A stretch of 64,000 bases of DNA from Microbulbifer hydrolyticus (lineage in GTDB: Bacteria > Pseudomonadota > Gammaproteobacteria > Pseudomonadales > Cellvibrionaceae), in NCBI RefSeq assembly GCF_009931115.1, contig NZ_CP047491.1:744001-808000 (forward strand), given 5' to 3'. A program made the position numbers and the translations under genes. Below the pieces are notes generated by a model that ran no database searches, was not told where the DNA came from, and saw only the letters and a program-made list of their open reading frames with translations. Each line of letters starts with the position of its first letter. Within the stretch, counting starts at the first letter, position 1. This document shows, in pieces, positions 1 through 64,000 of this stretch.

Positions 1-676
1 CCTGGATATCACTTTGTCGCTTGGTCAACACGGCAATCATACGAATGAAGTCTTCCTGTCCTTTCCAGCGGCTGAGCCTTCCGGGGAGCACCAGCCAGCG
101 GCGATCGCGCAGTTCCGGGAACTCTCCCAGGGTACCCTCCAGCCAGTCTGCAGGCTCGGGAATATCCGTAGAAAACTCTGTGGTGTCCACGCCGCGATAA
201 ATCACTTCCGGCGGCGCGCGAAGGTCGGCAGCATAATTGCCGAGCAGGTAGTCTTTGACGCAATCGGAGATGGCGATGACCTGCTCGCTGCGGGCCATTA
301 TTGCGCTGTAGCGGTTGATCGAATACAGGCCGTGGGCGGTACTGACCAGGCGTGGACGGGTAGCGGCGTCGAGTTTTTTCCAGGCCAGGTATGTGAGCCA
401 CGCGGGTACGCGAGAGCGCACGTGGACTATATCGGGTTGTAGGCTGCGGAACAGTCGGCGCAACGGGCGAACCTGTAGCAGGCTGGTCAGGGACTTTCTG
501 TGTACCGGCAGTGAAATGTGTCGGCTGCCCTCCATTTCGAGCTGTTCAACCAGGCGGCCACCGCTGGAAATAACGATGGAATCGTGACCGCCTTGAACCA
601 GCGCGCGGGCCATATCCAGGGTGCCGCGTTCTACGCCGCCGGCATTCAGGGCAGGTAGCAACTGGATAACTTTCAA
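1..676 (-). CDS. Glycosyltransferase, GT4/GT-B type (3' end outside window)
   Basis: The N-terminal 225 residues of a GT-B glycosyltransferase, probably adding a sugar to LPS or another surface glycan at the cytoplasmic face of the inner membrane. The start LKVIQLLPALNAGGVERG is the typical first strand and Gly-rich loop of family 4 transferases, and LVLPGRLSRWKGQEDFI near residues 200-216 opens the second Rossmann domain. No ATG is available in frame; I chose the TTG at 676-674 because GGGGGA lies about 6 bases upstream and the next residues match the family start. It lies 88 bases downstream of the O-antigen ligase gene on the same strand and is probably cotranscribed. The acceptor sugar cannot be told from sequence. 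Confidence 0.8.
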   Translation of the reverse strand, partial: MKVIQLLPALNAGGVERGTLDMARALVQGGHDSIVISSGGRLVEQLEMEGSRHISLPVHRKSLTSLLQVRPLRRLFRSLQPDIVHVRSRVPAWLTYLAWKKLDAATRPRLVSTAHGLYSINRYSAIMARSEQVIAISDCVKDYLLGNYAADLRAPPEVIYRGVDTTEFSTDIPEPADWLEGTLGEFPELRDRRWLVLPGRLSRWKGQEDFIRMIAVLTKRQSDIQ

Positions 677-764
677 CGCGCGATTCCCCCGCTCCAAACT
701 ACGTTGGTCAAACGGGGGATTATAGGGGACAGCGTGGGTGAATACAGGTGTGGGTGATGATGGA

Positions 765-2177
765 TCAGGGTTTCCCTGTCGTTGCCGCCTGTTGCCGCTT
801 TGCTGCCCACAACTGCGTTAGCAGGCCTCCGCCCACCACGGCCATCACAAAGCGGCCGCTATCGTAGAACAGGTAGGACTCGAACAGGTTTATGACGCCA
901 AAAAATACCGTAAAAGACAGGCAGAACACCACATTGCTACCAGAGACTAGGCCTGCGCGGTAGTAGCGCAGGCAACGGTTGACCAGCCAGTAAACCAGTG
1001 CGCCGAGCAGTAAAAGGCCAAGCAGGCCAAAATTTACGGTCAGGTCCAGGTAGCTGTTATGCAGGTGGCCAAAATTCTTTTTGATCTCATCGGGAAGGTT
1101 GTTCGAGTAATCGAAGATCAGGCTACGGCCGTTGCCTCCCCAGCCCACCAGTGGCCGCTGGGCGATCCACTGCAGTGATTCCGCCCAGGTGCGAATACGG
1201 ATTCCCGCACTGGAAAAGGGGAGGTTCTCCAGATCGCCCTGCTGTACCAGTGCGATGGTCTTTTGCTCCGCTTCCAGGCGGTGGCTGACGATTTCCCCAA
1301 AACCCAGGTAGCCGACCAGTGCCGCGGTACCGCAAGTGGCTATTGTGGCTGCGGCAATATAGCGGCGCTGGCCCTGGAAGCGTTTGCGCAGAGTGACAAT
1401 TGCTGCGCAGATGATCACCACCAGCGCGAACAGCATGCCTATCCAGCCACCGCGGGTCTGGGTCAGCACCAGTGCGGTGATGCAGATAATCAGGCTCAGC
1501 GCCCAGATTGCCCGGAAAACCCAGCACCCGGGGCGCGCTCGCAATATACCGGGCGCAAACGCCAGTAGTCCCAGTGCGCCGGTGCCAAACAGCATGGCGG
1601 TGTGCTGGGCGTTGTGCAGGCCGAAGTCCACGCGTGAACCGCTGATGCCCTGCTGCCACTCCTGCCAGCCACCGCCGGAAATCCACGGGGAAAGCAGTAG
1701 GCCGAGTAGCGCTGCGGCCCACAGGGTGTAAGTATTTCGCAGTTGTCCGCCCAGCAGTACGGCCACGGGGATCATCGCGAACCAATTGGTGAGGCGGTGC
1801 ACCTTGAATGAGGATTCCGCCCAGTGGGGGTGGGTTACCCAGGAGCAGCCCCAGGAAATCAGGGCTACGATAATAGCCGCAACGGCGAGCCAGACGATTC
1901 CTGAGCGCCGCAGGGAGACGCCATCCACCGGGCGCCCGTAGATGGCGAGCATCAGCAGTCCGCAAACGATGGCCAGCTGTGATGCTTTGTCCGGGACAGA
2001 GTCCAGGCTGATGCTGAAAAAGCCATAAACCAGTAGTGCGGGCACTCCGATGACTGGCAACCAGGCGCTGGTCTGCAGCAGGCGATTGGGTTGCCACCAT
2101 CGCTCCAGGTCAACTCGCTGGTAAAGGGAGCTGTTCGTAATGGGCTGGTCAGTGGGCGGAGTGGGTGGCGTAGTCAT
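765..2177 (-). CDS. waaL: O-antigen ligase / Wzy-type polymerase family membrane protein
   Basis: A 470-residue polytopic inner-membrane protein of the O-antigen ligase (Wzy_C) superfamily, which joins polymerised O-antigen to lipid A-core on the periplasmic side. About ten hydrophobic segments are visible. A large loop near residues 290-360 contains RIRTWAESLQWIAQRPLVGW and then GHLHNSYLDLTVNFGLLG, the region carrying the conserved Arg and His of the family. The frame stays open well upstream, but that part overlaps the divergent waaA start, so the ATG at 2177 is preferred. Neighbouring LPS genes favour a ligase over a capsule polymerase, but the two cannot be separated firmly without structure or genetics. 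Confidence 0.75.
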   Translation of the reverse strand: MTTPPTPPTDQPITNSSLYQRVDLERWWQPNRLLQTSAWLPVIGVPALLVYGFFSISLDSVPDKASQLAIVCGLLMLAIYGRPVDGVSLRRSGIVWLAVAAIIVALISWGCSWVTHPHWAESSFKVHRLTNWFAMIPVAVLLGGQLRNTYTLWAAALLGLLLSPWISGGGWQEWQQGISGSRVDFGLHNAQHTAMLFGTGALGLLAFAPGILRARPGCWVFRAIWALSLIICITALVLTQTRGGWIGMLFALVVIICAAIVTLRKRFQGQRRYIAAATIATCGTAALVGYLGFGEIVSHRLEAEQKTIALVQQGDLENLPFSSAGIRIRTWAESLQWIAQRPLVGWGGNGRSLIFDYSNNLPDEIKKNFGHLHNSYLDLTVNFGLLGLLLLGALVYWLVNRCLRYYRAGLVSGSNVVFCLSFTVFFGVINLFESYLFYDSGRFVMAVVGGGLLTQLWAAKRQQAATTGKP

Positions 2178-2335
2178 CGGGCGATTGGCTCGGGTACAGC
2201 AGAGTTCGACACTGCAGGACGTGGGTTGCACCGGCGTGGCGCGTATATGGGGTAGAATGCTACCAAACACAGGGTTCAAATCCACGGAATTTGTCCCCAC
2301 TCTGACAACCTTAACGGGCTTCAGCTGTAACCTTG

Positions 2336-3676
2336 ATGCGCCATCTTTATACCTGGTTTTTCCGGCTTTCCCTCCCGCTGATGCTACTGCATCTCTGGTG
2401 GCGCGGCCGCGCCGACCCGGCCTACCGCAAGCGCTGGAGTGAGCGGTTTGGGCTGGTGCCCAAACGCCCTGAGACGCGCCGGCGCTGGCGCGAGCGTTTT
2501 GGTGTGGTGCCGGACCGTGCGAGCCGGGCACCGCTGATCTGGATCCATTCGGTCTCTGTGGGAGAGACCCTGGCGGCTGTTCCACTGATCGAATCGCTGG
2601 CGGCGCGTCACCCGCGCTGGCAGTGGCTGGTCACTACCACCACGCCCACCGGTTCCCAGCGTGTACATGATGCGCTGGAGCCGATTCTCAACGGGCGCTT
2701 GCTGCACTATTACCTGCCGTTTGACCTGCCGGAGTGCCTGACGCCATTTCTCGATGCATTGCGTCCCAATATTCTTGTGAGTATGGAGACTGAACTCTGG
2801 CCTAACCTCCTTGCGGTGTGCAGCAAGCGGCAAATACCTGCAGTTTTGGTCAACGGACGCCTGAGCGAGAAGTCCGCGCGCGGCTACGGGCATTTTTCCC
2901 GACTGAGCCGGGAGATGCTGAGTCACCTCACCAGGGTGGTAGCGCAATACCCGGCAGATGCGGAGCGTTTCATCAAGCTGGGGGTGCCTCTAGAAAAGGT
3001 CTCTGCGGTGGGCAATATCAAATTTGACCTGCACATTGGTTCCGGGCTGGTCAGTGAAGCGCAGGCGCTTTCGCATCAGTGGCAGAGTGCCGGAAGCCGC
3101 CCCGTGTGGCTGGCGGCGAGCACACATGCGGGAGAAGACGAAATTGTGTTGCAGGCTTACGCGGCCCTGTGTGCAGAGTTTCCCCAGCTGTTGCTGGTAC
3201 TTGTGCCGCGCCATCCAACGCGTTTTGACAGTGTGGCGCGACTGTGTCGCGATCAGGGCTTGCGGGTGGTGCGGCGCAGTGATGGGACCCCGCCGGGTAT
3301 GGGAGACCGCGTTCTGCTGGGCGATACCATGGGTGAGTTACTGCGTTTTTATGGTGCCTGTGACGTAGCGTTCGTTGGGGGCAGCCTGGTGCCGGTGGGC
3401 GGGCACAACATGATCGAGCCGGCGGCCTGGGGCGTGCCGGTGGTCTGCGGGCCCTATCTGCACAATTTCAGTACCGTTTCAGGGCTGATGGAAGAAGTCG
3501 GTGGGCTGGTCGTGTGTGAAGATGCCGCAGGGCTGGCGCAACAGGTGGGCGACTGGCTGCGCGATGACCAGGGCCGCGAGGTTGCTGGCGCCCGCGCCCG
3601 TGAAGTGGCCGCACAGAACAGCGGTGCCCTGGCGCGCACCGTCAGTGAGGTGGAGACGCTGATGCAGGGCTATTGA
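2336..3676 (+). CDS. waaA: 3-deoxy-D-manno-octulosonic acid (Kdo) transferase
   Basis: WaaA (KdtA) transfers Kdo from CMP-Kdo to the lipid A precursor at the inner membrane. The 446-residue product has an N-terminal membrane anchor (YTWFFRLSLPLMLLHLWW), the HSVSVGETLAA motif with the presumed catalytic Glu, METELWPN, and the C-terminal donor site GDTMGELLRFYGACDVAFVG followed by GGHNMIEPAAWG. It is about 20 residues longer than the E. coli protein. The extra length comes from a tandem duplication just after the anchor: RKRWSERFGLVPKR is followed by RRRWRERFGVVPDR. The ATG at 2336 is preferred over the adjacent TTG at 2333; no strong ribosome site is seen. The gene is divergent from waaL. Confidence 0.95.
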   Translation: MRHLYTWFFRLSLPLMLLHLWWRGRADPAYRKRWSERFGLVPKRPETRRRWRERFGVVPDRASRAPLIWIHSVSVGETLAAVPLIESLAARHPRWQWLVTTTTPTGSQRVHDALEPILNGRLLHYYLPFDLPECLTPFLDALRPNILVSMETELWPNLLAVCSKRQIPAVLVNGRLSEKSARGYGHFSRLSREMLSHLTRVVAQYPADAERFIKLGVPLEKVSAVGNIKFDLHIGSGLVSEAQALSHQWQSAGSRPVWLAASTHAGEDEIVLQAYAALCAEFPQLLLVLVPRHPTRFDSVARLCRDQGLRVVRRSDGTPPGMGDRVLLGDTMGELLRFYGACDVAFVGGSLVPVGGHNMIEPAAWGVPVVCGPYLHNFSTVSGLMEEVGGLVVCEDAAGLAQQVGDWLRDDQGREVAGARAREVAAQNSGALARTVSEVETLMQGY

Positions 3677-3700
3677 GGGCTACTGGATATGGGCCCCGAA

Positions 3701-3733
3701 AAAGGCCGGTCGCGAAAGCGCCCGGCCTTTTTA
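3701..3733 (+). terminator. Rho-independent terminator after waaA
   Basis: An imperfect GC-rich hairpin (GGCCGG...CCGGCC with an inner CGC-GAAA-GCG) is followed by TTTTT. An A-run precedes the hairpin, so it may also stop transcription from the convergent minus-strand gene ending at 3772. Confidence 0.8.
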
Positions 3734-3771
3734 TTTGCTGTGATCAACCCTCAAAGGGGACATGTCCCGGT

Positions 3772-4671
3772 TCAGTGTTTGTCGGTCGCCTTGCGCACTT
3801 TGCTGCGAATCTGGGTATTCAATTTACTGCCGGTATAGCGGCCCTTGCTCACATGGCGGATACGGTAAACCCCGGGGATGTCCAGGGGCTCGCCCTGTGT
3901 GCCCAGTAGCCAGCGGAAGGCGCGGTCTTCATGCGCCTTGCACCAGCTGTCGGCAGGCTTCTGATAGTAGCTCAGGCTATCGCAGTAGCCGCCCGCACGG
4001 GCGATATCACCGTGCGCTATCTGTAGCGGGCCGGTAGCGCGGTCGCGGGTTTGCTCGACAAACCGGCTGTCGTCGATTCCGATCACGCGCAACTCCGACG
4101 GGTCAAAATTCAGCATGGGGTCGTCGTCGGCAAGCAGTGAGGTGATGCGCTCTCGGGACGGAAACACCAGGCTGTCCTGCCGCCCCTGCAGCAACTCGGC
4201 AAGGGTGTCGATACAGCCTTCGCGGAACATCAGGTCACAGTCCGTAAACCAGATCCAGTCCGCCTTGGTGGCCAGTGCCGCCTCATTGCGACCAATGGCC
4301 CGACGATACAGGGATTCTTTCGGTAGTTCGCACCAGTTCCAGGTCACCCCCGGCACTTGCTGCTTTGCAAAAAAGTCGAGAACCGCCGCAGTGCGGGTGT
4401 CTTCACGGTTGTAGTAGACGGTCATGGTGACCGTGGCCTTGGAAGGCGGGTAGAGTACCAGCGAGCTCAGCTGGTAAACCAGGAAGTGGGAGTACTGCCA
4501 GCAGTGGCTGACAATCTCGATATCCAGCACACCGGTGCGCGCTGCACGCTCGCTTTTCTTCGGCAGTGGTTTCTGAAACAGTGAGGCGGGGATCCAGCCG
4601 CTGGCAGCCAGGCGCAAGAAGCGACTGACAATCGGGTCCGACCAGTGTTTTTTCGGGGTGGTTGCATCCAT
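3772..4671 (-). CDS. Putative glycosyltransferase (GT-A, DxD type)
   Basis: A 299-residue protein with a GT-A-like fold signature: a central strand ending in WIWFTDCDLMF (residues about 139-149) gives the metal and nucleotide-sugar binding DCD motif, and KAHEDRAFRWLLG near the C terminus resembles the catalytic-base region of GT2/GT7 enzymes. No membrane segment or signal peptide is seen. It is the last of three genes on the minus strand (5593-6279, 4696-5562, 3772-4671) with gaps of 24 and 30 bases, so an operon is likely. Presumably it builds part of the LPS core or O-chain; donor and acceptor are unknown. Confidence 0.6.
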   Translation of the reverse strand: MDATTPKKHWSDPIVSRFLRLAASGWIPASLFQKPLPKKSERAARTGVLDIEIVSHCWQYSHFLVYQLSSLVLYPPSKATVTMTVYYNREDTRTAAVLDFFAKQQVPGVTWNWCELPKESLYRRAIGRNEAALATKADWIWFTDCDLMFREGCIDTLAELLQGRQDSLVFPSRERITSLLADDDPMLNFDPSELRVIGIDDSRFVEQTRDRATGPLQIAHGDIARAGGYCDSLSYYQKPADSWCKAHEDRAFRWLLGTQGEPLDIPGVYRIRHVSKGRYTGSKLNTQIRSKVRKATDKH

Positions 4672-4695
4672 GGTGAAGCTCTTTTACGAAGGCTG

Positions 4696-5562
4696 TCAGG
4701 GGGTGGGTTGCTTATTCAGCTCGTGATCATTCGGGCTGTAGCCGTTTTCGATTAACTGGCGTATGCCCTGCGGTGTTTCAACAATGCCTTCTTTGGCGAC
4801 GCGTACACGCAGGGCTTTGTTGCGGGCAACAATTTCCGGGTCTGCATAGCCTCGGGGGTGATCGAGGTGAACGCAGATCGCGTCGAAACGCACATGGCGC
4901 GGCTTGATTCCCAGGTTTTCCAGGCGCACGCCAAACTCCCGGTCGAGGCCACCCCAGGCCATTCGCTCATCAAAGCCATTGACCTTGAGAATATCTTCCC
5001 GCCAGGCTGAGGCATTGGAGCCTTTCAGGTTGCAGGCAGTCGGTGTGAGGCGGTTGAGCAGAGGTGCCCAGCGGGCACTGGCGCGCAGTTTCAGGGTTTT
5101 CCGCCGGGTTTTCAGACCATTGGCTTTGAGCCAGGCGTAATCAAAACAGCGCCCGCTGAGAATATCTTCACGGGTTATCGCTTCGCTGGTACTCATGGGC
5201 AGCTTGAAATAGCTGCCGGATAGGAAATACCCGGGGGCAGCACGGCGTTCGTGCACCGCGAGGAAGTCCGCGCGCGGAATACAGTCCCCATCGGTGAATA
5301 CGATGTAGTCGCCTCGGGCCTGGAGAATGGCCTTGTTGAGGATGCGGCATTTGCGGAAGCCGTCATCTTTCTGCCAGACATGGCGAATATCCAGCCCGGT
5401 TTCGCTGCGCATACGCGCTACCAGTTTGGCGGTTTCCGGGCCGGAGCCATCGTCCGCCACGATTACTTCCAGTGGCGGTACGCTCTGGCAGCTATACCCC
5501 CAAAGCACCTTCTCCAGCCAGACTGGGGAGTTATAGGTCGTCATGATGACGGAGATCTTCAT
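4696..5562 (-). CDS. Family 2 glycosyltransferase
   Basis: A 288-residue GT2 transferase. It starts with MKISVIMTTYNSPVWLEKVL, has VIVADDGSG (first nucleotide-binding Asp), VFTDGDCIPRADF (DxD-type metal site) and a C-terminal AWGGLDREFGVRL, the region that in galactosyltransferase-like GT2/GT7 enzymes supplies the catalytic base. The frame extends eight codons upstream to a TTG, but the ATG at 5562 matches the family N terminus exactly. It lies 30 bases downstream of the sulfotransferase-like gene and 24 bases upstream of the next transferase. The role is probably LPS core or O-unit assembly. Confidence 0.8.
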   Translation of the reverse strand: MKISVIMTTYNSPVWLEKVLWGYSCQSVPPLEVIVADDGSGPETAKLVARMRSETGLDIRHVWQKDDGFRKCRILNKAILQARGDYIVFTDGDCIPRADFLAVHERRAAPGYFLSGSYFKLPMSTSEAITREDILSGRCFDYAWLKANGLKTRRKTLKLRASARWAPLLNRLTPTACNLKGSNASAWREDILKVNGFDERMAWGGLDREFGVRLENLGIKPRHVRFDAICVHLDHPRGYADPEIVARNKALRVRVAKEGIVETPQGIRQLIENGYSPNDHELNKQPTP

Positions 5563-5592
5563 GGTGGGTAATTCCAGTGCAATCAAACAGTG

Positions 5593-6279
5593 TCAGAGTG
5601 TATAGCCATAGCGATCGGCCGCCCGCGCCAGCTCTTCGCGCAGTTCGCCGGGCAGCAGATCCAGAGTGATATCTTCACGTTTCTGGCCGCGAGTGTTCAC
5701 ATTTCGGGGGAGACTGTTGAAGGTCTCCTCGACCTCATCCTGCCGGTAGCTGAACTCGATCCTATCCAGGATGCGCAGCAGGAGCGGTAGGTCGAAGTCC
5801 TCGATCCGGTAGCGCAGGTATGCCTTGTTCCGAGACCTCGATTCTACCAGTGCATTCCAGTCGATCCAGAACCGGGCCAGCCATGCGGCCTGTTGCTCCA
5901 GGGGCAGGGCGGCGAACTCGGCTTTGTTCATCTTGGGGATGTGCGGCAGATGGCGATTGCGGAAACGGCCGTGTACCCAGCCCTTTTTCTGGCGCGAGCG
6001 GATGAACTCCAGCGGATGCCTGATTTGGTGGAAGACCTGTGTGCTGTCCGCGAGCAGGGGTAGCCACGGAGCGGCCTCCCACGCTGCCTCGCCGATGACC
6101 GGCGGCTTCCACCCCAGTTGGTGCAGGCCTCCGCGGGCGAGCAGGCCTCGCAACGGTGACGGTTTGCTGCCGGTAAAGAATTTCTCATGGGTGCACTGGC
6201 ACCCCAGTTGACTGAGAAGTCTGGCGGTGTAAGTAGTGCCGGATCGGCCGCAGCCGGTGATGACGAAGTGCTTGGCCAT
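5593..6279 (-). CDS. Sulfotransferase-family P-loop protein
   Basis: A 228-residue protein beginning MAKHFVITGCGRSGTTYTAR, the 5'-phosphosulfate binding loop of PAPS-dependent sulfotransferases (GxGRSGTT). VFHQIRHPLEFIRSR (residues about 83-97) matches the 3'-phosphate binding region with the conserved R-x-P. The ATG at 6279 is preferred because it sits directly before the P-loop strand and has GAG about 10 bases upstream; longer starts add unrelated residues. It is the first gene of the three-gene minus-strand operon, which suggests sulfation of a surface glycan, common in marine bacteria. The acceptor cannot be predicted, and a non-catalytic P-loop role is not excluded. Confidence 0.7.
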   Translation of the reverse strand: MAKHFVITGCGRSGTTYTARLLSQLGCQCTHEKFFTGSKPSPLRGLLARGGLHQLGWKPPVIGEAAWEAAPWLPLLADSTQVFHQIRHPLEFIRSRQKKGWVHGRFRNRHLPHIPKMNKAEFAALPLEQQAAWLARFWIDWNALVESRSRNKAYLRYRIEDFDLPLLLRILDRIEFSYRQDEVEETFNSLPRNVNTRGQKREDITLDLLPGELREELARAADRYGYTL

Positions 6280-6470
6280 ACTGGTCTCGGGGTATGTGCT
6301 GAGCCGAATCCGTGGCACAAAACGGCGCATTCTAGGGCTTTTTCCCGGTAACTGCACCCTGCGTCTATCTTAGTGCGCGACCGCGGTGGTGCCTGCAAGT
6401 GATGATCGGCTCACGACCAGTGTGGGTCGACTTCTGGTATGCTGCGCGAAATTTCCACGGACGCCGAGAA

Positions 6471-7370
6471 ATGCATATTTTTGTTTTCTCCTACAACAGA
6501 GGCCCCTTTCTTGAGAACTGCATTCGTTCCATCGAGGCCTGCGCACCGCAATGCGGATTGACGGTCATCGATGACGGCAGTGACGACCCGGATACCCGCC
6601 GGGTTCTGGCTGAGGTTGGTGAGCGGCACCGGGTAGTGGATAAGACCGCAGAGTCCGGTCACAAGCTCGGCGGGCTGTACGCCAATATGCAGGCCGCCTT
6701 TGAAATGGCGTCCGACGACGAGCTGATCTGCTTCCTGCAGGACGATACCCAGATGGTGCGCCCCCTGTCAGACAAAGACATAGAGGAGCTGAGGCAGAGC
6801 TTTGCCCGGCAACCGGATCTGGGTTTCATCTCCCCGGCGTTCGTGCGGGGTATCTCCCTGAAAAAGAAGGCAGATCGGGATTTTCGTTTCGATGCTGGGC
6901 GCAACTTCTGGTTCTGGTATCCGCGCAAGCGCTCCACGGGCACCTGGTTTTCAGCGTTGCTCATCGCTGACCCACGCCGCTTGCGCGCGGTGGACTGGCA
7001 TTTTGAAGTGGGAGAGTCGGTCAATAACCGCAAGGCGGCAAAAATTTTCTGCCGTATGGCGCGAATGCGCGCGCCATTTTCCATGTGGCTGCCCAACGGG
7101 CGGGCCTATCGTGGCAAGCAGAAGTCTTTGGCGCTGCGTTTTGGTGAGTGGTCACGTCGCTGCGGGCTGTATCCGCTGGAAATAATGAGCGATCAGGACG
7201 TTGAGGCATTAAAATCGGCGGAGCCCGCGCGATTGCCGGTCGCGGAAGAGTGTCTGAAGACGACCCGCGGAAAAATCAAGACGCCATGGGCATATGACCC
7301 CATGCAGGGTGCCGGCTGGCTCAAGTTGCTGGACCGTGCGGAGCGAAAAGTACGCGGGCTGTTTTCCTGA
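6471..7370 (+). CDS. Family 2-like glycosyltransferase
   Basis: A 299-residue GT-A protein starting MHIFVFSYNRGPFLENCI, with LTVIDDGSDDPDT (nucleotide binding) and ICFLQDDTQMV, a DD in place of the usual DxD. Later segments such as FWFWYPRKRSTGTWFSALL are not typical of chain-forming GT2 enzymes, so the substrate is open. The ATG at 6471 fits the family N terminus; 24 upstream codons are open but carry no similarity. It runs divergently from the sulfotransferase operon. The 207 bases between this gene and the Kdo kinase show no terminator and no recognised feature. Probably LPS core modification. Confidence 0.7.
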   Translation: MHIFVFSYNRGPFLENCIRSIEACAPQCGLTVIDDGSDDPDTRRVLAEVGERHRVVDKTAESGHKLGGLYANMQAAFEMASDDELICFLQDDTQMVRPLSDKDIEELRQSFARQPDLGFISPAFVRGISLKKKADRDFRFDAGRNFWFWYPRKRSTGTWFSALLIADPRRLRAVDWHFEVGESVNNRKAAKIFCRMARMRAPFSMWLPNGRAYRGKQKSLALRFGEWSRRCGLYPLEIMSDQDVEALKSAEPARLPVAEECLKTTRGKIKTPWAYDPMQGAGWLKLLDRAERKVRGLFS

Positions 7371-7577
7371 TCCGGCTTCCCTGGCCATATTTTCCTGGCT
7401 CGTTATTCGAGGTGCGCCGTCGAGATGCACTTTCGAGAGATGCTCTTGGGCTGAGCGCTGTGGATATCTGCGCTCAGGCGTTAGAATTACCAGAATTTAC
7501 AACAGTTAAATAACACAGGTCACAGGCCCGGCAATTTGTGCTGGTCGATGTTTCACTGTGTTTTGAGGGGATTTCCG

Positions 7578-8300
7578 GTGGGGTATCGGCAATTCAAAAG
7601 CGGGCGCGCCAGACTTATCTACGACGATGAAATCGTCGGCGCGGACTGTGAGAAGCTTTTCCATCGAGAATGGTTGCAAGCCAACAGCCACTGTGCGCTG
7701 GTGGAGCGTGGCAAGGCGGTAATGTTTGAGTACAACGGCGTGGAGCTGGTGTTCAAGCAGTATCATCGCGGTGGTCTCGCAGGTCGTCTGGTGGAAAAGT
7801 CCTACCTCTACAGTCGCCTGCCCAATACCCGGGTATGGCGCGAATTCAACATGTTGCGTGAAATGCGTGAGCTGGGCCTGCCTGTTCCACGGCCGGTTGC
7901 GGCGCGCTGCGTCAGCGTTCCCCCGCTGGCTTATCGAGGCGCGATGATTACCGAGCGTGTTGCGGATTCGAAAACGCTGACCGAAGTGCTGTGTGAAAAA
8001 ACGCTGGATAACGCGAGCTGGGAAAAGCTGGGCGGTCTGATCGCGCATTTTCACGCAAAGAACGTCTACCACGCAGATCTGAATGCCAACAATATTCTGC
8101 TGACCGGAAGTGGTGACTTTTACCTGATTGATTTCGACAAGGGGGTAATGCGAAAAGCCCTTTCCCGTCAGGATGCGCTATCCAATGTGGCCAGACTGCG
8201 GCGCTCCCTCGACAAGTTGCAGGGGCGGCTCTCACCGTTTCACTTTTCCAGTGACAATTGGCAGGCCCTTGAAAGGGGCTACGCCGCAGCCGCGGGCTAA
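7578..8300 (+). CDS. kdkA: 3-deoxy-D-manno-octulosonic acid kinase
   Basis: A 240-residue member of the KdkA/WaaP lipopolysaccharide kinase family, which phosphorylates Kdo of the inner core with ATP in the cytoplasm. HADLNANNILL (residues about 169-179) is the catalytic loop with Asp and Asn, and YLIDFDKG supplies the metal-binding Asp. VFKQYHRGG near residue 60 holds the ATP-binding Lys. The start is decided by the ribosome site: AGGGG at 7566-7570 lies 7 bases before the GTG at 7578, giving a length close to the Haemophilus enzyme; the TTG and ATG upstream lack such a site. Together with waaA in the same cluster it predicts a phosphorylated Kdo in the LPS. Confidence 0.85.
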   Translation: MGYRQFKSGRARLIYDDEIVGADCEKLFHREWLQANSHCALVERGKAVMFEYNGVELVFKQYHRGGLAGRLVEKSYLYSRLPNTRVWREFNMLREMRELGLPVPRPVAARCVSVPPLAYRGAMITERVADSKTLTEVLCEKTLDNASWEKLGGLIAHFHAKNVYHADLNANNILLTGSGDFYLIDFDKGVMRKALSRQDALSNVARLRRSLDKLQGRLSPFHFSSDNWQALERGYAAAAG

Positions 8301-8320
8301 TCAAAAAAAGGCGCCGGGCG

Positions 8321-9349
8321 CTACACGGAATAGTAGTCCCGGTACCACTCCACAAATTTTTGTACCCCTTCACGCACGCTGGTGTCCGGCCGATAGCCGA
8401 TCGCCTGTTGCAGTTTGCGGGTGTCTGCGTGAGTGTCGGGAATGTCGCCCGGCTGCATCGGCAGCATTTCGCGGACGGCCTTTTTCCCCAGGGCTTCCTC
8501 GAGTGCATCGATGTATGCGGAAAGCTGGGCCGGGTTGCCATTACCGATATTGAAAACCCGGTATGGTGCATTACTGGTGGCCGGTGTTGGTGCTGCGCTG
8601 GACCAGTCGGGATCTGCGCTGGCGATCTGGTCCGAAGACTTGATGACACCCTCTACGATGTCGTCGATGTAGGTGAAGTCCCGGCTGTGATGGCCATGGT
8701 TGAACACCGGAATGGGTTTGCCCTCGAGAATCAGGCGGGTGAACTTGAACAGGGCCATGTCCGGGCGGCCCCATGGGCCGTACACGGTAAAAAAACGCAG
8801 TCCGGTGGTGGGCAGTTGAAACAGGTGGCTGTAACTGTGCGCCATCAGTTCGTTGGCGCGCTTGGTGGCTGCGTAGAACTGCAGTGGGTGGTCTGCCCCG
8901 TGGTCCTCGCTGAACGGCATGCTGGTGTTGCCGCCGTACACACTGCTGGTACTGGCATAGGACAGGTGCGGTGTTTTCGCGTGGCGGCAGGCCTCGAGCA
9001 GGTTGAAAAAACCGATGAGGTTACTCTCGACGTACGCCTCCGGGTGCTCGATGGAGTGGCGTACCCCAGCCTGCGCGGCCAGGTGAATCACCCGGTCGAA
9101 GTCGTGGCGTTGGAAGCAGTCGTCGATCGCCGTTTTATCGGCGATATTGGCGCGCACAAACTCATACTCGACATCGCCGCCCTGCCGGCTGGCGATCTGC
9201 TCAAGCGCCTGCAGGCGGTCTTCCTTGAGACTGGTGTCGTAGTAGTCGTTGACGTTGTCCACGCCCACCACCGAGTCGCCCCGTGATATCAGGGCTTTTG
9301 CCACGTGAAAGCCGATAAAGCCCGCATTGCCGGTAACCAGATACTTCAT
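8321..9349 (-). CDS. UDP-glucuronate 4-epimerase (NAD-dependent epimerase)
   Basis: A 342-residue extended short-chain dehydrogenase. [15 protein letters not shown] is the NAD-binding GxxGxxG loop, [11 protein letters not shown] the catalytic Ser/Thr region and YAATK the catalytic Tyr-Lys pair. [17 protein letters not shown] and [17 protein letters not shown] are diagnostic of the UDP-glucuronate 4-epimerase group, which makes UDP-galacturonate for LPS or capsule. The ATG at 9349 is followed directly by the Rossmann strand; the ribosome site is weak. It converges on kdkA with only 20 bases between the stops. A role in providing uronic acid donor for the adjacent transferases is likely. Confidence 0.88.
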
Positions 9350-9437
9350 GAATTTCGTCAGTTCGCAAAAGTCTGTGAAAACGAGGGTGACGGTCCCGGC
9401 AGGATTCCGGGAGTGTTTCGCAATTGTAGTCAGCCCA

Positions 9438-9469
9438 CAAAAAAGGCCGGCACTATAGCAGTGCCGGCC
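9438..9469 (-). terminator. Rho-independent terminator of tolC
   Basis: A perfect 10-bp stem (9445-9454 with 9460-9469, 5-base loop) followed on the minus strand by a run of seven T. It lies just beyond the tolC stop codon. Confidence 0.9.
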
Positions 9470-9493
9470 TTCTATTTCTGTGCCCTGTGTAGG

Positions 9494-11008
9494 TTATTTG
9501 CTGAAGCTTGCGGCGCCGCTATCGAGGATGTGGGCGCGGGAAACCGGGCTCGCCGGGTTCAGGCTTGCGTCCAGCTGCTGCAGGTCTTCCGGGGCCAGCA
9601 GGCCGGCCACCAGCTTCAGGTTGAGGGTGTTCAGGATGTAGTCATACAGCGCATTGGCGTAGTCGGTCTTGGCCAGGGCCAGGGTGCGCTGCGCGAGTAG
9701 CACATCGACGATGTTGCGGGTGCCCACCTCGTAACCCGCCTGGGTGGCGTCGAGGGCACTCTTGGCGGAAATAACCGCCTGCTCGCGCGCTTCCACCCGG
9801 CTGGTATCGGTAGTAACCGCCCGGTGCAGGGTGCGGGTGTCCTGAATGGTGTTGCGCTCGGTCAGGTTGCGGATGTCCTCGGCCTGAAATGCCTGGTTGC
9901 GCGCCTCGCGGCGGCTGGCGCTGAGGCGGCCGCCACTGTATAGCGGCATGTTAAAGCTAATGGCGGCAATCGAAATCTCGGTGCTGCCGTCAATCGGGAT
10001 CGAAGATCTTACGCTGCCGCGCCCCTCGGCGCTGGTTACCGAATTGCGCTCGCCATCTTCGTCGATATTTCTGTAGCTCAGCGAGCCAGTCAGTGTCGGC
10101 AGGTGATCGGCCGCGGCAGCGCGGGCACCGTAGCGGGCGGCGTCTGCCGACAGGCGTGCGGCCTTGAGGGAGAAGTTGTTGGCCAGGGCAAATTCCACCC
10201 AGGAGGCGCGATCTGCGGGGTCCGGTGCCGCCACGGTGAAACCGGGCTGCAGTGGGGCGACCACGTCGTGATCGCGTCCGGTCAGTACGGACAGCGCATC
10301 AAAGTTGCTCAACAGGTCGTCCTGGGCGGTGAGGCGACGGGCCACGGCACTGTCATAGGCAGAGCGGGAGTCGTAGACGTCGGTGATGGCAGTCAGGCCC
10401 ACCTCGAAGCGCTGCTGGGTCTGCTCCAGCTGCTTGGCCAGGGCCTCTTCTTCGGCAAGGGCCGCCTCCAGCACGTCGTGCGCGCGCAGCACGTCGAAAT
10501 AGGCCGCAGCGACGCGCACCATCATGTCCTGCTGATTAGCGCTGAACTCTGCGGTGGCCTGCTCGCTCACCGTCTTGCCCTGCTTGTAGCCGAACCAGGC
10601 TGGCAGATCGAACAGCGCCTGATCCAGGCGCGCGCCATAACTGGTGCTATCGACGTCGCTGTCGCCTCTGGTGGTGAAGCCGAAAAGGGCGCCGGTGGTG
10701 TTGTCGAACTGGGTACCTACCGAACTGAAGTCAGTCTTGGTTTTGCTGGCTTCCGCAGAGGCATTCACCTGCGGCAGCAGCGCGGAGCGGCCGAGGTTCT
10801 TCGCCTCCAGGCCGGCACGGTAAGCGGCGCGATCCGCGGCCAGTTGCGGGTCGTTGTCCAGTGCCTGCAGGTAGATTTCCCACAGGGTGTCGGCCTGGGC
10901 CTGCATGGCAGCGAAACTGGTGCCAAGTCCCATGACGGTGGCGGCGAGCAGAGATTTGATCGGGCGGCCAATACGCTGGGCGAGGCGCCCCTTTGCACTT
11001 CTTGTCAT
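9494..11008 (-). CDS. tolC: TolC family outer-membrane efflux channel
   Basis: A 504-residue TolC protein, the outer-membrane and periplasmic channel for tripartite efflux and type I secretion. A signal peptide (SLLAATVMGLGTSFAAMQAQA) precedes TLWEIYLQALDNDPQL, the classic start of the mature protein. Two OEP repeats follow, with GLEAKNLGRSALLPQV and later GYEVGTRNIVDVLLAQRTL, both hallmark segments. The ATG at 11008 has AGGAAA about 8 bases upstream and directly precedes the signal peptide; the open frame continues upstream for 163 codons without family similarity, so longer starts are rejected. Its position near nudF, yqiB, cpdA and parE matches the enterobacterial gene order. Confidence 0.95.
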   Translation of the reverse strand: MTRSAKGRLAQRIGRPIKSLLAATVMGLGTSFAAMQAQADTLWEIYLQALDNDPQLAADRAAYRAGLEAKNLGRSALLPQVNASAEASKTKTDFSSVGTQFDNTTGALFGFTTRGDSDVDSTSYGARLDQALFDLPAWFGYKQGKTVSEQATAEFSANQQDMMVRVAAAYFDVLRAHDVLEAALAEEEALAKQLEQTQQRFEVGLTAITDVYDSRSAYDSAVARRLTAQDDLLSNFDALSVLTGRDHDVVAPLQPGFTVAAPDPADRASWVEFALANNFSLKAARLSADAARYGARAAAADHLPTLTGSLSYRNIDEDGERNSVTSAEGRGSVRSSIPIDGSTEISIAAISFNMPLYSGGRLSASRREARNQAFQAEDIRNLTERNTIQDTRTLHRAVTTDTSRVEAREQAVISAKSALDATQAGYEVGTRNIVDVLLAQRTLALAKTDYANALYDYILNTLNLKLVAGLLAPEDLQQLDASLNPASPVSRAHILDSGAASFSK

Positions 11009-11457
11009 TACTGTTGATTTCCTGTGACAGCTGCGGTCTTCAAGTTTCCGTGGCGCCGGCTGAGTGCAACGCCTACTGCTTTCCTGTAAACCCCGCTTTC
11101 CCTTTTTTAAAGGATTATGGAGCCAGTCTGTAATGTGCTCTGAAGGCGGCGCTGGCTTGGCCCGGCGTGCGATACCCTCGCTTGGAGGGTGGTGCACCCG
11201 TTTTAAAGACGGAGTTCGGGCCTGCGGTCGCGAGAGTGTACCTCTCGGCTGCAGGAGCGTCGAGGCGACGACCGGCGCAAATTGGTATATCTTCGTTAAA
11301 CGGACGCGAATGTGCGTCCAGTTACAAAAGGTTCCCGATGCGCGGTCCGCGAGCCGTACTCCACGCCACTTCCCGGAAACTCTGACGCGTTGGGGTATGC
11401 AGCTGGATGCAGTCGCGATTGGAAATGCTCGGGGCAGTGAGCAGAGTTGGAAGGAGC
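11009..11457. other. Intergenic region between divergent tolC and pqiA-like genes
   Basis: 449 bases holding the promoters for both directions. A small hairpin (ACCCTC/GAGGGT, 11174-11190) has no T-run. I found no convincing -35/-10 pair and no gene; open frames here lack ribosome sites and family similarity. Confidence 0.6.
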
Positions 11458-12174
11458 ATGGGGCAAGAATCCCGTCAGGGCATACAAGGCGCGGCATCTG
11501 CGCGGAGCGGGCTCCGTGAGCGGGCGCAGGAGTGGAAGCGTGCCTGCCACCAGTGCGATCTCTTGCTCACCCGGGCGCACGCCCCGGTTGGTGAGCGGCT
11601 GACCTGTGCGCGCTGCGGTGCCACACTGCATCGGAATATGGCGCGCAGCGTTGCCCATACCGCGGCTCTGAGCCTGAGCGGCCTACTTTTGTTTATCCCC
11701 TCCGCCACCCTGCCACTGCTGGAATTCTCCATGTTTTCTTTTGGCGCGGAAAACACCCTTATGAACGGGGTGCAGGCGCTGTTTGCCGCGGGCTACCTGT
11801 GGTTGGCCTCGCTGGTTCTGTTTTGCAGCGTGGTGGCGCCTCTGGGGAAGTTTTTACTGCTGGCGTTCATCTGCTGGGGTAGTGCCTGGGCGCGCTTGGC
11901 GAAGCCGGTGGCGCGGGCCTTGCGCTGGTACCACCACCTCCAGGAGTGGGGCATGCTGGATGTGTACATGCTCGGAATACTCGTTGCCCTGGTAAAAATG
12001 TCGGATCTGGGAAAGATGACAGTGGAGCCGGGGCTCTACTGTTTTGTCGCGATGATGGTTGTCTCCAGTGCGGCCACGGTGTCGTTTGATGCTGAAACCG
12101 TCTGGGCGCGACTCGCCCGGCGGGCCGCGGGTACCGCAGCCGGTGCCCGACCGGAAGTGAAGGGTGCACAGTGA
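11458..12174 (+). CDS. PqiA/LetA-like membrane protein, N-terminal half
   Basis: A 238-residue inner-membrane protein corresponding to the first half of PqiA or LetA (YebS), partners of MCE tunnel proteins in lipid traffic to the outer membrane. CHQCDLLL and, 19 residues on, CARCGATLHR form the zinc-ribbon; four membrane helices follow. In E. coli both halves are one protein of about 420 residues; here the second half is a separate gene starting at 12171 with a GTGA overlap, so the two are translationally coupled. The start is uncertain: the ATG at 11458 has AAGGAG only 1 base away, and the ATG at 11407 is also in frame. Confidence 0.8.
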   Translation: MGQESRQGIQGAASARSGLRERAQEWKRACHQCDLLLTRAHAPVGERLTCARCGATLHRNMARSVAHTAALSLSGLLLFIPSATLPLLEFSMFSFGAENTLMNGVQALFAAGYLWLASLVLFCSVVAPLGKFLLLAFICWGSAWARLAKPVARALRWYHHLQEWGMLDVYMLGILVALVKMSDLGKMTVEPGLYCFVAMMVVSSAATVSFDAETVWARLARRAAGTAAGARPEVKGAQ

Positions 12175-12842
12175 ACCGGCCGGCGCGCGCTTTGTCTCAG
12201 GGATTCTGGACCTGCCTGGGTTGTCGCCAGTTGGTGCGGGCACCACAGGCGGACTCCTGCCTGTGCCCGCGCTGTGGCGCGCGTATGCACGGGCGCGTGG
12301 ACAGTAGCATTATGTTGACCTGGGCGCTGACGATCACCGGTGCGCTATTGCTGATTCCGGCGAATGTACTGCCGGTTATGACGGTCATTTACCTGGGCTC
12401 AGGTGACCCCAGCACCATTGTCGGGGGGACGCTGGAGCTGTATCACAACGGCCTTTGGGGTATTGCCCTGATTGTATTTGTGGCCAGCGTAGCGGTGCCA
12501 GTGATGAAGCTGGTGGGGCTGGTGATTCTGTGCCTGATTGTACAGCGGCGTCTGGAAGTGTCGCCGCGCCAGGCCATGCGGATATACCGGGTAGTGAATG
12601 CAATCGGTCGCTGGTCCCTGCTGGATCTGTTTATGATCTCGATTCTGGTTGCGTTGGTGGACATGGGTGCCATTGCCGATGTCGCCGCAGGGGCCGGTAG
12701 CACCGCCTTTGCCTCGGTCGTGGTGGTGACCATGTTTGCGGTACGGGCATTTGACCCGCGTCTTGTTTGGGACGTGTACGAAGAAAAAGTGGCCGCTGTG
12801 CAGACACATGCGGACAAAGACTCTCACAGGGAGAATGGATGA
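12171..12842 (+). CDS. PqiA/LetA-like membrane protein, C-terminal half
   Basis: A 223-residue companion of the preceding gene. It repeats the same plan: a zinc-ribbon (CLGCRQLV, then CPRCGARMHGR), and four membrane helices with NGLWGIALIVFVASVAVPVMK and GRWSLLDLFMISILVALVD, the signature of the PqiA domain. The GTG start overlaps the previous stop (GTGA), and its own stop overlaps the MCE gene start (ATGA), giving a tightly coupled three-gene operon. It should form the inner-membrane part of an MCE lipid-transport system. Splitting of PqiA into two proteins is the main departure from E. coli. Confidence 0.85.
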   Translation: MNRPARALSQGFWTCLGCRQLVRAPQADSCLCPRCGARMHGRVDSSIMLTWALTITGALLLIPANVLPVMTVIYLGSGDPSTIVGGTLELYHNGLWGIALIVFVASVAVPVMKLVGLVILCLIVQRRLEVSPRQAMRIYRVVNAIGRWSLLDLFMISILVALVDMGAIADVAAGAGSTAFASVVVVTMFAVRAFDPRLVWDVYEEKVAAVQTHADKDSHRENG

Positions 12843-15199
12843 GCGAACCGCCGTTGGAATACGACGCCCAGCCTGAAGGGTTGGCGCGCCGCAGTCGCGG
12901 CCTCTCGCTGGTTTGGCTGTTGCCGCTGGTTGCGGCGCTTATTGCTGCCTGGCTGCTGTACAAGGATTTTACCCAGGGGGATATTCGCGCCACCATCCTG
13001 TTCTCTACCGGTGACGGGCTGGTGAAAGGCAAGACGGCGGTAAAGTATTCCGGGGTAGAAATTGGCGTCGTGGATGATTTCCGTCTGGTGCCCAATGCCA
13101 AGGAGCTGAACGGGCAGGACGGGGTATTGGCCGAGGTTTCCTTTAATCGCAGTGCGGCCTACCTGCTGACCCAGGGGAGCAAGTTCTGGCTGGTCAAGCC
13201 GGAGGTGTCTTTGACCGGTGTGCGCGGTCTGGAAACACTGGTTTCCGGCAACTACATCGCCGTCGAACCCGGCAGTGGCGCCACACAAAAGCACTTTGTC
13301 GCGGTTCCCGAACCGCCCGCTTATGTTCGTGGTGACGGTCTGCGGGTTACCCTCAAGGCGCCCCGTCTGGCGTCTCTCAATCGCGGTTCCCCGGTGTACT
13401 ACCGCCAGCTGGAAGTGGGGCAGGTGGAAAGTTACCGGCTGGCGGAAGGCGCAAGTGAGGTGGAGATCGATCTGTTTATTCGCCGCGAATATGCCCACCT
13501 GGTGCACCGGGGAAGTCGATTCTGGAATGCATCCGGGGTCTCGATACAGGGTGGGATCAGCGGCGTCAACGTGGAGGTAGAGTCGCTCGCATCCCTGATT
13601 GCCGGCGGGGTGAGCTTCTATACACCGGACGCCCAGCGTCAGTCTCCAAAAGCCGAAGATGGCAACGAATTCAAACTGTACAAAAGTTTTGCCGAGGCGG
13701 ACGCCGGCATTCCCATCACCCTCAATTTCGATCGCGGTGTCAGCCTCTCGGAAGGGTCCACCCAGGTGATCTACCAGGGGATTACGGTGGGGCAGGTGAG
13801 CACGGTCAAAGCCAACCGCAACATTGATGGCATGGAAGTCGAGGTCTTGATGGACCCGATCACCGACGACCTGCTGACGGAGAACACGCGATTCTGGTTG
13901 GCGCCCCCTACCCTGGATTTTACTTCGGGGGTAGACGACCTGTTGAAGGGGAACCGGATCGAGGTGGATCTGCGCTCGGGGAATCGCTCCGTCCGAACCT
14001 TCGAAGCGGAAGCTTCGCCCCCGCCTCGGGATGAGCGTACTCCCGGCCTGCATCTGCGGCTTACGGCCAAGAACACGGGGTCGATACAGCGCGGCGCCTC
14101 GGTATATTACCGCCAGGTGGAGGTGGGGCGCGTGCAGGGTATGGAGCTGAAAAAAGACGGTTCCAGCATTATCGTTTATGTGGTCATTCAGCCACGCTAC
14201 GCGCATCTGGTGAACAGTGACAGCCGTTTCTGGAATGTAAGTGGCGTCCGCGCGAGCGCCGGATTGCAGGGGATAAAAGTGGAGACTGACGCCCTGCTTT
14301 CGGTGGTGCGCGGTGGCATTGCCTTTGGTAGCGGTCCCCACCAGAGCAAAAATGCCGCACGCGCACGTTCCGGTGACAGTTTCCGTCTTTACGGCAGTCG
14401 TGATGAAGCGCTCGAGGAAGGAATCAATATCTACATCGACCTTACCGGTGATGAGGGGCTGAAGGTGGGTTCGCCGCTGCGCTACCGGGGGATACAGGTA
14501 GGGGAAATTACCCGTATGCGCCTGAACTATGCGCTGGATGGCGTGCGGGCCAAGGCGCGGCTGTACCGCCGGGCGGAGCGTTTCGCCCGTACCGGCACCC
14601 GCATGTGGGTGGTGGGCCCGAAGATCGGGCTGGGCGGTGTGGATCACCTGGATACACTGGTGACCGGCCCGTTCCTGGAGTTGGATCCGGGGCTCGGCAA
14701 CGAGCCACAGACCGACTTCGTCGCACTCGCCGCCAAGCCGGAGCCGGATCTGGCGGATACCATGATGATGCCGGGCCTGGCGCTGATTCTGGATGCGCCG
14801 CGCCGCGGGTCGCTCAAGCGGGGCAGCCCGGTATATTACCGGCAGATCAAAGTCGGGCAGGTGACGGGATATCAGCTCGGGGAACTGGCGGACCGGGTTT
14901 ACATCTATGTTTATATAGAGCCGGAATATCGCTCCCTGGTGCGGGAACACAGCAAGTTCTGGAACGCCAGTGGCGTGGATGTGAACTTCGGCGTGATGAC
15001 AGGACTGGATGTGCACACTGAGTCAGCTCAGGCGCTGCTTGCTGGCGGTATCGCTTTTGCCACGCCGAACAACGCCGAGATGGGTCTTGAAGTGGAGTCC
15101 GGCAGCCATTATCCACTGTATGGAGAACCGGAAGACGAATGGCTGCTGTGGAGCCCCAAAATCGAGCTGTACCCGGCGCTGGAAGATAGTTTCAAGTAG
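12839..15199 (+). CDS. PqiB/LetB-type MCE tunnel protein with six MCE domains
   Basis: A 786-residue protein anchored by one N-terminal helix (GLSLVWLLPLVAALIAAWLL) with the rest periplasmic. Six MCE domains can be counted from their core motif: KYSGVEIGVV, YYRQLEVGQV, IYQGITVGQV, YYRQVEVGRV, RYRGIQVGEI and YYRQIKVGQV, about 120 residues apart. Such proteins stack as hexameric rings into a hydrophobic tunnel for phospholipids between the two membranes. E. coli PqiB has three and LetB seven domains, so this is an intermediate length. The ATG at 12839 overlaps the previous stop and starts a typical short cytoplasmic tail; upstream in-frame codons belong to the previous gene's region. Confidence 0.9.
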   Translation: MSEPPLEYDAQPEGLARRSRGLSLVWLLPLVAALIAAWLLYKDFTQGDIRATILFSTGDGLVKGKTAVKYSGVEIGVVDDFRLVPNAKELNGQDGVLAEVSFNRSAAYLLTQGSKFWLVKPEVSLTGVRGLETLVSGNYIAVEPGSGATQKHFVAVPEPPAYVRGDGLRVTLKAPRLASLNRGSPVYYRQLEVGQVESYRLAEGASEVEIDLFIRREYAHLVHRGSRFWNASGVSIQGGISGVNVEVESLASLIAGGVSFYTPDAQRQSPKAEDGNEFKLYKSFAEADAGIPITLNFDRGVSLSEGSTQVIYQGITVGQVSTVKANRNIDGMEVEVLMDPITDDLLTENTRFWLAPPTLDFTSGVDDLLKGNRIEVDLRSGNRSVRTFEAEASPPPRDERTPGLHLRLTAKNTGSIQRGASVYYRQVEVGRVQGMELKKDGSSIIVYVVIQPRYAHLVNSDSRFWNVSGVRASAGLQGIKVETDALLSVVRGGIAFGSGPHQSKNAARARSGDSFRLYGSRDEALEEGINIYIDLTGDEGLKVGSPLRYRGIQVGEITRMRLNYALDGVRAKARLYRRAERFARTGTRMWVVGPKIGLGGVDHLDTLVTGPFLELDPGLGNEPQTDFVALAAKPEPDLADTMMMPGLALILDAPRRGSLKRGSPVYYRQIKVGQVTGYQLGELADRVYIYVYIEPEYRSLVREHSKFWNASGVDVNFGVMTGLDVHTESAQALLAGGIAFATPNNAEMGLEVESGSHYPLYGEPEDEWLLWSPKIELYPALEDSFK

Positions 15200-15257
15200 G
15201 CCGCCTGACGGGCGCGCCGGAGAATCGAGCAAATCTCATACGAGTAACGGAGAACGG

Positions 15258-15821
15258 ATGCGTATTACAATAACCAGCCTGCTTGCGGGCCTGTTGACGG
15301 TTACAGGGCTCACAGGCTGTGGCACTCCCACCCAGATCGACCGGATTGAGCCGCGCACTGCGCCGGTAAGCTTCCAGACCTACGCCTGGGGGACGGAAGT
15401 GCTGACCGGCGACACCGGAGCCCCGGCACAGCTGGTTGAACTGGACACGGAGCTGCGCGGCACGGTGAGTGCTTTGCTGCAGTCCCGTGGCTACCGCCAG
15501 GTACAGAGCGTGGATAGCGCCCAGATGGTGGTGGAATACCAGATTGCGGTGGTTGAAGAAGAGTTTGCCAGCGAGGAAGAGAATGAAAGCTGGGACGCGC
15601 AATTCGACAGTAACGCCCAGCGTGGTGTGGTCGAGCTGCCTGACCGCAGCGGTGCGCCGCGGGTTACCCTCTCCGTGGGGATAGGCCCCCACAACGGTAT
15701 GCCCATCTGGGGCGGTAGCGCGACCAAGTTGATGGCGCGTCCGGAAGACAAAAACGAGCGCCAGCGCATCCTCAACAAAGCGGTGGGGGAGTTGCTGAAG
15801 GATCTGCCCCCGGCCAGCTGA
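15258..15821 (+). CDS. DUF4136-type lipoprotein
   Basis: A 187-residue lipoprotein. The signal peptide ends in the lipobox LTGC at residue 20, and the mature part (FQTYAWGTEVL, then SRGYRQVQSVDSAQMVVEY) fits the DUF4136 pattern of a short beta-rich domain. GGAG at 15249-15252 is 5 bases from the ATG. The gene lies 58 bases after the MCE gene, probably in the same operon, where E. coli carries the lipoprotein PqiC; this protein does not resemble PqiC to me. Position two of the mature protein is Gly, which does not predict inner-membrane retention. The function is unknown. Confidence 0.75.
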   Translation: MRITITSLLAGLLTVTGLTGCGTPTQIDRIEPRTAPVSFQTYAWGTEVLTGDTGAPAQLVELDTELRGTVSALLQSRGYRQVQSVDSAQMVVEYQIAVVEEEFASEEENESWDAQFDSNAQRGVVELPDRSGAPRVTLSVGIGPHNGMPIWGGSATKLMARPEDKNERQRILNKAVGELLKDLPPAS

Positions 15822-15928
15822 AGGCTGCTGGCACCCGCAACCTGCGCTGGTAGCATACAGACAGGCGTTATTTTCAAAAACAGTTCGGCAAGGACGCCGG
15901 GACGCTCACACCACTTACAGGAGAGCAT

Positions 15929-16489
15929 ATGGCTTCATTGCTTCGAACTTTTCGTGTCGTCGCCCTCGGGCTTGCCCTGGCCCTCGGCGGCTGCGCGACC
16001 CCCAACCCGGTCGCGGTGGATTACGACCCGGCCTTCCAGTTTGCCAACCTGCGCAGTTATTACCTGCTCGATACCCTGGCCAATGGCCCTGTGTCACCGT
16101 TTGAAAGCAAACGTGCCAACCAGGCCGTCAACGACGTGTTGAAGGGCAGTTATCGCCCCGCGGAAACGCGTGAAGAGGCGGATTTCCTGGTGCGGGTACA
16201 GTTATACAGCAGCGACAAGGTAGCCGTGTATGAAGACCCTTTCAGCATTTACGGAGGCTACCGCTACTTTGGCTTTGGCTGGAGAGCACCATTGCGAGTG
16301 CGTGAATACCGGGAGTCTTCGCTGATCGTGGATGTGCTGTCGCCGGAAGAGGCGCCGCTGTGGCGCGGTAGCATGCCGTCCGTGGCAGGTCGCTACGATG
16401 CACCGGAGCAACAATTGTTCCGCCTGCGGGAAGAAGCCGGGATGATTCTTGCGAAATTCCCGCCATACAACGATGTTGGTTACGACTGA
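15929..16489 (+). CDS. DUF4136-type lipoprotein (second copy)
   Basis: A 186-residue lipoprotein with lipobox LGGC at residue 22 and the DUF4136 pattern YDPAFQFANLRSYYLLD, SYRPAETREEADFLVRV and SLIVDVLSPEEAPLWRG near the C terminus. The closeness of its plan to the preceding lipoprotein suggests an old gene duplication. AGGAG lies 7 bases from the ATG. A 107-base gap separates it from the first copy, so it may have its own promoter. It is likely anchored in the outer membrane; I cannot assign a function. Confidence 0.78.
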   Translation: MASLLRTFRVVALGLALALGGCATPNPVAVDYDPAFQFANLRSYYLLDTLANGPVSPFESKRANQAVNDVLKGSYRPAETREEADFLVRVQLYSSDKVAVYEDPFSIYGGYRYFGFGWRAPLRVREYRESSLIVDVLSPEEAPLWRGSMPSVAGRYDAPEQQLFRLREEAGMILAKFPPYNDVGYD

Positions 16490-16521
16490 CGGTTTGATGT
16501 AATGGATGTAGGGCGGGTTCC

Positions 16522-17148
16522 ATGAGCGACAACAAGGATCTAAAGCCGCAGTTTACCCGCGGTGCGGTGGATATTATCTCCCGCAAGACCATGTACGACG
16601 GTTTCTTCCAGATACAAAAGCTGCGCCTGCGCCATCGCCTCTATCGCGGCGGCTGGGGTGGCGAAATGGACCGCGAGCTGTTCGTGCGCGGGCACGCAGT
16701 GGGGGTGCTGCTGTATGACCCCGAGCGCCATCTTGTCGCGCTTGCCGAGCAGTTCCGGGTCGGCGCCCTGGAGCGCGAGAACGGCCCCTGGTGCCTTGAG
16801 GTGGTCGCCGGCATGGTCGAGGAGGGTGAGTCCCTGGAGGACGTCGCCCGCCGGGAACTGCAGGAGGAGGCAGGTCTGGAGGTACAGGATCTGCACTTTA
16901 TCCGCAGCTACCTGCCAAGCCCCGGCGGCACCTGTGAGCGAATGCACCTGTTTTGCGCCTGTGCTGACTTGCACGGTGTCGAGGGATACTTCGGGCTGGC
17001 CGACGAGCACGAAGACATCCGCCTGCGGGTGTTCCCGCTGGATACGTTGCTGGAAGCGGTGGCCAGCGACGACAGTGCCATTGATAACGCCGCGAGTATC
17101 ATCAGCCTGCAGTGGTTGCAGCTGAACCGCGAGCGCCTGCAGCGCTGA
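16522..17148 (+). CDS. nudF: ADP-ribose pyrophosphatase (Nudix hydrolase)
   Basis: A 208-residue Nudix enzyme that hydrolyses ADP-ribose to AMP and ribose 5-phosphate. The Nudix box runs GMVEEGESLEDVARRELQEE and continues AGLEV, with all catalytic Glu present, preceded by the substrate strand VALAEQFRVGALE. SYLPSPGGTCERMHLF downstream is typical of the NudF subgroup. Length equals E. coli NudF (209). The following genes yqiB, cpdA, yqiA and parE keep the enterobacterial order, which supports the assignment. Confidence 0.93.
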   Translation: MSDNKDLKPQFTRGAVDIISRKTMYDGFFQIQKLRLRHRLYRGGWGGEMDRELFVRGHAVGVLLYDPERHLVALAEQFRVGALERENGPWCLEVVAGMVEEGESLEDVARRELQEEAGLEVQDLHFIRSYLPSPGGTCERMHLFCACADLHGVEGYFGLADEHEDIRLRVFPLDTLLEAVASDDSAIDNAASIISLQWLQLNRERLQR

Positions 17149-17316
17149 TAGGTACCTACAAATGGCAATCCCCCTGCGGATGCTGCCAAGGTCATGCATG
17201 CCCGGAGCAAATTTCCGCCGGGGCATGGAAAAACTGTACATCGATGCCGTGATTCCATCGCAATGCGGGGAATTTGAGAGATCAATCACGGCGCGGACTC
17301 AACAGGAGTGTCGATA

Positions 17317-17844
17317 ATGGCGGTACCGGCAGGCACTGGCCGTAGCAAGGCAATATCGCAGGCCCGGACGGGTGCACGAGAGGGCGCAAAGGAGCGTTAT
17401 CGCGTGGACCTGCCCACCTATCATGCCGATTGCGATGCCAATTACCTGCGCCTGTGCAAGTTGATGCCGGAGCTCGCAAGCAATCAGAGCTGGTCCTATC
17501 AGATGCCGGACGGCACCCTGGAAGTGGCTGTGCTGGAGCGCAGCAGGTACACCACCGAGGTGTGCCTGCACGCTTCCCCGCTGAAAAGCGGTGATAGGGG
17601 CAATAAGTGGCTGATGCCGCCACCCATTACCGTACGCCTCTATCATGACGCGCGTATGGCAGAAGTGGTGGCAGTAGATGGCCAGGGGCCAGTAGGGGGC
17701 GATGGGCTGAATTTCAGCTACCCCAACCCGGCGATGCACAACGAAGATGAGCGCCAGCAGGTCAATCGCTACCTGAGCGAATGGCTGGCGCACTGCCTGG
17801 CAAATGGCCGCGCGGAGGTAGACCTCCCGTTTCGCGGAAGTTAA
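17317..17844 (+). CDS. yqiB: DUF1249 protein, YqiB family
   Basis: A 175-residue soluble protein of the DUF1249 family. Core segments are YHADCDANYLRLCKLMP and ITVRLYHDARMAEVVAV, and the C terminus ends KRYLSEWLxHCL-like (VNRYLSEWLAHCLANGR). AGGAG at 17304-17308 is 8 bases from the ATG at 17317, which is therefore preferred over the GTG at 17308. It lies between nudF and cpdA as in E. coli. The biochemical role of the family is unknown; its conserved linkage suggests a link with nucleotide metabolism or cAMP turnover. Confidence 0.85.
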   Translation: MAVPAGTGRSKAISQARTGAREGAKERYRVDLPTYHADCDANYLRLCKLMPELASNQSWSYQMPDGTLEVAVLERSRYTTEVCLHASPLKSGDRGNKWLMPPPITVRLYHDARMAEVVAVDGQGPVGGDGLNFSYPNPAMHNEDERQQVNRYLSEWLAHCLANGRAEVDLPFRGS

Positions 17845-17881
17845 ATCTGACGCCGGCCGGGCATCGTATACGCGGACATGG

Positions 17882-18706
17882 ATGTTTCGGCAAGGTGAGA
17901 AAGTGAATATCGATGCAGTACAACCGGAAAACCGGCTGATCCAGATCACCGACCCCCACATTGGCGGTCGGCCGGATTACCAGTTGCTGGGGTTGGATAC
18001 CGGGCACACCCTCAATGAGGTGTTGGCTGCCGTGTCCACGGATACTGCTGCGGCCGATTTAATGGTCGTCACCGGAGATGTCTCTGCGAATGGTTCCGAG
18101 GCATCCTACCGCCGTTTCCTGCACAAGATGCAGTCGATCACTACGCCCTGGTACTGGCTTCCAGGAAACCACGACAACCGCCACAGAATGGACGAACTCG
18201 CCCCCAGGCGGCGCCCGCAGGTGGTGTCGTTAGGGGCCTGGCGCCTGCTGTTGCTGGACACCAGTGTGCCCGGGCAGATCAGCGGCGGTTTCAGCGGTGA
18301 CGAGATTGCGCATATCCGGGACCTGCTGGCGGAGTACCGCGAACACCCCGTGATGCTGATGATGCACCACCAGCCCGTGCCGGTGGGCAGCCACTGGATC
18401 GATGGCCATATGTTGAAAGCCGGGCGCGAGGCGTTTATCGAGCTGGTAAGCGCTGCGGACAACGTGCGTTCGGTCGTGTGGGGTCATGTGCACCAGCAAT
18501 TCGACAGCCGGCTCGCCCATATTGGGCTGCATGCCACGCCTTCCACTTCCGTACAGTTCACTCCGGGCAGTGGCCCGTTTGCTGTCGATAGCGAAATGCC
18601 CGGCTACCGCTGGTTCGACCTGCGTGATGACGGCAGTTACGATACCGGCGTGGAGCGAGTGGCCATTAAAGAATACCGCGTAGATCTCGCCTCCTCCGGG
18701 TACTGA
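17882..18706 (+). CDS. cpdA: 3',5'-cyclic AMP phosphodiesterase
   Basis: A 274-residue class III cyclic nucleotide phosphodiesterase of the calcineurin-like metallophosphatase fold, lowering cAMP in the cytoplasm. Metal ligands are visible in order: QITDPHIGG (D-x-H), VVTGDVSANG, WLPGNHDNRH, MMHHQPVPVG and VVWGHVHQQ. The ATG at 17882 has no clear ribosome site; a GTG at 17903 preceded by AAGGTGAG would give a start closer to the E. coli protein, so the first seven residues are uncertain. It sits between yqiB and a lipoprotein gene within the conserved nudF-parE block. Confidence 0.92.
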   Translation: MFRQGEKVNIDAVQPENRLIQITDPHIGGRPDYQLLGLDTGHTLNEVLAAVSTDTAAADLMVVTGDVSANGSEASYRRFLHKMQSITTPWYWLPGNHDNRHRMDELAPRRRPQVVSLGAWRLLLLDTSVPGQISGGFSGDEIAHIRDLLAEYREHPVMLMMHHQPVPVGSHWIDGHMLKAGREAFIELVSAADNVRSVVWGHVHQQFDSRLAHIGLHATPSTSVQFTPGSGPFAVDSEMPGYRWFDLRDDGSYDTGVERVAIKEYRVDLASSGY

Positions 18707-18904
18707 TCCCGCGCAATCCATTCATGCCGGGTCAATTGCCTGCTTGCACTCCCCAACCTGCCGTTCATGACTCAATGTCCGGCGGTCTATCATACAATGG
18801 CACCTGAATTCGCGGTTCAGTGGTACCGGGTTCCTGCGGTAACGGACTGGGTAAATGCCACCCTCCCCCGCAATGACACGTGTTCATCAGGAAGTGAGGT
18901 CACC

Positions 18905-19567
18905 ATGCAGACAATCCATCAAGTATTTCTGTCTTTCCTGCTTTTCGTCGCGGTTCTGTCGACGGGCTGTGTGCAACAGCCGGTAGCGACTCCGGAAGAT
19001 GAAGCGGACGGGCTGTTGCCCCGTAGTACCGGTCTGGATCGCGTCAGTGCCGTATACGCCTTTGACTTGAGCGGCGCCAAGGTCTATCTGGAGCCGGTCG
19101 GTGTCGCGTATAGCAAACACTCGCGGAATGTCGGCTCGCCACTGCGCGCAGAGGACTATGAGTTGCGGGACAAAGACATCGCAAAGCTGCAGGACGTGAT
19201 GGGTGAAACATTCAGCGAGCGCTTTCTGTCTCCACGCCGCAGTGCGCTGGTGCCAGACAAGTCGGAAGCAGATTACGTGATGCAGCTCGATCTCAGCCGT
19301 TTTTCACTCGGTGCGCCGCTCGACCCGCAGCCCTGGTTGTGGCGGGTCTATACCGACCAGAGCGCATACGGGGTACTTTCCGGCGAGCTTAAGGACCGTA
19401 ATGGCAACGCTGTAATGCGGTTCAGTGACCGCCGTGATATCGGGGAAAACTTCGGCAACCTTGGCCCCAGTGGGCGCTTTGAACGCTTCACCAGCGTGAC
19501 TTTCTGGCGGGATATGAAAGTGGACCTGCGTCGTGCTTTCGCCAGTCTGGATGAGTCTCTCCGCTAA
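18905..19567 (+). CDS. Putative lipoprotein, DUF3313-like
   Basis: A 220-residue lipoprotein with signal peptide VFLSFLLFVAVLSTGC, lipobox Cys at residue 21. The mature region has SKHSRNVGSPLRAEDYELRD and a repeated beta pattern ending MKVDLRRAFASLDESLR; the plan is like DUF3313 proteins, but I hold this only as possible. The ATG at 18905 starts the signal peptide, with GAGG about 8 bases upstream. The gene is inserted between cpdA and yqiA, which are adjacent in E. coli, with a 198-base upstream gap suggesting its own promoter. Confidence 0.65.
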   Translation: MQTIHQVFLSFLLFVAVLSTGCVQQPVATPEDEADGLLPRSTGLDRVSAVYAFDLSGAKVYLEPVGVAYSKHSRNVGSPLRAEDYELRDKDIAKLQDVMGETFSERFLSPRRSALVPDKSEADYVMQLDLSRFSLGAPLDPQPWLWRVYTDQSAYGVLSGELKDRNGNAVMRFSDRRDIGENFGNLGPSGRFERFTSVTFWRDMKVDLRRAFASLDESLR

Positions 19568-19617
19568 AGTTCTCTCTTTCGGGGGGCGGCCGCCGGTACT
19601 TCTGCCGGCGTCGCCGC

Positions 19618-19623
19618 TATAAT
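19618..19623 (+). promoter_or_regulatory. Consensus -10 box close to the yqiA start
   Basis: TATAAT ends 7 bases before the yqiA ATG. A transcript from it would start at or next to the ATG, and no ribosome-binding sequence is present between them. No good -35 box is seen at the proper spacing. Confidence 0.4.
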
Positions 19624-19630
19624 CCCCGCC

Positions 19631-20290
19631 ATGTCACAAAACGATCTTCTTCAAGACCAGGATAATTCCAGCGCGGAAGGCCAGCCAGGCGGACGCCCCT
19701 TGCTGATCTACCTGCACGGTTTCCTGTCTTCGCCGCAATCTTACAAGTGCCAGGTGCTCAAACAGTGGCTGCGGGAATCTCGCCCGGACATAGTTTTCTA
19801 TGCGCCGCTGATTTCGCCCTACCCGGCAGAAGCCGCAATGGCACTCGGTAACATGCTGAAAGACTTCAAAGCCCATCAGCGCGGTCCCATCGGTCTGGTG
19901 GGAAGCTCCATGGGCGGCTTCTGGAGTACCTGGCTGGCCGAGCAGCACCAGCTGCCCGCTGTAGTGGTAAATCCTGCGGTCGCGCCCTCTCGCTTTATGC
20001 CCAAGTATTTGGGGCAGGACCTCAAGCCCTACAGTGGAGAGATGCATACCTACCGCCTGCAAGCCTCCGATGTGGATAACATGCGGCAGCTGGAAAGCGC
20101 GATACCTGAGGCGTTGACCGGTCGATACTGGCTGCTGGCGCAGCGAGAAGATGAGACACTGGACTGCCGTGAGGCAGAGCAGTTCTACCGCGGTCAGCGG
20201 CAGACCGTCGAAGATGGTGGTGATCACAGTTTCCAGGGATTTGCCCGGTACGCGGGCGCACTGGTAGATTTCCTGTTTCCAAATAACTGA
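19631..20290 (+). CDS. yqiA: YqiA-family alpha/beta-hydrolase (esterase)
   Basis: A 219-residue small esterase. LIYLHGFLSSPQSYK opens the fold, GLVGSSMGGFWSTWLA is the nucleophile elbow with Ser, VVVNPAVAPSRF is diagnostic for the YqiA (UPF0227-like) group, and EDGGDHSFQGF provides the catalytic His. The N terminus carries about 20 extra polar residues compared with E. coli YqiA. The gene stands directly before parE, the conserved arrangement. The physiological substrate is unknown. Confidence 0.9.
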   Translation: MSQNDLLQDQDNSSAEGQPGGRPLLIYLHGFLSSPQSYKCQVLKQWLRESRPDIVFYAPLISPYPAEAAMALGNMLKDFKAHQRGPIGLVGSSMGGFWSTWLAEQHQLPAVVVNPAVAPSRFMPKYLGQDLKPYSGEMHTYRLQASDVDNMRQLESAIPEALTGRYWLLAQREDETLDCREAEQFYRGQRQTVEDGGDHSFQGFARYAGALVDFLFPNN

Positions 20291-20345
20291 CTAAACCCAT
20301 AATAACCCCCAAGCAGTAGGCGCCGGCCACGGCGAACAGAACTCT

Positions 20346-22232
20346 ATGGCCAATTACTCCGCAGAAGATATCGAGGTATTGACGGGGCTGGACCCGGTGA
20401 AAAAACGTCCGGGCATGTACACCGAGACAACCCGTCCCAACCACCTGGCGCAGGAAGTCATCGACAATAGTGTCGACGAAGCGCTCGCCGGTCACGCCAA
20501 GAAAATTGAAGTGGTTTTGCACAAAGACCACTCTATTTCCGTCAGCGACGACGGCCGCGGCATGCCGGTGGATATTCACCCGGAACAGGGGCGTCCGGGG
20601 GTTGAAGTGATTCTTTCCACCCTGCACGCCGGGGGCAAATTCTCCAAGGACAACTACCAGTTTTCTGGTGGTCTGCACGGGGTGGGGGTGTCGGTGGTGA
20701 ACGCCCTGTCCAAGGTGCTGGAAGTCACTATCCAGCGCGAGGGCAAAGTGCACCGCATTGGCTTCCAGAACGGTGACAAGGCCTCAGACCTCGAAGTGGT
20801 CGGTGAGTGTGGCAAACGCACCACCGGGACCAGTGTGCGCTTTCTCCCGGACCCGAAGTACTTCGACTCCTACAAGTTTTCCGTACCGCGCCTGCGCCAC
20901 CTGTTGCGGGCGAAAGCGGTACTCTGCCCCGGCCTGAATGTCACGTTTATCAATGAGCAGGATGGCGAATCCGACCAGTGGTACTACGAGGACGGTCTCA
21001 AGGACTACCTCGCGGCAGCAAACCAGGGATGGGAAGTGCTGCCGGCGGAGCCCTTTATCGGTAACTTCTCGGCGCAGACCGAGGCGGCCGACTGGGCGGT
21101 GCAGTGGTTGCCGGAGGGCGGTGAGGTTACCGTCGAGTCCTACGTGAACTTGATTCCTACCGCCCAGGGCGGCACCCACGTGAACGGCTTGCGCGCCGGC
21201 CTGCTCGATGCCATGCGCGAGTACTGTGAAATCCGCAACCTGCTGCCGCGCGGGGTCAAACTCGGGCCGGAAGATATCTGGAGCCAGTGCTCCTATGTGC
21301 TTTCCGCCAAGCTTGCGGACCCGCAGTTTTCCGGGCAGACCAAGGAGCGCCTGAGCTCCCGCGAAGCCACCGCATTTATTTCCGGCGTGGCCAAGGACGC
21401 GTTTGGTTTGTGGTTGAACCAGCATACCGAAGACGGCGACAAGCTCGCCGAGCTGTGCATCGGCAATGCGCAAAAACGTCTGCGTTCCGCCAAGAAAGTC
21501 GCGCGCAAAAAAGTTACCCAGGGCCCGGCGCTGCCCGGCAAGCTCGCCGATTGCTCCAGTGGTGACGCCACCCGCTCGGAACTGTTCCTGGTGGAAGGGG
21601 ACTCTGCCGGCGGTTCTGCCAAGCAGGCGCGCGACCGCGAGTTTCAGGCGATCATGCCCCTGCGCGGCAAGATCCTGAATACCTGGGAAGTGGATTCCAG
21701 CGAGATCCTGGCCAGCCAGGAAGTCCACGATATCGCCGTTGCCCTCGGTGTCGACCCCGGCAGCGACAACCTGGAGGGGCTGCGCTACAGCAAGATCTGT
21801 ATTCTCGCGGATGCGGACTCCGATGGCTTGCACATTGCCACGCTCCTGTGCGCATTGTTCCTGCGCCATTTCCGTCCGCTGGTAACCAGTGGCCACGTTT
21901 ACGTCGCCATGCCGCCACTTTTCCGTATCGATATCGGTAAAGATGTTTACTATGCGCTGGACGATGCCGAACGCCAGGGGATTCTCGACCGCATTGCGGC
22001 AGAGAAAAAGAAAGGCAAAATCCAGGTTACCCGCTTCAAGGGCCTCGGTGAAATGAACCCGCTGCAGCTGCGCGAAACCACCATGGATCCGAATACCCGC
22101 CGGTTGGTTCAGCTGTTTATCGAAGACGGGGATAACAGCAACCAGCTGCTGGATATGCTGCTCGCGAAAAAACGGGCCGGCGACCGCAAGCAGTGGTTGG
22201 AGAGCAAGGGCAACCTTGCCGAAGTGAGTTGA
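20346..22232 (+). CDS. parE: DNA topoisomerase IV subunit B
   Basis: The 628-residue ATPase subunit of topoisomerase IV, which separates linked daughter chromosomes together with ParC (not in this window). The GHKL ATP site shows VIDNSVDEALAGHA, VSDDGRGMPVD and SGGLHGVGVSVVNALSKV. The TOPRIM domain shows LVEGDSAGGSAKQARDREFQ and LADADSDGLHIATLL, with PLRGKILNTWEV between. Length matches E. coli ParE (630) and the sequence has no GyrB-type insertion, so it is ParE and not GyrB. A strong terminator follows 6 bases after the stop. Confidence 0.97.
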   Translation: MANYSAEDIEVLTGLDPVKKRPGMYTETTRPNHLAQEVIDNSVDEALAGHAKKIEVVLHKDHSISVSDDGRGMPVDIHPEQGRPGVEVILSTLHAGGKFSKDNYQFSGGLHGVGVSVVNALSKVLEVTIQREGKVHRIGFQNGDKASDLEVVGECGKRTTGTSVRFLPDPKYFDSYKFSVPRLRHLLRAKAVLCPGLNVTFINEQDGESDQWYYEDGLKDYLAAANQGWEVLPAEPFIGNFSAQTEAADWAVQWLPEGGEVTVESYVNLIPTAQGGTHVNGLRAGLLDAMREYCEIRNLLPRGVKLGPEDIWSQCSYVLSAKLADPQFSGQTKERLSSREATAFISGVAKDAFGLWLNQHTEDGDKLAELCIGNAQKRLRSAKKVARKKVTQGPALPGKLADCSSGDATRSELFLVEGDSAGGSAKQARDREFQAIMPLRGKILNTWEVDSSEILASQEVHDIAVALGVDPGSDNLEGLRYSKICILADADSDGLHIATLLCALFLRHFRPLVTSGHVYVAMPPLFRIDIGKDVYYALDDAERQGILDRIAAEKKKGKIQVTRFKGLGEMNPLQLRETTMDPNTRRLVQLFIEDGDNSNQLLDMLLAKKRAGDRKQWLESKGNLAEVS

Positions 22233-22238
22233 ACAGAA

Positions 22239-22263
22239 AGCCCCGAATTCCGGGGCTTTTTTT
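22239..22263 (+). terminator. Rho-independent terminator after parE
   Basis: A 7-bp stem (AGCCCCG/CGGGGCT, 22239-22257) followed by a run of T. Confidence 0.93.
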
Positions 22264-22330
22264 ATGAATTTAGCCGGTGAAACCGGTGTGTCCGCTAGTG
22301 GGCTGGCTCTGTCCTGGATCGGATTCGACC

Positions 22331-23386
22331 TTACTCCAGTTGCTCCCGGATAAACCGGATCATATCGTCCAGCGTATCTGGAGCGTCCGCGGCAAAACAG
22401 TTGCCGAGGTACTCGTTACACCCTGTATCCAGAAAGGCATGATTCTTCCCCGTGTACTCCTTGTATTCCACCCTCTGCCCTGCTGATTTCAACTTCTCTG
22501 CAAAAGCTCGCACTGCTTCAGGCGGCGTTGTGGTGTCGCGGCTACCCACGTGAACGAACATCGGTGGCAGGGTGCGCTGACGGGTATCGGGAATCAGATG
22601 GATGGGGGAGGCTGCCCGGTATAGCTCCGGGTGTGTATCGACACTGAAGTCGCGACCAAAGATGCCGCGCGGTTCGGCGCCGGCCATTTGCCAGAAAAAG
22701 TTATCGGCAGACTCGAATCCATTTTGCGTTCTATCGTCCATGTCAAAAGCGCCGTAGCTGAATACCGCGGCCTGCACTTCCATTTCCCCATTTTCAGCGA
22801 TCTGTTCCGGTGTTTTCCCCGCTGGAATATACGTCGGCCGGAATGCCAGATTGTCCGATGTGAACGGCTTGCTGCTGAGGTTGTTGGCGGCCAGTACGAC
22901 CATGGCACTCAGGTGGCCGCCGGCGCTGTCGCCGGTAACGGCGATGCGTTCAGGGTCGCCCTTGTATTGTGAAATATGCTCTTTCACCCACAGGATACCG
23001 CCGAGGGCATCTTCGACGATGTCGTCGAGGGTGGTGGTGTTGTGGTTATCGCCGAGCAGGCGATAGTTCATGTTTGCCACCACAAATCCGCCATGCTCGG
23101 CCAGGTAGCGGGCGGTGGATTCCATGATGCTGTTGTCGTTGATCAGCCAGCCGCCACCGTGGTAAATCAGGACGACCGGGTAGTGTTTGTCCCCGGTGTC
23201 CGGCACGAATATGTCTGCGGTGAGCGTTTTATTGCCGGCCTGTACCCAGGGAACATCTCGGTACTCGATCAGTTGACGGTGTTTTTCGGCAGATGTAGAG
23301 GCTTGCGTTGCCACGGTCGCGGTGAGTCCGGCGAGCAGCAGGAAACCGGCAATTAGAACGGAGTGGAAAGGCGTTGTCCTGAACAT
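22331..23386 (-). CDS. Secreted alpha/beta-hydrolase (HSL/carboxylesterase type)
   Basis: A 351-residue exported hydrolase. The signal peptide is FHSVLIAGFLLLAGLTATVATQA. VVLIYHGGGWL forms the HGGG oxyanion hole, AVTGDSAGGHLSAMVV the nucleophile elbow (GDSAG), and EYTGKNHAFLDTG the catalytic His, all typical of the hormone-sensitive lipase/carboxylesterase group. The start is set by GAGG 6 bases before the ATG at 23386; the GTG at 23398 has no such site. Four Cys near the C terminus (TGCNEYLGNCF) may form a disulfide in the periplasm. It stands alone and the substrate is unknown. Confidence 0.85.
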   Translation of the reverse strand: MFRTTPFHSVLIAGFLLLAGLTATVATQASTSAEKHRQLIEYRDVPWVQAGNKTLTADIFVPDTGDKHYPVVLIYHGGGWLINDNSIMESTARYLAEHGGFVVANMNYRLLGDNHNTTTLDDIVEDALGGILWVKEHISQYKGDPERIAVTGDSAGGHLSAMVVLAANNLSSKPFTSDNLAFRPTYIPAGKTPEQIAENGEMEVQAAVFSYGAFDMDDRTQNGFESADNFFWQMAGAEPRGIFGRDFSVDTHPELYRAASPIHLIPDTRQRTLPPMFVHVGSRDTTTPPEAVRAFAEKLKSAGQRVEYKEYTGKNHAFLDTGCNEYLGNCFAADAPDTLDDMIRFIREQLE

Positions 23387-23461
23387 GAGTGGCCTCACTT
23401 TTTATGATGGGGCCACTCTACTGGGCGGGGTGGGGAAATACCAGATTCTGTCCGCTTGGTG

Positions 23462-24376
23462 TTATCCCACTTCGGCAGGGTGGGACGCGCGCTCTTCGGT
23501 TGCTGTGCGCGCATGTGCTTTCGCCAGGCGCCGCCCGTAGGCCGCGAGCAGGAAGCCCAAGGGGAACATGATGACACCGTAGATCGCAGATGGCACGGAC
23601 ATGTCGCTGGAGTGCAGCAGAGTAAGGGTAACCATCAGACCGAGGGTGCCATTCTTGATGCCCAGTTCCGTGGCCACCGCGAGGCGCTCGCGGTTACCAA
23701 GCCCGGCCGCACGCGTGCTCAGCAGGCCGATCGCAATACCCAAAACGTTGAGGGCGATGGTGGCGGGCCCGGCCTGAAACAGCAGGTCGACAAAACGGTC
23801 ACGCATGCCGTAGACGATACCAACAATGAGAGCGGCAAGAACTACCCCGCCGAAGATGCTCACCACCCCTTCGGCCCGTGCCGCCAGGGCGGGGCGCTGC
23901 GCTTTGATTCCCATACCAATGGACACCGGCAAGAGTACGATGGCGGACAGCATCAGAACGGTTTTGCCCAATGGCAGCGCGATCTGCTGTTGGGTGCCAA
24001 AGTAGAAGTTAAGTGCGAGGTTGGCGAACAGAGGCAGGCTCATGATGGTGATCAGGCTCGCAGAAACCGTCAGAACAATGGACAGGGCGACATTGCCCTT
24101 GGCCAGCAGGGTAAACAGATTGGATGTGGTGCCGCCGGGGCAGGCGGCAATAATCACCAGGCCCACGGCCATAGCGGGCGGTAGCTGCAGGGCCCATGCC
24201 AGGGCGAAGGCTGCGAGTGGCATGATGAGTATCTGGGCGATAGTGCCGAGGATCAGCCCGCGGGGCTTTACCGTGACCTGATGAAAGTCGCGCGCGGTGA
24301 GTGTCATACCAATCCCGACCATGATGATGAACAGGGAAAGGGGGAGGCCGATTGAGATGAGTGGGCCGGATTCCAT
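23462..24376 (-). CDS. Bile acid:sodium symporter family transporter
   Basis: A 304-residue membrane protein with nine to ten helices of the BASS superfamily. VIIAACPGGTTSNLFTLLA is the family signature in the first half, and AVATELGIKNGTLGL the equivalent in the second. Members move organic anions with sodium, but in bacteria the substrate (for example pantoate or a keto acid) is rarely known. GGAGG lies 5 bases from the ATG at 24376. The upstream and downstream neighbours are single genes, so context gives no substrate hint. Confidence 0.88.
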   Translation of the reverse strand: MESGPLISIGLPLSLFIIMVGIGMTLTARDFHQVTVKPRGLILGTIAQILIMPLAAFALAWALQLPPAMAVGLVIIAACPGGTTSNLFTLLAKGNVALSIVLTVSASLITIMSLPLFANLALNFYFGTQQQIALPLGKTVLMLSAIVLLPVSIGMGIKAQRPALAARAEGVVSIFGGVVLAALIVGIVYGMRDRFVDLLFQAGPATIALNVLGIAIGLLSTRAAGLGNRERLAVATELGIKNGTLGLMVTLTLLHSSDMSVPSAIYGVIMFPLGFLLAAYGRRLAKAHARTATEERASHPAEVG

Positions 24377-24509
24377 GGGAACCTCCGAATTTATTATTAG
24401 AACCTATTTTATATAGCCCAAACTGGCGTAGCTTCAATCTGTTGGCAAGCTTTTCGAGGGTCAGTTTTGCAGGAGGTTGAACTTTGACGGGTTGCGCTTC
24501 AGCGGGATA

Positions 24510-24537
24510 CAGAAACGGCGGGCTGGGTGCCCGCCGT
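24510..24537 (-). terminator. Probable terminator of the GNAT gene
   Basis: A perfect 9-bp stem (24515-24523 with 24529-24537, 5-base loop) lies 27 bases after the stop; on the minus strand only a short T-rich stretch follows. Confidence 0.55.
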
Positions 24538-24564
24538 CAGTCCTCTGTCAGATCTAGCTTCACA

Positions 24565-25149
24565 TCAGTGAAGGCTGAGCGAGTAACGCAGGGTCGTGTA
24601 GTCGCGCGGATCCGCTTTGCACGCGAACCCCAGTTCACGCGCTACGTGGTCGATCGCGTTATTGCCGGCGGACTCGATGGAATAGATCTCATCCAGACCA
24701 TCCGCTTTGGCTGCATCCACCAGCTCCCGCAACAGCATCTTGCCGAGGCCGAGTTTTTGCCAGCTGTCGGCAACCACAACGGCACATTCGCAGGAGTGCC
24801 CGTCAGGATCGCAGGCGAAGTTGGCGACCCCCACCGCGTGCTCGACGCCTCGATCATCCCGGTGCAGGGCAATAAAGGCCTCGTGCTGTGCGTCATTGTC
24901 GGTGAGGATGCGTATCAACTGCTGGCTGACTCGCCCGATACCACCGAGAAAGCGCATGCGGCTGGAGTCTGCGGACAGGCTCTCAATCATTTCCCGTTCC
25001 AGGTCACCGTCGGAGGCCCTTACCGGGCGGATGCTGACTTCGCGGCCGTCGCTCAGGGTGTGGCGAACTTCGCCACCATCGAGACTTGAGCCCGTAAACT
25101 CCTGTCGCGACGGCCCTATCGTTGTGGAAGTGCGTGTCGTGTCAGACAT
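24565..25149 (-). CDS. GNAT-family N-acetyltransferase
   Basis: A 194-residue acetyltransferase. REVSIRPVRASDGDLEREM opens the GNAT fold and CAVVVADSWQKLGLGKMLL holds the acetyl-CoA pyrophosphate loop (QxxGxG). The C-terminal part NAIDHVARELGFACK completes the fold. About 35 polar residues precede the domain. GGAGG is 7 bases from the ATG at 25149. The domain resembles the acetyltransferase part of Pat-type protein acetylases, but the ligase-like domains are absent, so the acceptor is unknown. Confidence 0.85.
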   Translation of the reverse strand: MSDTTRTSTTIGPSRQEFTGSSLDGGEVRHTLSDGREVSIRPVRASDGDLEREMIESLSADSSRMRFLGGIGRVSQQLIRILTDNDAQHEAFIALHRDDRGVEHAVGVANFACDPDGHSCECAVVVADSWQKLGLGKMLLRELVDAAKADGLDEIYSIESAGNNAIDHVARELGFACKADPRDYTTLRYSLSLH

Positions 25150-25295
25150 GATTTACCCTCCCCGTTTTTACCGTGGAGAAATAGTACGGTCCCGCGTTTT
25201 CCGTCAAAAGGTTCCACAGGGCTGCGTGCGAGAAACCTCGGGAAAAATGCTCCCGGCACAACTTTGCAAATAAAACTGGGCAGTCTGCCGCGCTG

Positions 25296-25304
25296 TGTTA
25301 TAGT
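25296..25304 (+). promoter_or_regulatory. Extended -10 promoter element upstream of rhlE
   Basis: TG-n-TATAGT fits an extended -10 box (5 of 6 to TATAAT). No -35 box is seen at 17 bases. If used, it gives the helicase mRNA a leader of roughly 290 bases. Confidence 0.4.
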
Positions 25305-25311
25305 GCCGCGG

Positions 25312-25601
25312 CTGGCATGATTGCCAGTTGCGTCATCTGTAGGCCGGATTGGTTTTCGGCTCATTTCTAGAACACTGTACTAACCAGTGTGTCTGAACCC
25401 TTTCTACTGAATGCCGCACCCGGTCAGGTTGGAATATCTGGCCATCGCCTCTGGCGGCAACCTATCTCCCTCCGTGGAACATCGGCCCCACAATGGCGCC
25501 GGCGGACTGAGTATTCCAATTTCTGCCCAGAGTAAAAACACTCGGGTGTAACAGCGGGCTGGTGTGATCGTTCCCCCGGCCGCTCTCAAGAAAGAATTTC
25601 T
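25312..25601 (+). other. Long untranslated leader of rhlE
   Basis: About 290 bases with no gene. A perfect hairpin ACACTG/CAGTGT (25372-25390) and several weaker GC stems are present. Long structured leaders are common on cold-inducible RNA helicase genes; that reading is an inference here. Confidence 0.4.
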
Positions 25602-26981
25602 ATGTTATTTGAAGATCTCGGCCTCGCGCCGGAAATTGCCCGCGCTGTTGCGGAGCAGGGCTATACCAAACCCACCCCGATTCAGGAGCAGGCCATTCCC
25701 GTGGTCATGCGCGGTGGCGACGTGATGGCGGCGGCACAGACCGGTACCGGCAAAACCGCTGGCTTTACCTTGCCTCTGTTGCACAAACTGAATGCCGGTG
25801 AGCGCGCGCGCAATAATCAGGTGCGCGCCCTGGTGCTGACGCCAACGCGCGAGCTGGCGGCACAGGTTTTCGACAACGTCCAGAGCTACAGCCAGCACCT
25901 GCCCATGCGTCACTCGGTGGTATTCGGCGGGGTAAAAATCAATCCGCAGATGATGCGCCTGCGCAGCGGTGCGGATATCCTGGTTGCTACACCGGGGCGC
26001 TTGCTGGACCTGTACAACCAGCGCGCTATAAAGTTCGACAAGCTGGAAACCCTGGTGCTCGACGAAGCTGACCGTATGCTGGATATGGGCTTCATCCACG
26101 ACATCAAGAAAATCCTGCGGGTACTGCCGCCCAAGCGTCAGAACCTGCTTTTCTCCGCGACTTTCTCCCCCGAAATCCGCACCCTGGCCAAGGGCCTGGT
26201 GAACGACCCGGTGGAGATCGATGTAAGCCCGCGTAACAGCACCACCAAGACCGTGAGCCAGAAGCTGCACCCGGTGGATAAGTCCCGCAAGGCGTCGCTG
26301 CTGTGTCACCTGATCAAGGAAAACGGCTGGCACCAGGCGCTGGTGTTCAGCCGCACCAAACACGGAGCCAACCGTCTGGCCAAGCAGCTTGAGCAGAGCC
26401 GGATTCCGGCGGCGGCGATTCACGGCAACAAGAGCCAGAATGCACGCACCAAAGCCCTGGCAGACTTCAAAAGCGGCAAAGTACAGATCCTGGTAGCGAC
26501 GGATATTGCCGCACGCGGTATCGATATCGATCAGTTGCCACAGGTGGTCAACTTCGACCTGCCGAATGTGCCGGAAGATTATGTGCATCGTATCGGCCGT
26601 ACCGGCCGTGCCGGTGCCAGCGGCCAGGCGGTTTCGCTGGTTTCTGCGGATGAGGCCAAGCAGCTCTGGGATATCGAGAAGCTGATCAAGAAGCCGATCG
26701 AGCGCGAAGAAATTGATGGCTTTGAGCCGGATCACCAGCTGCCGGCCTCTGGCGGTAAACCCGGCAAGGGCAATCAGGTGCGTCGCGGTGGTGCCAAGCC
26801 GGCGGCGAGAAGTGGCGGCAACAATAGCGCTGGCCGCAGCGGCAAGAGTGACGGTCAGTCGGCGGGTCGCGGAAACGGCCGCGGTGGCAATGGAAGTCGC
26901 GGCAATGGCAACGGTGGCAACCGCAGCAGCGCGCCCTCTGGCAACAGCGGCAATCGCCGTCGTCGTCCCCAGTCCGCGTAA
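25602..26981 (+). CDS. rhlE: DEAD-box ATP-dependent RNA helicase, RhlE type
   Basis: A 459-residue RNA helicase. All motifs are visible in order: Q motif [24 protein letters not shown] (I), PTRELAAQV (Ia), [10 protein letters not shown] (Ib), [13 protein letters not shown] (II), FSATFS (III), [14 protein letters not shown] (IV), [13 protein letters not shown] (V) and [12 protein letters not shown] (VI). The C terminus (about residues 385-459) is a low-complexity Gly/Arg/Asn/Ser tail for RNA binding. RhlE-type enzymes act in ribosome assembly and RNA decay, often in the cold. The ribosome site is weak (AAGAAAG). A terminator shared with the convergent gene follows. Confidence 0.93.
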
Positions 26982-27014
26982 GCACTGTATGGCTGACGCT
27001 TAGGCGATAGACAC

Positions 27015-27046
27015 AAAAAAGGCGATCATTGATCGCCTTTTTTGTA
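27015..27046 (+). terminator. Bidirectional terminator between rhlE and the M20 hydrolase gene
   Basis: Stem GGCGATC/GATCGCC (27021-27037, 3-base loop) flanked by an A-run on the left and a T-run on the right, between two convergent genes. Confidence 0.93.
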
Positions 27047-27054
27047 CCTGCGAA

Positions 27055-28383
27055 TTACCGACTTTTTTTACTGGCAAAGTAGTCCAGCGTTAACTGGGTA
27101 ATCGCCCTGGTGCCGATTGCCAGTGCACTTTCATCCACATAAAAGCGCGGTGAGTGGTTGCTCGCCGCGGTGGCGGGGTCGGTGCCCTTCGGGGTTACCC
27201 CGAGAAAATAGTAGAAACCGGGAATTTCATTGGCGAAGAAGGAAAAGTCCTCGGCGCCGGTAATTTTCGGGATCACCATCACCTTGTCGGCACCCGCGGC
27301 TGCCTTCAGTGCCGGAATCGCCGCTTCGGTCAGCTCGGGATTGTTCACCGTTACCGGGTAGCCTTCCAGGATCTCTACTTCCGCCTTGGCGCCGCTGCTC
27401 TCGGCAATTTTCTCCGCGGTGACCTTGAGGCGTTTGAAGATCTCCTGGCGGTTATCCATGTCGAAATTGCGGATGGTGCCATTGAGGTAGACGCTGTCGG
27501 GGATGATATTGTTGCGCACTCCGCCGTCGATCACACCAAAGGAGACCACGGCGGGTTCCTTGGTGATGTCAATCTGGCGGCTGACCAGAGTCTGGGTACC
27601 CATGACAATCTGTGCGGCGGCGGTGATAGGGTCGACACCGCCCCAAGGGCGTGAGCCGTGAGTCTGGCGGCCTTTTACGTTGATACGGAATTCATCGGAA
27701 CTGGCCATCAGTGGGCCAGAGCGGTAACCGATCACCCCAACGGGCAGGCTGGAGGTCACATGCTGGCCAAAGGCCACCTCCGGTTTGTATTTCTTGAACA
27801 GCCCCTCTTTCAGCATCAGTTCCGCACCGCCTTCCTCACCGTCTGGCGCGCCCTCTTCCGCGGGCTGGAAAATAAACAGTACGTTGCCAGCCAGCTCATC
27901 GCGCATTCCCGCGAGTACCTGCGCGGCCCCCATCAGCATGGCGACATGGGTGTCGTGGCCACAGGCGTGCATTACGCCCACTTCTTCACCGTTATATTCG
28001 GTCTTTGCCCTGGAGGCGAAGGGAATATCCACTTGCTCGGTCACCGGCAGTGCGTCCATGTCGGCGCGCAGGGCGACGGTCGGGCCGGGTTTGCCGCCCT
28101 TGAGCAAGCCGATCACGCCGGTGTGGGCGATGCCGGTCTCGACCTCCATACCGAGGGATTTGAGATGCGCGGTAATGTATTTCGCGGTCTCAAACTCGCG
28201 GTTGCCCAGCTCCGGGTTCTGGTGCAGGTGGCGGCGCCATTCGATAACGTCGTCTTGTGTTTGTGCGAGGCGTTTGTCTGCGTCGGGGCTTTGTGCGAGC
28301 ACTGCGGTGGAGGCGAGCGCGAGAGGTGCCAGGGAGGCGAAGGAAAGGGCGATAAGTGTCTTTTTCAAGGGGTTATTATTCAC
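27055..28383 (-). CDS. M20-family amidohydrolase with signal peptide
   Basis: A 442-residue metallopeptidase of the M20D group (hippurate hydrolase, aminoacylase, AbgA/AbgB-like), which cleaves N-acyl amino acids. WRRHLHQNPELG, RADMDALPV, VMHACGHDTHVAMLMG and FQPAEEGA carry the zinc ligands and catalytic Glu; GAEDFSFFANEIPG supplies the last ligand. KKTLIALSFASLAPLALASTAVLAQ reads as a signal peptide, so the enzyme is predicted to be exported. The GTG at 28383 is chosen because AGGA lies 7 bases upstream. It follows an AbgT-type transporter gene on the same strand, but a strong terminator separates them, so it probably has its own promoter. Confidence 0.88.
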   Translation of the reverse strand: MNNNPLKKTLIALSFASLAPLALASTAVLAQSPDADKRLAQTQDDVIEWRRHLHQNPELGNREFETAKYITAHLKSLGMEVETGIAHTGVIGLLKGGKPGPTVALRADMDALPVTEQVDIPFASRAKTEYNGEEVGVMHACGHDTHVAMLMGAAQVLAGMRDELAGNVLFIFQPAEEGAPDGEEGGAELMLKEGLFKKYKPEVAFGQHVTSSLPVGVIGYRSGPLMASSDEFRINVKGRQTHGSRPWGGVDPITAAAQIVMGTQTLVSRQIDITKEPAVVSFGVIDGGVRNNIIPDSVYLNGTIRNFDMDNRQEIFKRLKVTAEKIAESSGAKAEVEILEGYPVTVNNPELTEAAIPALKAAAGADKVMVIPKITGAEDFSFFANEIPGFYYFLGVTPKGTDPATAASNHSPRFYVDESALAIGTRAITQLTLDYFASKKSR

Positions 28384-28574
28384 AAGGACGTCCTGTTTTG
28401 CAGTGCATGGGCTGCCTGAAAGCAAACCATGCACTGCGCCGGGAATCAATCCTTGTTGGCGATGCTACTCCCCACCCGCTCGGCGAAATGCGCCACGCCT
28501 TCTCCGGTAACATCGACTTTCCGGATTGACCGGTCCTTTATTTTTTAGGGGCGGACCGATTGTGTCGGGTGCGC

Positions 28575-28609
28575 CACAAAAAGAAACCGCGCCGGAGGGC
28601 GCGGTTTCT
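28575..28609 (-). terminator. Rho-independent terminator of the AbgT gene
   Basis: A perfect 12-bp stem (28582-28593 with 28598-28609, GGAG loop) followed on the minus strand by five T. Confidence 0.95.
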
Positions 28610-28634
28610 CAAGGTCTGGGGAGGGGCTTGCGAC

Positions 28635-30236
28635 TTACATGTTGAAGTAAGTGGCCGCTCCGGGTCCAACCGGCATGCCGGCGACGAATACCCACAGGAA
28701 GAACAGTGCAGTCCAGCCGATAAAGAAGAAGATGGAGTAGGGGATCATGGTGGCGATCAACGTGCCCATGCCCAGGTCTTTCTTGTAGCGGGTGGCGAAA
28801 GACACGATCAGGCCAAAGTAGCTCATCATCGGGGTAATGATATTGGTCACCGAGTCGCCGATACGGTAAGCGGCCTGGATGACTTCCGGCGCATAGCCCA
28901 GCAGCATCAGCATCGGCACGAAGATCGGCGCCGTCACCGCCCACTGCGCGGACGCGCTACCCAGACTCAGGTTGACCACACCACACATCATGATAAAGAA
29001 CAGGAACAGGATCGGACCGGTCAGGCCGATGCTCTGCAGTGCCTCGGCACCCAGCACCGCGAAAATGGTGCCCAGGTTGGTCATCTTGAAGAAGGCCACA
29101 AACTGCGCGGCGAAGAACACCAGCACAATATACATGCCCATGGTGCCCATGCTCTTCGACATTGCGTCGATCACATCGCGGTCATTGTTCATGGTACCCA
29201 CGGCCTTGCCGTAGACAAACCCGGGAATCGCGAAGAACACCACGATCAACGCCACAATCCCTTTCAGGAACGGCGAGCCGGCCACGGCGCCGGTTTCCTG
29301 GTTGCGCAGCGCGCCCCACTCGGGAACGATGGTAAGTGCCAGCAAACCACACACCCCAAGTACCGCGAGGCCGGCGAACTTCAGGCCGCGTTTTTCCTCG
29401 GCGGTGAGCTGGGTCATCTTGTCCTGGGACAGATCGACAGAGGCCTCACTGTTGTCGTATTTGCCCAGTTTGGGCTCGACGATGGACATGGTTACCCAGC
29501 TGCCCAGGGCGGTGATCAGGAAGGTGCTGATAATCATGAAGTACCAGTTCACCTCCGGGCCCACCACGTAGTTGGGATCGATCATATGCGCGGCGGATTC
29601 GGTAATACCGGACAACAGCGGGTCCACGGTGCCCAGCAGCAGGTTGGCGCTGTAGCCGCCGGAGACACCGGCAAAGGCCGCAGCCAGGCCCGCCAGGGGG
29701 TGGCGGCCGAGGGAGTGGAAGATCATCGCTGCCAGTGGGATCAGCACCACGTAGCCGAGCTCGGAGGCGGTGTTGGAGATAATGCCCGCAAATACCACAG
29801 TCACGGTCACGGTGTGTTTGGAGGCTTTCAGCACCATGCCGCGTACCGCCGCGGATAGCAGTCCCGAGTGCTCGGCAATGCCCACGCCCAGCAACGCCAC
29901 CAGCACCGTGCCCAGTGGCGCGAAGCCAGTGAAGTTGGTCACCAGCGTGGTGACGATGGTCCTGAGCCCCTCGCCAGACAGCAGATTGACCACCTGGATA
30001 ACGCCGTCGGCGGAACGTCCCGCAGCACCGACCGGGCGTGGATCAACCACGGACAGGCCAAAGAAGGAGGCGATACCACTGAGTATGACCACGCCCACCG
30101 CAAAGATGGCGAACAGGGTAATCGGGTGCGGGAGCAGGTTGCCCAGCCATTCCACGGTATCGAGGAAGCGGGTGAAGGCTGTTTTCTTGCCGGAGCCGGC
30201 GGGCTGGATGTCACTGGGGGAAGCGGATGTCGTCAT
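28635..30236 (-). CDS. abgT: AbgT-family transporter
   Basis: A 533-residue membrane protein of the AbgT family (p-aminobenzoyl-glutamate uptake in E. coli; antimetabolite efflux in MtrF/YdaH). Visible marks are FLDTVEWLGNLLPHPITLF at the N terminus, GLLSAAVRGMVLKASK, GVSGGYSANLLLG and LGSASAQWAVTAPIFVPML, with NIITPMMSYFGLIVSF near the end. AGGAG lies 7 bases from the ATG at 30236. The next gene on this strand encodes an M20 amidohydrolase, the partner class expected for acyl-glutamate use. Direction of transport cannot be read from sequence. Confidence 0.9.
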   Translation of the reverse strand: MTTSASPSDIQPAGSGKKTAFTRFLDTVEWLGNLLPHPITLFAIFAVGVVILSGIASFFGLSVVDPRPVGAAGRSADGVIQVVNLLSGEGLRTIVTTLVTNFTGFAPLGTVLVALLGVGIAEHSGLLSAAVRGMVLKASKHTVTVTVVFAGIISNTASELGYVVLIPLAAMIFHSLGRHPLAGLAAAFAGVSGGYSANLLLGTVDPLLSGITESAAHMIDPNYVVGPEVNWYFMIISTFLITALGSWVTMSIVEPKLGKYDNSEASVDLSQDKMTQLTAEEKRGLKFAGLAVLGVCGLLALTIVPEWGALRNQETGAVAGSPFLKGIVALIVVFFAIPGFVYGKAVGTMNNDRDVIDAMSKSMGTMGMYIVLVFFAAQFVAFFKMTNLGTIFAVLGAEALQSIGLTGPILFLFFIMMCGVVNLSLGSASAQWAVTAPIFVPMLMLLGYAPEVIQAAYRIGDSVTNIITPMMSYFGLIVSFATRYKKDLGMGTLIATMIPYSIFFFIGWTALFFLWVFVAGMPVGPGAATYFNM

Positions 30237-30543
30237 TATTTCTCCTGTGTGTTCGCCTGCCGGCCAAATTGTGATCAGTTGGCGCGCAATCATACATTAG
30301 AAATGACAGCGATACCTTTTGGTGGCGGGTAACCAGTTTTTATTTTCGATTTTAGAGATTTAGGGCAATCTTCCGCCTAATTATCAGGTGCAAATGGGGC
30401 ATGCTGCCAGTAGTTAGGCGGGACAAGCAATTTGTGGGAGACACTACATAGGGGGAGAACAGGCTGGAACGGTGAGACAACAGCGCATTTTTACGTGGTG
30501 CGGAATAGGCGCCGGACACCGCGGGTGCCCGGGCCGTCGTGTC
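30237..30543. other. Intergenic region between abgT and ompW
   Basis: 307 bases. The part next to abgT is AT-rich and should hold its promoter; the part next to the ompW stop holds a weak GC-rich hairpin near 30517-30542. No gene or clear operator is seen. Confidence 0.5.
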
Positions 30544-31296
30544 TCAGAACTTGTAGCCGAGCCCCACGGAGTAAACCCAGGGGTCGATATCGACATCCGT
30601 GGTGATACGGTTGAAATAGTCGCCTCTTGAGCGAAAGTCGATTTTGGCTTCGGTATCGATATCCAGATACCAGACCGCAGCATTGAACAGCCAGTTGCTG
30701 TCGCGGCCGAACATGATGTCTACGCCGAGTTCAGCGGCGAGCCCCCAGGAGTCGTCCAGTTCCAGATCGGCATTGCTCAGGGCACCGAGTTCATCCTCGA
30801 AATATTTCTGTGCGACATTGCTGATCTCTTCATCCCCAAACGTGGTGAAGTTCACTCCGATACCGACGTAAGGCTGCACCCAGGATTCCTTGCACACGGG
30901 AAACCACTGTACGGTAAGCGTGGGCGGCAGGTGCTCGATACTGCCGAGCTCGACTTTGCCCAGCCGGCCCTCGCTGTCCGGATCCGGCAGGCCGACGACG
31001 TCGAGGTCGTGCTCAAATGGCAGTGCGACGAGCAGGCCGAGGCCGAAGTGGTCGGCAAACAGCCAGGTGCCGGTAAACGTGGCGCTGTCGCCGTCGTCTA
31101 CATATACACGGGTGTCGGGGAGGTCCAGCGTGTTGTCGAGCCGCAGCCACTCGGAGTCGTCGTCGGGCGCCACGAGTCCCCAGCCGACCCGGACGATGAA
31201 GTCGCCCTGTTCGTAGTCGGCGAGACACTGGCTGGCGCTCAGGGCGGTAGCGAGCAGGGCGGCGGTAAGTGTGGCGGCCTTCTTGGCTGCTTTCAT
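30544..31296 (-). CDS. OmpW-family outer-membrane protein
   Basis: A 250-residue precursor of an eight-stranded beta-barrel. The signal peptide is AATLTAALLATALSASQCLA. GDFIVRVGWGLVAPDDDS is the conserved first strand, LPPTLTVQWFP and VQPYVGIGVNFTTF are typical OmpW strands, and the chain ends in an aromatic residue (VYSVGLGYKF) as needed for BAM assembly. OmpW channels pass small hydrophobic molecules. AAGGAG is 7 bases from the ATG. No operon partner is apparent. Confidence 0.92.
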   Translation of the reverse strand: MKAAKKAATLTAALLATALSASQCLADYEQGDFIVRVGWGLVAPDDDSEWLRLDNTLDLPDTRVYVDDGDSATFTGTWLFADHFGLGLLVALPFEHDLDVVGLPDPDSEGRLGKVELGSIEHLPPTLTVQWFPVCKESWVQPYVGIGVNFTTFGDEEISNVAQKYFEDELGALSNADLELDDSWGLAAELGVDIMFGRDSNWLFNAAVWYLDIDTEAKIDFRSRGDYFNRITTDVDIDPWVYSVGLGYKF

Positions 31297-31481
31297 GTCT
31301 TCGCTCCTTGAACATCTTGGGGGGCAGGCGCAACACTTTTAGTCTAGCCGGGACTTTGGTTGCGCAATATTTTTGCGTTTACTCAGGTGTCAGCCCGAGG
31401 CGGGTTGTTCGGCTGCGTGCATGGCGCGATAATGTGATCACAAAATTCCAGGGTGCTGTTTAGCAAGGTAGTGGAGCTGTT

Positions 31482-32189
31482 ATGAAGATTGGTGTGCTGA
31501 AAACCGATGATGTGCGCGAGCAGTTGGTGGGGGAGTTTGGCGAGTACCCGGAGATGTTTGCGGACCTGTTGCAGCGCGAGGATCCATCCCTGGAGTTTGT
31601 GACCTATGAGGTACAGCACGGCCACTATCCCGATGAGATCGATGAGGTGGATGCCTACCTGATCACCGGCAGCAAGACCGGGGTGTATGAGGACAAGCCG
31701 TGGATTCCACCGTTGATGGATTTTGTGCGCGAGCTGCACCGCCGCGAGAAGCCGACGCTGGGCATCTGTTTCGGCCACCAGTTGATTGCCCATGCACTGG
31801 GTGGTGAGACGCGCAAGTCGGAGAAGGGCTGGGGCGTAGGGGTACACAGCTACGAGGTGCAGGAGACGCCGGCGTGGATGGCGGAACCGCAGCCGTCGTT
31901 CAGTCTGCTGGTGAGCCACCAGGACCAGGTGGTGGCGCCGGCTCCGGGGACGAAGGTCATTGCATCCAGTGATTTCTGCCCGTATGCGTTGTTACAGGTC
32001 GGTGAGCACATGCTTACCATGCAGGCGCACCCCGAATTCACCAAGCCCTATTCCAAGGGGCTGATGGAGCTGCGCCAGGAAGTATTTGGTGAGGATATGG
32101 TCGCGAAGGGCAAAGATTCCCTGCAGAACGACATTCACACCAGTGCAGTTGCCCGTTGGATGCTGGAGTTCCTCAAGAGCGCTTCGTAA
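31482..32189 (+). CDS. Class I glutamine amidotransferase-like protein
   Basis: A 235-residue stand-alone GATase1 domain. TLGICFGHQLIAHALGG holds the nucleophile Cys, and LTMQAHPEFTKPYSKG the His-x-Glu that completes the triad; YLITGSKTGVYED is the oxyanion region. Proteins of this group include gamma-glutamyl-polyamine hydrolases and enzymes of unknown substrate annotated as GMP-synthase-like. It stands alone with its own upstream region and is followed by a nested inverted repeat. Confidence 0.88.
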   Translation: MKIGVLKTDDVREQLVGEFGEYPEMFADLLQREDPSLEFVTYEVQHGHYPDEIDEVDAYLITGSKTGVYEDKPWIPPLMDFVRELHRREKPTLGICFGHQLIAHALGGETRKSEKGWGVGVHSYEVQETPAWMAEPQPSFSLLVSHQDQVVAPAPGTKVIASSDFCPYALLQVGEHMLTMQAHPEFTKPYSKGLMELRQEVFGEDMVAKGKDSLQNDIHTSAVARWMLEFLKSAS

Positions 32190-32206
32190 TTCAGCGCGAA
32201 CGTTTT

Positions 32207-32236
32207 AGGACCCGTGGTTTTCGGACCTATGGTTTT
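32207..32236 (+). repeat. Short tandem direct repeat
   Basis: Two adjacent 15-base units (32207-32221 and 32222-32236) share 12 positions, with the common part GGACC..TGGTTTT. The repeat lies just after the amidotransferase stop codon and before the inverted repeat. Confidence 0.7.
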
Positions 32237-32251
32237 AGAAATCATAGTGGC

Positions 32252-32363
32252 GCCAAAGCACTGGGGAACTGTTTTCGAAACCGCTGTGGATACGTCCCTG
32301 TACGCTGCGTCGGCAACGTCCCTGTTGCCGACGCTTTCGAAAACAGTTCCCCAGCACTTTGGC
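32252..32363. repeat. Nested inverted-repeat element (MITE/REP-like), 112 bp
   Basis: Outer arms of 29 bases (32252-32280 and 32335-32363) match at 27 positions. Inside lies a perfect 11-bp hairpin (GCGTCGGCAAC, 32307-32317, with 32324-32334), and GTCCCTGT occurs twice in the centre. The element fills the gap between two convergent genes and could act as a bidirectional terminator or be a mobile miniature element. No terminal target duplication is evident. Confidence 0.85.
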
Positions 32364-32396
32364 TTCAGCCCACCTGTATTGCTTCGTCAGTAATAT

Positions 32397-32945
32397 TCAC
32401 TTCCATTTGATATTACAGCCGACAGAAGGCACCTGATCTTCCCCCGGTTTCTCTCCCGCCAGAATCTTATCCACAGCCGCGCGCAAATCTTTCCCGTTTA
32501 CCGGCTCATTATTTCCCGGCCGGCTGTCATCGAACTGGCCGCGGTACGCCAGTTTTCCTTCCCGATCAAAAAGAAAAAAGTCCGGTGTGCAGGCCGCATC
32601 GAATGCCTTCGCCACCGACTGATCCTCATCCACCAGGTACGCAAACCGGTAGCCTCGCGCCGCCACCTCTTCCTGCATTTTTTCCGGGCTGTCTTCAGGG
32701 TAATTGGCGAGGTCGTTACTATTGATGGCAACGATGCCAAGGCCGGCGGGTTGGTATTGCTCGGCGAATTCGGACAGGGCTGCGGCAATGTGTTTTACGA
32801 ACGGGCAATGGTTGCAGATAAACATGACCAGCAGCGGTTTGCCGGCGTAATCGTCACTGCTAACAACACTACCGGTGGGGTCCGGGAGTTTGAAGGCGGG
32901 CATGGGGGTGCCCAGCGGAATCATGGTTGAGGGGGTGAGGGCCAT
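32397..32945 (-). CDS. Thioredoxin-like (AhpC/TSA-type) protein
   Basis: A 182-residue cytoplasmic thioredoxin-fold protein. LLVMFICNHCPFVKHIAAAL has a CxxC with Asn-His between the Cys, characteristic of a bacterial family annotated as thioredoxin family protein. CTPDFFLFDREGKLAYRGQFDDS supplies the cis-Pro region and following strand. AAGGAG lies 6 bases from the ATG. No signal peptide is seen. A peroxidase or reductase role is likely, but the partner is unknown. Confidence 0.87.
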   Translation of the reverse strand: MALTPSTMIPLGTPMPAFKLPDPTGSVVSSDDYAGKPLLVMFICNHCPFVKHIAAALSEFAEQYQPAGLGIVAINSNDLANYPEDSPEKMQEEVAARGYRFAYLVDEDQSVAKAFDAACTPDFFLFDREGKLAYRGQFDDSRPGNNEPVNGKDLRAAVDKILAGEKPGEDQVPSVGCNIKWK

Positions 32946-33066
32946 GGGCTGCTCCTTGCTGAAAGGGGGCGCGTTGCCCCTTGGTGCCAGTTGCGTTGAT
33001 TTACTGGATTCCGAGTGTACGGCTTTTGTCCGGCGTTTTCAGGTGGCGCCGTCGCTGGCCGCACTA

Positions 33067-33078
33067 CGTCAATTGACG
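33067..33078. promoter_or_regulatory. 12-bp perfect palindrome upstream of ureD
   Basis: CGTCAATTGACG is a perfect palindrome 98 bases before ureD. Its right half contains TTGACG, a -35-like hexamer; a weak -10-like TGAATC follows at 15 bases. It may be an operator overlapping the urease promoter. Confidence 0.4.
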
Positions 33079-33175
33079 CATTCCGCTCGGTTCTGAATCT
33101 TGTTTCCATTGGCCTTAAATCCATCCTGTACGCCGGGTTCAGTCCGGGCGGCGGGAAACAGCCGCCAGTATTTTC

Positions 33176-34069
33176 ATGAACCAACTTGTCATTCCGGATC
33201 CGACTACCGCAAAGGCCGCCGAGGCGGGCCGTTGGCATGCGGATCTGGAGCTGCAGTTTGAGCGGGGTGAGCGGGGCTGCCGGTTGGCGCGCAATCGTCA
33301 TCGCGGACCTTTATACGTGCAGAAGCCGTTTTTCCCCGAAGGGCGGGATCTGGCGCATGTCTACCTGTTGCACCCTCCCGGCGGGCTGGTGTCGGGGGAC
33401 CGACTGGATATCCGGGTTGAGGTAAAAAAAGACGCGCGGGCCCTGGTGACGACAACGGGTGCGGGCCGGGTCTACCGGGCGCGGAGTGATGGACTGCTGC
33501 AGAGCCAGAATACCTTTTTGCGTGTGGGCGAGGGCGCAAGTCTCGAGTGGTTACCGCTGGAAAATATTGCCTACCCCGGTGCCAACGGTGCCATGCACAC
33601 CCGGATCGAGCTGGCGCGAGATAGTCGATTTTCTGCGTGGGAAATTACCTCACTTGGCCTGCCCGCATGCGATGCAACTTTTGGCAACGGTAGCCTCCTG
33701 CAGCGTCTGGAAATTTTTCGCGAAGGTGTGCCGCTGCTGATCGAGTCGCTGCGCCTGCAGGGTGTCGCGGGGTCTACAGACGGCCTGCTTTCCGCGCGTG
33801 CGGGACTGCAGGGGCATCCGGTAAATGGTCTGCTGGTGATGGGACCTTTTGCACCGGCGGAGTCGGTACAGGAGGCCTGCCGCGCAGTTTTAGCTGCGCA
33901 CGAAAAGCGCTGCCTCGCCGGGATCACCCTGGTCTCCGAAATGATCGTCGTGCGTGCGCTGGGCAAATGTGCCTTCGAGGTGCGCGCCCTGCTGACCGAG
34001 TTATGGGAATTGTTACGGCCCGAGCTGCTCGGGCGCGCCGCCTGTGCACCGCGTATCTGGCGCACCTGA
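33176..34069 (+). CDS. ureD: Urease accessory protein UreD
   Basis: A 297-residue chaperone that binds apo-urease first and, with UreF and UreG, directs nickel into the active site. GPLYVQKPFFPEG, VYLLHPPGGLVSGDRLDI and TTTGAGRVYRA are the standard UreD motifs; LEWLPLENIAYPGA follows. It is the first gene of ureDABCEFG, all in one direction with short gaps, so it is probably cotranscribed with the structural genes. The ATG at 33176 is the only reasonable start; no strong ribosome site is visible. Confidence 0.95.
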   Translation: MNQLVIPDPTTAKAAEAGRWHADLELQFERGERGCRLARNRHRGPLYVQKPFFPEGRDLAHVYLLHPPGGLVSGDRLDIRVEVKKDARALVTTTGAGRVYRARSDGLLQSQNTFLRVGEGASLEWLPLENIAYPGANGAMHTRIELARDSRFSAWEITSLGLPACDATFGNGSLLQRLEIFREGVPLLIESLRLQGVAGSTDGLLSARAGLQGHPVNGLLVMGPFAPAESVQEACRAVLAAHEKRCLAGITLVSEMIVVRALGKCAFEVRALLTELWELLRPELLGRAACAPRIWRT

Positions 34070-34099
34070 ATTTAAAAGAAACCCACCACAGGTTTTTGC

Positions 34100-34402
34100 A
34101 TGGAATTACTGCCGAGAGAAAAAGACAAGCTGCTGGTATTTACCGCGGCCCTGCTGGCGGAGCGCCGTCTGGCGCGGGGACTGAAGCTGAATTATCCGGA
34201 GGCGGTGGCCCTGATCACCATGGAGATCATGGAGGGCGCCCGCGACGGCAAGACGGTTGCCGAGCTGATGGGCTATGGCCGCGAAATCCTGCGCGCGGAC
34301 CAGGTAATCGATGGGGTGGCGGAGCTGGTTCACGAGGTGCAGGTGGAAGCGACTTTCCCGGACGGGACCAAGCTGGTCACCGTACACAACCCCATAAGCT
34401 GA
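34100..34402 (+). CDS. ureA: Urease subunit gamma
   Basis: The 100-residue small subunit. [52 protein letters not shown] and a C-terminal TVHNPIS match the family along its whole length. It has no active-site residues but is needed for the (UreABC)3 trimer. The gap to ureB is 13 bases. Separate gamma and beta subunits are the usual bacterial arrangement. Confidence 0.97.
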
Positions 34403-34415
34403 GGCGGAGACAATT

Positions 34416-34751
34416 ATGATTCCAGGAGAAATCCAGGTCGCCGCGCACAAGGGCGATATCGAACTCAACCGCGGTCGTGAAACCCGCACCCTGCGGGTGG
34501 AAAATACCGGTGATCGCCCGGTTCAGGTTGGCTCCCATTACCACTTTTACGAAGTCAACCCGGCGCTGCGTTTCGAGCGGGAACGCGCGCGTGGTTTTCA
34601 CCTGAATATTGCCTCCGGAACCGCGGTGCGATTCGAGCCGGGGCAGGGGCGTGAGGTGGAGTTGGTGGCTTATGCGGGTCGCCGCATGGTGTACGGTTTC
34701 CGCGGTGAAGTGATGGGTGCCCTGGATGACACAGGAGAATCCATCGTATGA
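34416..34751 (+). CDS. ureB: Urease subunit beta
   Basis: The 111-residue beta subunit. [58 protein letters not shown] and [15 protein letters not shown] span the full family. The stop overlaps the start of ureC (ATGA), showing translational coupling of the two subunits. It is about the length of the Klebsiella subunit (106). Confidence 0.97.
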
Positions 34752-36463
34752 GCCACATGGACAGAGAAAGCTACGCGCAGATGTTCGGCCCCACCACCGG
34801 CGATCGCGTGCGCCTGGCGGACACCGAGCTCTGGCTGCAGGTGGAAAAGGACTTCACCCGCTACGGTGACGAAGTGAAATTCGGCGGTGGCAAGGTAATT
34901 CGCGACGGCATGGGCCAGAGCCAGCGGCCGTCCTCGGATACCCCCGACCTGGTGATTACCAATGCGCTGATTCTGGACCACTGGGGCGTGGTCAAGGCGG
35001 ATGTGGCGATAAAAGATGGTCGCATCGCCGGCATCGGCAAGGCGGGCAACCCGGATGTGCAGGATGGGGTGGATATCATTATCGGCCCGGGAACGGAAAT
35101 TATTGCCGGTGAGGGTTCGATCCTGACCGCCGGCGCCATCGATGCACACATTCATTTTATCTGTCCACAGCAGGTGGAAGAGGCGCTGATGTCCGGTGTC
35201 ACCACCATGATCGGTGGTGGCACCGGCCCCGCTACCGGCACCAACGCGACGACCTGCACGCCGGGGCCGTGGAATATCGGCAAGATGCTGCAGGCCACCG
35301 ACAGCCTGCCGATGAACTTTGGCTTTCTCGGCAAGGGCAATGCCAGTCTGCCGCAAGCACTGGAAGAGCAACTGGAGGCCGGTGCCTGTGGCCTGAAACT
35401 GCACGAGGACTGGGGCACCACGCCGGCCGCCATCGACTGTTGCCTGAGCGTTGCCGAAAAGTACGACGTGCAGGTGGCGATCCACACCGACACCCTGAAT
35501 GAGTCCGGGTTTGTCGACGACACTCTGGGCGCCTTCAAGGGGCGCGCCATACACACCTATCACACCGAGGGCGCCGGCGGTGGCCACGCGCCGGACATCA
35601 TCAAAGCCTGCGCCTCACCCAACGTACTGCCGTCTTCCACCAATCCCACCCGGCCATATACCGTCAACACCGTGGACGAGCACCTGGATATGCTGATGGT
35701 GTGCCACCACCTGGATACCAGTATTCCGGAAGATATCGCGTTTGCGGACTCCCGCATTCGCAAGGAAACCATCGCCGCGGAAGATATCTTCCACGACCTG
35801 GGCGCCTTCAGCATGATCGCCTCAGACTCGCAGGCGATGGGGCGCGTGGGCGAGGTGATTACCCGCACCTGGCAGACCGCGCACAAGATGAAAGTGCAGC
35901 GCGGCAACCTGACCGAAGATGCCCGTGGTGAGACCGAAGGTGCGGACAATTTTCGCGCGCGTCGCTACATTGCCAAGTACACGATCAATCCGGCGATCAC
36001 CCACGGCATCGCCCATGAAGTCGGCTCCATCGAAGCGGGAAAGCTCGCGGATCTGGTGTTATGGAAGCCGGCCTTCTTCGGTATCAAGCCATCGATGATC
36101 ATCAAGGGGGGAATGATTGCCGCAGCGCCCATGGGGGATCCCAACGCGTCCATCCCCACGCCGCAACCGGTGCACTATCGCCCGATGTTCGGCGCCCATG
36201 GCCTGGCCGCTGCCAACACCTCGGTGACCTTTGTATCGAAGGCTGCACTGGAGCGTGACGTCGCGGAAAAACTCGGCCTGCAGCGCGGACTGGTGGCCTG
36301 CAAAAATACCCGCAGTATCACCAAAAAAGACATGCTGCTGAACGACTGGCAACCGGACGTCACCGTGGACCCACAGACTTACGAGGTGCGCGCCGACGGC
36401 GAACTGCTTACCTGCGAGCCCGCCACGGAATTGCCGCTGGCGCAGCGCTACTGCTTATTCTGA
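34748..36463 (+). CDS. ureC: Urease subunit alpha (catalytic)
   Basis: The 571-residue nickel metallohydrolase that splits urea into ammonia and carbamate. All active-site residues fall at the canonical numbers: His133 and His135 (DAHIHF), the carbamylated Lys217 and His219 (GLKLHEDW), His in AIHTDTLNE and [15 protein letters not shown], flap residues Cys319-His320 (MVCHHLD) and Asp360 (ASDSQAMGR). The enzyme is therefore expected to be active. The ATG at 34748 overlaps the ureB stop. Regulation is probably by nitrogen status or urea. Confidence 0.98.
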
Positions 36464-36479
36464 ATCCGAGGACGTACAT

Positions 36480-37013
36480 GTGACACTGGATATCTACCAG
36501 CGCCTGGGTATCGACAGCGGAAAGGCCGCGCAATATTCGATCGTGCTGGACCACCTGCAGCGAGACCGGGGACGGTTACGTGCAAAGACCACCGATGGCA
36601 TCGAAGTGCGGATTTTTCTGGAGCGCGGTAAACCGCTTCAGGTCGGTGAAATACTGCAGAGCCAGTGCGGCAAGTGGGTGAAAGTAATGGGGGCGCAAGA
36701 GCCGGTGACCACCGCGCGCTGTGACGACTGGTTTACCTTCAGTCGCGCCTGCTATCACCTGGGGAATCGCCACGTCAAATTACAAATTGCCAATGCAGAG
36801 GGTGAGGGCGAACGCTGGCTGCGTATAACCCCGGATCACGTTCTGGAAGAGATGCTGGAGTTGCTGGGCCTGAGTCTGAAGCGGGAAACCGCGGTATTTA
36901 TTCCCGAGTCTGGTGCCTACAGCGGAGGCCACTCTCACAGCCACGCGCACAGCCATTCGCACAGCCATCATCACAGTCACGCGCACGACCAGAATGAGCA
37001 TCACCACCACTGA
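36480..37013 (+). CDS. ureE: Urease accessory protein UreE (nickel metallochaperone)
   Basis: A 177-residue nickel carrier. The N-terminal peptide-binding domain (RGRLRAKTTDGIEVRIFLER) is followed by the metal domain with YHLGNRHVKLQI, which has the conserved dimer-interface His. The C-terminal tail (about residues 150-177) has 14 or more His among Ser and Ala, a nickel store as in Klebsiella UreE. The start is a GTG at 36480; GAGG lies about 9 bases upstream, and the ATG two bases earlier is out of frame and followed at once by a stop. The tail overlaps the ureF start by 20 bases. Confidence 0.95.
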   Translation: MTLDIYQRLGIDSGKAAQYSIVLDHLQRDRGRLRAKTTDGIEVRIFLERGKPLQVGEILQSQCGKWVKVMGAQEPVTTARCDDWFTFSRACYHLGNRHVKLQIANAEGEGERWLRITPDHVLEEMLELLGLSLKRETAVFIPESGAYSGGHSHSHAHSHSHSHHHSHAHDQNEHHHH

Positions 37014-37668
37014 CGGCGCGCTGCTGCGCCTGCTGCAACTCTCGAGCGCCAGCCTGCCGGTGGGGGGCTATGCGTTTTCCCAGGGCCTGGAATATGCCAT
37101 CGACATTGGCTGGGTGAGAAATATCGACGACACGCGAGACTGGCTCTCGCTCCAACTACTGGAATCTCTGGCCCAGGTGGACTGCCCGCTACTACTGCGC
37201 TGTCATCGCGCCCTGCAGCAAAATGATACCGGGCAACTGCAGTACTGGAACCACTACGCCCTGGCCTGCCGTGAGACACGGGAACTGCGCCTCACCGACA
37301 CCGCTACCGGTAACGCCCTGATCCGTCTGCTGGCGCAGCTGCACATCGAGCAGCCGATGGGGCGTCAGGAAACCAGTTTTATTACGGCCTTCGCGATTGC
37401 GGCACACCACTGGCACCTTAACGAAGACGCCACTGTCCTGGGGCTGGTCTGGGGCTGGCTCGAAAACCAGGTCGCTGCCGCTACCAAGCTGGTGCCACTG
37501 GGGCAGTCCCAGGCGCAGCAACTGATCGGTGAGATTCAGCAGCAGGTACCCGCAGCCATCGCCCGCGCGCAGCAGTTGCAGGACAGCGAACTCGGTGCTG
37601 GACTGCCGGCACTGGCCATCGCCAGTGCCAAACACGAACATCAATACAGCCGACTCTTCAGGTCGTAA
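36994..37668 (+). CDS. ureF: Urease accessory protein UreF
   Basis: A 224-residue all-helical chaperone that gates GTP hydrolysis of UreG in the UreDFG complex. [20 protein letters not shown] is the standard start; [19 protein letters not shown] and [16 protein letters not shown] follow, and the C-terminal residues [12 protein letters not shown] match the family end. The ATG at 36994 lies inside the His-tail coding region of ureE, so the two are likely coupled. Longer in-frame starts would translate the His-tail region in another frame and are rejected. Confidence 0.95.
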
Positions 37669-37703
37669 CAAGAATTCAAGCAAGTATTCCGTGGAGTAGA
37701 ACC

Positions 37704-38345
37704 ATGACCACAATGAAAAAACAGACCTTGCGCGTCGGCATCGGCGGCCCGGTCGGCTCGGGTAAAACGGCACTGTTGCGTGAACTCTGCAGCGCCATGC
37801 GCGATCACTACGACATCGCCGTCGTCACCAACGACATCTACACCCAGGAAGACGCCAAATTCCTTACTCAGCATGAGGCCCTGAGCGCTGATCGCATTCT
37901 TGGTGTGGAGACCGGCGGCTGTCCCCACACCGCCATCCGTGAAGATGCCTCCATGAACCTCGCTGCCATCGACGAGCTCATTGCCCGTCATGGCGACCTG
38001 GACGTGGTATTCGTGGAAAGCGGCGGCGACAATCTCAGCGCGACCTTCAGCCCGGAACTCTCCGACCTGACCATTTACGTGATCGATGTTTCCGCCGGCG
38101 ACAAAATTCCGCGCAAGGGCGGTCCCGGCATCACCCGCTCCGACCTGTTGATCATCAATAAAATCGACCTGGCCCCACTGGTCGGCGCGTCCCTGGAGGT
38201 CATGGATCGCGACGCGAAAAAAATGCGTGGCGAACGGCCTTTTGTATTCTCCAACCTGAAAGCACAGAAGGGCCTGAAAGAAATCATCGAATTCATCGTG
38301 CGAGAGGGAATGCTGGAAGAAAAAGCCATTCCCGCAATCGCGTGA
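37704..38345 (+). CDS. ureG: Urease accessory protein UreG (GTPase)
   Basis: A 213-residue SIMIBI GTPase that energises nickel insertion. [19 protein letters not shown] is the P-loop, [15 protein letters not shown] switch [20 protein letters not shown] contains the nickel-binding Cys-Pro-His, [16 protein letters not shown] switch II, and [16 protein letters not shown] the guanine-specific NKxD. It is the last recognised urease gene; a short membrane protein follows 40 bases on. Confidence 0.97.
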
Positions 38346-38385
38346 TCCCATTTACAAGAAATCAGCCCACGCCGTAGAGGAACGC

Positions 38386-38595
38386 ATGAAAATAAAGCAT
38401 CTGATCCTGACCGTTATTGCAACAATTTCCAGCCTCATTAGCCTGTTTGCCACGGCGCACGAAGGCCATGCGCCGGCCGGTATCGTGCACGAATTGCATC
38501 ATATAATGTGGATTGTTATGGCCCTGGCGGTGAGCACTGTAGCAGTTTTTCTGATCCGGAAAGGCCCACAGGAAAAAGAAGATTCCCAGGACTAG
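38386..38595 (+). CDS. Small His-rich membrane protein following ureG
   Basis: A 69-residue protein that I do not recognise as a named family. It has a first hydrophobic segment (HLILTVIATISSLISLFATA) that could be a signal peptide, then AHEGHAPAGIVHELHHIMW with five His, then a second helix (IVMALAVSTVAVFLI) and a charged tail. The His segment recalls the AHxGH...H start of HupE/UreJ nickel permeases, which often follow urease genes, but the remaining helices of those proteins are absent. GAGGAA lies 4 bases from the ATG, and the position suggests it belongs to the urease operon. A role in nickel handling is an inference. Confidence 0.7.
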   Translation: MKIKHLILTVIATISSLISLFATAHEGHAPAGIVHELHHIMWIVMALAVSTVAVFLIRKGPQEKEDSQD

Positions 38596-38648
38596 GAAAG
38601 ATCATTAAAGCCACGAAAGGAAAGTAGAATCCACCGAACCCAGATGTC

Positions 38649-39599
38649 TCAGGAGTCCGGATTCAACGCCCGAATGGCAATGCCCGCAGCGGCGGTCCGG
38701 TTCTCCACCCCGAGCTTGGAGAAAACCCCTTCGAGGTGTTTGTTGACGGTGCGCGGACTCACATCGAGGATCTCGCCGATTTCCCGGTTTGTCTTTCCGT
38801 TCGCTATCCAGAACAAAACTTCCGATTCCCGCTTGGTCAGTGACAGCTTCTCTCGCAGAATATCCTCACCGGCGGGACCGCCATCGTCCACCAGTTTTAA
38901 TAGATAAGTGCTGCTATCCCGCTGCTCAATAAACACCACCGCCAGCGGCTTCTGCAAACCCTCCAGCTTCAATCTGTGGCCCGCGCCCGGGCTGCGCGAC
39001 AACCACATCTGTAAATCCGCCTCCATTTTGCGTTGCAGTATTCCCTCCATGGCGTCCGCACTGCTCAGCAGCGCATAAGTCTGTGGCGTAGCCCAGTGCA
39101 TGCGGCCCGCCGCATCCACGGTGCACAGGAACTGGCCTGTTGAGTCCAGTGCCTGGTGCGCGCTGGATGTCAGGCGTGCGTTGTTCAGGTGCACTTTCAT
39201 GCGGGCCAGCAGCTCGTTCGGCTGGATCGGTTTGGTCAGGTAATCCACGCCACCACTTTCCAGGCCTCTCACGATATTTTCCGAGTCTGTCAGTCCGGTC
39301 ATGAAGATGACCGGGATCGACGCCAGTTCCGGGTCGGCTTTCAGCAGTTTGCAGGTTTCAAAGCCGTCCAGTCCGGGCATCACCGCATCCAGCAGGATCA
39401 TGTCCGGGCGCAGGCGGCGGGCAATATTCAGCGCCTGGCTGCCATCCAGGGCGACGAGCGCATCAATACCCGCCTGCTCCAGGGTATCGTTGATCAGGCT
39501 CAGGGTGTCCGGGGAATCGTCCACCACCAGAACGATATCCCCGGTGTGCGTGTCCGCGGTTGTCCGCGCGGGGCTTGCGGTATCGTCGCAGGTATTCAT
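38649..39599 (-). CDS. Response regulator, REC plus LuxR-type HTH
   Basis: A 316-residue DNA-binding response regulator. The receiver domain runs from IVLVVDDSPDTLSLI to YLTKPIQPNEL, with phospho-acceptor Asp71 in ILLDAVMPGLDG. A middle PAS-like region (about residues 130-235) precedes the C-terminal LuxR helix-turn-helix: LTKRESEVLFWIANGKTNRE and VSPRTVNKHLEGVFSKLGV. The start ATG at 39599 overlaps the stop of the upstream kinase gene (ATGA), so the two form a coupled pair. Lying between the urease and urea-transport operons, it probably controls one or both. The true DNA target is not known from sequence. Confidence 0.92.
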   Translation of the reverse strand: MNTCDDTASPARTTADTHTGDIVLVVDDSPDTLSLINDTLEQAGIDALVALDGSQALNIARRLRPDMILLDAVMPGLDGFETCKLLKADPELASIPVIFMTGLTDSENIVRGLESGGVDYLTKPIQPNELLARMKVHLNNARLTSSAHQALDSTGQFLCTVDAAGRMHWATPQTYALLSSADAMEGILQRKMEADLQMWLSRSPGAGHRLKLEGLQKPLAVVFIEQRDSSTYLLKLVDDGGPAGEDILREKLSLTKRESEVLFWIANGKTNREIGEILDVSPRTVNKHLEGVFSKLGVENRTAAAGIAIRALNPDS

Positions 39600-42500
39600 T
39601 CTCGCTCCTTGATTTCCAGGGCTTCGCTCAACTGCTCGAAGCGCATGGTGTCCGCCAGCTGGCGGAACTGTTCTATACGGTGGTCGGCTACGATTGTTTC
39701 GGCGGCAATCCGGTCCAGTGTCCTGTGCACGCCACTGCGGTAGCCGATGCGCGCGTAGGCCAGCAGTTCTGCCAGCAGCGGATGTTCTGGCAACGCTTGT
39801 GTGGACGCGGTTTGCCGTATCGATGATTTGCACGGGATATCGCGGTCTTTTCCATATACCCAATCGAGCTTCAGCAGGCGGGCAATGGTGTTGAACAGCT
39901 TCTGGTTTACCAGCGGTTTCACCAGGTAGGCATCGTGATGGGCGGGCTCGTCGTCTCCGGGATTCAAGTGCCGCTCCTGGGCGTCGGCCGACAGCATCAC
40001 TATCGGCGCGGTGATACCGCGCGCACGCAGTTGCTCGGCGAGATCCAGCCCGTTCATTCCCGGCATGGTCACATCCAGCAGGAACAGATCCGGCCGCTGA
40101 TGTTGTACCAGTGCCAGGCAGTCCTCGGCACTCTGTGCTTCCATCATGGAAAAGCCGAGCGGCGTCAGCAGGTCGCCGATCAGTCCGCGATGAATGGGTT
40201 CGTCGTCCACCACCATCACGCTGCGACGGGGGCCGTGATAGCCACTGATGCGGCGCACCGGTATTTCGCGGCGGTGGTCCGATTCCACCCATGACAGCAG
40301 CAGCGAAACCGTAAAGCGGCTGCCCTTGCCCGGCTCGCTTTGCATGCGCAGCTCACCACCCATGATTTCTGTGAGCAGGTAGGCAATGGTCAGTCCCAGC
40401 CCGGTGCCGGTGGCCACGGGGCTCTGCCCGTTGCGCACCCGCTCAAACGGTTTAAGTATCCGCGCCTGATCGTCCGCACGAATCCCCACGCCGGTATCTT
40501 CAATGGAAAACTCTGCCACCTGATTGCGGTAGCGGATATGAAAATCCACCTGGCCCTCGCGGGTGTACTTGATGGCATTGGACAACAGATTGATCAGAAT
40601 CTGGCGCAGACGTTTCTCATCGGCAATCACGGTGGATGGTAGCGGGCTGTGGATATGACAGTAAAAGCGCACACCTTTTGCTTCCGCCTGTGGACGGAAC
40701 ATCTCCACCATCTGCTCCAGTAGTTCCGGCAGGCGCACCTGGTTGCGATAGATATCCAAGCGCCCGGCCTCGATCTTGGAGATATCCAGCAGGCCCTCAA
40801 TCAGGTCCGTCAGGTATTCCCCGCTGCGCTTGATGATGCGCAAACCGTTGCGGTGCTTTTCCGGGATATCCTGTTGCTGGTTCAGCAGCTGCGCGTAGCC
40901 GAGAATGGACTGCAATGGAGTGCGCAGTTCGTGGCTGATACCGGACAGGTAGCGGCTCTTGGCGCTGTTGGCCCGATCCGCCTGTTCCTTGGCCGCCTGC
41001 AGCGCGCGATCGGTTTCCTTGTGCGCCTCGATCTCGTTGAGCAGCAGGCGCGTCTGCCGGTTGGACTCCATCTGCGCGACGGTACGGCTGTCGTGGGTAA
41101 GCAGGAACAGCCACGCCAGTACCCCGGAAATCAGCAGTAGCAATACGAACAGTGTCCAGAATGCTTGCTGCAGCAATTCTGCCTCGCCAGTGGTGGCGGG
41201 CTGCAATTGGCCGTAAATCAGTGACAGCACACCGGCGATACACACGCTCGCTCCCAGAAGCAGTATCGCAAAGCGCCCAAGGCGTGAATCCACCCCGTTC
41301 ACGACCCGCTCAGGCACCAGTATTTTCATCAGGGTGGCAAGCTGCTGGGAGAAGCGCGCATCTGGCTTGCACGCATCCAGGCAGCGGGAGTCCAGCGAAC
41401 AGCACAGGGAGCAGATCGGGCCCTGGTAAGCGGGGCAATGGCTCATGTCCGCAGGTTCGAAGTCGTTTTCGCAGATACAACAGGTCTGCGCAGACTGGAC
41501 GCTGGTGCTGACCGTGCGCTGGCCATCGTCGTCATCGCCATAGAGAGAGTCCCGGTGACGGGCCAGGTAGAAGCGCCCGCGGGTGGCCATCCCCAGTAGC
41601 GGCACCATCAAAAAGCAGATGCCGAGGCTGATAAAGCTGGCAAAATTTTTCGCACCATCGCCGAAATGACCGAGATAGCAGACGATGCCAATCAGTGAGG
41701 CCAGCAGCATCGAGCCCACACCCACCGGGTTGAAGTCATACAGGTGTGAGCGCTTGAACTCGACATAGGACGGACTGATGCCGAGAGGCTTGTTGATCAT
41801 CAGGTCTGCGGCGAGGCATCCGAGCCAGCTGATGGCCACCAGTGAAAAAATACCCAGCACCCCCTCGAGCGCGCGATAAATCCCCAGCTCCATCAACACC
41901 AGCGCGATGCTCACGTTGAACACCAGCCACACAACCCGTCCCGGATGGCTGCGGGTCAGGCGCGAGAAAAAATTCGACCAGGCGATGGAGCCCGCATAGG
42001 CGTTGGTGACGTTGATCTTCATCTGCGAGATCACCACCATCACGCCAGCCAGGATCAGTGCCATGGTGGGGGACTGGGTCAGGTAGTTGAACACCATCTG
42101 GTACATACGCACCGGGTCCGCCGCCTGCTCTGCGGAGGCACCGCCGGTGATGGCCAGATAGGCGAGGAAGGAACCGAACAGCATCTTGATCACACCGATG
42201 AAAATCCAGCCCGGCCCGGCAAGCGTCAGCCAGAACCACCAGCGCGCGCGATTCTCGCGGGTCTTTTCTGGCATAAACCGCAGGTAGTCCACCTGCTCGC
42301 CGATCTGCGCGACCATGGCAAAAAATACTGCACTGGCCGCGCCGAATAACATCCAGCTGAACTCGCCACTCTGCGGGTTGTGCTGGGGTGCGTAGCGGGC
42401 CCAGTCCTCCACCCGCGCGAGCTCGAACCAGGCGGCAATACCGAGCGCGAGGCACTGCAACAACAGCCACAGCGGCTGGGTGCCGATCTGAAACTTGCTC

Positions 42501-43012
42501 ACCGCCCGGATACCGTGGGTCACAATTGGGATCACGGCCACCGCGCAGAGGATATAACCGATGGCCGGCGGTATGCCGAGCAGGGCGTGCAGCGCGGAGG
42601 TGAGTATCGCAGCCTCGATGGCGAAGAAGATGAACGTGAAGGAGGCGTAGATCAGCGAAGTGATGGTGGAGCCGAGGTAGCCGAAACCGGCACCGCGGGT
42701 GAGCAGGTCGATGTCGAGGCCGTGTTTGGCCGCGTAATAGGTGATGGGGAAGCCGGTAATGAAGATCACTGCGGCCACCGCGAGCATCGCGGTGACGGTG
42801 TTGATAAAGCCGTAGTTGAGGGTCACTGCCGCGGCGATGGCTTCCAGGGCGAGGAAGGCGGTGGCTCCGAGCGCGGTCTTCGCCACCTGTTCAATGGTAA
42901 AGCGGCGCCCGCGCACGGCGGTAAAGCGCAGTGCGAAGTCTTCGAGGGTCTCGTCTCCCACCCACTTGTTGTAGGTCCGCCGTACGCGGAATACCTGTTG
43001 TGCGGGTCGCAT
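39596..43012 (-). CDS. NCS1-permease-like hybrid sensor histidine kinase
   Basis: A 1138-residue fusion. Residues about 1-490 form a permease of the NCS1 (purine/cytosine/allantoin) type with around twelve helices, starting YNKWVGDETLEDFALRFTA. Residues about 510-555 form a Cys-rich segment (CCICENDF, CPAYQGPICSLCC). Two helices lead to a kinase core with SGISHELRTPLQ (phospho-acceptor His694), LLSNAIKYT, DTGVGIRADD and GTGLGLTIAYLL, then a receiver domain with Asp980 (LLDVTMPGMNG). There is no HPt domain. The ATG at 43012 fits this start; a GTG at 43060 is also in frame. Neighbours suggest it senses urea or a related compound. Such permease-kinase fusions are known, CbrA being a parallel built on another transporter class. 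Confidence 0.9.
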   Translation of the reverse strand: MRPAQQVFRVRRTYNKWVGDETLEDFALRFTAVRGRRFTIEQVAKTALGATAFLALEAIAAAVTLNYGFINTVTAMLAVAAVIFITGFPITYYAAKHGLDIDLLTRGAGFGYLGSTITSLIYASFTFIFFAIEAAILTSALHALLGIPPAIGYILCAVAVIPIVTHGIRAVSKFQIGTQPLWLLLQCLALGIAAWFELARVEDWARYAPQHNPQSGEFSWMLFGAASAVFFAMVAQIGEQVDYLRFMPEKTRENRARWWFWLTLAGPGWIFIGVIKMLFGSFLAYLAITGGASAEQAADPVRMYQMVFNYLTQSPTMALILAGVMVVISQMKINVTNAYAGSIAWSNFFSRLTRSHPGRVVWLVFNVSIALVLMELGIYRALEGVLGIFSLVAISWLGCLAADLMINKPLGISPSYVEFKRSHLYDFNPVGVGSMLLASLIGIVCYLGHFGDGAKNFASFISLGICFLMVPLLGMATRGRFYLARHRDSLYGDDDDGQRTVSTSVQSAQTCCICENDFEPADMSHCPAYQGPICSLCCSLDSRCLDACKPDARFSQQLATLMKILVPERVVNGVDSRLGRFAILLLGASVCIAGVLSLIYGQLQPATTGEAELLQQAFWTLFVLLLLISGVLAWLFLLTHDSRTVAQMESNRQTRLLLNEIEAHKETDRALQAAKEQADRANSAKSRYLSGISHELRTPLQSILGYAQLLNQQQDIPEKHRNGLRIIKRSGEYLTDLIEGLLDISKIEAGRLDIYRNQVRLPELLEQMVEMFRPQAEAKGVRFYCHIHSPLPSTVIADEKRLRQILINLLSNAIKYTREGQVDFHIRYRNQVAEFSIEDTGVGIRADDQARILKPFERVRNGQSPVATGTGLGLTIAYLLTEIMGGELRMQSEPGKGSRFTVSLLLSWVESDHRREIPVRRISGYHGPRRSVMVVDDEPIHRGLIGDLLTPLGFSMMEAQSAEDCLALVQHQRPDLFLLDVTMPGMNGLDLAEQLRARGITAPIVMLSADAQERHLNPGDDEPAHHDAYLVKPLVNQKLFNTIARLLKLDWVYGKDRDIPCKSSIRQTASTQALPEHPLLAELLAYARIGYRSGVHRTLDRIAAETIVADHRIEQFRQLADTMRFEQLSEALEIKERE

Positions 43013-43423
43013 GGCCTGTTGATCGTTGTCGTTATTTTTGCCCGTAAATGTTCCAACCACCGGGTGCTGCCTACTGCTTGTTTCTCGTCATGTTCTTTTT
43101 CTTGCAACAAGAATACCGAATTACACCACTCAATTACGCTTTTGCGGCTCAAAAGCCTGATAACAGGGTGCCGCTAGCGGGTAAAGCCGTATGAGATCTT
43201 GCACCAGATAGCGCTCCCTTCAGCCGGCCAGAAGGGTGAATTACCGGGTTCCGGTTCTTGCCGCCATTAGTGTACGTACACCCTCACATCTGAAAACCGT
43301 CAAATGACGTAGGCACCGGCCCCAATACGCGTATGGCTCCCCTGTGCCACCGGTCGAATAATCGATAGCAGCAAAAAATAACCAATCGAGACCAGGGTCA
43401 AGACCAAAACCAAGGGGAAATAC
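43013..43423. other. Intergenic region between the sensor kinase and the porin gene
   Basis: 411 bases between divergent genes, expected to carry promoters for the two-component system and for the urea uptake operon. The palindrome at 43270-43281 is the only clear element. I found no properly spaced sigma-54 site. Confidence 0.5.
43270..43281. promoter_or_regulatory. 12-bp perfect palindrome upstream of the porin-urt genes
   Basis: GTGTACGTACAC is a perfect palindrome 142 bases before the porin start, a plausible binding site for a dimeric regulator such as the nearby LuxR-type protein. No second copy was noticed before ureD. Confidence 0.45.
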
Positions 43424-44581
43424 ATGGAAACGTTGTCAGGAGGTTTGCGACCGCAAGGTGCGTCGCAGTCGAAAAAAGTGTTCGGTCGCAGTGTCTGCGC
43501 CGCGGCGGTGCTGGCCGCGAGTGTGGCACCACTGCCGGCATTCGCCAAACAGTTCGAATCCGAAGGTGGGCAGACGTTCAGTATCGGTGCCGGGTTCCGC
43601 TCCCAGTTCCAGTCCGTGGAAGGAGATAGTGAATTTACCCTGCCGGACATCCGGGTATACAGCTCCGGGCAGCTGAGCGACACAGTGAAATTCACATTCA
43701 ACTTGCAGCAGCGGAGCAACGATACCGCCGATGTGCTGGATGCGATTGCGCAATTCGAGTTCAGCCCGGAGTTCAACATCTGGGCCGGGCGCATGCTGAC
43801 GCCGGCGGACCGTATCGAGATGAGTGGCCCCTATTACGCGCTCAGCTGGAACCAGTACCGGCAGCCACTGTACGCCTCCGACCAGGGCGGTCAGGCGGGA
43901 CTGATCGGGCGCGATGAAGGGATCACCTTCTGGGGCACCGCCGGCAAGTTCCAGTATGCCGTGGGAAGTTTTATCGGACTGGATGAATACTCCAACCAGG
44001 ACGAAAACCCGCTGTACGCGGCGCGCTTCGCCTACAACTTCCTGAATATGGAATCCAACCCGGGTTACTACACCAGCTCAACCTATTACGGTGGGCTCGA
44101 TAATATTTTCACCCTCGCACTTTCCCTGCAGAGCCAGGAAGACGGTGTCGGCAGTGCCGAGAGTGCCGGAGACTTTTCCGGTTGGACCGTGGATATGCTC
44201 TCCGAGACGGTGCTCGACGCCGGTGGTGTGATCACCGTCGAGGCCGAATACAAAAGCTTTGATGCGGATTACACCCTTGCTTCCCAACCGCTGGCTGGCG
44301 ACTGCTTCTGCCTGTTTGACGGCGAGTCAGCGTTCGCCACCGCCGCCTATCTGTTCCCGGCCAATGTCGGTCCTGGCAAGTTCCAGCCGTACCTGCGCCT
44401 GGTGGAAAACAGCCCCTCCGACGCCGACAGCAGCAGCTCTACCGAGCTCGGCCTCAACTATGTGGTCAATGGCCACAACACCCGCCTGAACCTGAGCTTT
44501 GTCTCCGGCGATGCCAACGCATCCGGCTATGCCGGTGCGGATGTAGATGTACTGAGCCTGGGGATGCAGGTACAGCTGTAA
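43424..44581 (+). CDS. Outer-membrane porin preceding urea transporter genes
   Basis: A 385-residue porin precursor. The signal peptide is SVCAAAVLAASVAPLPAFA after a polar N-region of about 25 residues. GGQTFSIGAGFRSQF begins the barrel, LPDIRVYSSGQLSDTVKFTF and FEFSPEFNIWAGRMLTPADR follow an OprO/phosphate-porin-like plan, and the chain ends in VDVLSLGMQVQL with alternating hydrophobic residues. AAGGGG lies 8 bases from the ATG. Only 52 bases separate it from urtA, so it probably lets urea or short amides cross the outer membrane for the UrtA system. The substrate is inferred from position. Confidence 0.75.
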   Translation: METLSGGLRPQGASQSKKVFGRSVCAAAVLAASVAPLPAFAKQFESEGGQTFSIGAGFRSQFQSVEGDSEFTLPDIRVYSSGQLSDTVKFTFNLQQRSNDTADVLDAIAQFEFSPEFNIWAGRMLTPADRIEMSGPYYALSWNQYRQPLYASDQGGQAGLIGRDEGITFWGTAGKFQYAVGSFIGLDEYSNQDENPLYAARFAYNFLNMESNPGYYTSSTYYGGLDNIFTLALSLQSQEDGVGSAESAGDFSGWTVDMLSETVLDAGGVITVEAEYKSFDADYTLASQPLAGDCFCLFDGESAFATAAYLFPANVGPGKFQPYLRLVENSPSDADSSSSTELGLNYVVNGHNTRLNLSFVSGDANASGYAGADVDVLSLGMQVQL

Positions 44582-44633
44582 GTCGACTGCGTGCGCTTCA
44601 CGCGATTTGAAAATAATGAACAGGAGCAATTCC

Positions 44634-45920
44634 ATGAGCATGAAAAAATTTGTTGCCGGGCTCGCCTTTGCGGCCGGTACCAGTGTCATCAGCGCCGCGG
44701 CAATGGCGGCGGAAACCATCAAGGTAGGTGTATTGCACTCTCTCTCGGGGACTATGGCGATCAGTGAAACCACATTGAAAGACACTGTGCTGATGATGGT
44801 GGAAGAGCAGAACCGCAAAGGAGGCCTGCTGGGTAAGAAGCTCGAAGCGGTGGTTGTCGACCCGGCCTCGGACTGGCCGCTGTTTGCGGAGAAAGCCCGC
44901 GAACTGATCACCAAGGAAAAAGTGGATGTGATCTTTGGCTGCTGGACATCGGTATCGCGTAAATCCGTGCTGCCGGTGATCGAGGAACTGAACGGCCTGA
45001 TGTTTTACCCGGTGCAGTACGAAGGCGAAGAGTCTTCGAAGAATGTGTTCTACACCGGTGCCTCGCCGAATCAGCAGGCGATTCCCGCGGTGGATTACCT
45101 GATGTCTGACCTGGAAGTGGAGCGCTGGGTACTGGCGGGGACCGACTATGTGTATCCGCGTACCACCAACAAGATTCTGGAGTCTTACCTGGAGTCCAAT
45201 GGTGTGGCCAAGGAAGACATCCTGATCAACTACACACCGTTCGGTCATTCCGACTGGCAGAGCATCGTTTCCGACATTAAGAAATTTGGCAGCACCGGTA
45301 AGAAGACCGCCGTGGTCTCCACCATCAACGGTGATGCCAATGTGCCCTTCTACAAGGAACTCGCCAACCAGGGCATCAGCTCGGAAGATATCCCGGTGGT
45401 GGCCTTCTCCGTGGGTGAAGAGGAGCTCTCTGGCATCGACACCGGTCCGCTGGTGGGGCACCTGGCTGCCTGGAACTACTTCCAGGGCATTGATAGCGAA
45501 GCCAATGAGTATTTCGTACAGCAATGGAAGAAGTTTATCGGTGACGAAAAACGCGTGACCAACGACCCCATGGAGGCGACCTATATCGGTTTCAACATGT
45601 GGGCCAAGGCGGTTGAAAAAGCCGGCTCCACAGAGGTGGATGCGGTCGAGCAGGCGATGATCGGCATCGAGTTCCCGAACCTGACCGGTGGCGTGGCGAA
45701 AATGAACAAGAACCACCACCTGTCCAAGCCGGTATTTATCGGTGAGATTCAGGACGACGGACAGTTTGAAGTGGTTTGGGAAACCGACGGCGTTGTGCCT
45801 GGCGATGCCTGGTCAGACTTCCTGCCCGGCTCCAAGGACCTGATTGCCGACTGGACCGCGCCGATCAAGTGCGGCAACTACAACACCAAGGCCGAGGCTT
45901 GCAGCGGCCAGGTACAGTAA
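44634..45920 (+). CDS. urtA: Urea ABC transporter, substrate-binding protein
   Basis: A 428-residue periplasmic binding protein of the branched-chain amino acid/amide class. The signal peptide (FAAGTSVISAAAMAA) precedes TIKVGVLHSLSGTMAISE, the standard UrtA start. IFGCWTSVSRKSVLPV, GLMFYPVQYEGEESSKN and VFYTGASPNQQAIPAV are strongly conserved in UrtA and separate it from amide-binding FmdD and LivJ proteins. AGGAG is 7 bases from the ATG at 44634. Four further urt genes follow in order. In other bacteria this operon responds to nitrogen limitation. Confidence 0.95.
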   Translation: MSMKKFVAGLAFAAGTSVISAAAMAAETIKVGVLHSLSGTMAISETTLKDTVLMMVEEQNRKGGLLGKKLEAVVVDPASDWPLFAEKARELITKEKVDVIFGCWTSVSRKSVLPVIEELNGLMFYPVQYEGEESSKNVFYTGASPNQQAIPAVDYLMSDLEVERWVLAGTDYVYPRTTNKILESYLESNGVAKEDILINYTPFGHSDWQSIVSDIKKFGSTGKKTAVVSTINGDANVPFYKELANQGISSEDIPVVAFSVGEEELSGIDTGPLVGHLAAWNYFQGIDSEANEYFVQQWKKFIGDEKRVTNDPMEATYIGFNMWAKAVEKAGSTEVDAVEQAMIGIEFPNLTGGVAKMNKNHHLSKPVFIGEIQDDGQFEVVWETDGVVPGDAWSDFLPGSKDLIADWTAPIKCGNYNTKAEACSGQVQ

Positions 45921-46170
45921 TCCCGATGACGGTGGTGAATGGTGGCTCTTTTTCTTCACGGAAGAAAGGAAAAGTAAGCCCGCAAGTGAATTCGCCACCG
46001 ATCACAGGGTAAGCCGGACTGCTCTCTGCCTGTAGAGGAGCCCGGCCAGGGAGTTGGCCCCGACAACCCATTCAGTATTGGATTGTCCGGGGCCTGTTTC
46101 CGTTTCGGCGCTATTGAAAGTCGGCCGAAGTATTACTGATTCGCGTATCGCAATTACCGCGGGGTTTTCT

Positions 46171-47793
46171 GTGAAAAAATTAATACTGAGTTGTGGCCTG
46201 CTGCTGGCAGTGTTTGCCGGCATTTCCGTGCAGGCGCAGCCGCACTCTGTACCTCCAGCAGTGGACGCCACGCTAGAGCAGCTGACTGAAGCCAGCTTGC
46301 GCGAGACGGCTACGCTGGTCGAGCAGCTCGAGCAGTCTGGTGGCGCCGCCATGCGTCCGTTGTTTGAAACCATGCTGGCCGGCGATCTCCACTATCACAA
46401 GACCACCAGACAGCTGATGGCGGTACAGAAAAATGCTGCCGGAGAGCCGGTCGGGCGGGACATATTTACCGGCGCGGACCTGGGCGTACAGGAACGGCGG
46501 GACATCAAGAAAATCCGCGTAAACAATCGCCTGCGAGGCCAGCTGCGCGAGGCCATAGGGCGGATTGATCTGCTGCATGGTAGCGAAGCGCAAAAACGCA
46601 CCGCGGTGCTCGCAATACTCGACGACCTCTCCGCTGACAATATGCGCCTGCTGCAGAGTGCCACCGAGGCCGGTGTGAACCCGGCAGTTGAAGACCTGAT
46701 TGCGCTGGCCAACGCCATGGTGCGCCTGCGCGACAGCAGCGATACGGAAGAGCGCCTGGGGGCGATCGCATTGATGAGCGAACGCCTGGAATCACCGGTG
46801 CGCAACCAGCTGCGGGGTCTGCTGGAAAACCAAAGCGAGCAGGATGCCGCGGTGAAGGCAGCGGCACAGAAAGCGCTCGACAAGATTTCCGAGCGCATTG
46901 AATTTTACGGGCAGATGGAACAGCTGTTTTTCGGCCTCAGCCTGGGTTCGGTGCTTGTACTGGCCGCAATAGGCCTCGCCATCACCTTCGGTGTGATGGG
47001 CGTAATCAATATGGCGCACGGCGAAATGATCATGCTCGGCGCCTATACCACCTATGTGATCCAGCAACTGATGCCGCAAGCGATCGGATACTCACTGCTG
47101 GTGGCGGTGCCGGCGGCCTTTCTGGTCTCCGGTAGTGTCGGTGTACTGATTGAGCGCGGCGTGATACGGCACTTGCAGGGGCGGCCACTGGAAACACTGC
47201 TGGCCACGTTCGGTATCAGTCTGATCCTGCAGCAGGCAGTCCGTAGTATTTTCTCGCCACTGAATATGCAGGTGGTCACGCCGGAATGGATGAGTGGCTC
47301 CCTGGCCATCAATCCGGTGTTCTCGGTGACCTATAACCGGCTGTACATACTTTTGTTCGCACTGGCAGTATTTTTTGCGCTGGTGATGGTGCTGAAAAAG
47401 TCTTCCCTCGGACTGAATGTCCGCGCGGTATCCCAGAACCGGGATATGGCAAAGGCCATGGGCGTGCGTACGGAAATGGTCGACGCAATGACCTTCGGCC
47501 TCGGTTCCGGGATTGCCGGTGTTGCCGGCGTGGCGCTGTCGCAGCTCACCAATGTAGGACCAAACCTCGGCCAGTCCTACATCATCGATTCCTTTATGGT
47601 GGTGGTGTTTGGCGGTGTCGGTAATCTGCTCGGGACACTGGTGGGTGGCTTTTCCCTGGGCGTGGCGAACAAATTCCTCGAGCCGGCCACCGGCGCCGTG
47701 CTCGCCAATATTATCGTACTGGTATGCCTGATCCTGTTTATCCAGAAGCGGCCGAAAGGGCTGTTTCCCCAACGCGGAAGGGCGGCAGAATGA
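46171..47793 (+). CDS. urtB: Urea ABC transporter, permease UrtB
   Basis: A 540-residue permease of the LivH type. A signal peptide (LSCGLLLAVFAGISVQAQ) leads to an extra N-terminal domain of about 220 residues, rich in charged helices, which is usual for proteobacterial UrtB. The membrane part begins MEQLFFGLSLGSVLVLAA near residue 249, with INMAHGEMIMLGAYTTYV and FGLGSGIAGVAGVALSQL. The start is a GTG at 46171 preceded by GGGG; upstream in-frame codons do not look like coding sequence. The stop overlaps urtC (ATGA). The 250 bases after urtA contain no evident terminator. Confidence 0.93.
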   Translation: MKKLILSCGLLLAVFAGISVQAQPHSVPPAVDATLEQLTEASLRETATLVEQLEQSGGAAMRPLFETMLAGDLHYHKTTRQLMAVQKNAAGEPVGRDIFTGADLGVQERRDIKKIRVNNRLRGQLREAIGRIDLLHGSEAQKRTAVLAILDDLSADNMRLLQSATEAGVNPAVEDLIALANAMVRLRDSSDTEERLGAIALMSERLESPVRNQLRGLLENQSEQDAAVKAAAQKALDKISERIEFYGQMEQLFFGLSLGSVLVLAAIGLAITFGVMGVINMAHGEMIMLGAYTTYVIQQLMPQAIGYSLLVAVPAAFLVSGSVGVLIERGVIRHLQGRPLETLLATFGISLILQQAVRSIFSPLNMQVVTPEWMSGSLAINPVFSVTYNRLYILLFALAVFFALVMVLKKSSLGLNVRAVSQNRDMAKAMGVRTEMVDAMTFGLGSGIAGVAGVALSQLTNVGPNLGQSYIIDSFMVVVFGGVGNLLGTLVGGFSLGVANKFLEPATGAVLANIIVLVCLILFIQKRPKGLFPQRGRAAE

Positions 47794-48986
47794 GTGTAAC
47801 GAATCCCGTGTGGGAAAAAATTGGCAGTGCGCTGACGGAGTTGCGTCAACCGGGTAAGGGTTCCTCAGCACTGGTCGGCATTCTGCTGGTAACGACGCTT
47901 GGTATGTCGGCGGCCAACCTGTTGTTACCGGCGGACTCGCCACTGTATGTCAGCACCTACACCATCACCCTGATGGGTAAGTACCTGTGCTTCGCCATGC
48001 TTGCCATGGCGGTGGACATCATCTGGGGTTATTGCGGCATCCTGAGCCTGGGCCACGGCGCCTTTTTCGCACTGGGTGGTTACGGCATGGGTATGTACCT
48101 GATGCGTCAGATCGGCGACCGCGGTGTCTACGGCAACCCGGACCTGCCGGACTTTATGGTGTTCCTGAACTGGCAGGAGCTGCCCTGGTACTGGTTTGGC
48201 ATGGACCAGTTCTGGTTTGCGGTGGTGATGGCGCTTGCCGTACCTGGGCTGCTGGCGTTCGTGTTTGGCTGGCTGGCGTTTCGCTCGCGGGTGACTGGTG
48301 TTTACCTCTCGATCATGACCCAGGCGTTGACCTACGCACTGATGCTGGCGTTCTTCCGCAATGAAATGGGCTTTGGCGGCAACAACGGGCTGACGGATTT
48401 CAAGGATATTCTCGGTTTCGACCTGCAAGTGGATGCAACCAGGGTGGCGCTGCTGCTGGTGACCACGCTGTTGCTGGTGATCACGTTTATTACCAGCCGC
48501 GCGATTGTGCAATCGCGCCTCGGCCGGGTGATCGTGGCGGTGCGCGATGCTGAGGCGCGGGCGCGCTTTCTCGGCTACCGCACCGAGCGCTACAAGGTGT
48601 GGCTGTTTGTCTATTCGGCGCTGATTGCCGCGGTGGCGGGGATGTTATACGTGCCGCAGGTGGGCATCATCAATCCCGGTGAATTTTCCCCGCTCAATTC
48701 CATCGAGGTGGTGGTGTGGGTTGCCGTTGGCGGACGCGGCACCCTTTATGGCGCCATTGTGGGCGCTCTGCTGGTGAATTACGCCAAAACCCGCTTTACC
48801 GCGATCATGCCGGACGGCTGGTTGTTCGCACTGGGGGCGCTGTTTGTGATCGTGACCGTGTATCTACCCAAAGGGCTGGCGGGCTTGTTGCAACGTTTCG
48901 GTAGTGAAGAAACCGCGCAACCCGCGCGGCGCAATGCGGGTGCCGACACTGACGGTGGAGTGCGTGCCCGGGAGGCTAATGCATGA
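47790..48986 (+). CDS. urtC: Urea ABC transporter, permease UrtC
   Basis: A 398-residue permease of the LivM type. LCFAMLAMAVDIIWGYCGIL and LSLGHGAFFALGGYGMGMYL are the conserved first helices, FGGNNGLTDFKDILGF is a UrtC signature and IVAVRDAEARARFLGY the coupling loop for the ATPases. The ATG overlaps the urtB stop and the urtC stop overlaps urtD, so the four genes urtB-urtE are translationally chained. The C-terminal tail of about 30 residues is polar and probably cytoplasmic. Confidence 0.95.
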   Translation: MSVTNPVWEKIGSALTELRQPGKGSSALVGILLVTTLGMSAANLLLPADSPLYVSTYTITLMGKYLCFAMLAMAVDIIWGYCGILSLGHGAFFALGGYGMGMYLMRQIGDRGVYGNPDLPDFMVFLNWQELPWYWFGMDQFWFAVVMALAVPGLLAFVFGWLAFRSRVTGVYLSIMTQALTYALMLAFFRNEMGFGGNNGLTDFKDILGFDLQVDATRVALLLVTTLLLVITFITSRAIVQSRLGRVIVAVRDAEARARFLGYRTERYKVWLFVYSALIAAVAGMLYVPQVGIINPGEFSPLNSIEVVVWVAVGGRGTLYGAIVGALLVNYAKTRFTAIMPDGWLFALGALFVIVTVYLPKGLAGLLQRFGSEETAQPARRNAGADTDGGVRAREANA

Positions 48987-49828
48987 ACAGTCTGAACCAA
49001 TTTGCCGGGCAGGCGCGCGAGCTGCTGCGCCGGGATACCACCTGGCCTTTTCTGGTACCGCGCAAGCGGTCGGTGGATGTGTCGAAAAACGTCATCCTGT
49101 ACCTGGAGGGCCTGAATGTCAGCTTTGACGGCTTCAAGGCACTGAATAACCTAAACCTGTACGTGAATGACGGCGAGCTGCGGTGCCTGATCGGCGCCAA
49201 TGGCGCCGGTAAAACGACCCTGATGGATGTGATTACCGGCAAGACCCAGTGCGACAGCGGCAGTGCCTGGTTTGGGCGAAATATCGACCTGCTGGCCCAC
49301 GACGAGGCGGAGATCGCCCAGCTGGGGATTGGGCGCAAATTCCAGAAGCCCACGGTATTCGAGGCACACACGGTGTTCCACAACCTGGAACTGTCGCTAC
49401 AGGGCAGCAAGGGCGTGTGGAGCGCGTTGACCGCAAAACTGTCCAGCAGTGAGTGCGACCGAATCGACGAAGTACTGAAGACGATCGGCCTGGAAAAATG
49501 CCGCTATCAGCTCGCGGGTGCATTATCCCATGGACAGAAACAGTGGCTGGAAATCGGCATGTTGCTGGCGGCCCAGCCGCGCCTGCTGCTGGTGGATGAA
49601 CCGGTGGCGGGAATGACGGCGGAGGAAACGGAACGCACGGCAGAATTGCTGACTTCCCTTGCGGGCGAGCACACCGTGATCGTGGTGGAGCACGACATGG
49701 AATTCGTGCGCAGTATTGCGCGTACGGTGACGGTTTTACATCAGGGCTCGGTGCTTGCGGAGGGCTCGATGGATCAGGTACAGAGCAATCCCGACGTGAT
49801 TGAGGTATATCTGGGGGAGGAAGCATGA
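48983..49828 (+). CDS. urtD: Urea ABC transporter, ATPase UrtD
   Basis: A 281-residue ATPase of the LivG type. IGANGAGKTTLMDVITG is Walker A, LSHGQKQWLEIGMLLA the signature motif in the LSHGQ form usual for UrtD, and LLLVDEPVAGMTAEETER Walker B with catalytic Glu; VVEHDMEFVRSIA gives the switch His. About 35 residues before the nucleotide domain (SGQARELLRRDTTW-like start) are extra. It overlaps both neighbours by ATGA. Confidence 0.95.
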   Translation: MNSLNQFAGQARELLRRDTTWPFLVPRKRSVDVSKNVILYLEGLNVSFDGFKALNNLNLYVNDGELRCLIGANGAGKTTLMDVITGKTQCDSGSAWFGRNIDLLAHDEAEIAQLGIGRKFQKPTVFEAHTVFHNLELSLQGSKGVWSALTAKLSSSECDRIDEVLKTIGLEKCRYQLAGALSHGQKQWLEIGMLLAAQPRLLLVDEPVAGMTAEETERTAELLTSLAGEHTVIVVEHDMEFVRSIARTVTVLHQGSVLAEGSMDQVQSNPDVIEVYLGEEA

Positions 49829-50520
49829 TCCGGATCGAAAAGCTGAACCAGAAATATGGCGGAACACAAATTCTGTGGGACCTGGATCTGGAAGTGGAGC
49901 GCGGTTCCTGTACCTGCATCATGGGACGCAATGGCGCGGGCAAGACGACACTGCTGAAGTGCCTGATGGGGCTGTTACCGACCAGTGATGGAAAAATCCT
50001 TTACCAGGGCGAGTCGATCGAGGGAAGCCCGGCGCAGGCGCGGGCCAAGATGGGCATCGGATATGTGCCACAGGGGCGCGACATCTTTCCGCTATTGACG
50101 GTGGAGGAGAACCTGCAGATCGGGTTGCCCGCACGGCGGGATGGACTCAAAAAAATACCCGAGCGCGTTTTTGAATTGTTTCCGGTACTGAAGGATATGC
50201 TGCACCGCCGCGGTGGCGATTTATCCGGTGGCCAACAGCAGCAGCTGGCGATTGGCCGCGCGCTGGTGATCGACCCCAAGGTGTTGATTCTGGATGAGCC
50301 GAATGAGGGTATCCAGCCGAATATTGTGCGACAGATTGCTGATGTGGTGACGCAACTTAATGAAGAGGATGGGTTGACCGTAATTCTGGTTGAACAGAAG
50401 CTCGGGTTTGCGCGTCGTGTGGGAAAGGAGTTCCGGCTGATGCAGAAGGGTTCGGTTGTGGCCGCGGATAAGATGGCCAACCTGGATGATGGACTGATTC
50501 GCCAGTATCTGGCGGTCTAG
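49825..50520 (+). CDS. urtE: Urea ABC transporter, ATPase UrtE
   Basis: A 231-residue ATPase of the LivF type. MGRNGAGKTTLLKCLMGL (Walker A), DLSGGQQQQLAIGRALV (signature) and LILDEPNEGIQPNIVRQIA (Walker B; the NEGIQPN form marks UrtE) are all present, as is the switch region VILVEQKLGFARRV. It closes the urt operon; the stop lies 1 base from the stop of the convergent questin-oxidase-like gene, leaving no space for a separate terminator. Confidence 0.95.
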   Translation: MIRIEKLNQKYGGTQILWDLDLEVERGSCTCIMGRNGAGKTTLLKCLMGLLPTSDGKILYQGESIEGSPAQARAKMGIGYVPQGRDIFPLLTVEENLQIGLPARRDGLKKIPERVFELFPVLKDMLHRRGGDLSGGQQQQLAIGRALVIDPKVLILDEPNEGIQPNIVRQIADVVTQLNEEDGLTVILVEQKLGFARRVGKEFRLMQKGSVVAADKMANLDDGLIRQYLAV

Positions 50521-50521
50521 A

Positions 50522-51493
50522 CTATTCCCTGAAGACCCTCAGGTAGTCGCTGTTGCCATAGTAGTGAAACTCCTCCAGCGCGCTGTACGCGAGCTTGATG
50601 ACATGGTCATCGTCGCTGTGCAGCGCTTCTTCCATGATGTCTGCCTGCCGTTGCGGAATATCTTCTATCTCTTGTGATACAACCGGCGGGATCACCTTCG
50701 GCCCGGTGCTCAAATACGCAATCACCAGCCCCTGCCAGAAATGGCGCAGCGCCGCTTCTTTGTCTGGGCAATAGGGCAATATCAAGCGTAGTGCGTGGCA
50801 GCCGGTGACGCCGTGCAACAGGGTGAAATCCTTTGTTCCCAGGTAGGCGTTGATCGCGAGCTCTGCGATATCTTCGAGCCCCAGCAACTCCGGCTGGATC
50901 GGGGTTTCCATCCAGCCCGGCTGGCCGGTAACGGATTGCATATGGTCGGCAATGTTTCCGGGGGCGAGGGGGATTTCAGGAAACTTTTCCGCTACCTGTG
51001 AAACGATCTCCGCTGCTGTCAGGGGCACCTGCTGATTGCTGCCGGCAAGCGTTTGGTAGTCGAGGTTCCAGTAGGCGAGGCCCATGGCAATCTCTTCCAG
51101 ATGGCGGGCGTCTATGCCATAAGCGGTACGGATAAGGCCATGGAAGGCGGCGGTGGCGATGGACGGGAGGAGTTTTGGCAGTTCCTGCTGCAGGCATTTG
51201 GCGATGCCGAGCTGTCTGAGTTGTTGCTCATAATAGCGCAGGGCGCTGGGGAACAGGTCTTCGCGATTGCGGCACGCGGCGATTTCGCGGATGTCGTCCA
51301 CCGGGCTGCCGGGGCGCGGTTGCAGGTGCGGGATACTGCGGTCAAAGGCGTTACCGAGCCGCTCCGGGGCAGCGCTCATCTTGTCGAGGGCAATCAGTAC
51401 CATCGGCAGATGGTTGGCGAGACGGTCGCCGTAATGCACATGGTAGCGGCTGCCGGCTTCGAGCATTTGTGCGCAGTCGCGGGTGATACTCAT
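50522..51493 (-). CDS. Questin oxidase-like protein (DUF4243)
   Basis: A 323-residue protein of the questin oxidase family, named after a fungal Baeyer-Villiger-type ring-opening enzyme. The pattern NHLPMVLIALDKMSAAPERL, AFHGLIRTAYGIDARHLEE, ALAYWNLDYQTL and TLLHGVTGCHALRLI fits the family. It has no nucleotide-binding fingerprint, as expected. GGAG is 8 bases before the ATG at 51493. It lies 20 bases downstream of the MOSC gene and is probably cotranscribed with it. Bacterial members have no established substrate. Confidence 0.78.
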   Translation of the reverse strand: MSITRDCAQMLEAGSRYHVHYGDRLANHLPMVLIALDKMSAAPERLGNAFDRSIPHLQPRPGSPVDDIREIAACRNREDLFPSALRYYEQQLRQLGIAKCLQQELPKLLPSIATAAFHGLIRTAYGIDARHLEEIAMGLAYWNLDYQTLAGSNQQVPLTAAEIVSQVAEKFPEIPLAPGNIADHMQSVTGQPGWMETPIQPELLGLEDIAELAINAYLGTKDFTLLHGVTGCHALRLILPYCPDKEAALRHFWQGLVIAYLSTGPKVIPPVVSQEIEDIPQRQADIMEEALHSDDDHVIKLAYSALEEFHYYGNSDYLRVFRE

Positions 51494-51513
51494 GCGGGCT
51501 CTCCGTTGGCGGT

Positions 51514-52347
51514 TCAGCGGACTTCCACTCGGTCTCCCAAGTGTATGGTGACCGGATTCCGGTCTCCAGTGGCCTGATCGGTAACCGCGGAACTGGCTGG
51601 CGCCAGGTTCATACCAAAATAGATCTGCCCATCTTCCCAGCGACGATAGCTGGCGAGGGTGCGCAGCGGCTCTTTCTGTGCACGACCGGTGAACGGATGC
51701 AGGCCGGGAATACCGCAGCGGGCACAGGGATGGGTGCAATCGAATACCTGCGGACCGTCGTGGGTGTGAACGGTGAGGGTTTTCCATTCGTCCTCGGCGA
51801 AGGGTTCGCAGCCGCTTATCACCAGATTGGGGCGAAAGCGCAGCATGGATACCGGTTCCGCGAGGCGGCTGTTCAGGTCATCGAGTGACGCCTGGCTGAT
51901 CACCAGCAGCGGTGCGGCGTCGGCGAAGCCAACCTGGCGGTCGCTGCGCGGAGCCTCGAGCGGACGGTTGAATTCCTCGCCCATGGCGACGAGGCGTACC
52001 GGTGATTGTAATTGCTCACTCAGCCAGTGGGCGGCATCATCGCCGGCGTCCCGGGCTCGGACATCGTCGTTCCACACCCGTACGGTTTTCACTTCCGCTT
52101 CACGGCCGGGCTGGCGGATCTCGATGCGCTCTCCCTCGGCATTTTCCAGGCGCACGCCGTCACCGGTGGCGGTGGCTTTGAGTTGCGCCATGGCCCGCAG
52201 GCGGCGCTGGGTGACGAACTGATTGTCGTTATCCACCAGCATCCAACGGCGGTCGTCGATTGCGCCAAACCGGTCCAGGGGCAGGGATTTACTTTTGTGT
52301 CCCTGCAGGGACTTGACCGGGAAGTGATAGAGCGCGGAAATTTCCAC
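51514..52347 (-). CDS. MOSC-domain protein, YcbX type
   Basis: A 277-residue protein with an N-terminal beta-barrel (VEISALYHFPVKSLQGHKS) and a C-terminal MOSC domain. FRPNLVISGCEPFAEDEWK and DCTHPCARCGIPGLHP are the family marks; the latter carries the Cys proposed to bind molybdenum cofactor. YcbX-type proteins reduce N-hydroxylated compounds. The GTG at 52347 has AGGAG 6 bases upstream and begins exactly at the domain; the longer in-frame start at 52404 would run into the terminator of the previous gene. No ferredoxin domain is fused at the C terminus, unlike E. coli YcbX. Confidence 0.85.
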   Translation of the reverse strand: MEISALYHFPVKSLQGHKSKSLPLDRFGAIDDRRWMLVDNDNQFVTQRRLRAMAQLKATATGDGVRLENAEGERIEIRQPGREAEVKTVRVWNDDVRARDAGDDAAHWLSEQLQSPVRLVAMGEEFNRPLEAPRSDRQVGFADAAPLLVISQASLDDLNSRLAEPVSMLRFRPNLVISGCEPFAEDEWKTLTVHTHDGPQVFDCTHPCARCGIPGLHPFTGRAQKEPLRTLASYRRWEDGQIYFGMNLAPASSAVTDQATGDRNPVTIHLGDRVEVR

Positions 52348-52402
52348 GAGCGGCTCCTGATCCTGAGTCTTGATGTACAAGAGTAAAGGCAATGGATACA
52401 AC

Positions 52403-52426
52403 AAAAAAGGCCCGCATGTGCGGGCC
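52403..52426 (-). terminator. Rho-independent terminator of the serine hydrolase gene
   Basis: Stem GGCCCGC/GCGGGCC (52409-52426, 4-base loop) followed on the minus strand by six T. Confidence 0.92.
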
Positions 52427-52474
52427 AGAATTTCAGACTACTTAAAGTAACCGTCGTGTGAATGCTGGCTGTGT

Positions 52475-53884
52475 TCAGTTCTCGGGCTGGCGACTGAACT
52501 GGTACTCGGCTCCCGCCTGGTACAAAGTCAATCCATCCTGGAAAAATGCAATGCGGAGTCCGGCGGGTGCAAACTCGAACGTGTCTTTGTCTACCGGGGA
52601 AAGCGGGAACTTGCCCTGTCCTGTGGCCTGCCCGTAAAGCTGATCCTCTTCGATAAACATGTCCAGGGCAAGTGGCATCTGCTCACTCGTATAGTGACCG
52701 ATAAAGTCCGCAATGCGTGCTGCAGCTGCGCTGGTATCCGCTGCTGACCCGAACTGCGGGATGGTTACCGGGTCGCCATAGGCCGTTGCCAGCAGGGCAA
52801 TCGCGATATCGTTATTGTTGAAACGGCTGCCATTGGACAGCACGGCAAAGGCGATATCCTGGTCGGGAAAATAGCCGGCCATGGAGCTGAACCCATCGAG
52901 TCCGCCGGTGTGCCCATACCCGCTGTGTTTCCCGTAGGGGAATTTCATCAACCCGAAGCCGTAAGCGGCGGATGCAGGCAGCATTTTTGGTAGCGAATCG
53001 TCGGCGTCCACAATCTTTCCTTGCACAAGTGCACGGAAAAACCGCGAAACGTCTTGCGGTGTCGATAGCACGGCGCCAGCGGCACCGGGTACCGAAAGAT
53101 CGGTCGCCGGCGCGGGTTGCCAGTTGCCCTGCCAGACATAGGAGGCCAGATTGCCGGATGGCGCTGTCTCGCGGGTATCCGGCTCACCGCCAAATGTGGT
53201 GTGGTGTAATTTCAGCGGTTCGGCAATCTGCGACTGCAGCAGTTGTGGTAGCGACTTGCCGGAAACGTCTTCCAGGATCAGGCCAAGTAGCAGATATCCG
53301 GAATTACTGTACTTGAATGCACTTCCCGGCTCGAAATCAGATTTCAGGGATTCCAGTAATTCCACCTTGTCTGCTCGGCCCATCGGCTGGGTGTGGACCG
53401 TGAGGTATTCCTGCCGGTCGGTGAAGTTCTCCAGTCCGCTGGTGTGGGTGAGCAGTTGCTCAATCGTGATCGTTTCCGCGTGGAGTATGTCCGGAAACCA
53501 CTGGTCAACAGTGCTGGTCAGCGAAAGGGTGCCCATCTGAATCTGCTGCATCACCAGCGCGGCGGTGACGGATTTTGTAATCGAACCGATGCGGTAGACT
53601 GGCGCAGATTCACCTTCGCCGGAGCCGGTTTCATGGGCGGCCAGCGTGCGCTGGTAAATCGGTTCGCCGTCCACCATCAGGGCTACGGAACCACGCCAGC
53701 GGTCCTGCTCTTCCAGGACGTCGAAAAATGCGTCCAGTTGCGATGTGGTGATTTCGGTTTCGGTTTTGGCGAGGGTGTCAGGGGGGGATTTCGGTGGTGT
53801 GCAAGCAGCAAGCAGAGCGACAACAATGCCTGCGACGAGCGGGGCGAAAACGTTGGACTGCGGTTTGTGTTTTCTTCTATCCAT
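52475..53884 (-). CDS. Serine hydrolase, class C beta-lactamase fold, lipoprotein
   Basis: A 469-residue exported serine hydrolase. The signal peptide ends in LLAAC, so it is a lipoprotein. IGSITKSVTAALV holds the S-x-x-K nucleophile, KYSNSGYLLLGLIL the Y-x-N and YGHTGGLDGFSS the third motif in its HTG form. The last 100 residues form a separate beta-rich domain (DTFEFAPAGLRIAFFQ). Such proteins are usually peptidases or esterases and seldom give drug resistance. AAAGGA lies 7 bases from the ATG. It has its own terminator. Confidence 0.87.
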   Translation of the reverse strand: MDRRKHKPQSNVFAPLVAGIVVALLAACTPPKSPPDTLAKTETEITTSQLDAFFDVLEEQDRWRGSVALMVDGEPIYQRTLAAHETGSGEGESAPVYRIGSITKSVTAALVMQQIQMGTLSLTSTVDQWFPDILHAETITIEQLLTHTSGLENFTDRQEYLTVHTQPMGRADKVELLESLKSDFEPGSAFKYSNSGYLLLGLILEDVSGKSLPQLLQSQIAEPLKLHHTTFGGEPDTRETAPSGNLASYVWQGNWQPAPATDLSVPGAAGAVLSTPQDVSRFFRALVQGKIVDADDSLPKMLPASAAYGFGLMKFPYGKHSGYGHTGGLDGFSSMAGYFPDQDIAFAVLSNGSRFNNNDIAIALLATAYGDPVTIPQFGSAADTSAAAARIADFIGHYTSEQMPLALDMFIEEDQLYGQATGQGKFPLSPVDKDTFEFAPAGLRIAFFQDGLTLYQAGAEYQFSRQPEN

Positions 53885-53957
53885 GAAGGTGTCCTTTGTG
53901 GACCGCTTTCCTGCTGCGGTGTGATTCGTACTTATTGGTTGGTGACATCAGGGGCAC

Positions 53958-53981
53958 AAAAAAGGCGGCCCGAGAGCCGCC
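53958..53981 (-). terminator. Rho-independent terminator, minus strand
   Basis: Stem GGCGGC/GCCGCC (53964-53981, 6-base loop) followed on the minus strand by six T. No intact gene ends just before it; a possible gene remnant does. Confidence 0.75.
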
Positions 53982-54271
53982 AGTCTACATCCTGTGAAAC
54001 CATGAAAGGAGAGGAATCGCTGTCTGGGTTCCGACGGTTTGCCATACTCCGGGAATCCCTCGCCGTTCCAACGGATCGCGTAACCAATGGTGTCCAGCAT
54101 GCAGGCGCCGGCCAGTACCAGCCTCTGGTCGTTCTTTACCAACAGTCGCGATTGTTCCCCCAGTGGCTTTTTACACACAATGTGTTTGACCCACTCACGG
54201 GTGGTGAAGAAGACCGCAAGCCCACAGGGAATGGACAGATACAGGAACCAGGGCTTGCCTGAGCTCTACAT
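53982..54271 (-). pseudogene. Possible small gene remnant with an amber codon after the start
   Basis: On the minus strand an ATG at 54271 with GAGA about 8 bases upstream is followed at once by TAG and then by an open frame (SSGKPWFLYLSIPCGLAVFF, then EWVKHIVCKKPLGEQSRLL and TIGYAIRWNGEGFPEYGKP) with a membrane-like segment. The frame runs through the terminator at 53958-53981, which a normal gene would not do, so a frameshift near the end is possible too. I do not recognise the protein. It may be a decayed gene or a gene using another start; a chance frame is not excluded. Confidence 0.35.
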
Positions 54272-54770
54272 TATTATTTCTCTACTATCACCGTTTTCGC
54301 CGCGCCGATTTACTTATTGGATTGGCGCCAGGGTTATATGTATTATTGTAGTATTAAGGTCGAAGCGGGCGAGCCCTGTGCACGGATCGCTTTTATCTAA
54401 AAGGGTTTCCGCGTAAATTGCCCTGGTAGTGGGCGATTCTTGCTCCTTATGGGCTCCGGTCGTTCCCGGTTTTGCCCTTGCGAGAGTCCCGCCTCCCCTT
54501 CGCAAGTTCTGATATTTTTAGCACTTTTGTTGCAAAGAGCGCGTGAAAAATCGGCAGATTCGCCACAGATTGGGATTGTCCGGCGGTGAAGCCGCCGCAG
54601 GCGTGGCCGGATGGGCCGTCCTGCTTGATCACGTTACACGTTATTTGTCCTAAGGTACGTCGATTGGCGTGATTTATTCGATATGCCCCCGTGTCCGCCT
54701 ACCATTGGTTGTGCCGACGCTGTGTATTCCGGGGTGGTACAGCTGGCAGCCGAAGCTAGGTAGTGAAGAT
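54272..54770. other. Intergenic region upstream of the GntR-type regulator
   Basis: About 500 bases. An AT-rich patch at 54335-54358 contains TTGTAGTATTAAG, a weak relative of the operator-like element described further on. A hairpin GGCGG TGAA CCGCC-like sequence lies near 54582-54597. No gene is seen. Confidence 0.45.
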
Positions 54771-55517
54771 ATGGTTAAACAAGTCAGGGAAAACAGACCG
54801 CGCAGTGTGCACGCCTGGGTCGCTTATGAGCTGGGTACGCGCATTGTCACCGGCTATTACGCGCCCGGGGAGTACATTCCCAATGAGGCCACCATTGGCG
54901 AAGAGCTGAATGTGTCGCGTACCGCCCTGCGGGAAGCGTTCAAGATTTTGAGTGCTAAGGGGTTGATCGAGTCGCGGCCCAAGCTGGGTACCCGGGTGCG
55001 GCCGCGGGAATTCTGGAACATGTTCGATTCCGACGTGCTGCGCTGGTGCTTTGACTCTACGCCGACGCCGGAATTTTTGCGCGCGCTGTTCGAAGTGCGC
55101 GAGATGATTGAGCCCAACTCGGCGGCGCTCGCCGCCAAGCGTGCCAGTGACGAGCAGATAGCGGCCATGGAGGTAGCCTACCGGGCGATGGAAAGTGCAG
55201 AGCCCGGTACCGAGCAGGTGATCCTGACCGATATCGAGTTCCACATGGCGATCCTGCGCGGTACCAACAACGAGTTTATGGTGTCCCTCGGTGAGTCGAT
55301 CAAGACCGCGCTGATGGGGTTGTTTCGCATCAGTAGTTCCAAAGAAGCGGCCTATCAGGCGTCGCTGCCCGGTCACTACGCGGTGTTTCTGGGAATTCGC
55401 GATCGCGATCCGGAGCGCGCGCGTTTTGAAATGAAGTCGCTGCTGTCCAAGTCGGTGCACAAGGCGTTGGACCATCTGGCGGAGGATGAGGGCGGCAAGG
55501 TGGATGTGGCGATCTGA
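54771..55517 (+). CDS. GntR-family transcriptional regulator, FadR subgroup
   Basis: A 248-residue regulator. The N-terminal winged helix (GEYIPNEATIGEELNVSRTA, LREAFKILSAKGLIESRPK) is followed by an all-helical FCD ligand domain (residues about 95-240) with FEVREMIEPNSAALAAKRAS and LTDIEFHMAILRGTNN, where the Asp and His usually bind a metal that holds a carboxylic acid ligand. FadR-type regulators of this kind commonly sense sugar acids. The ATG at 54771 begins just before the DNA-binding domain; upstream codons are not family-like. It stands at the head of the pentose cluster and is its probable repressor. Confidence 0.9.
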   Translation: MVKQVRENRPRSVHAWVAYELGTRIVTGYYAPGEYIPNEATIGEELNVSRTALREAFKILSAKGLIESRPKLGTRVRPREFWNMFDSDVLRWCFDSTPTPEFLRALFEVREMIEPNSAALAAKRASDEQIAAMEVAYRAMESAEPGTEQVILTDIEFHMAILRGTNNEFMVSLGESIKTALMGLFRISSSKEAAYQASLPGHYAVFLGIRDRDPERARFEMKSLLSKSVHKALDHLAEDEGGKVDVAI

Positions 55518-55563
55518 CCAGGGTTCCCGCATCGAGCCTGAGTGGTCTCGGTCCGCTTAACGC

Positions 55564-55593
55564 AAAAAAGGCAGTCCATTGACTGCCTTTTTT
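55564..55593 (+). terminator. Bidirectional terminator between the regulator and FAH genes
   Basis: Stem GGCAGTC/GACTGCC (55570-55587, 4-base loop) with an A-run before and six T after, between convergent genes. Confidence 0.93.
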
Positions 55594-55638
55594 CGTTATC
55601 GGGCCCCCATCTTGTGAGGGTTGAGGCCCGAGGGCGAT

Positions 55639-56634
55639 TCAGAGCGCCTTTACCGTGGGAATCTTGCGCTCCACCACTTTCAGCGGGTTGCGCAGGGCGC
55701 GGCCGAAGGTCGCGGACTCAATTTCAAAGCGGTCACCTTCCTGCGGCTTGATGCCGTCGCCGAAGCTCAGGGTGGCAGTGCCGAAGAAATGCACCTGAAC
55801 GTGGCCCGGGCGGCAGAAGGCGTTGTACTTGAAGTGGTGGTGTTCCAGGTTCTTGATGGTGTGGGACATATTGTCTTCGCCACTGAGGAAATTCTTTTCC
55901 CAGATCACTTTCCCGTTGCGCACGATGCGGGAGGTGCCCTCGATGTGTGCAGGCAGCTCGCCCAGCAGTAGCTCCGGGCCGAAAGAGCAGTGGCGCAGTT
56001 TGGAGTGGGCCAGGTACAGGTAGTTCTGGCGCTCGGTGATGTGATCGGACAGCTCGTTACCGATGGCAAAGCCAATGCGGCAGGGGTTGCCTTCACTGTC
56101 ATTGATGTAGATCCCGGCGATCTCCGGCTCCTCACCGGCATCGAGTGCAAAGGAAGGGCTGGGGATGGCCTGCTCCGGGGCTACCACACAATCGCCGTCG
56201 CCCTTGTAGAACCATTCCGGCTGCACGCCCGCTTCGCCGTTCGCCGGCTTGCCGCCTTCGACCCCCATCTTGAACATCTTCATGGTGTCGGTCATTTCTT
56301 CCTGTTTGCCTGAAGAGTTCTGCGCGTGCATGGCGGCCCGGGTGTCGGCGCTGCCGAGGTGGGTGAGACCGGTACCCGCCACCATCAGCTGGGTGGCTTG
56401 CGGGTGGTCGATCGGGGATAGCAGGCGACCGTCATCGATGATCTTCTGGTAGTTCTGGCGCTGGTCGGACAGCAGCGAGCTGGCGAGCGCTTCCAGTCCG
56501 GAGCCGCTTTCCATCGCGCGGTGTGCCAGCTGGTAAATGGTCTCGACGTCTTTCAGCTGTTCGATGGTGTTGCTGTCGACTACGGCGCCCACTGCGCGCT
56601 GGCCGGACTCGGTGGTGAACTGGATAAGTCTCAT
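55639..56634 (-). CDS. FAH-family hydrolase/dehydratase, AraD1/GguC type
   Basis: A 331-residue fumarylacetoacetate-hydrolase superfamily enzyme. MVAGTGLTHLGSADTRAAMH, PEWFYKGDGDCVVAPEQ, GEEPEIAGIYINDSEGNP and GNELSDHITERQNYLYLAHS match the GguC/AraD1 group, one member of which is reported to dehydrate L-2-keto-3-deoxyarabonate to 2-oxoglutarate semialdehyde. That reaction fills the step between the dehydratase and the aldehyde dehydrogenase encoded nearby. The gene reads towards the regulator and has its own promoter with an operator-like palindrome at 56700-56728. Function as this dehydratase is inferred from family and context. Confidence 0.82.
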   Translation of the reverse strand: MRLIQFTTESGQRAVGAVVDSNTIEQLKDVETIYQLAHRAMESGSGLEALASSLLSDQRQNYQKIIDDGRLLSPIDHPQATQLMVAGTGLTHLGSADTRAAMHAQNSSGKQEEMTDTMKMFKMGVEGGKPANGEAGVQPEWFYKGDGDCVVAPEQAIPSPSFALDAGEEPEIAGIYINDSEGNPCRIGFAIGNELSDHITERQNYLYLAHSKLRHCSFGPELLLGELPAHIEGTSRIVRNGKVIWEKNFLSGEDNMSHTIKNLEHHHFKYNAFCRPGHVQVHFFGTATLSFGDGIKPQEGDRFEIESATFGRALRNPLKVVERKIPTVKAL

Positions 56635-56699
56635 CGCTTTTTTCCCTTGATTATATGCACGAGCCCAAGGTTTCGCCTTTGGAATACGGGTAGGTGATT

Positions 56700-56728
56700 T
56701 TTATATAGTATGATACTACTTATTGTAA
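56700..56728 (-). promoter_or_regulatory. Promoter of the FAH gene
   Basis: On the minus strand TTACAA (56723-56728) is followed after 17 bases by TATAAA (56700-56705), 66 bases before the start codon. The spacer is filled by the palindrome at 56706-56718. Confidence 0.6.
56706..56718. promoter_or_regulatory. Operator-like perfect palindrome in the FAH promoter
   Basis: TAGTATGATACTA is a perfect 13-bp palindrome of the GTAT-n-ATAC type typical for FadR-subgroup GntR proteins. It lies between the -35 and -10 boxes, where a repressor would block polymerase. Confidence 0.6.
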
Positions 56729-56822
56729 TTGCTTACCTGGAGGCAGGGTAGGTGCAAACCCCACTTTTTCGCTAGCGGTGGATACAAGCGCACGGTCTCG
56801 AGAACTGTCGTATCGATCACAC

Positions 56823-56835
56823 TAGCTTCATACAA
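56823..56835 (-). promoter_or_regulatory. Second operator-like site between FAH and GH43 genes
   Basis: On the minus strand TTGTATGAAGCTA matches the FAH palindrome and the dehydratase site in its left half (TTGTATGA) and ends in CTA. It is weaker than the other two. Confidence 0.4.
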
Positions 56836-56871
56836 TAAGATTGACTTCATCCGGGGTGCTTTGTAACTATA

Positions 56872-56889
56872 AATGGTAACGCTACCATT
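56872..56889. promoter_or_regulatory. LacI-family operator-like palindrome upstream of the GH43 gene
   Basis: AATGGTAACGCTACCATT is an 18-bp palindrome with central CG and one mismatch pair, the classic LacI/PurR-type form. A further half-site ATGGTAAA follows at 56893. It lies 334 bases before the GH43 start. No LacI-type regulator gene is in the window. Confidence 0.6.
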
Positions 56890-57222
56890 TTGATGGTAAA
56901 TAGAAAAATAATCATGCCGTTGCGCAGCGTCCCGGTAATTACGTTAGGGGGCGGCAGCGGCAAATAGCGATATAGGAGAAGCATGCCATCGGGCCGTCTT
57001 GTCGGTGGCTGCCGTAAATATGAATAACAAACGCCCGCTTCACGCTTCCGGCCCCCTTATACACATCTCTGCTCCCCCGCATGGCAAGGGGTTGTTTCTC
57101 CTGCACGACGCCCTGTATCGGCTCCCTTCCGGCAGGATGGTGATCTTCGATTCTCTGGTGGCAGACATTGGTTTTGGCAGCCGAGGTTGTATGGATCTCG
57201 ATGGCGCTGTACGAGTATGACT
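56890..57222. other. Leader region of the GH43 gene
   Basis: About 330 bases without a recognisable gene. A 73-codon open frame at 56999-57220 has no ribosome site and no similarity I know. The transcription start is unknown. Confidence 0.5.
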
Positions 57223-58878
57223 ATGAAAAAAATAGAAGCGGTTAGAAAGTTATTCGTGCTGTCAGTGCTTGCCGCTTTGGCAACCTCCGCAATTGCGGAA
57301 GAGTACAAGCCTGGCGAAAACCCGATCTTCCGAAACATCTTTACCGCCGATCCGGCGCCTCTGGTTGTCGGCGATACCCTGTACCTGTATGTCGGCCACG
57401 ATGAAGCCGGCGAAGGCCAGATGTTCAACATTACCGAGTGGGTGGTCTATTCCACCACAGATATGGAGAGCTGGACGTATCACGGTCCGGTTATGAAACC
57501 CACGGATTTTGCGTGGGCAGTCCGGGACGCCTGGGCCTCACAAGTGATCGAAAAAGACGGGAAATTCTGGTTGTACACCACAGTGGAGCACGGCCCCCCG
57601 CACAATTCGAAAGCCATAGGCGTCGCGGTTGCGGATAACCCATTGGGGCCGTTCAAGGATGCGAAAGGCTCCGCCCTGGCTCACGACGCAATTACCCCGA
57701 CACCGGAGGATCCACACGACTGGGACGATATCGATCCGACGGTATTTACGGATGACGACGGAACCACCTGGATTGCCTGGGGCAATATGCACCTGTACCT
57801 GGCCAGGCTAAAGCCCAACATGATCGAGTTCGACGGGCCCATCCGGGAAATATATTTGCCCAACTATACCGAGGGCCCCTGGCTGCACAAGCGTGATGGT
57901 CACTATTACCTGACCTATCCCTGTTTCGCGCATCAGAATATGTTTGAAAAAATGTGCTATGCCACGGCCTCCGATATCGCGGCCGAATGGACGTACCAGG
58001 GCATTCTCACCGATCGCACGGAGAACAGTTTTACGATTCATCCCGGTATCGTCGAATACAAGGACCAGTGGTACTTCTTTTATCACGACGCCAAGCTTTC
58101 GATAGATGGCTTGCCTGGAGCCATGGGCAGGCGGTCGGTTGCCGTTGAATACCTTCATTACAACGACGACGGGACCATCAAGCCGATTACCCAGACAAAG
58201 GAAGGGATCAGTGTCGCCCCTGATCCGTCCAAAACCTTTCAAGCGCCAGTGTTCAACCCCGCGGGCCCATTGGTCTCGGTAACGAGCGACCTGTCTGTCA
58301 CCCAGAATACAGGCGTTGCTGCCAAGCAGTGGAAAGGCGCACCGATACTGCAGACCACCACCAATCCTTACCAGATGGCAATTGCCTCAGAGAGCTTTAA
58401 CCGTAATGAGAACGGGGCCACAACGCTCGGCCAGGCATTCCGCCCCGACGCGGATTTCAAGCTGCGTGAAATTAGCTTGTATGTCGGGGATGGCTTTGGA
58501 ACTACGGCAGATCAACCCCTGACTCTGGCACTGTATGAGCTCGACGAAGACGGCGCGAGTGAAGGACGCGCACACTCTTACACGGTGGGAAAAAATCTTC
58601 TGGGATCGGCGGATAGGCTGAGAATTAATTACAAACCCCAGGCGCCGGGGTTACTTCAGCTGCAACTGAACAAGTCCCGTCAGCCTGTGTTGATAGCGGG
58701 AAAAAGCTATGTATTGGAGTTGCAGGCAGAGCGTGGGTCGGCCCCGCTTTTCTGGCGCAGGACAAAATCGGATTCCTATTTAAATGGTGCGGCTTATCGG
58801 GATCGATCACTGATTCAGGATGCTTCAGCAGCTGGCGATTTTCTATTGGCGCTATACGGGGAAAAGCGGCAAGACTGA
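57223..58878 (+). CDS. Secreted GH43-family glycoside hydrolase
   Basis: A 551-residue exported enzyme. The signal peptide (KLFVLSVLAALATSAIA) is followed by a five-bladed GH43 propeller to about residue 320: the base Asp43 in FTADPAPLVVGDTLYLY, pKa-modulating Asp171 in WDDIDPTVFTDDDG and the acid Glu217 in NYTEGPWLHKRDGHYYL. The last 160 residues (from FRPDADFKLREISLYVG) form a separate beta domain, perhaps carbohydrate binding. GH43 members release L-arabinose or D-xylose from plant or algal polysaccharide. The ATG at 57223 has GAG 7 bases upstream; an ATG six bases earlier is also possible. It stands before an esterase gene, 32 bases away. Confidence 0.88.
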   Translation: MKKIEAVRKLFVLSVLAALATSAIAEEYKPGENPIFRNIFTADPAPLVVGDTLYLYVGHDEAGEGQMFNITEWVVYSTTDMESWTYHGPVMKPTDFAWAVRDAWASQVIEKDGKFWLYTTVEHGPPHNSKAIGVAVADNPLGPFKDAKGSALAHDAITPTPEDPHDWDDIDPTVFTDDDGTTWIAWGNMHLYLARLKPNMIEFDGPIREIYLPNYTEGPWLHKRDGHYYLTYPCFAHQNMFEKMCYATASDIAAEWTYQGILTDRTENSFTIHPGIVEYKDQWYFFYHDAKLSIDGLPGAMGRRSVAVEYLHYNDDGTIKPITQTKEGISVAPDPSKTFQAPVFNPAGPLVSVTSDLSVTQNTGVAAKQWKGAPILQTTTNPYQMAIASESFNRNENGATTLGQAFRPDADFKLREISLYVGDGFGTTADQPLTLALYELDEDGASEGRAHSYTVGKNLLGSADRLRINYKPQAPGLLQLQLNKSRQPVLIAGKSYVLELQAERGSAPLFWRRTKSDSYLNGAAYRDRSLIQDASAAGDFLLALYGEKRQD

Positions 58879-58910
58879 GAACACAACTTTTCATTTCACA
58901 ATCATTACCT

Positions 58911-59873
58911 ATGTCTTTTATGAATCTTACAAGAATGCAAACGCTCGCCTCACTACTCTTGCTCACTATAGCCTCGTTCGCCTTTGCTACGAACTCGATG
59001 GCACAAGACGGGACAATCTATCCACTGGAAGCTCCCGAAGAGCCCAAGGCGATCCCACTGGGGACGGGCGGTGTCGAGGGGCAGACTGCGCCCGAGACCT
59101 GGTTCCGCCAGTGGGGCGATCCGATGGCGAGAAATATCTCCACCGCAACCCTCACTCCGTTTCTGCCCGAACCGGACAAAGCGAATGGTGCGGCGGTCAT
59201 CGTTGCGCCCGGCGGCGGTTTCAGGTGGCTGTCCCTCGGCAATGAGGGCTGGGAGGTGGCGGAGGCACTTGCCGAGCAGGGTATTGCGGCCTTTGTGTTG
59301 AAGTACCGCCTGCAGCCGACACCGGAGTCGCTCGATGGTTTCCGGGAGTCAATGGAACAGCTCTTCGCCGAAGCGGGCGCGTCCCCGGACGGTGAGAAAC
59401 AAGACGAAAAGCCGGCGACGCCGCCGCGCTGGGACCTGTCCAATCAGCTTGAGGATGCCGAGGCTGCTTATGCCCTGATTGTTGAACGCGCCGCGGAGTG
59501 GGGAGTGGATACAGATCGCCTGGGTATGATCGGATTCTCGGCCGGGGCCGGGCTCACCATGCACTCTGCGCTCAACTCCAAGACCATGGATCTGGCCTTT
59601 ATCGGGCCTGTCTATGGTGGTATGGGACCGGTCGAAGTGCCAGCGGACGCTCCGCCCATGTTCAATGTGATCGCCACGGATGACTTTCTCTTTCGCGGCC
59701 AGTTCGATGTGGTCAAGTCCTGGTTCGAAGCGGGGCGGCCGGTGGAGTTTCATCTCTACCAGAATGGCGGACACGGTTTCGGTCTGGGCAATCCCAACCG
59801 CACCAGCAATCGCTGGTTTGATGCTTTTATGCACTGGCTGAGTGTGAATGGCTTTCTTGCTGCCAGCGCATGA
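58911..59873 (+). CDS. Secreted alpha/beta-hydrolase, acetyl-xylan-esterase-like
   Basis: A 320-residue exported esterase. The signal peptide is TLASLLLLTIASFAFATNSMA. VIVAPGGGFRWLSLGNEGWE is the oxyanion segment, GMIGFSAGAGLTMHSAL the nucleophile elbow, VIATDDFLF the Asp region and YQNGGHGFGLG the catalytic His. Such enzymes often sit beside glycosidases and remove acetyl groups from hemicellulose so that the glycosidase can act. It shares a transcript with the GH43 gene by position. The region of low complexity around GASPDGEKQDEKPATPP is probably a surface loop. Confidence 0.85.
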   Translation: MSFMNLTRMQTLASLLLLTIASFAFATNSMAQDGTIYPLEAPEEPKAIPLGTGGVEGQTAPETWFRQWGDPMARNISTATLTPFLPEPDKANGAAVIVAPGGGFRWLSLGNEGWEVAEALAEQGIAAFVLKYRLQPTPESLDGFRESMEQLFAEAGASPDGEKQDEKPATPPRWDLSNQLEDAEAAYALIVERAAEWGVDTDRLGMIGFSAGAGLTMHSALNSKTMDLAFIGPVYGGMGPVEVPADAPPMFNVIATDDFLFRGQFDVVKSWFEAGRPVEFHLYQNGGHGFGLGNPNRTSNRWFDAFMHWLSVNGFLAASA

Positions 59874-59947
59874 GTCGAGCCTGAAAAGAAATAAGAGGTA
59901 AGCGCCGGTCCTTATTGGCAATTCCGTCGCTATTGAGCAGTCGGGAG

Positions 59948-59976
59948 TTGTCCCTCAAATTAATAAATCATACAAT
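59948..59976 (+). promoter_or_regulatory. Promoter of the sugar-acid dehydratase gene with operator-like site
   Basis: TTGTCC (59948-59953) and TACAAT (59971-59976) are spaced by 17 bases. On the minus strand TTGTATGATTTAT (59963-59975) overlaps the spacer and -10 box and matches the FAH palindrome over GTATGAT. Confidence 0.55.
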
Positions 59977-60008
59977 AATACCTATGAGGGAATAGGTGGG
60001 GTTTGGTA

Positions 60009-61745
60009 ATGGCCAGTGATAAGAAAAAGACGGTCCTGCGGTCGGCCAATTGGTTCGGAACTCGAGACAAAAACGGTTTCATGTACCGCAGTTGGATGAA
60101 GAACCAGGGGATCCCCGAGCATCATTTTGAGGGCAAGCCGGTCATCGGTATCTGCAACACCTGGTCCGAGCTGACTCCGTGTAATGCCCATTTCCGCAAA
60201 ATCGCCGAGCACGTCAAAAAGGGCGTGATCGAAGCCGGCGGCGTGCCGGTGGAGTTCCCGGTGTTCTCCAACGGCGAATCCAATTTGCGCCCAACCGCCA
60301 TGTTTACCCGCAACCTTGCCGCGATGGATACCGAAGAGGCGATCCGCGGCAACCCGTTGGACGCCGTTGTGTTGCTGGTCGGTTGTGACAAGACCACACC
60401 GGCCCTGCTGATGGGCGCTGCCAGCTGTAACCTGCCCACCATCGTGGTAACGGGTGGCCCGATGTTGAATGGCAAGCACAAGGGCAAAGACGTCGGTTCT
60501 GGCACCCTGGTGTGGCAGGCTCACGAAGAATACAAAGCGGGCAATATCTCCCTGCATGAATTCCTGAGCGCCGAGGCGAGCATGTCCCGTTCCGCCGGCA
60601 CCTGTAACACCATGGGTACGGCCTCCACCATGGCGTGTATGGCGGAATCCCTGGGTACCAGCCTGCCGCACAACGCCGCGATTCCGGCGGTGGACTCCCG
60701 TCGCTATGTGCTGGCGCACCTCTCCGGCATGCGTATTGTGGACATGGTTCACGAAGACCTGACCCTGTCCAAGGTGCTGACCAAAGAGGCGTTCATTAAT
60801 GCCATTCGCACCAACGCTGCCATCGGTGGGTCCACCAATGCGGTCATCCACCTCAAGGCCATCGCTGGTCGCATCGGTGTGGACCTGGACCTGGACGACT
60901 GGAAAGAAGGTCGCGAAGTGCCAACCCTGGTGAACCTGCAGCCGTCCGGCAAGTACCTGATGGAAGAGTTTTATTATGCGGGTGGCCTGCCCGCGGTGCT
61001 GTGTCGCCTGGGCGAGTCAGGCGCATTGAACAAGGACTGCCTGACCGTCAATGGCAAGACCATTGGTGAGAATGTCGAGGATGCTCCCTGTTACGACGAT
61101 GACGTTATTCGCCCGCTGGACAATCCGCTGGTGGAGAACGGTGGTATTTGTATCCTGCGTGGCAACCTTGCGCCTCGTGGCGCGGTGCTGAAGCCGTCCG
61201 CGGCGAGCCCGGAGTTGATGAACCACCGCGGCCGCGCGGTGGTGTTCGAGAACTTCGAGCACTACAAGTCCCGCGTGGTGGACCCCGATCTGGATATTGA
61301 TGAAACCTGTGTGATGGTCCTGAAAAACTGCGGTCCCAAGGGGTATCCGGGCATGGCGGAAGTGGGCAACATGGGGCTGCCGCCGAAAGTACTGAAAAAA
61401 GGTGTCAAAGACATGGTGCGTATTTCCGACGCGCGCATGAGTGGCACTGCCTTCGGTACCGTGGTGCTGCACACCGCGCCGGAGGCCATGGAGTTCGGCC
61501 CGCTGGCTGCGGTCCAGGATGGCGACATGATTCACCTGGATGCGCACAATGGTGTACTGCATCTGGAGGTCTCCGATGAGGAGATCGCCGCGCGCCTGGA
61601 AAATCTCAAATCTAACCAGATCATTGCCAACACCAGTGGCTACGAAGCCATGTATCGCAATCACGTAATGCAGGCGGACGAAGGATGTGACTTCGACTTC
61701 CTGGTGGGTTGCCGTGGCTCGGAAGTGCCGCCGCACTCTCACTGA
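60009..61745 (+). CDS. Sugar-acid dehydratase (IlvD/Edd family), L-arabonate type
   Basis: A 578-residue iron-sulfur dehydratase. Cluster ligands are Cys49 (GICNTWSELTPCN), Cys126 (LVGCDKTTPALLMGAA) and Cys199 (SRSAGTCNTMGTASTM). NCGPKGYPGMAEVGNMGLPP and RISDARMSGTAFGTVVLHT follow. From memory the sequence is much closer to Rhizobium L-arabinonate dehydratase than to Caulobacter xylonate dehydratase. It converts the aldonic acid to its 2-keto-3-deoxy form in the cytoplasm. The ATG at 60009 has GGTGGGG about 7 bases upstream. It has its own promoter and is followed by a terminator. Confidence 0.88.
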   Translation: MASDKKKTVLRSANWFGTRDKNGFMYRSWMKNQGIPEHHFEGKPVIGICNTWSELTPCNAHFRKIAEHVKKGVIEAGGVPVEFPVFSNGESNLRPTAMFTRNLAAMDTEEAIRGNPLDAVVLLVGCDKTTPALLMGAASCNLPTIVVTGGPMLNGKHKGKDVGSGTLVWQAHEEYKAGNISLHEFLSAEASMSRSAGTCNTMGTASTMACMAESLGTSLPHNAAIPAVDSRRYVLAHLSGMRIVDMVHEDLTLSKVLTKEAFINAIRTNAAIGGSTNAVIHLKAIAGRIGVDLDLDDWKEGREVPTLVNLQPSGKYLMEEFYYAGGLPAVLCRLGESGALNKDCLTVNGKTIGENVEDAPCYDDDVIRPLDNPLVENGGICILRGNLAPRGAVLKPSAASPELMNHRGRAVVFENFEHYKSRVVDPDLDIDETCVMVLKNCGPKGYPGMAEVGNMGLPPKVLKKGVKDMVRISDARMSGTAFGTVVLHTAPEAMEFGPLAAVQDGDMIHLDAHNGVLHLEVSDEEIAARLENLKSNQIIANTSGYEAMYRNHVMQADEGCDFDFLVGCRGSEVPPHSH

Positions 61746-61838
61746 TCTCTGGCAAGCAGTGCTGGTGCGGAGCACTTGAAAAGGTGTCTAAGATTTTCTA
61801 CAGGTAACCCTTAATCCGGTTTATCACATTTGACTCCC

Positions 61839-61862
61839 GGCGCCCCTCGGGGCGCCTTTTTT
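61839..61862 (+). terminator. Rho-independent terminator after the dehydratase gene
   Basis: Stem GGCGCCC/GGGCGCC (61839-61856, 4-base loop) followed by six T. Confidence 0.95.
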
Positions 61863-61957
61863 CATCGGGCGTTCTGGTTATATCTGTAGGCAGGGTTCAC
61901 CATGAACCCACGCAATTCCCCGTAGAGGGTGAGTGCAACAACGAATAAAGCGAGCGA

Positions 61958-62731
61958 ATGATGACGCTGACCAATCAATACCCGAGCCTCAAAGGCAAGA
62001 CAGTTTTTGTTTCCGGCGGTGGCTCCGGAATCGGCGCCAGCCTGGTGGAATCCTTTTTTCAACAGGGTGCCAGGGTCGCTTTTGTGGACATCCAGCAAGA
62101 AGTCTCCAACGTGCTGGTTGAGCGCCTGCGCAGTGCAGACAAGTCCGGTGAAGTACGTTTCTACCCCTGTGACCTGACGGATGTTGAGCGCCTGCAGGCG
62201 GTGATTGCCCAGGCTGCCGAAGAGCTGGGGCCCATTTCGGTGCTGATCAACAACGCCGCCAACGATACCCGTCACGATTTCCGCGAAGTGACCCCCGAGC
62301 AGTGGGACAAATGTCTCGCGGTCAATATGCGTCACCACTTCTTCGCGGCACAGGCCGTGTACCCGTATATGAAACAACTGGGCGCTGGCTCCATTATCAA
62401 TCTCGGTTCCATGAGCTGGCACGCGGGCCAGGGCGGTATGCCCGGTTACACCAGCTCCAAGGCCGCCATCGAAGGTTTGACTCGCGGCCTCGCCCGCGAC
62501 ATGGGCCCGGATCGTATCCGTGTGAACTGCCTGGTGCCTGGGTGGGTCATGACGGAAAAGCAGCTGAGCGAACGAATAGACGAGAGCGCCCGCGAAGCCA
62601 TCGACAAGGGGCAGAGCGTGAAAGACCCACTGATGCCGGAAAGTATCAGTGCCATGGCGCTGTTTCTGGCTTCCGACGACGCGTCCATGTGTACGTCCCA
62701 GAATTTTATCGTAGATGGCGGCTGGATCTAG
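61958..62731 (+). CDS. Short-chain dehydrogenase, XylB-like sugar 1-dehydrogenase
   Basis: A 257-residue classical SDR. VFVSGGGSGIGASLVESF is the NAD(P)-binding loop, LINNAANDTRHDF the structural NNA(G) motif, LGSMSWHAGQGGMPGYTSSK the catalytic Ser/Tyr/Lys. From memory YPSLKGK, the NDxRH stretch and the GSxSWH motif are shared with Caulobacter D-xylose 1-dehydrogenase XylB, so it probably oxidises a pentose to its lactone. Two ATGs are adjacent at 61958 and 61961. It is 71 bases upstream of the aldehyde dehydrogenase gene and separated from the dehydratase by a terminator, so a promoter should lie within 61863-61957. Confidence 0.87.
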   Translation: MMTLTNQYPSLKGKTVFVSGGGSGIGASLVESFFQQGARVAFVDIQQEVSNVLVERLRSADKSGEVRFYPCDLTDVERLQAVIAQAAEELGPISVLINNAANDTRHDFREVTPEQWDKCLAVNMRHHFFAAQAVYPYMKQLGAGSIINLGSMSWHAGQGGMPGYTSSKAAIEGLTRGLARDMGPDRIRVNCLVPGWVMTEKQLSERIDESAREAIDKGQSVKDPLMPESISAMALFLASDDASMCTSQNFIVDGGWI

Positions 62732-62802
62732 AAATGGCCTGTGGCTACGACGTGATCGCCACAATTCCATTTCGAATCGAAAATGTTTTTAGGAGAAGTT
62801 GA

Positions 62803-64000
62803 ATGACCATTACCGGAAAGCAATTGATCGCAGGCAACTGGACCGATGGCCGCGCTGACTCGTTTTACGGCGTGAACCCGGCTACTGGCGAAAATCTCGA
62901 GCCGGCGATTACTGCCGCCGATGAATTCCAGGTCATTGAAGCGGTCAACGCCGCCAGCGCCTGTGCCACCGAGTTTGCCAACCTGGCCCCGGCCAAGCGC
63001 GCTAAATTTCTCAATGCCTGTGCCGACGAAATAATGGCCCTTGGTGATGAATTGCTGGAGCGTGTTTCCGCTGAAACAGGATATCCGCTGGCCCGCGCCC
63101 AGGGTGAACGCGGCCGTACCTGTGGTCAGCTGCGCCTGTTCGCCGACTGGATCGTCCAGGGCGAATACCTGGATGCGCGCATCGATACCGCCATGCCGGA
63201 TCGCGAGCCGCTGCCGCGCCCGGATCTGCGTTCATTCAATCAGGCCCTGGGACCGGTTGCGGTCTTCGGTGCGAGCAATTTCCCGCTGGCGTTCTCCGTC
63301 GCTGGCGGGGACACCGCGGCGGCGTTTGCCGCCGGTTGTCCGGTGATTGTGAAGGGACACAATTCCCACCCGGGCACCAGCGAGCTGGTGGCCCAGGCCA
63401 TCGACAAGGCCGTAAAGAGCACCGGTATGCCCGCCGGCGTATTCTCACTGATCATGGGTTCCGGTCGTCGTGTCGGCGCCGAGCTGGTCCAGGCGCCTGG
63501 CGTCAAAGCGGTTGGCTTCACCGGTTCCCTGCAGGGTGGCATGGCACTCTTTAACCTGGCCAATGCCCGTCCCGAGCCGATTCCGGTATTCGCGGAAATG
63601 GGCAGCATCAACCCGGTGGTTCTGTTGCCGGAAGCCCTGAAACAGAAGGCCGAAACCATTGCTGAGGGCTTTGTCGGTTCCCTGACACTGGGCACCGGCC
63701 AGTTCTGTGTAAACCCCGGCCTGGTGCTGGCGGTTGAAGGCGAAGAGCTGGACCGTTTCATCAGTGCCACCAGCGATGCCCTGGCCAAAGTGGGCTGTGG
63801 TGTGATGCTGAACGAGAACACCCTGAAAGGCTACCAGAGTGGTGTTGCCCGCCTGCGCGACCAGGAAGGTGTCGAGCAGGTTGCTGCGGGTGAAGCCGCC
63901 GGCAGTGAAAAGGGTTTCACTTGTCAGGCTGGCCTGTTGACTGTGGATGCGAAAAACTTCCTCGCCAACAAAGAGCTGCAGGAAGAAGTATTTGGTCCCA
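62803..64000 (+). CDS. 2,5-dioxovalerate (2-oxoglutarate semialdehyde) dehydrogenase, 3' end outside window
   Basis: The first 399 residues of an aldehyde dehydrogenase. NFPLAFSVAGGDTAAAFAAG, the NAD-binding VKAVGFTGSLQGG, general base Glu in PVFAEMGSINPVV and nucleophile Cys in LGTGQFCVNPGL are present; the QFC-x-NPG form marks the ketoglutarate semialdehyde dehydrogenase group. It makes 2-oxoglutarate, the last step of non-phosphorylative pentose or uronate pathways. AGGAG at 62791-62795 lies 7 bases from the ATG. It is cotranscribed with the SDR gene by position. Confidence 0.9.
   Translation, partial: MTITGKQLIAGNWTDGRADSFYGVNPATGENLEPAITAADEFQVIEAVNAASACATEFANLAPAKRAKFLNACADEIMALGDELLERVSAETGYPLARAQGERGRTCGQLRLFADWIVQGEYLDARIDTAMPDREPLPRPDLRSFNQALGPVAVFGASNFPLAFSVAGGDTAAAFAAGCPVIVKGHNSHPGTSELVAQAIDKAVKSTGMPAGVFSLIMGSGRRVGAELVQAPGVKAVGFTGSLQGGMALFNLANARPEPIPVFAEMGSINPVVLLPEALKQKAETIAEGFVGSLTLGTGQFCVNPGLVLAVEGEELDRFISATSDALAKVGCGVMLNENTLKGYQSGVARLRDQEGVEQVAAGEAAGSEKGFTCQAGLLTVDAKNFLANKELQEEVFGP

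Follow-up and report, generated by a model that had tools for sequence, protein, structure and literature searches.

A hybrid histidine kinase with an NCS1-like membrane domain, a candidate sensor of urea and short-chain amides, and the conserved palindrome linked to it

The window analysed here, a stretch of 64,000 nucleotides from the genome of Microbulbifer hydrolyticus, contains the genes for a sensor kinase and a response regulator, located between two sets of genes for the use of urea. The first gene of the pair (39596..43012, reverse strand) encodes a hybrid kinase of 1138 amino acids that is fused to an NCS1-like membrane domain, as judged from its reading frame, Pfam domains and fold. 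We placed its start at the ATG at 43012 and its stop codon at 39596-39598; an in-frame GTG at 43060 would give a protein of 1154 amino acids. The second gene (38649..39599, reverse strand) encodes a REC-LuxR response regulator of 316 amino acids, identified from its frame and its Pfam REC and GerE (LuxR type) domains, and the two genes overlap in the ATGA at 39599-39596. The pair is flanked on one side by the ureDABCEFG urease operon (33176..38345, forward strand) and on the other by a porin-like gene and urtABCDE (43424..50520, forward strand), both of which are predicted targets. A sequence-only reading of the same DNA had described a permease joined to a Cys-rich segment, a histidine kinase and a receiver, coupled by the ATGA overlap to a REC-LuxR regulator and lying between the two operons. 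All of this was borne out: the architecture as a 12-helix LeuT-fold domain, Cys segment, histidine kinase and receiver; the coupling at the positions given above; and the location by the neighboring genes. Nor is the fusion a chance assembly, since 81 such fusions were counted, among the matches listed, in 79 of the 293 genomes of the order.

A His-rich frame of 69 amino acids lies 3′ of ureG (38386-38595, forward strand); it has a signal-like start, one hydrophobic helix and no Pfam match, and in seven other loci of the order its place is taken by a HupE-like gene of 199 amino acids. With respect to RNA control, a search of positions 25000-56000 with Rfam returned a single match, to 5_ureB_sRNA (RF02514, 89 bits, 34899-35182, reverse strand), which is antisense to ureC and of which the conserved coding strand may be the sole cause.

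Pfam recognized HisKA, HATPase_c and REC domains in the long protein and gave no match before residue 700 of the 1154-amino acid form. An AlphaFold2 model of residues 1-676, made from an alignment of the window protein and 50 relatives, had a mean pLDDT of 85 and a pTM of 0.86, and predicts a LeuT-type bundle of 12 helices, the first of which is broken. When the model was compared with solved structures by Foldseek, the top match was CodB (7qoa; E-value 1.8e-8, target TM-score 0.72-0.77, 20% identity). Mhp1 was also matched (2jln; E-value 2.1e-7), and chains of these two proteins occupied ranks 1-4 among the PDB matches, with other LeuT-fold transporters, such as Nramp and the SSS protein SiaT, ranking below them; Pfam gave no match to an SLC5 (SSS) transporter domain in the membrane domain. 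Based on the model, Foldseek and profile comparison, we assigned residues ~1-485, numbered from the ATG at 43012, to an NCS1-like (LeuT-fold) domain (41558..43012, reverse strand).

None of the 24 fused members reached the gathering score of the Pfam family PF02133, which also had no match across the organism's whole genome, and the NCBIfam cytosine permease model matched 9 of 51 members, the window's own protein not being among them. In searches of the solved structures, a single membrane-domain sequence had no sequence match, and a membrane-domain profile produced two, both at chance level. Profile comparison with hhalign was weak (probability 16%) for a 24-row alignment against CodB alone, and reached a probability of 96-98% when more rows were compared with an NCS1 set, where the set comprised 27 rows, some of them rough longest-frame picks, and the hhalign E-value refers to one comparison only.

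The bridge is provided by unfused relatives, which are 41-42% identical to the membrane domain of the window. The gene for the Klebsiella homologue (535 amino acids, annotated as a cytosine permease) lies 3′ of ureG, and the protein retains a stub of the Cys segment at its end. In genome G568, a second unfused gene likewise lies 3′ of ureG, with a NicO-type nickel gene next. The third, in G553, and a fusion are divergently oriented and separated by a one-mismatch copy of the palindrome described below; this unfused gene is followed by genes for a formamidase and an aliphatic amidase. At a PF02133 cut-off of 23.5, the Klebsiella (37.7 bits) and G568 (31.8 bits) proteins pass; the G553 protein had no Pfam match. 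The best reading is that the membrane domain is NCS1-derived. The label "NCS1-like" given to it from the sequence alone is upheld by the fold, the profile comparison and the two unfused relatives that pass PF02133, but not by Pfam on the fused form itself.

In CodB, the residues that bind sodium include T278 and T279 of helix 8, and those that bind cytosine are Q105, W108 and F204 (cited passages of PMC9379551). In a profile alignment, the Thr pair falls on K332-I333 of the sensor (numbered from the ATG at 43012), and Lys332-Ile333 was found in 33/33 urea-linked and 96/96 Fmd-linked rows; the CodB-type Na2 Ser/Thr pair on helix 8 thus appears to be absent from the sensor family, and K332 may supply a fixed positive charge that replaces the sodium. 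NCS1 proteins are not sodium-driven in all cases. The unfused Klebsiella relative keeps Lys-Ile-Asn at this position, and Lys-Ile is therefore a trait of the branch that extends beyond the sensors alone. An alignment with NCS1 proteins to find substrate residues, which the sequence-only reading had recommended, was successful in part: in addition to K332-I333, it placed T126 opposite Q105, and F129 opposite W108, one of the aromatics that sandwich the substrate, while the helix-6 aromatic had no sure placement.

These residues bear upon the idea that the protein is a working importer as well, in which the kinase responds to transport flux instead of binding. The full transporter fold is kept, the unfused relatives are carrier-like, and the SLC5 domain of CbrA is reported to be capable of histidine uptake (cited passages of PMC13022988). 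However, the CodB sodium-site pair is Lys-Ile in all counted rows, even if the same is true of the unfused relative, and kinase activation in CrbS/CbrA is reported to be independent of transport (cited passages of PMC5715377). We therefore regard a flux-driven kinase as rather unlikely, and favor binding to the domain as the signal.

The membrane domain is followed by a Cys-rich unit (residues 511-548; 41369..41482, reverse strand), whose eight Cys residues are invariant in 51/51 rows, confirming that the Cys-rich segment noted earlier is real. Between this unit and the kinase, the AlphaFold2 model places two further long hydrophobic helices (residues ~577-640; 41093..41284, reverse strand) that the sequence-only reading had missed. 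The HisKA and HATPase_c kinase core (40298..40963, reverse strand) and the receiver domain of the hybrid kinase (39884..40219, reverse strand) were both assigned by Pfam. The 8-Cys unit occupies the position of a STAC domain, where Pfam, which may hold no STAC model, gave no match, and a comparison of the Cys-rich part with solved structures produced five matches, all at chance level. Among 156 rows, the H box pattern was found in 80 and the N box pattern in 144, the patterns being so narrow that misses carry no meaning. A simple pattern for an HPt-like motif found none in the C-termini of 156 sequences, and direct phosphotransfer from the kinase to the regulator would therefore be the simpler route.

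The family is widespread in Proteobacteria, with at least 582 relatives of the membrane domain among species genomes, and 525 plasmid records match the domain, 342 of which are from Klebsiella. On one of these plasmids, from K. pneumoniae (NZ_CP098166.1; L221), the sensor, annotated as an ATP-binding protein, and a urt-formamidase cluster are divergently oriented, and a palindrome with one mismatch separates them; a cluster of this kind has been named UTS in a preprint, the cited passages of which are silent on the sensor (PMC13060141). The kinase is joined to the membrane domain in 79 of the 80 loci of the order, the remaining one ending at a contig edge, and in 76/80 named loci, the exceptions being L124, which continues past its contig end, and L128, L160 and L173, which end early. 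A class-wide search found 2 of 19 places to be unfused, as judged by frame length. A relative of the REC-LuxR regulator, in some cases partial, adjoins the fusion in 79/80 order loci.

When ~7 kb on each side of the order loci was inspected, where the contig allowed, urt, urease or Fmd-type ABC genes were found in 66 of the 80 (urt in 9, urease only in 15, Fmd-type in 42) and none of them in 14. Such genes were also present in 67/80 named loci, and one further locus has an amidase only, so the linkage in other genomes that the sequence-only reading had wished to see checked does exist. Many of the Fmd-type operons also encode the formamidase FmdA, an amidase resembling AmiE/AmiF or an AmiB-like ATPase; at one locus, FmdA and an aliphatic amidase were confirmed by model. 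Among the matches listed, UrtA-like genes occur in 78/79 fusion genomes and 78/214 others, with the proviso that TIGR03407 scores Fmd-type binding proteins as UrtA as well, and urease alpha occurs in 69/79 and 76/214, respectively. Related genomes are not independent; in a comparison stratified by genus, using the 20 genera that hold both states, the co-occurrence of UrtA-like genes and the fusion persists. In the window's own genus, three fusion genomes have both UrtA and urease, and three fusion-free genomes have neither.

Genome G087 was excluded from the 79 fusion genomes, as its kinase lacks the membrane domain. There (L281, 11205-12965), a 586-amino acid kinase of the family without the NCS1-like domain, together with its LuxR-type partner, adjoins Fmd-type and urease genes. 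As a separate observation, Fmd-type binding proteins of the order genomes that are ~36-41% identical to the UrtA of the window pass the curated UrtA cut-off of TIGR03407, and amide transporters are therefore probably often mislabelled as urea transporters.

Genomes G065 and G150 each have a fusion at urease and a second one at an Fmd operon. When a membrane-domain tree was labelled by context, two changes between urea and Fmd sufficed for 131 labelled rows, 25 unlinked rows having been set aside; compared with the full remainder of the rows, the sensors linked to Fmd do not form one clade (p 0.00026). This agreement between tree and context is relevant to the suggestion that the kinase responds to an intracellular signal, such as metal, redox or nitrogen status, through the Cys-rich unit or the receiver, the membrane domain being an anchor. 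In favor of such a signal are the invariance of the eight Cys residues (51/51), the nickel requirement of urease, and the G087 kinase, which stands beside Fmd and urease genes without an NCS1-like part. Nevertheless, the membrane domain is strongly conserved, its buried polar positions included, and its tree tracks the urea or amide context, so that we consider an intracellular signal to be quite unlikely.

The linkage favors urea as the signal at the window locus, as the sequence-only reading had proposed, but in a family that is broader than was then envisaged, its largest group being found with Fmd-type amide/urea ABC transporters and with formamidase or amidase genes. The same reading had offered a second possible ligand, a purine product formed upstream of urea, such as allantoin, for which there is precedent in that the characterized cargo of NCS1 proteins is mostly nucleobases, hydantoin or allantoin (cited passages of PMC13390362). 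Yet the neighbors of the sensors are urea and amide genes, with no allantoin genes noticed in the loci read, the unfused relatives are located in urease or formamidase/amidase operons, and NCS1 proteins are reported to accept metformin, a linear compound (cited passages of PMC13390362). Allantoin or purine sensing was consequently rejected as most improbable, leaving urea and short-chain amides as the preferred ligands.

Within 420 bp 5′ of the kinase genes, the dyad CGTCA-N2-TGACG was present in 27 of 81 regions; five-base dyads never exceeded three in ten shuffles. The pattern TACGTCANNTGACGTA fits 28/81 of the kinase-upstream regions with at most one mismatch (shuffles, 0/1620) and 34/81 with at most two (shuffles, 4/1620), both counts having been made on the same 81 regions that yielded the palindrome. 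The counts for the window, its own genome, the order, the named loci and the regions before urtA, given below, use other places or genomes.

The window has two predicted operators. One, TACGTCAATTGACGCA (33065..33080), is an exact match located 95 bp 5′ of ureD; the other, ACCGTCAAATGACGTA (43296..43311), has an intact core and two outer mismatches, and lies 112 bp 5′ of the porin gene, separated from the kinase ATG by 284 bp. A third match, at 54656 with three mismatches, is at chance level, at least three hits having been obtained in 7/100 shuffles of the window. The site at 33065-33080 is the sole exact TACGTCANNTGACGYA in the 4.2-Mb genome. When two mismatches are allowed, this genome has no excess of pattern matches over those of the reversed control (13 and 35 rows, respectively); the core is present at six sites, the two in the window included, compared with four for the control. 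On these counts, only position and exactness favor the two sites. The palindrome recurs at the same two places in the two further fusion genomes of the genus. A promoter scan detected no sigma-70-like promoter near either palindrome. The presence of a common palindrome upstream of ureD and of the porin-urt genes lends in silico backing to the earlier proposal that the regulator controls both operons.

In the order as a whole, the exact TRCGTCANNTGACGYA occurs in 51/79 fusion genomes and in 9/214 others, an association that holds within the 20 genera (p 9e-6); it is absent genome-wide from 28/79 fusion genomes. Among the matches listed, 43/57 copies in fusion genomes precede urtA-like or kinase genes, compared with 0/12 in the others, and in 14 genomes the copy precedes urtA with the kinase >10 kb away or on another contig, where distances to urtA refer to the matches listed and weaker urtA-like genes fall outside them. 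The other 14 of the 57 copies include those of G000 and G249, which precede ureD, that of G126, between an amidase gene and fmdD, and a second copy in G258, near which no urea or amide marker was found.

We also compared the 1.5 kb before urtA, in which a copy with at most two mismatches was found in 13 of 19 fusion regions and in 0/20 fusion-free regions, the latter hand-chosen from 78 fusion-free genomes with UrtA. Three of the 19 (L251-L253) were already known to carry the exact site, and three (L254-L256) are from genomes with an Fmd-linked fusion. Ten of the remaining 13 had a copy at this threshold, compared with 17/1000 shuffled 1.5-kb regions. Where the fusion is Fmd-linked and urtA stands apart from it (three genomes), the best copy before that urtA has at least four mismatches. 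Among the named loci, the palindrome is 5′ of the kinase in 24/77 with at most one mismatch, including Roseobacter and Methylocystaceae records. The Bradyrhizobium loci (L141-L181) have an altered palindrome, mostly TACGCAAGATYGCGTA, ~90-130 bp before the kinase match, which is perhaps a co-evolved site.

The palindrome could instead be owned by another regulator of nitrogen genes, the kinase-regulator pair being a mere neighbor. Exact copies do occur in nine fusion-free genomes, for example in G203, 101 bp 5′ of fmdA, and in G087, ~500 bp 5′ of ureD, beside the kinase without a membrane domain; in G292, G016, G119 and G079, no marker was found near the copy. Four or five of eight places with such odd copies showed no urea or amide marker, and one of these is in reach of a fusion genome. 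Against another owner, none of the 20 fusion-free genomes has a copy, even with two mismatches, in the 1.5 kb before urtA (0/20), and the association with the fusion persists within genera (p 9e-6); we judge this alternative to be very unlikely, and retain the co-encoded regulator as the probable owner. As a further observation, G292 (L277) has two identical perfect palindromes, at 4553 and 4787, 234 bp apart; this genome lacks both the fusion and a UrtA match, and the 10 kb read there showed no marker for urea or amide use.

We propose that the sensor is a transceptor, whose NCS1-derived domain would bind urea at the window locus and, in the Fmd-linked relatives, short-chain amides such as formamide and acetamide. 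The binding state would be passed through the Cys-rich unit and the last pair of helices to the hybrid kinase, which would phosphorylate the co-encoded REC-LuxR regulator. The regulator, probably as a dimer, would then bind the palindrome and switch on uptake (porin-urtABCDE) and hydrolysis (ureDABCEFG). To this explanation as a whole, a transceptor derived from NCS1 that responds to urea and short-chain amides and controls their uptake and hydrolysis, we assign a probability of roughly 0.7. It is supported in silico by the architecture, the fold, the linkage, the palindrome and the distribution of the palindrome; we infer the ligand, the route of the phosphate, the identity of the regulator as the palindrome binder, and an effect that is activation and not repression. 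That the unfused relatives sit where a Urt-like ABC transporter is found elsewhere is the best pointer to urea or small amides as ligands. The fused kinase probably signals urea or small amides in many bacteria, and the matching DNA sites before the urea genes suggest that its regulator partner turns them on.

The closest precedent for the sensor-regulator pair is CrbS/R. CrbS has an SLC5 domain, STAC, and a hybrid kinase with a C-terminal receiver, and acts with the LuxR-family regulator CrbR, which works at an imperfect inverted repeat (cited passages of PMC5715377). Both CrbS/CrbR (acetate) and CbrA/CbrB (histidine) resemble the window sensor in having a transporter domain fused to a histidine kinase (cited passages of PMC5715377 and PMC13022988), and the CrbS form, a hybrid kinase with REC and a LuxR-type partner, is also that of the window sensor. 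In contrast to these systems, the fold of the window sensor is nearest to NCS1, rather than SLC5, a Cys-rich unit and two helices take the place of STAC, and the family adjoins urea and amide genes instead of acetate or histidine genes. CodB and Mhp1 are its top fold matches, and two unfused sensor relatives pass PF02133; compared with them, the sensor is ~20% identical or less, is below PF02133 in its fused form, has Lys-Ile at the CodB Thr pair, and carries a fused kinase. The gene set beside many sensor relatives is the same as that of the Methylophilus fmd operon, which, in the review passage available, is induced by formamide and urea and has a regulator that is only putative. The NCS1-like sensor is a candidate to account for such fmd-type responses to urea and amides. 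Among the papers listed in the literature searches, which covered only part of the subscription papers, we recognized no earlier account of an NCS1-like sensor kinase. In UhpC/UhpB of enteric bacteria, a homologue of a transporter serves as the receptor that controls a transporter gene; compared with the sensor, these are two separate proteins, belong to another fold family, and respond to sugar phosphates.

Urea and small amides are major nitrogen sources. What is new here is the palindrome TRCGTCANNTGACGYA and its link to genomes that carry the fusion: a conserved predicted operator precedes urea and amide genes and is tied to the presence of the sensor. As a candidate receptor, its partner, an exact predicted operator at defined places and the likely regulon are now named, the question of how urea and amides are sensed becomes directly testable. 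The unfused proteins, one of which is labelled as a cytosine permease, are marked as candidate carriers of urea or amides. If the proposal is true, a second transporter fold would join the short list of transporter-kinase fusions. In the widest view, to which we give even odds, this branch of the NCS1 fold would be a urea and short-chain-amide family in which the sodium site was replaced by a fixed lysine; its unfused permeases would serve in urease and formamidase operons, and the far commoner kinase-fused receptor would be the missing urea/amide sensor in hundreds of Proteobacteria, with a single conserved operator through which it acts.
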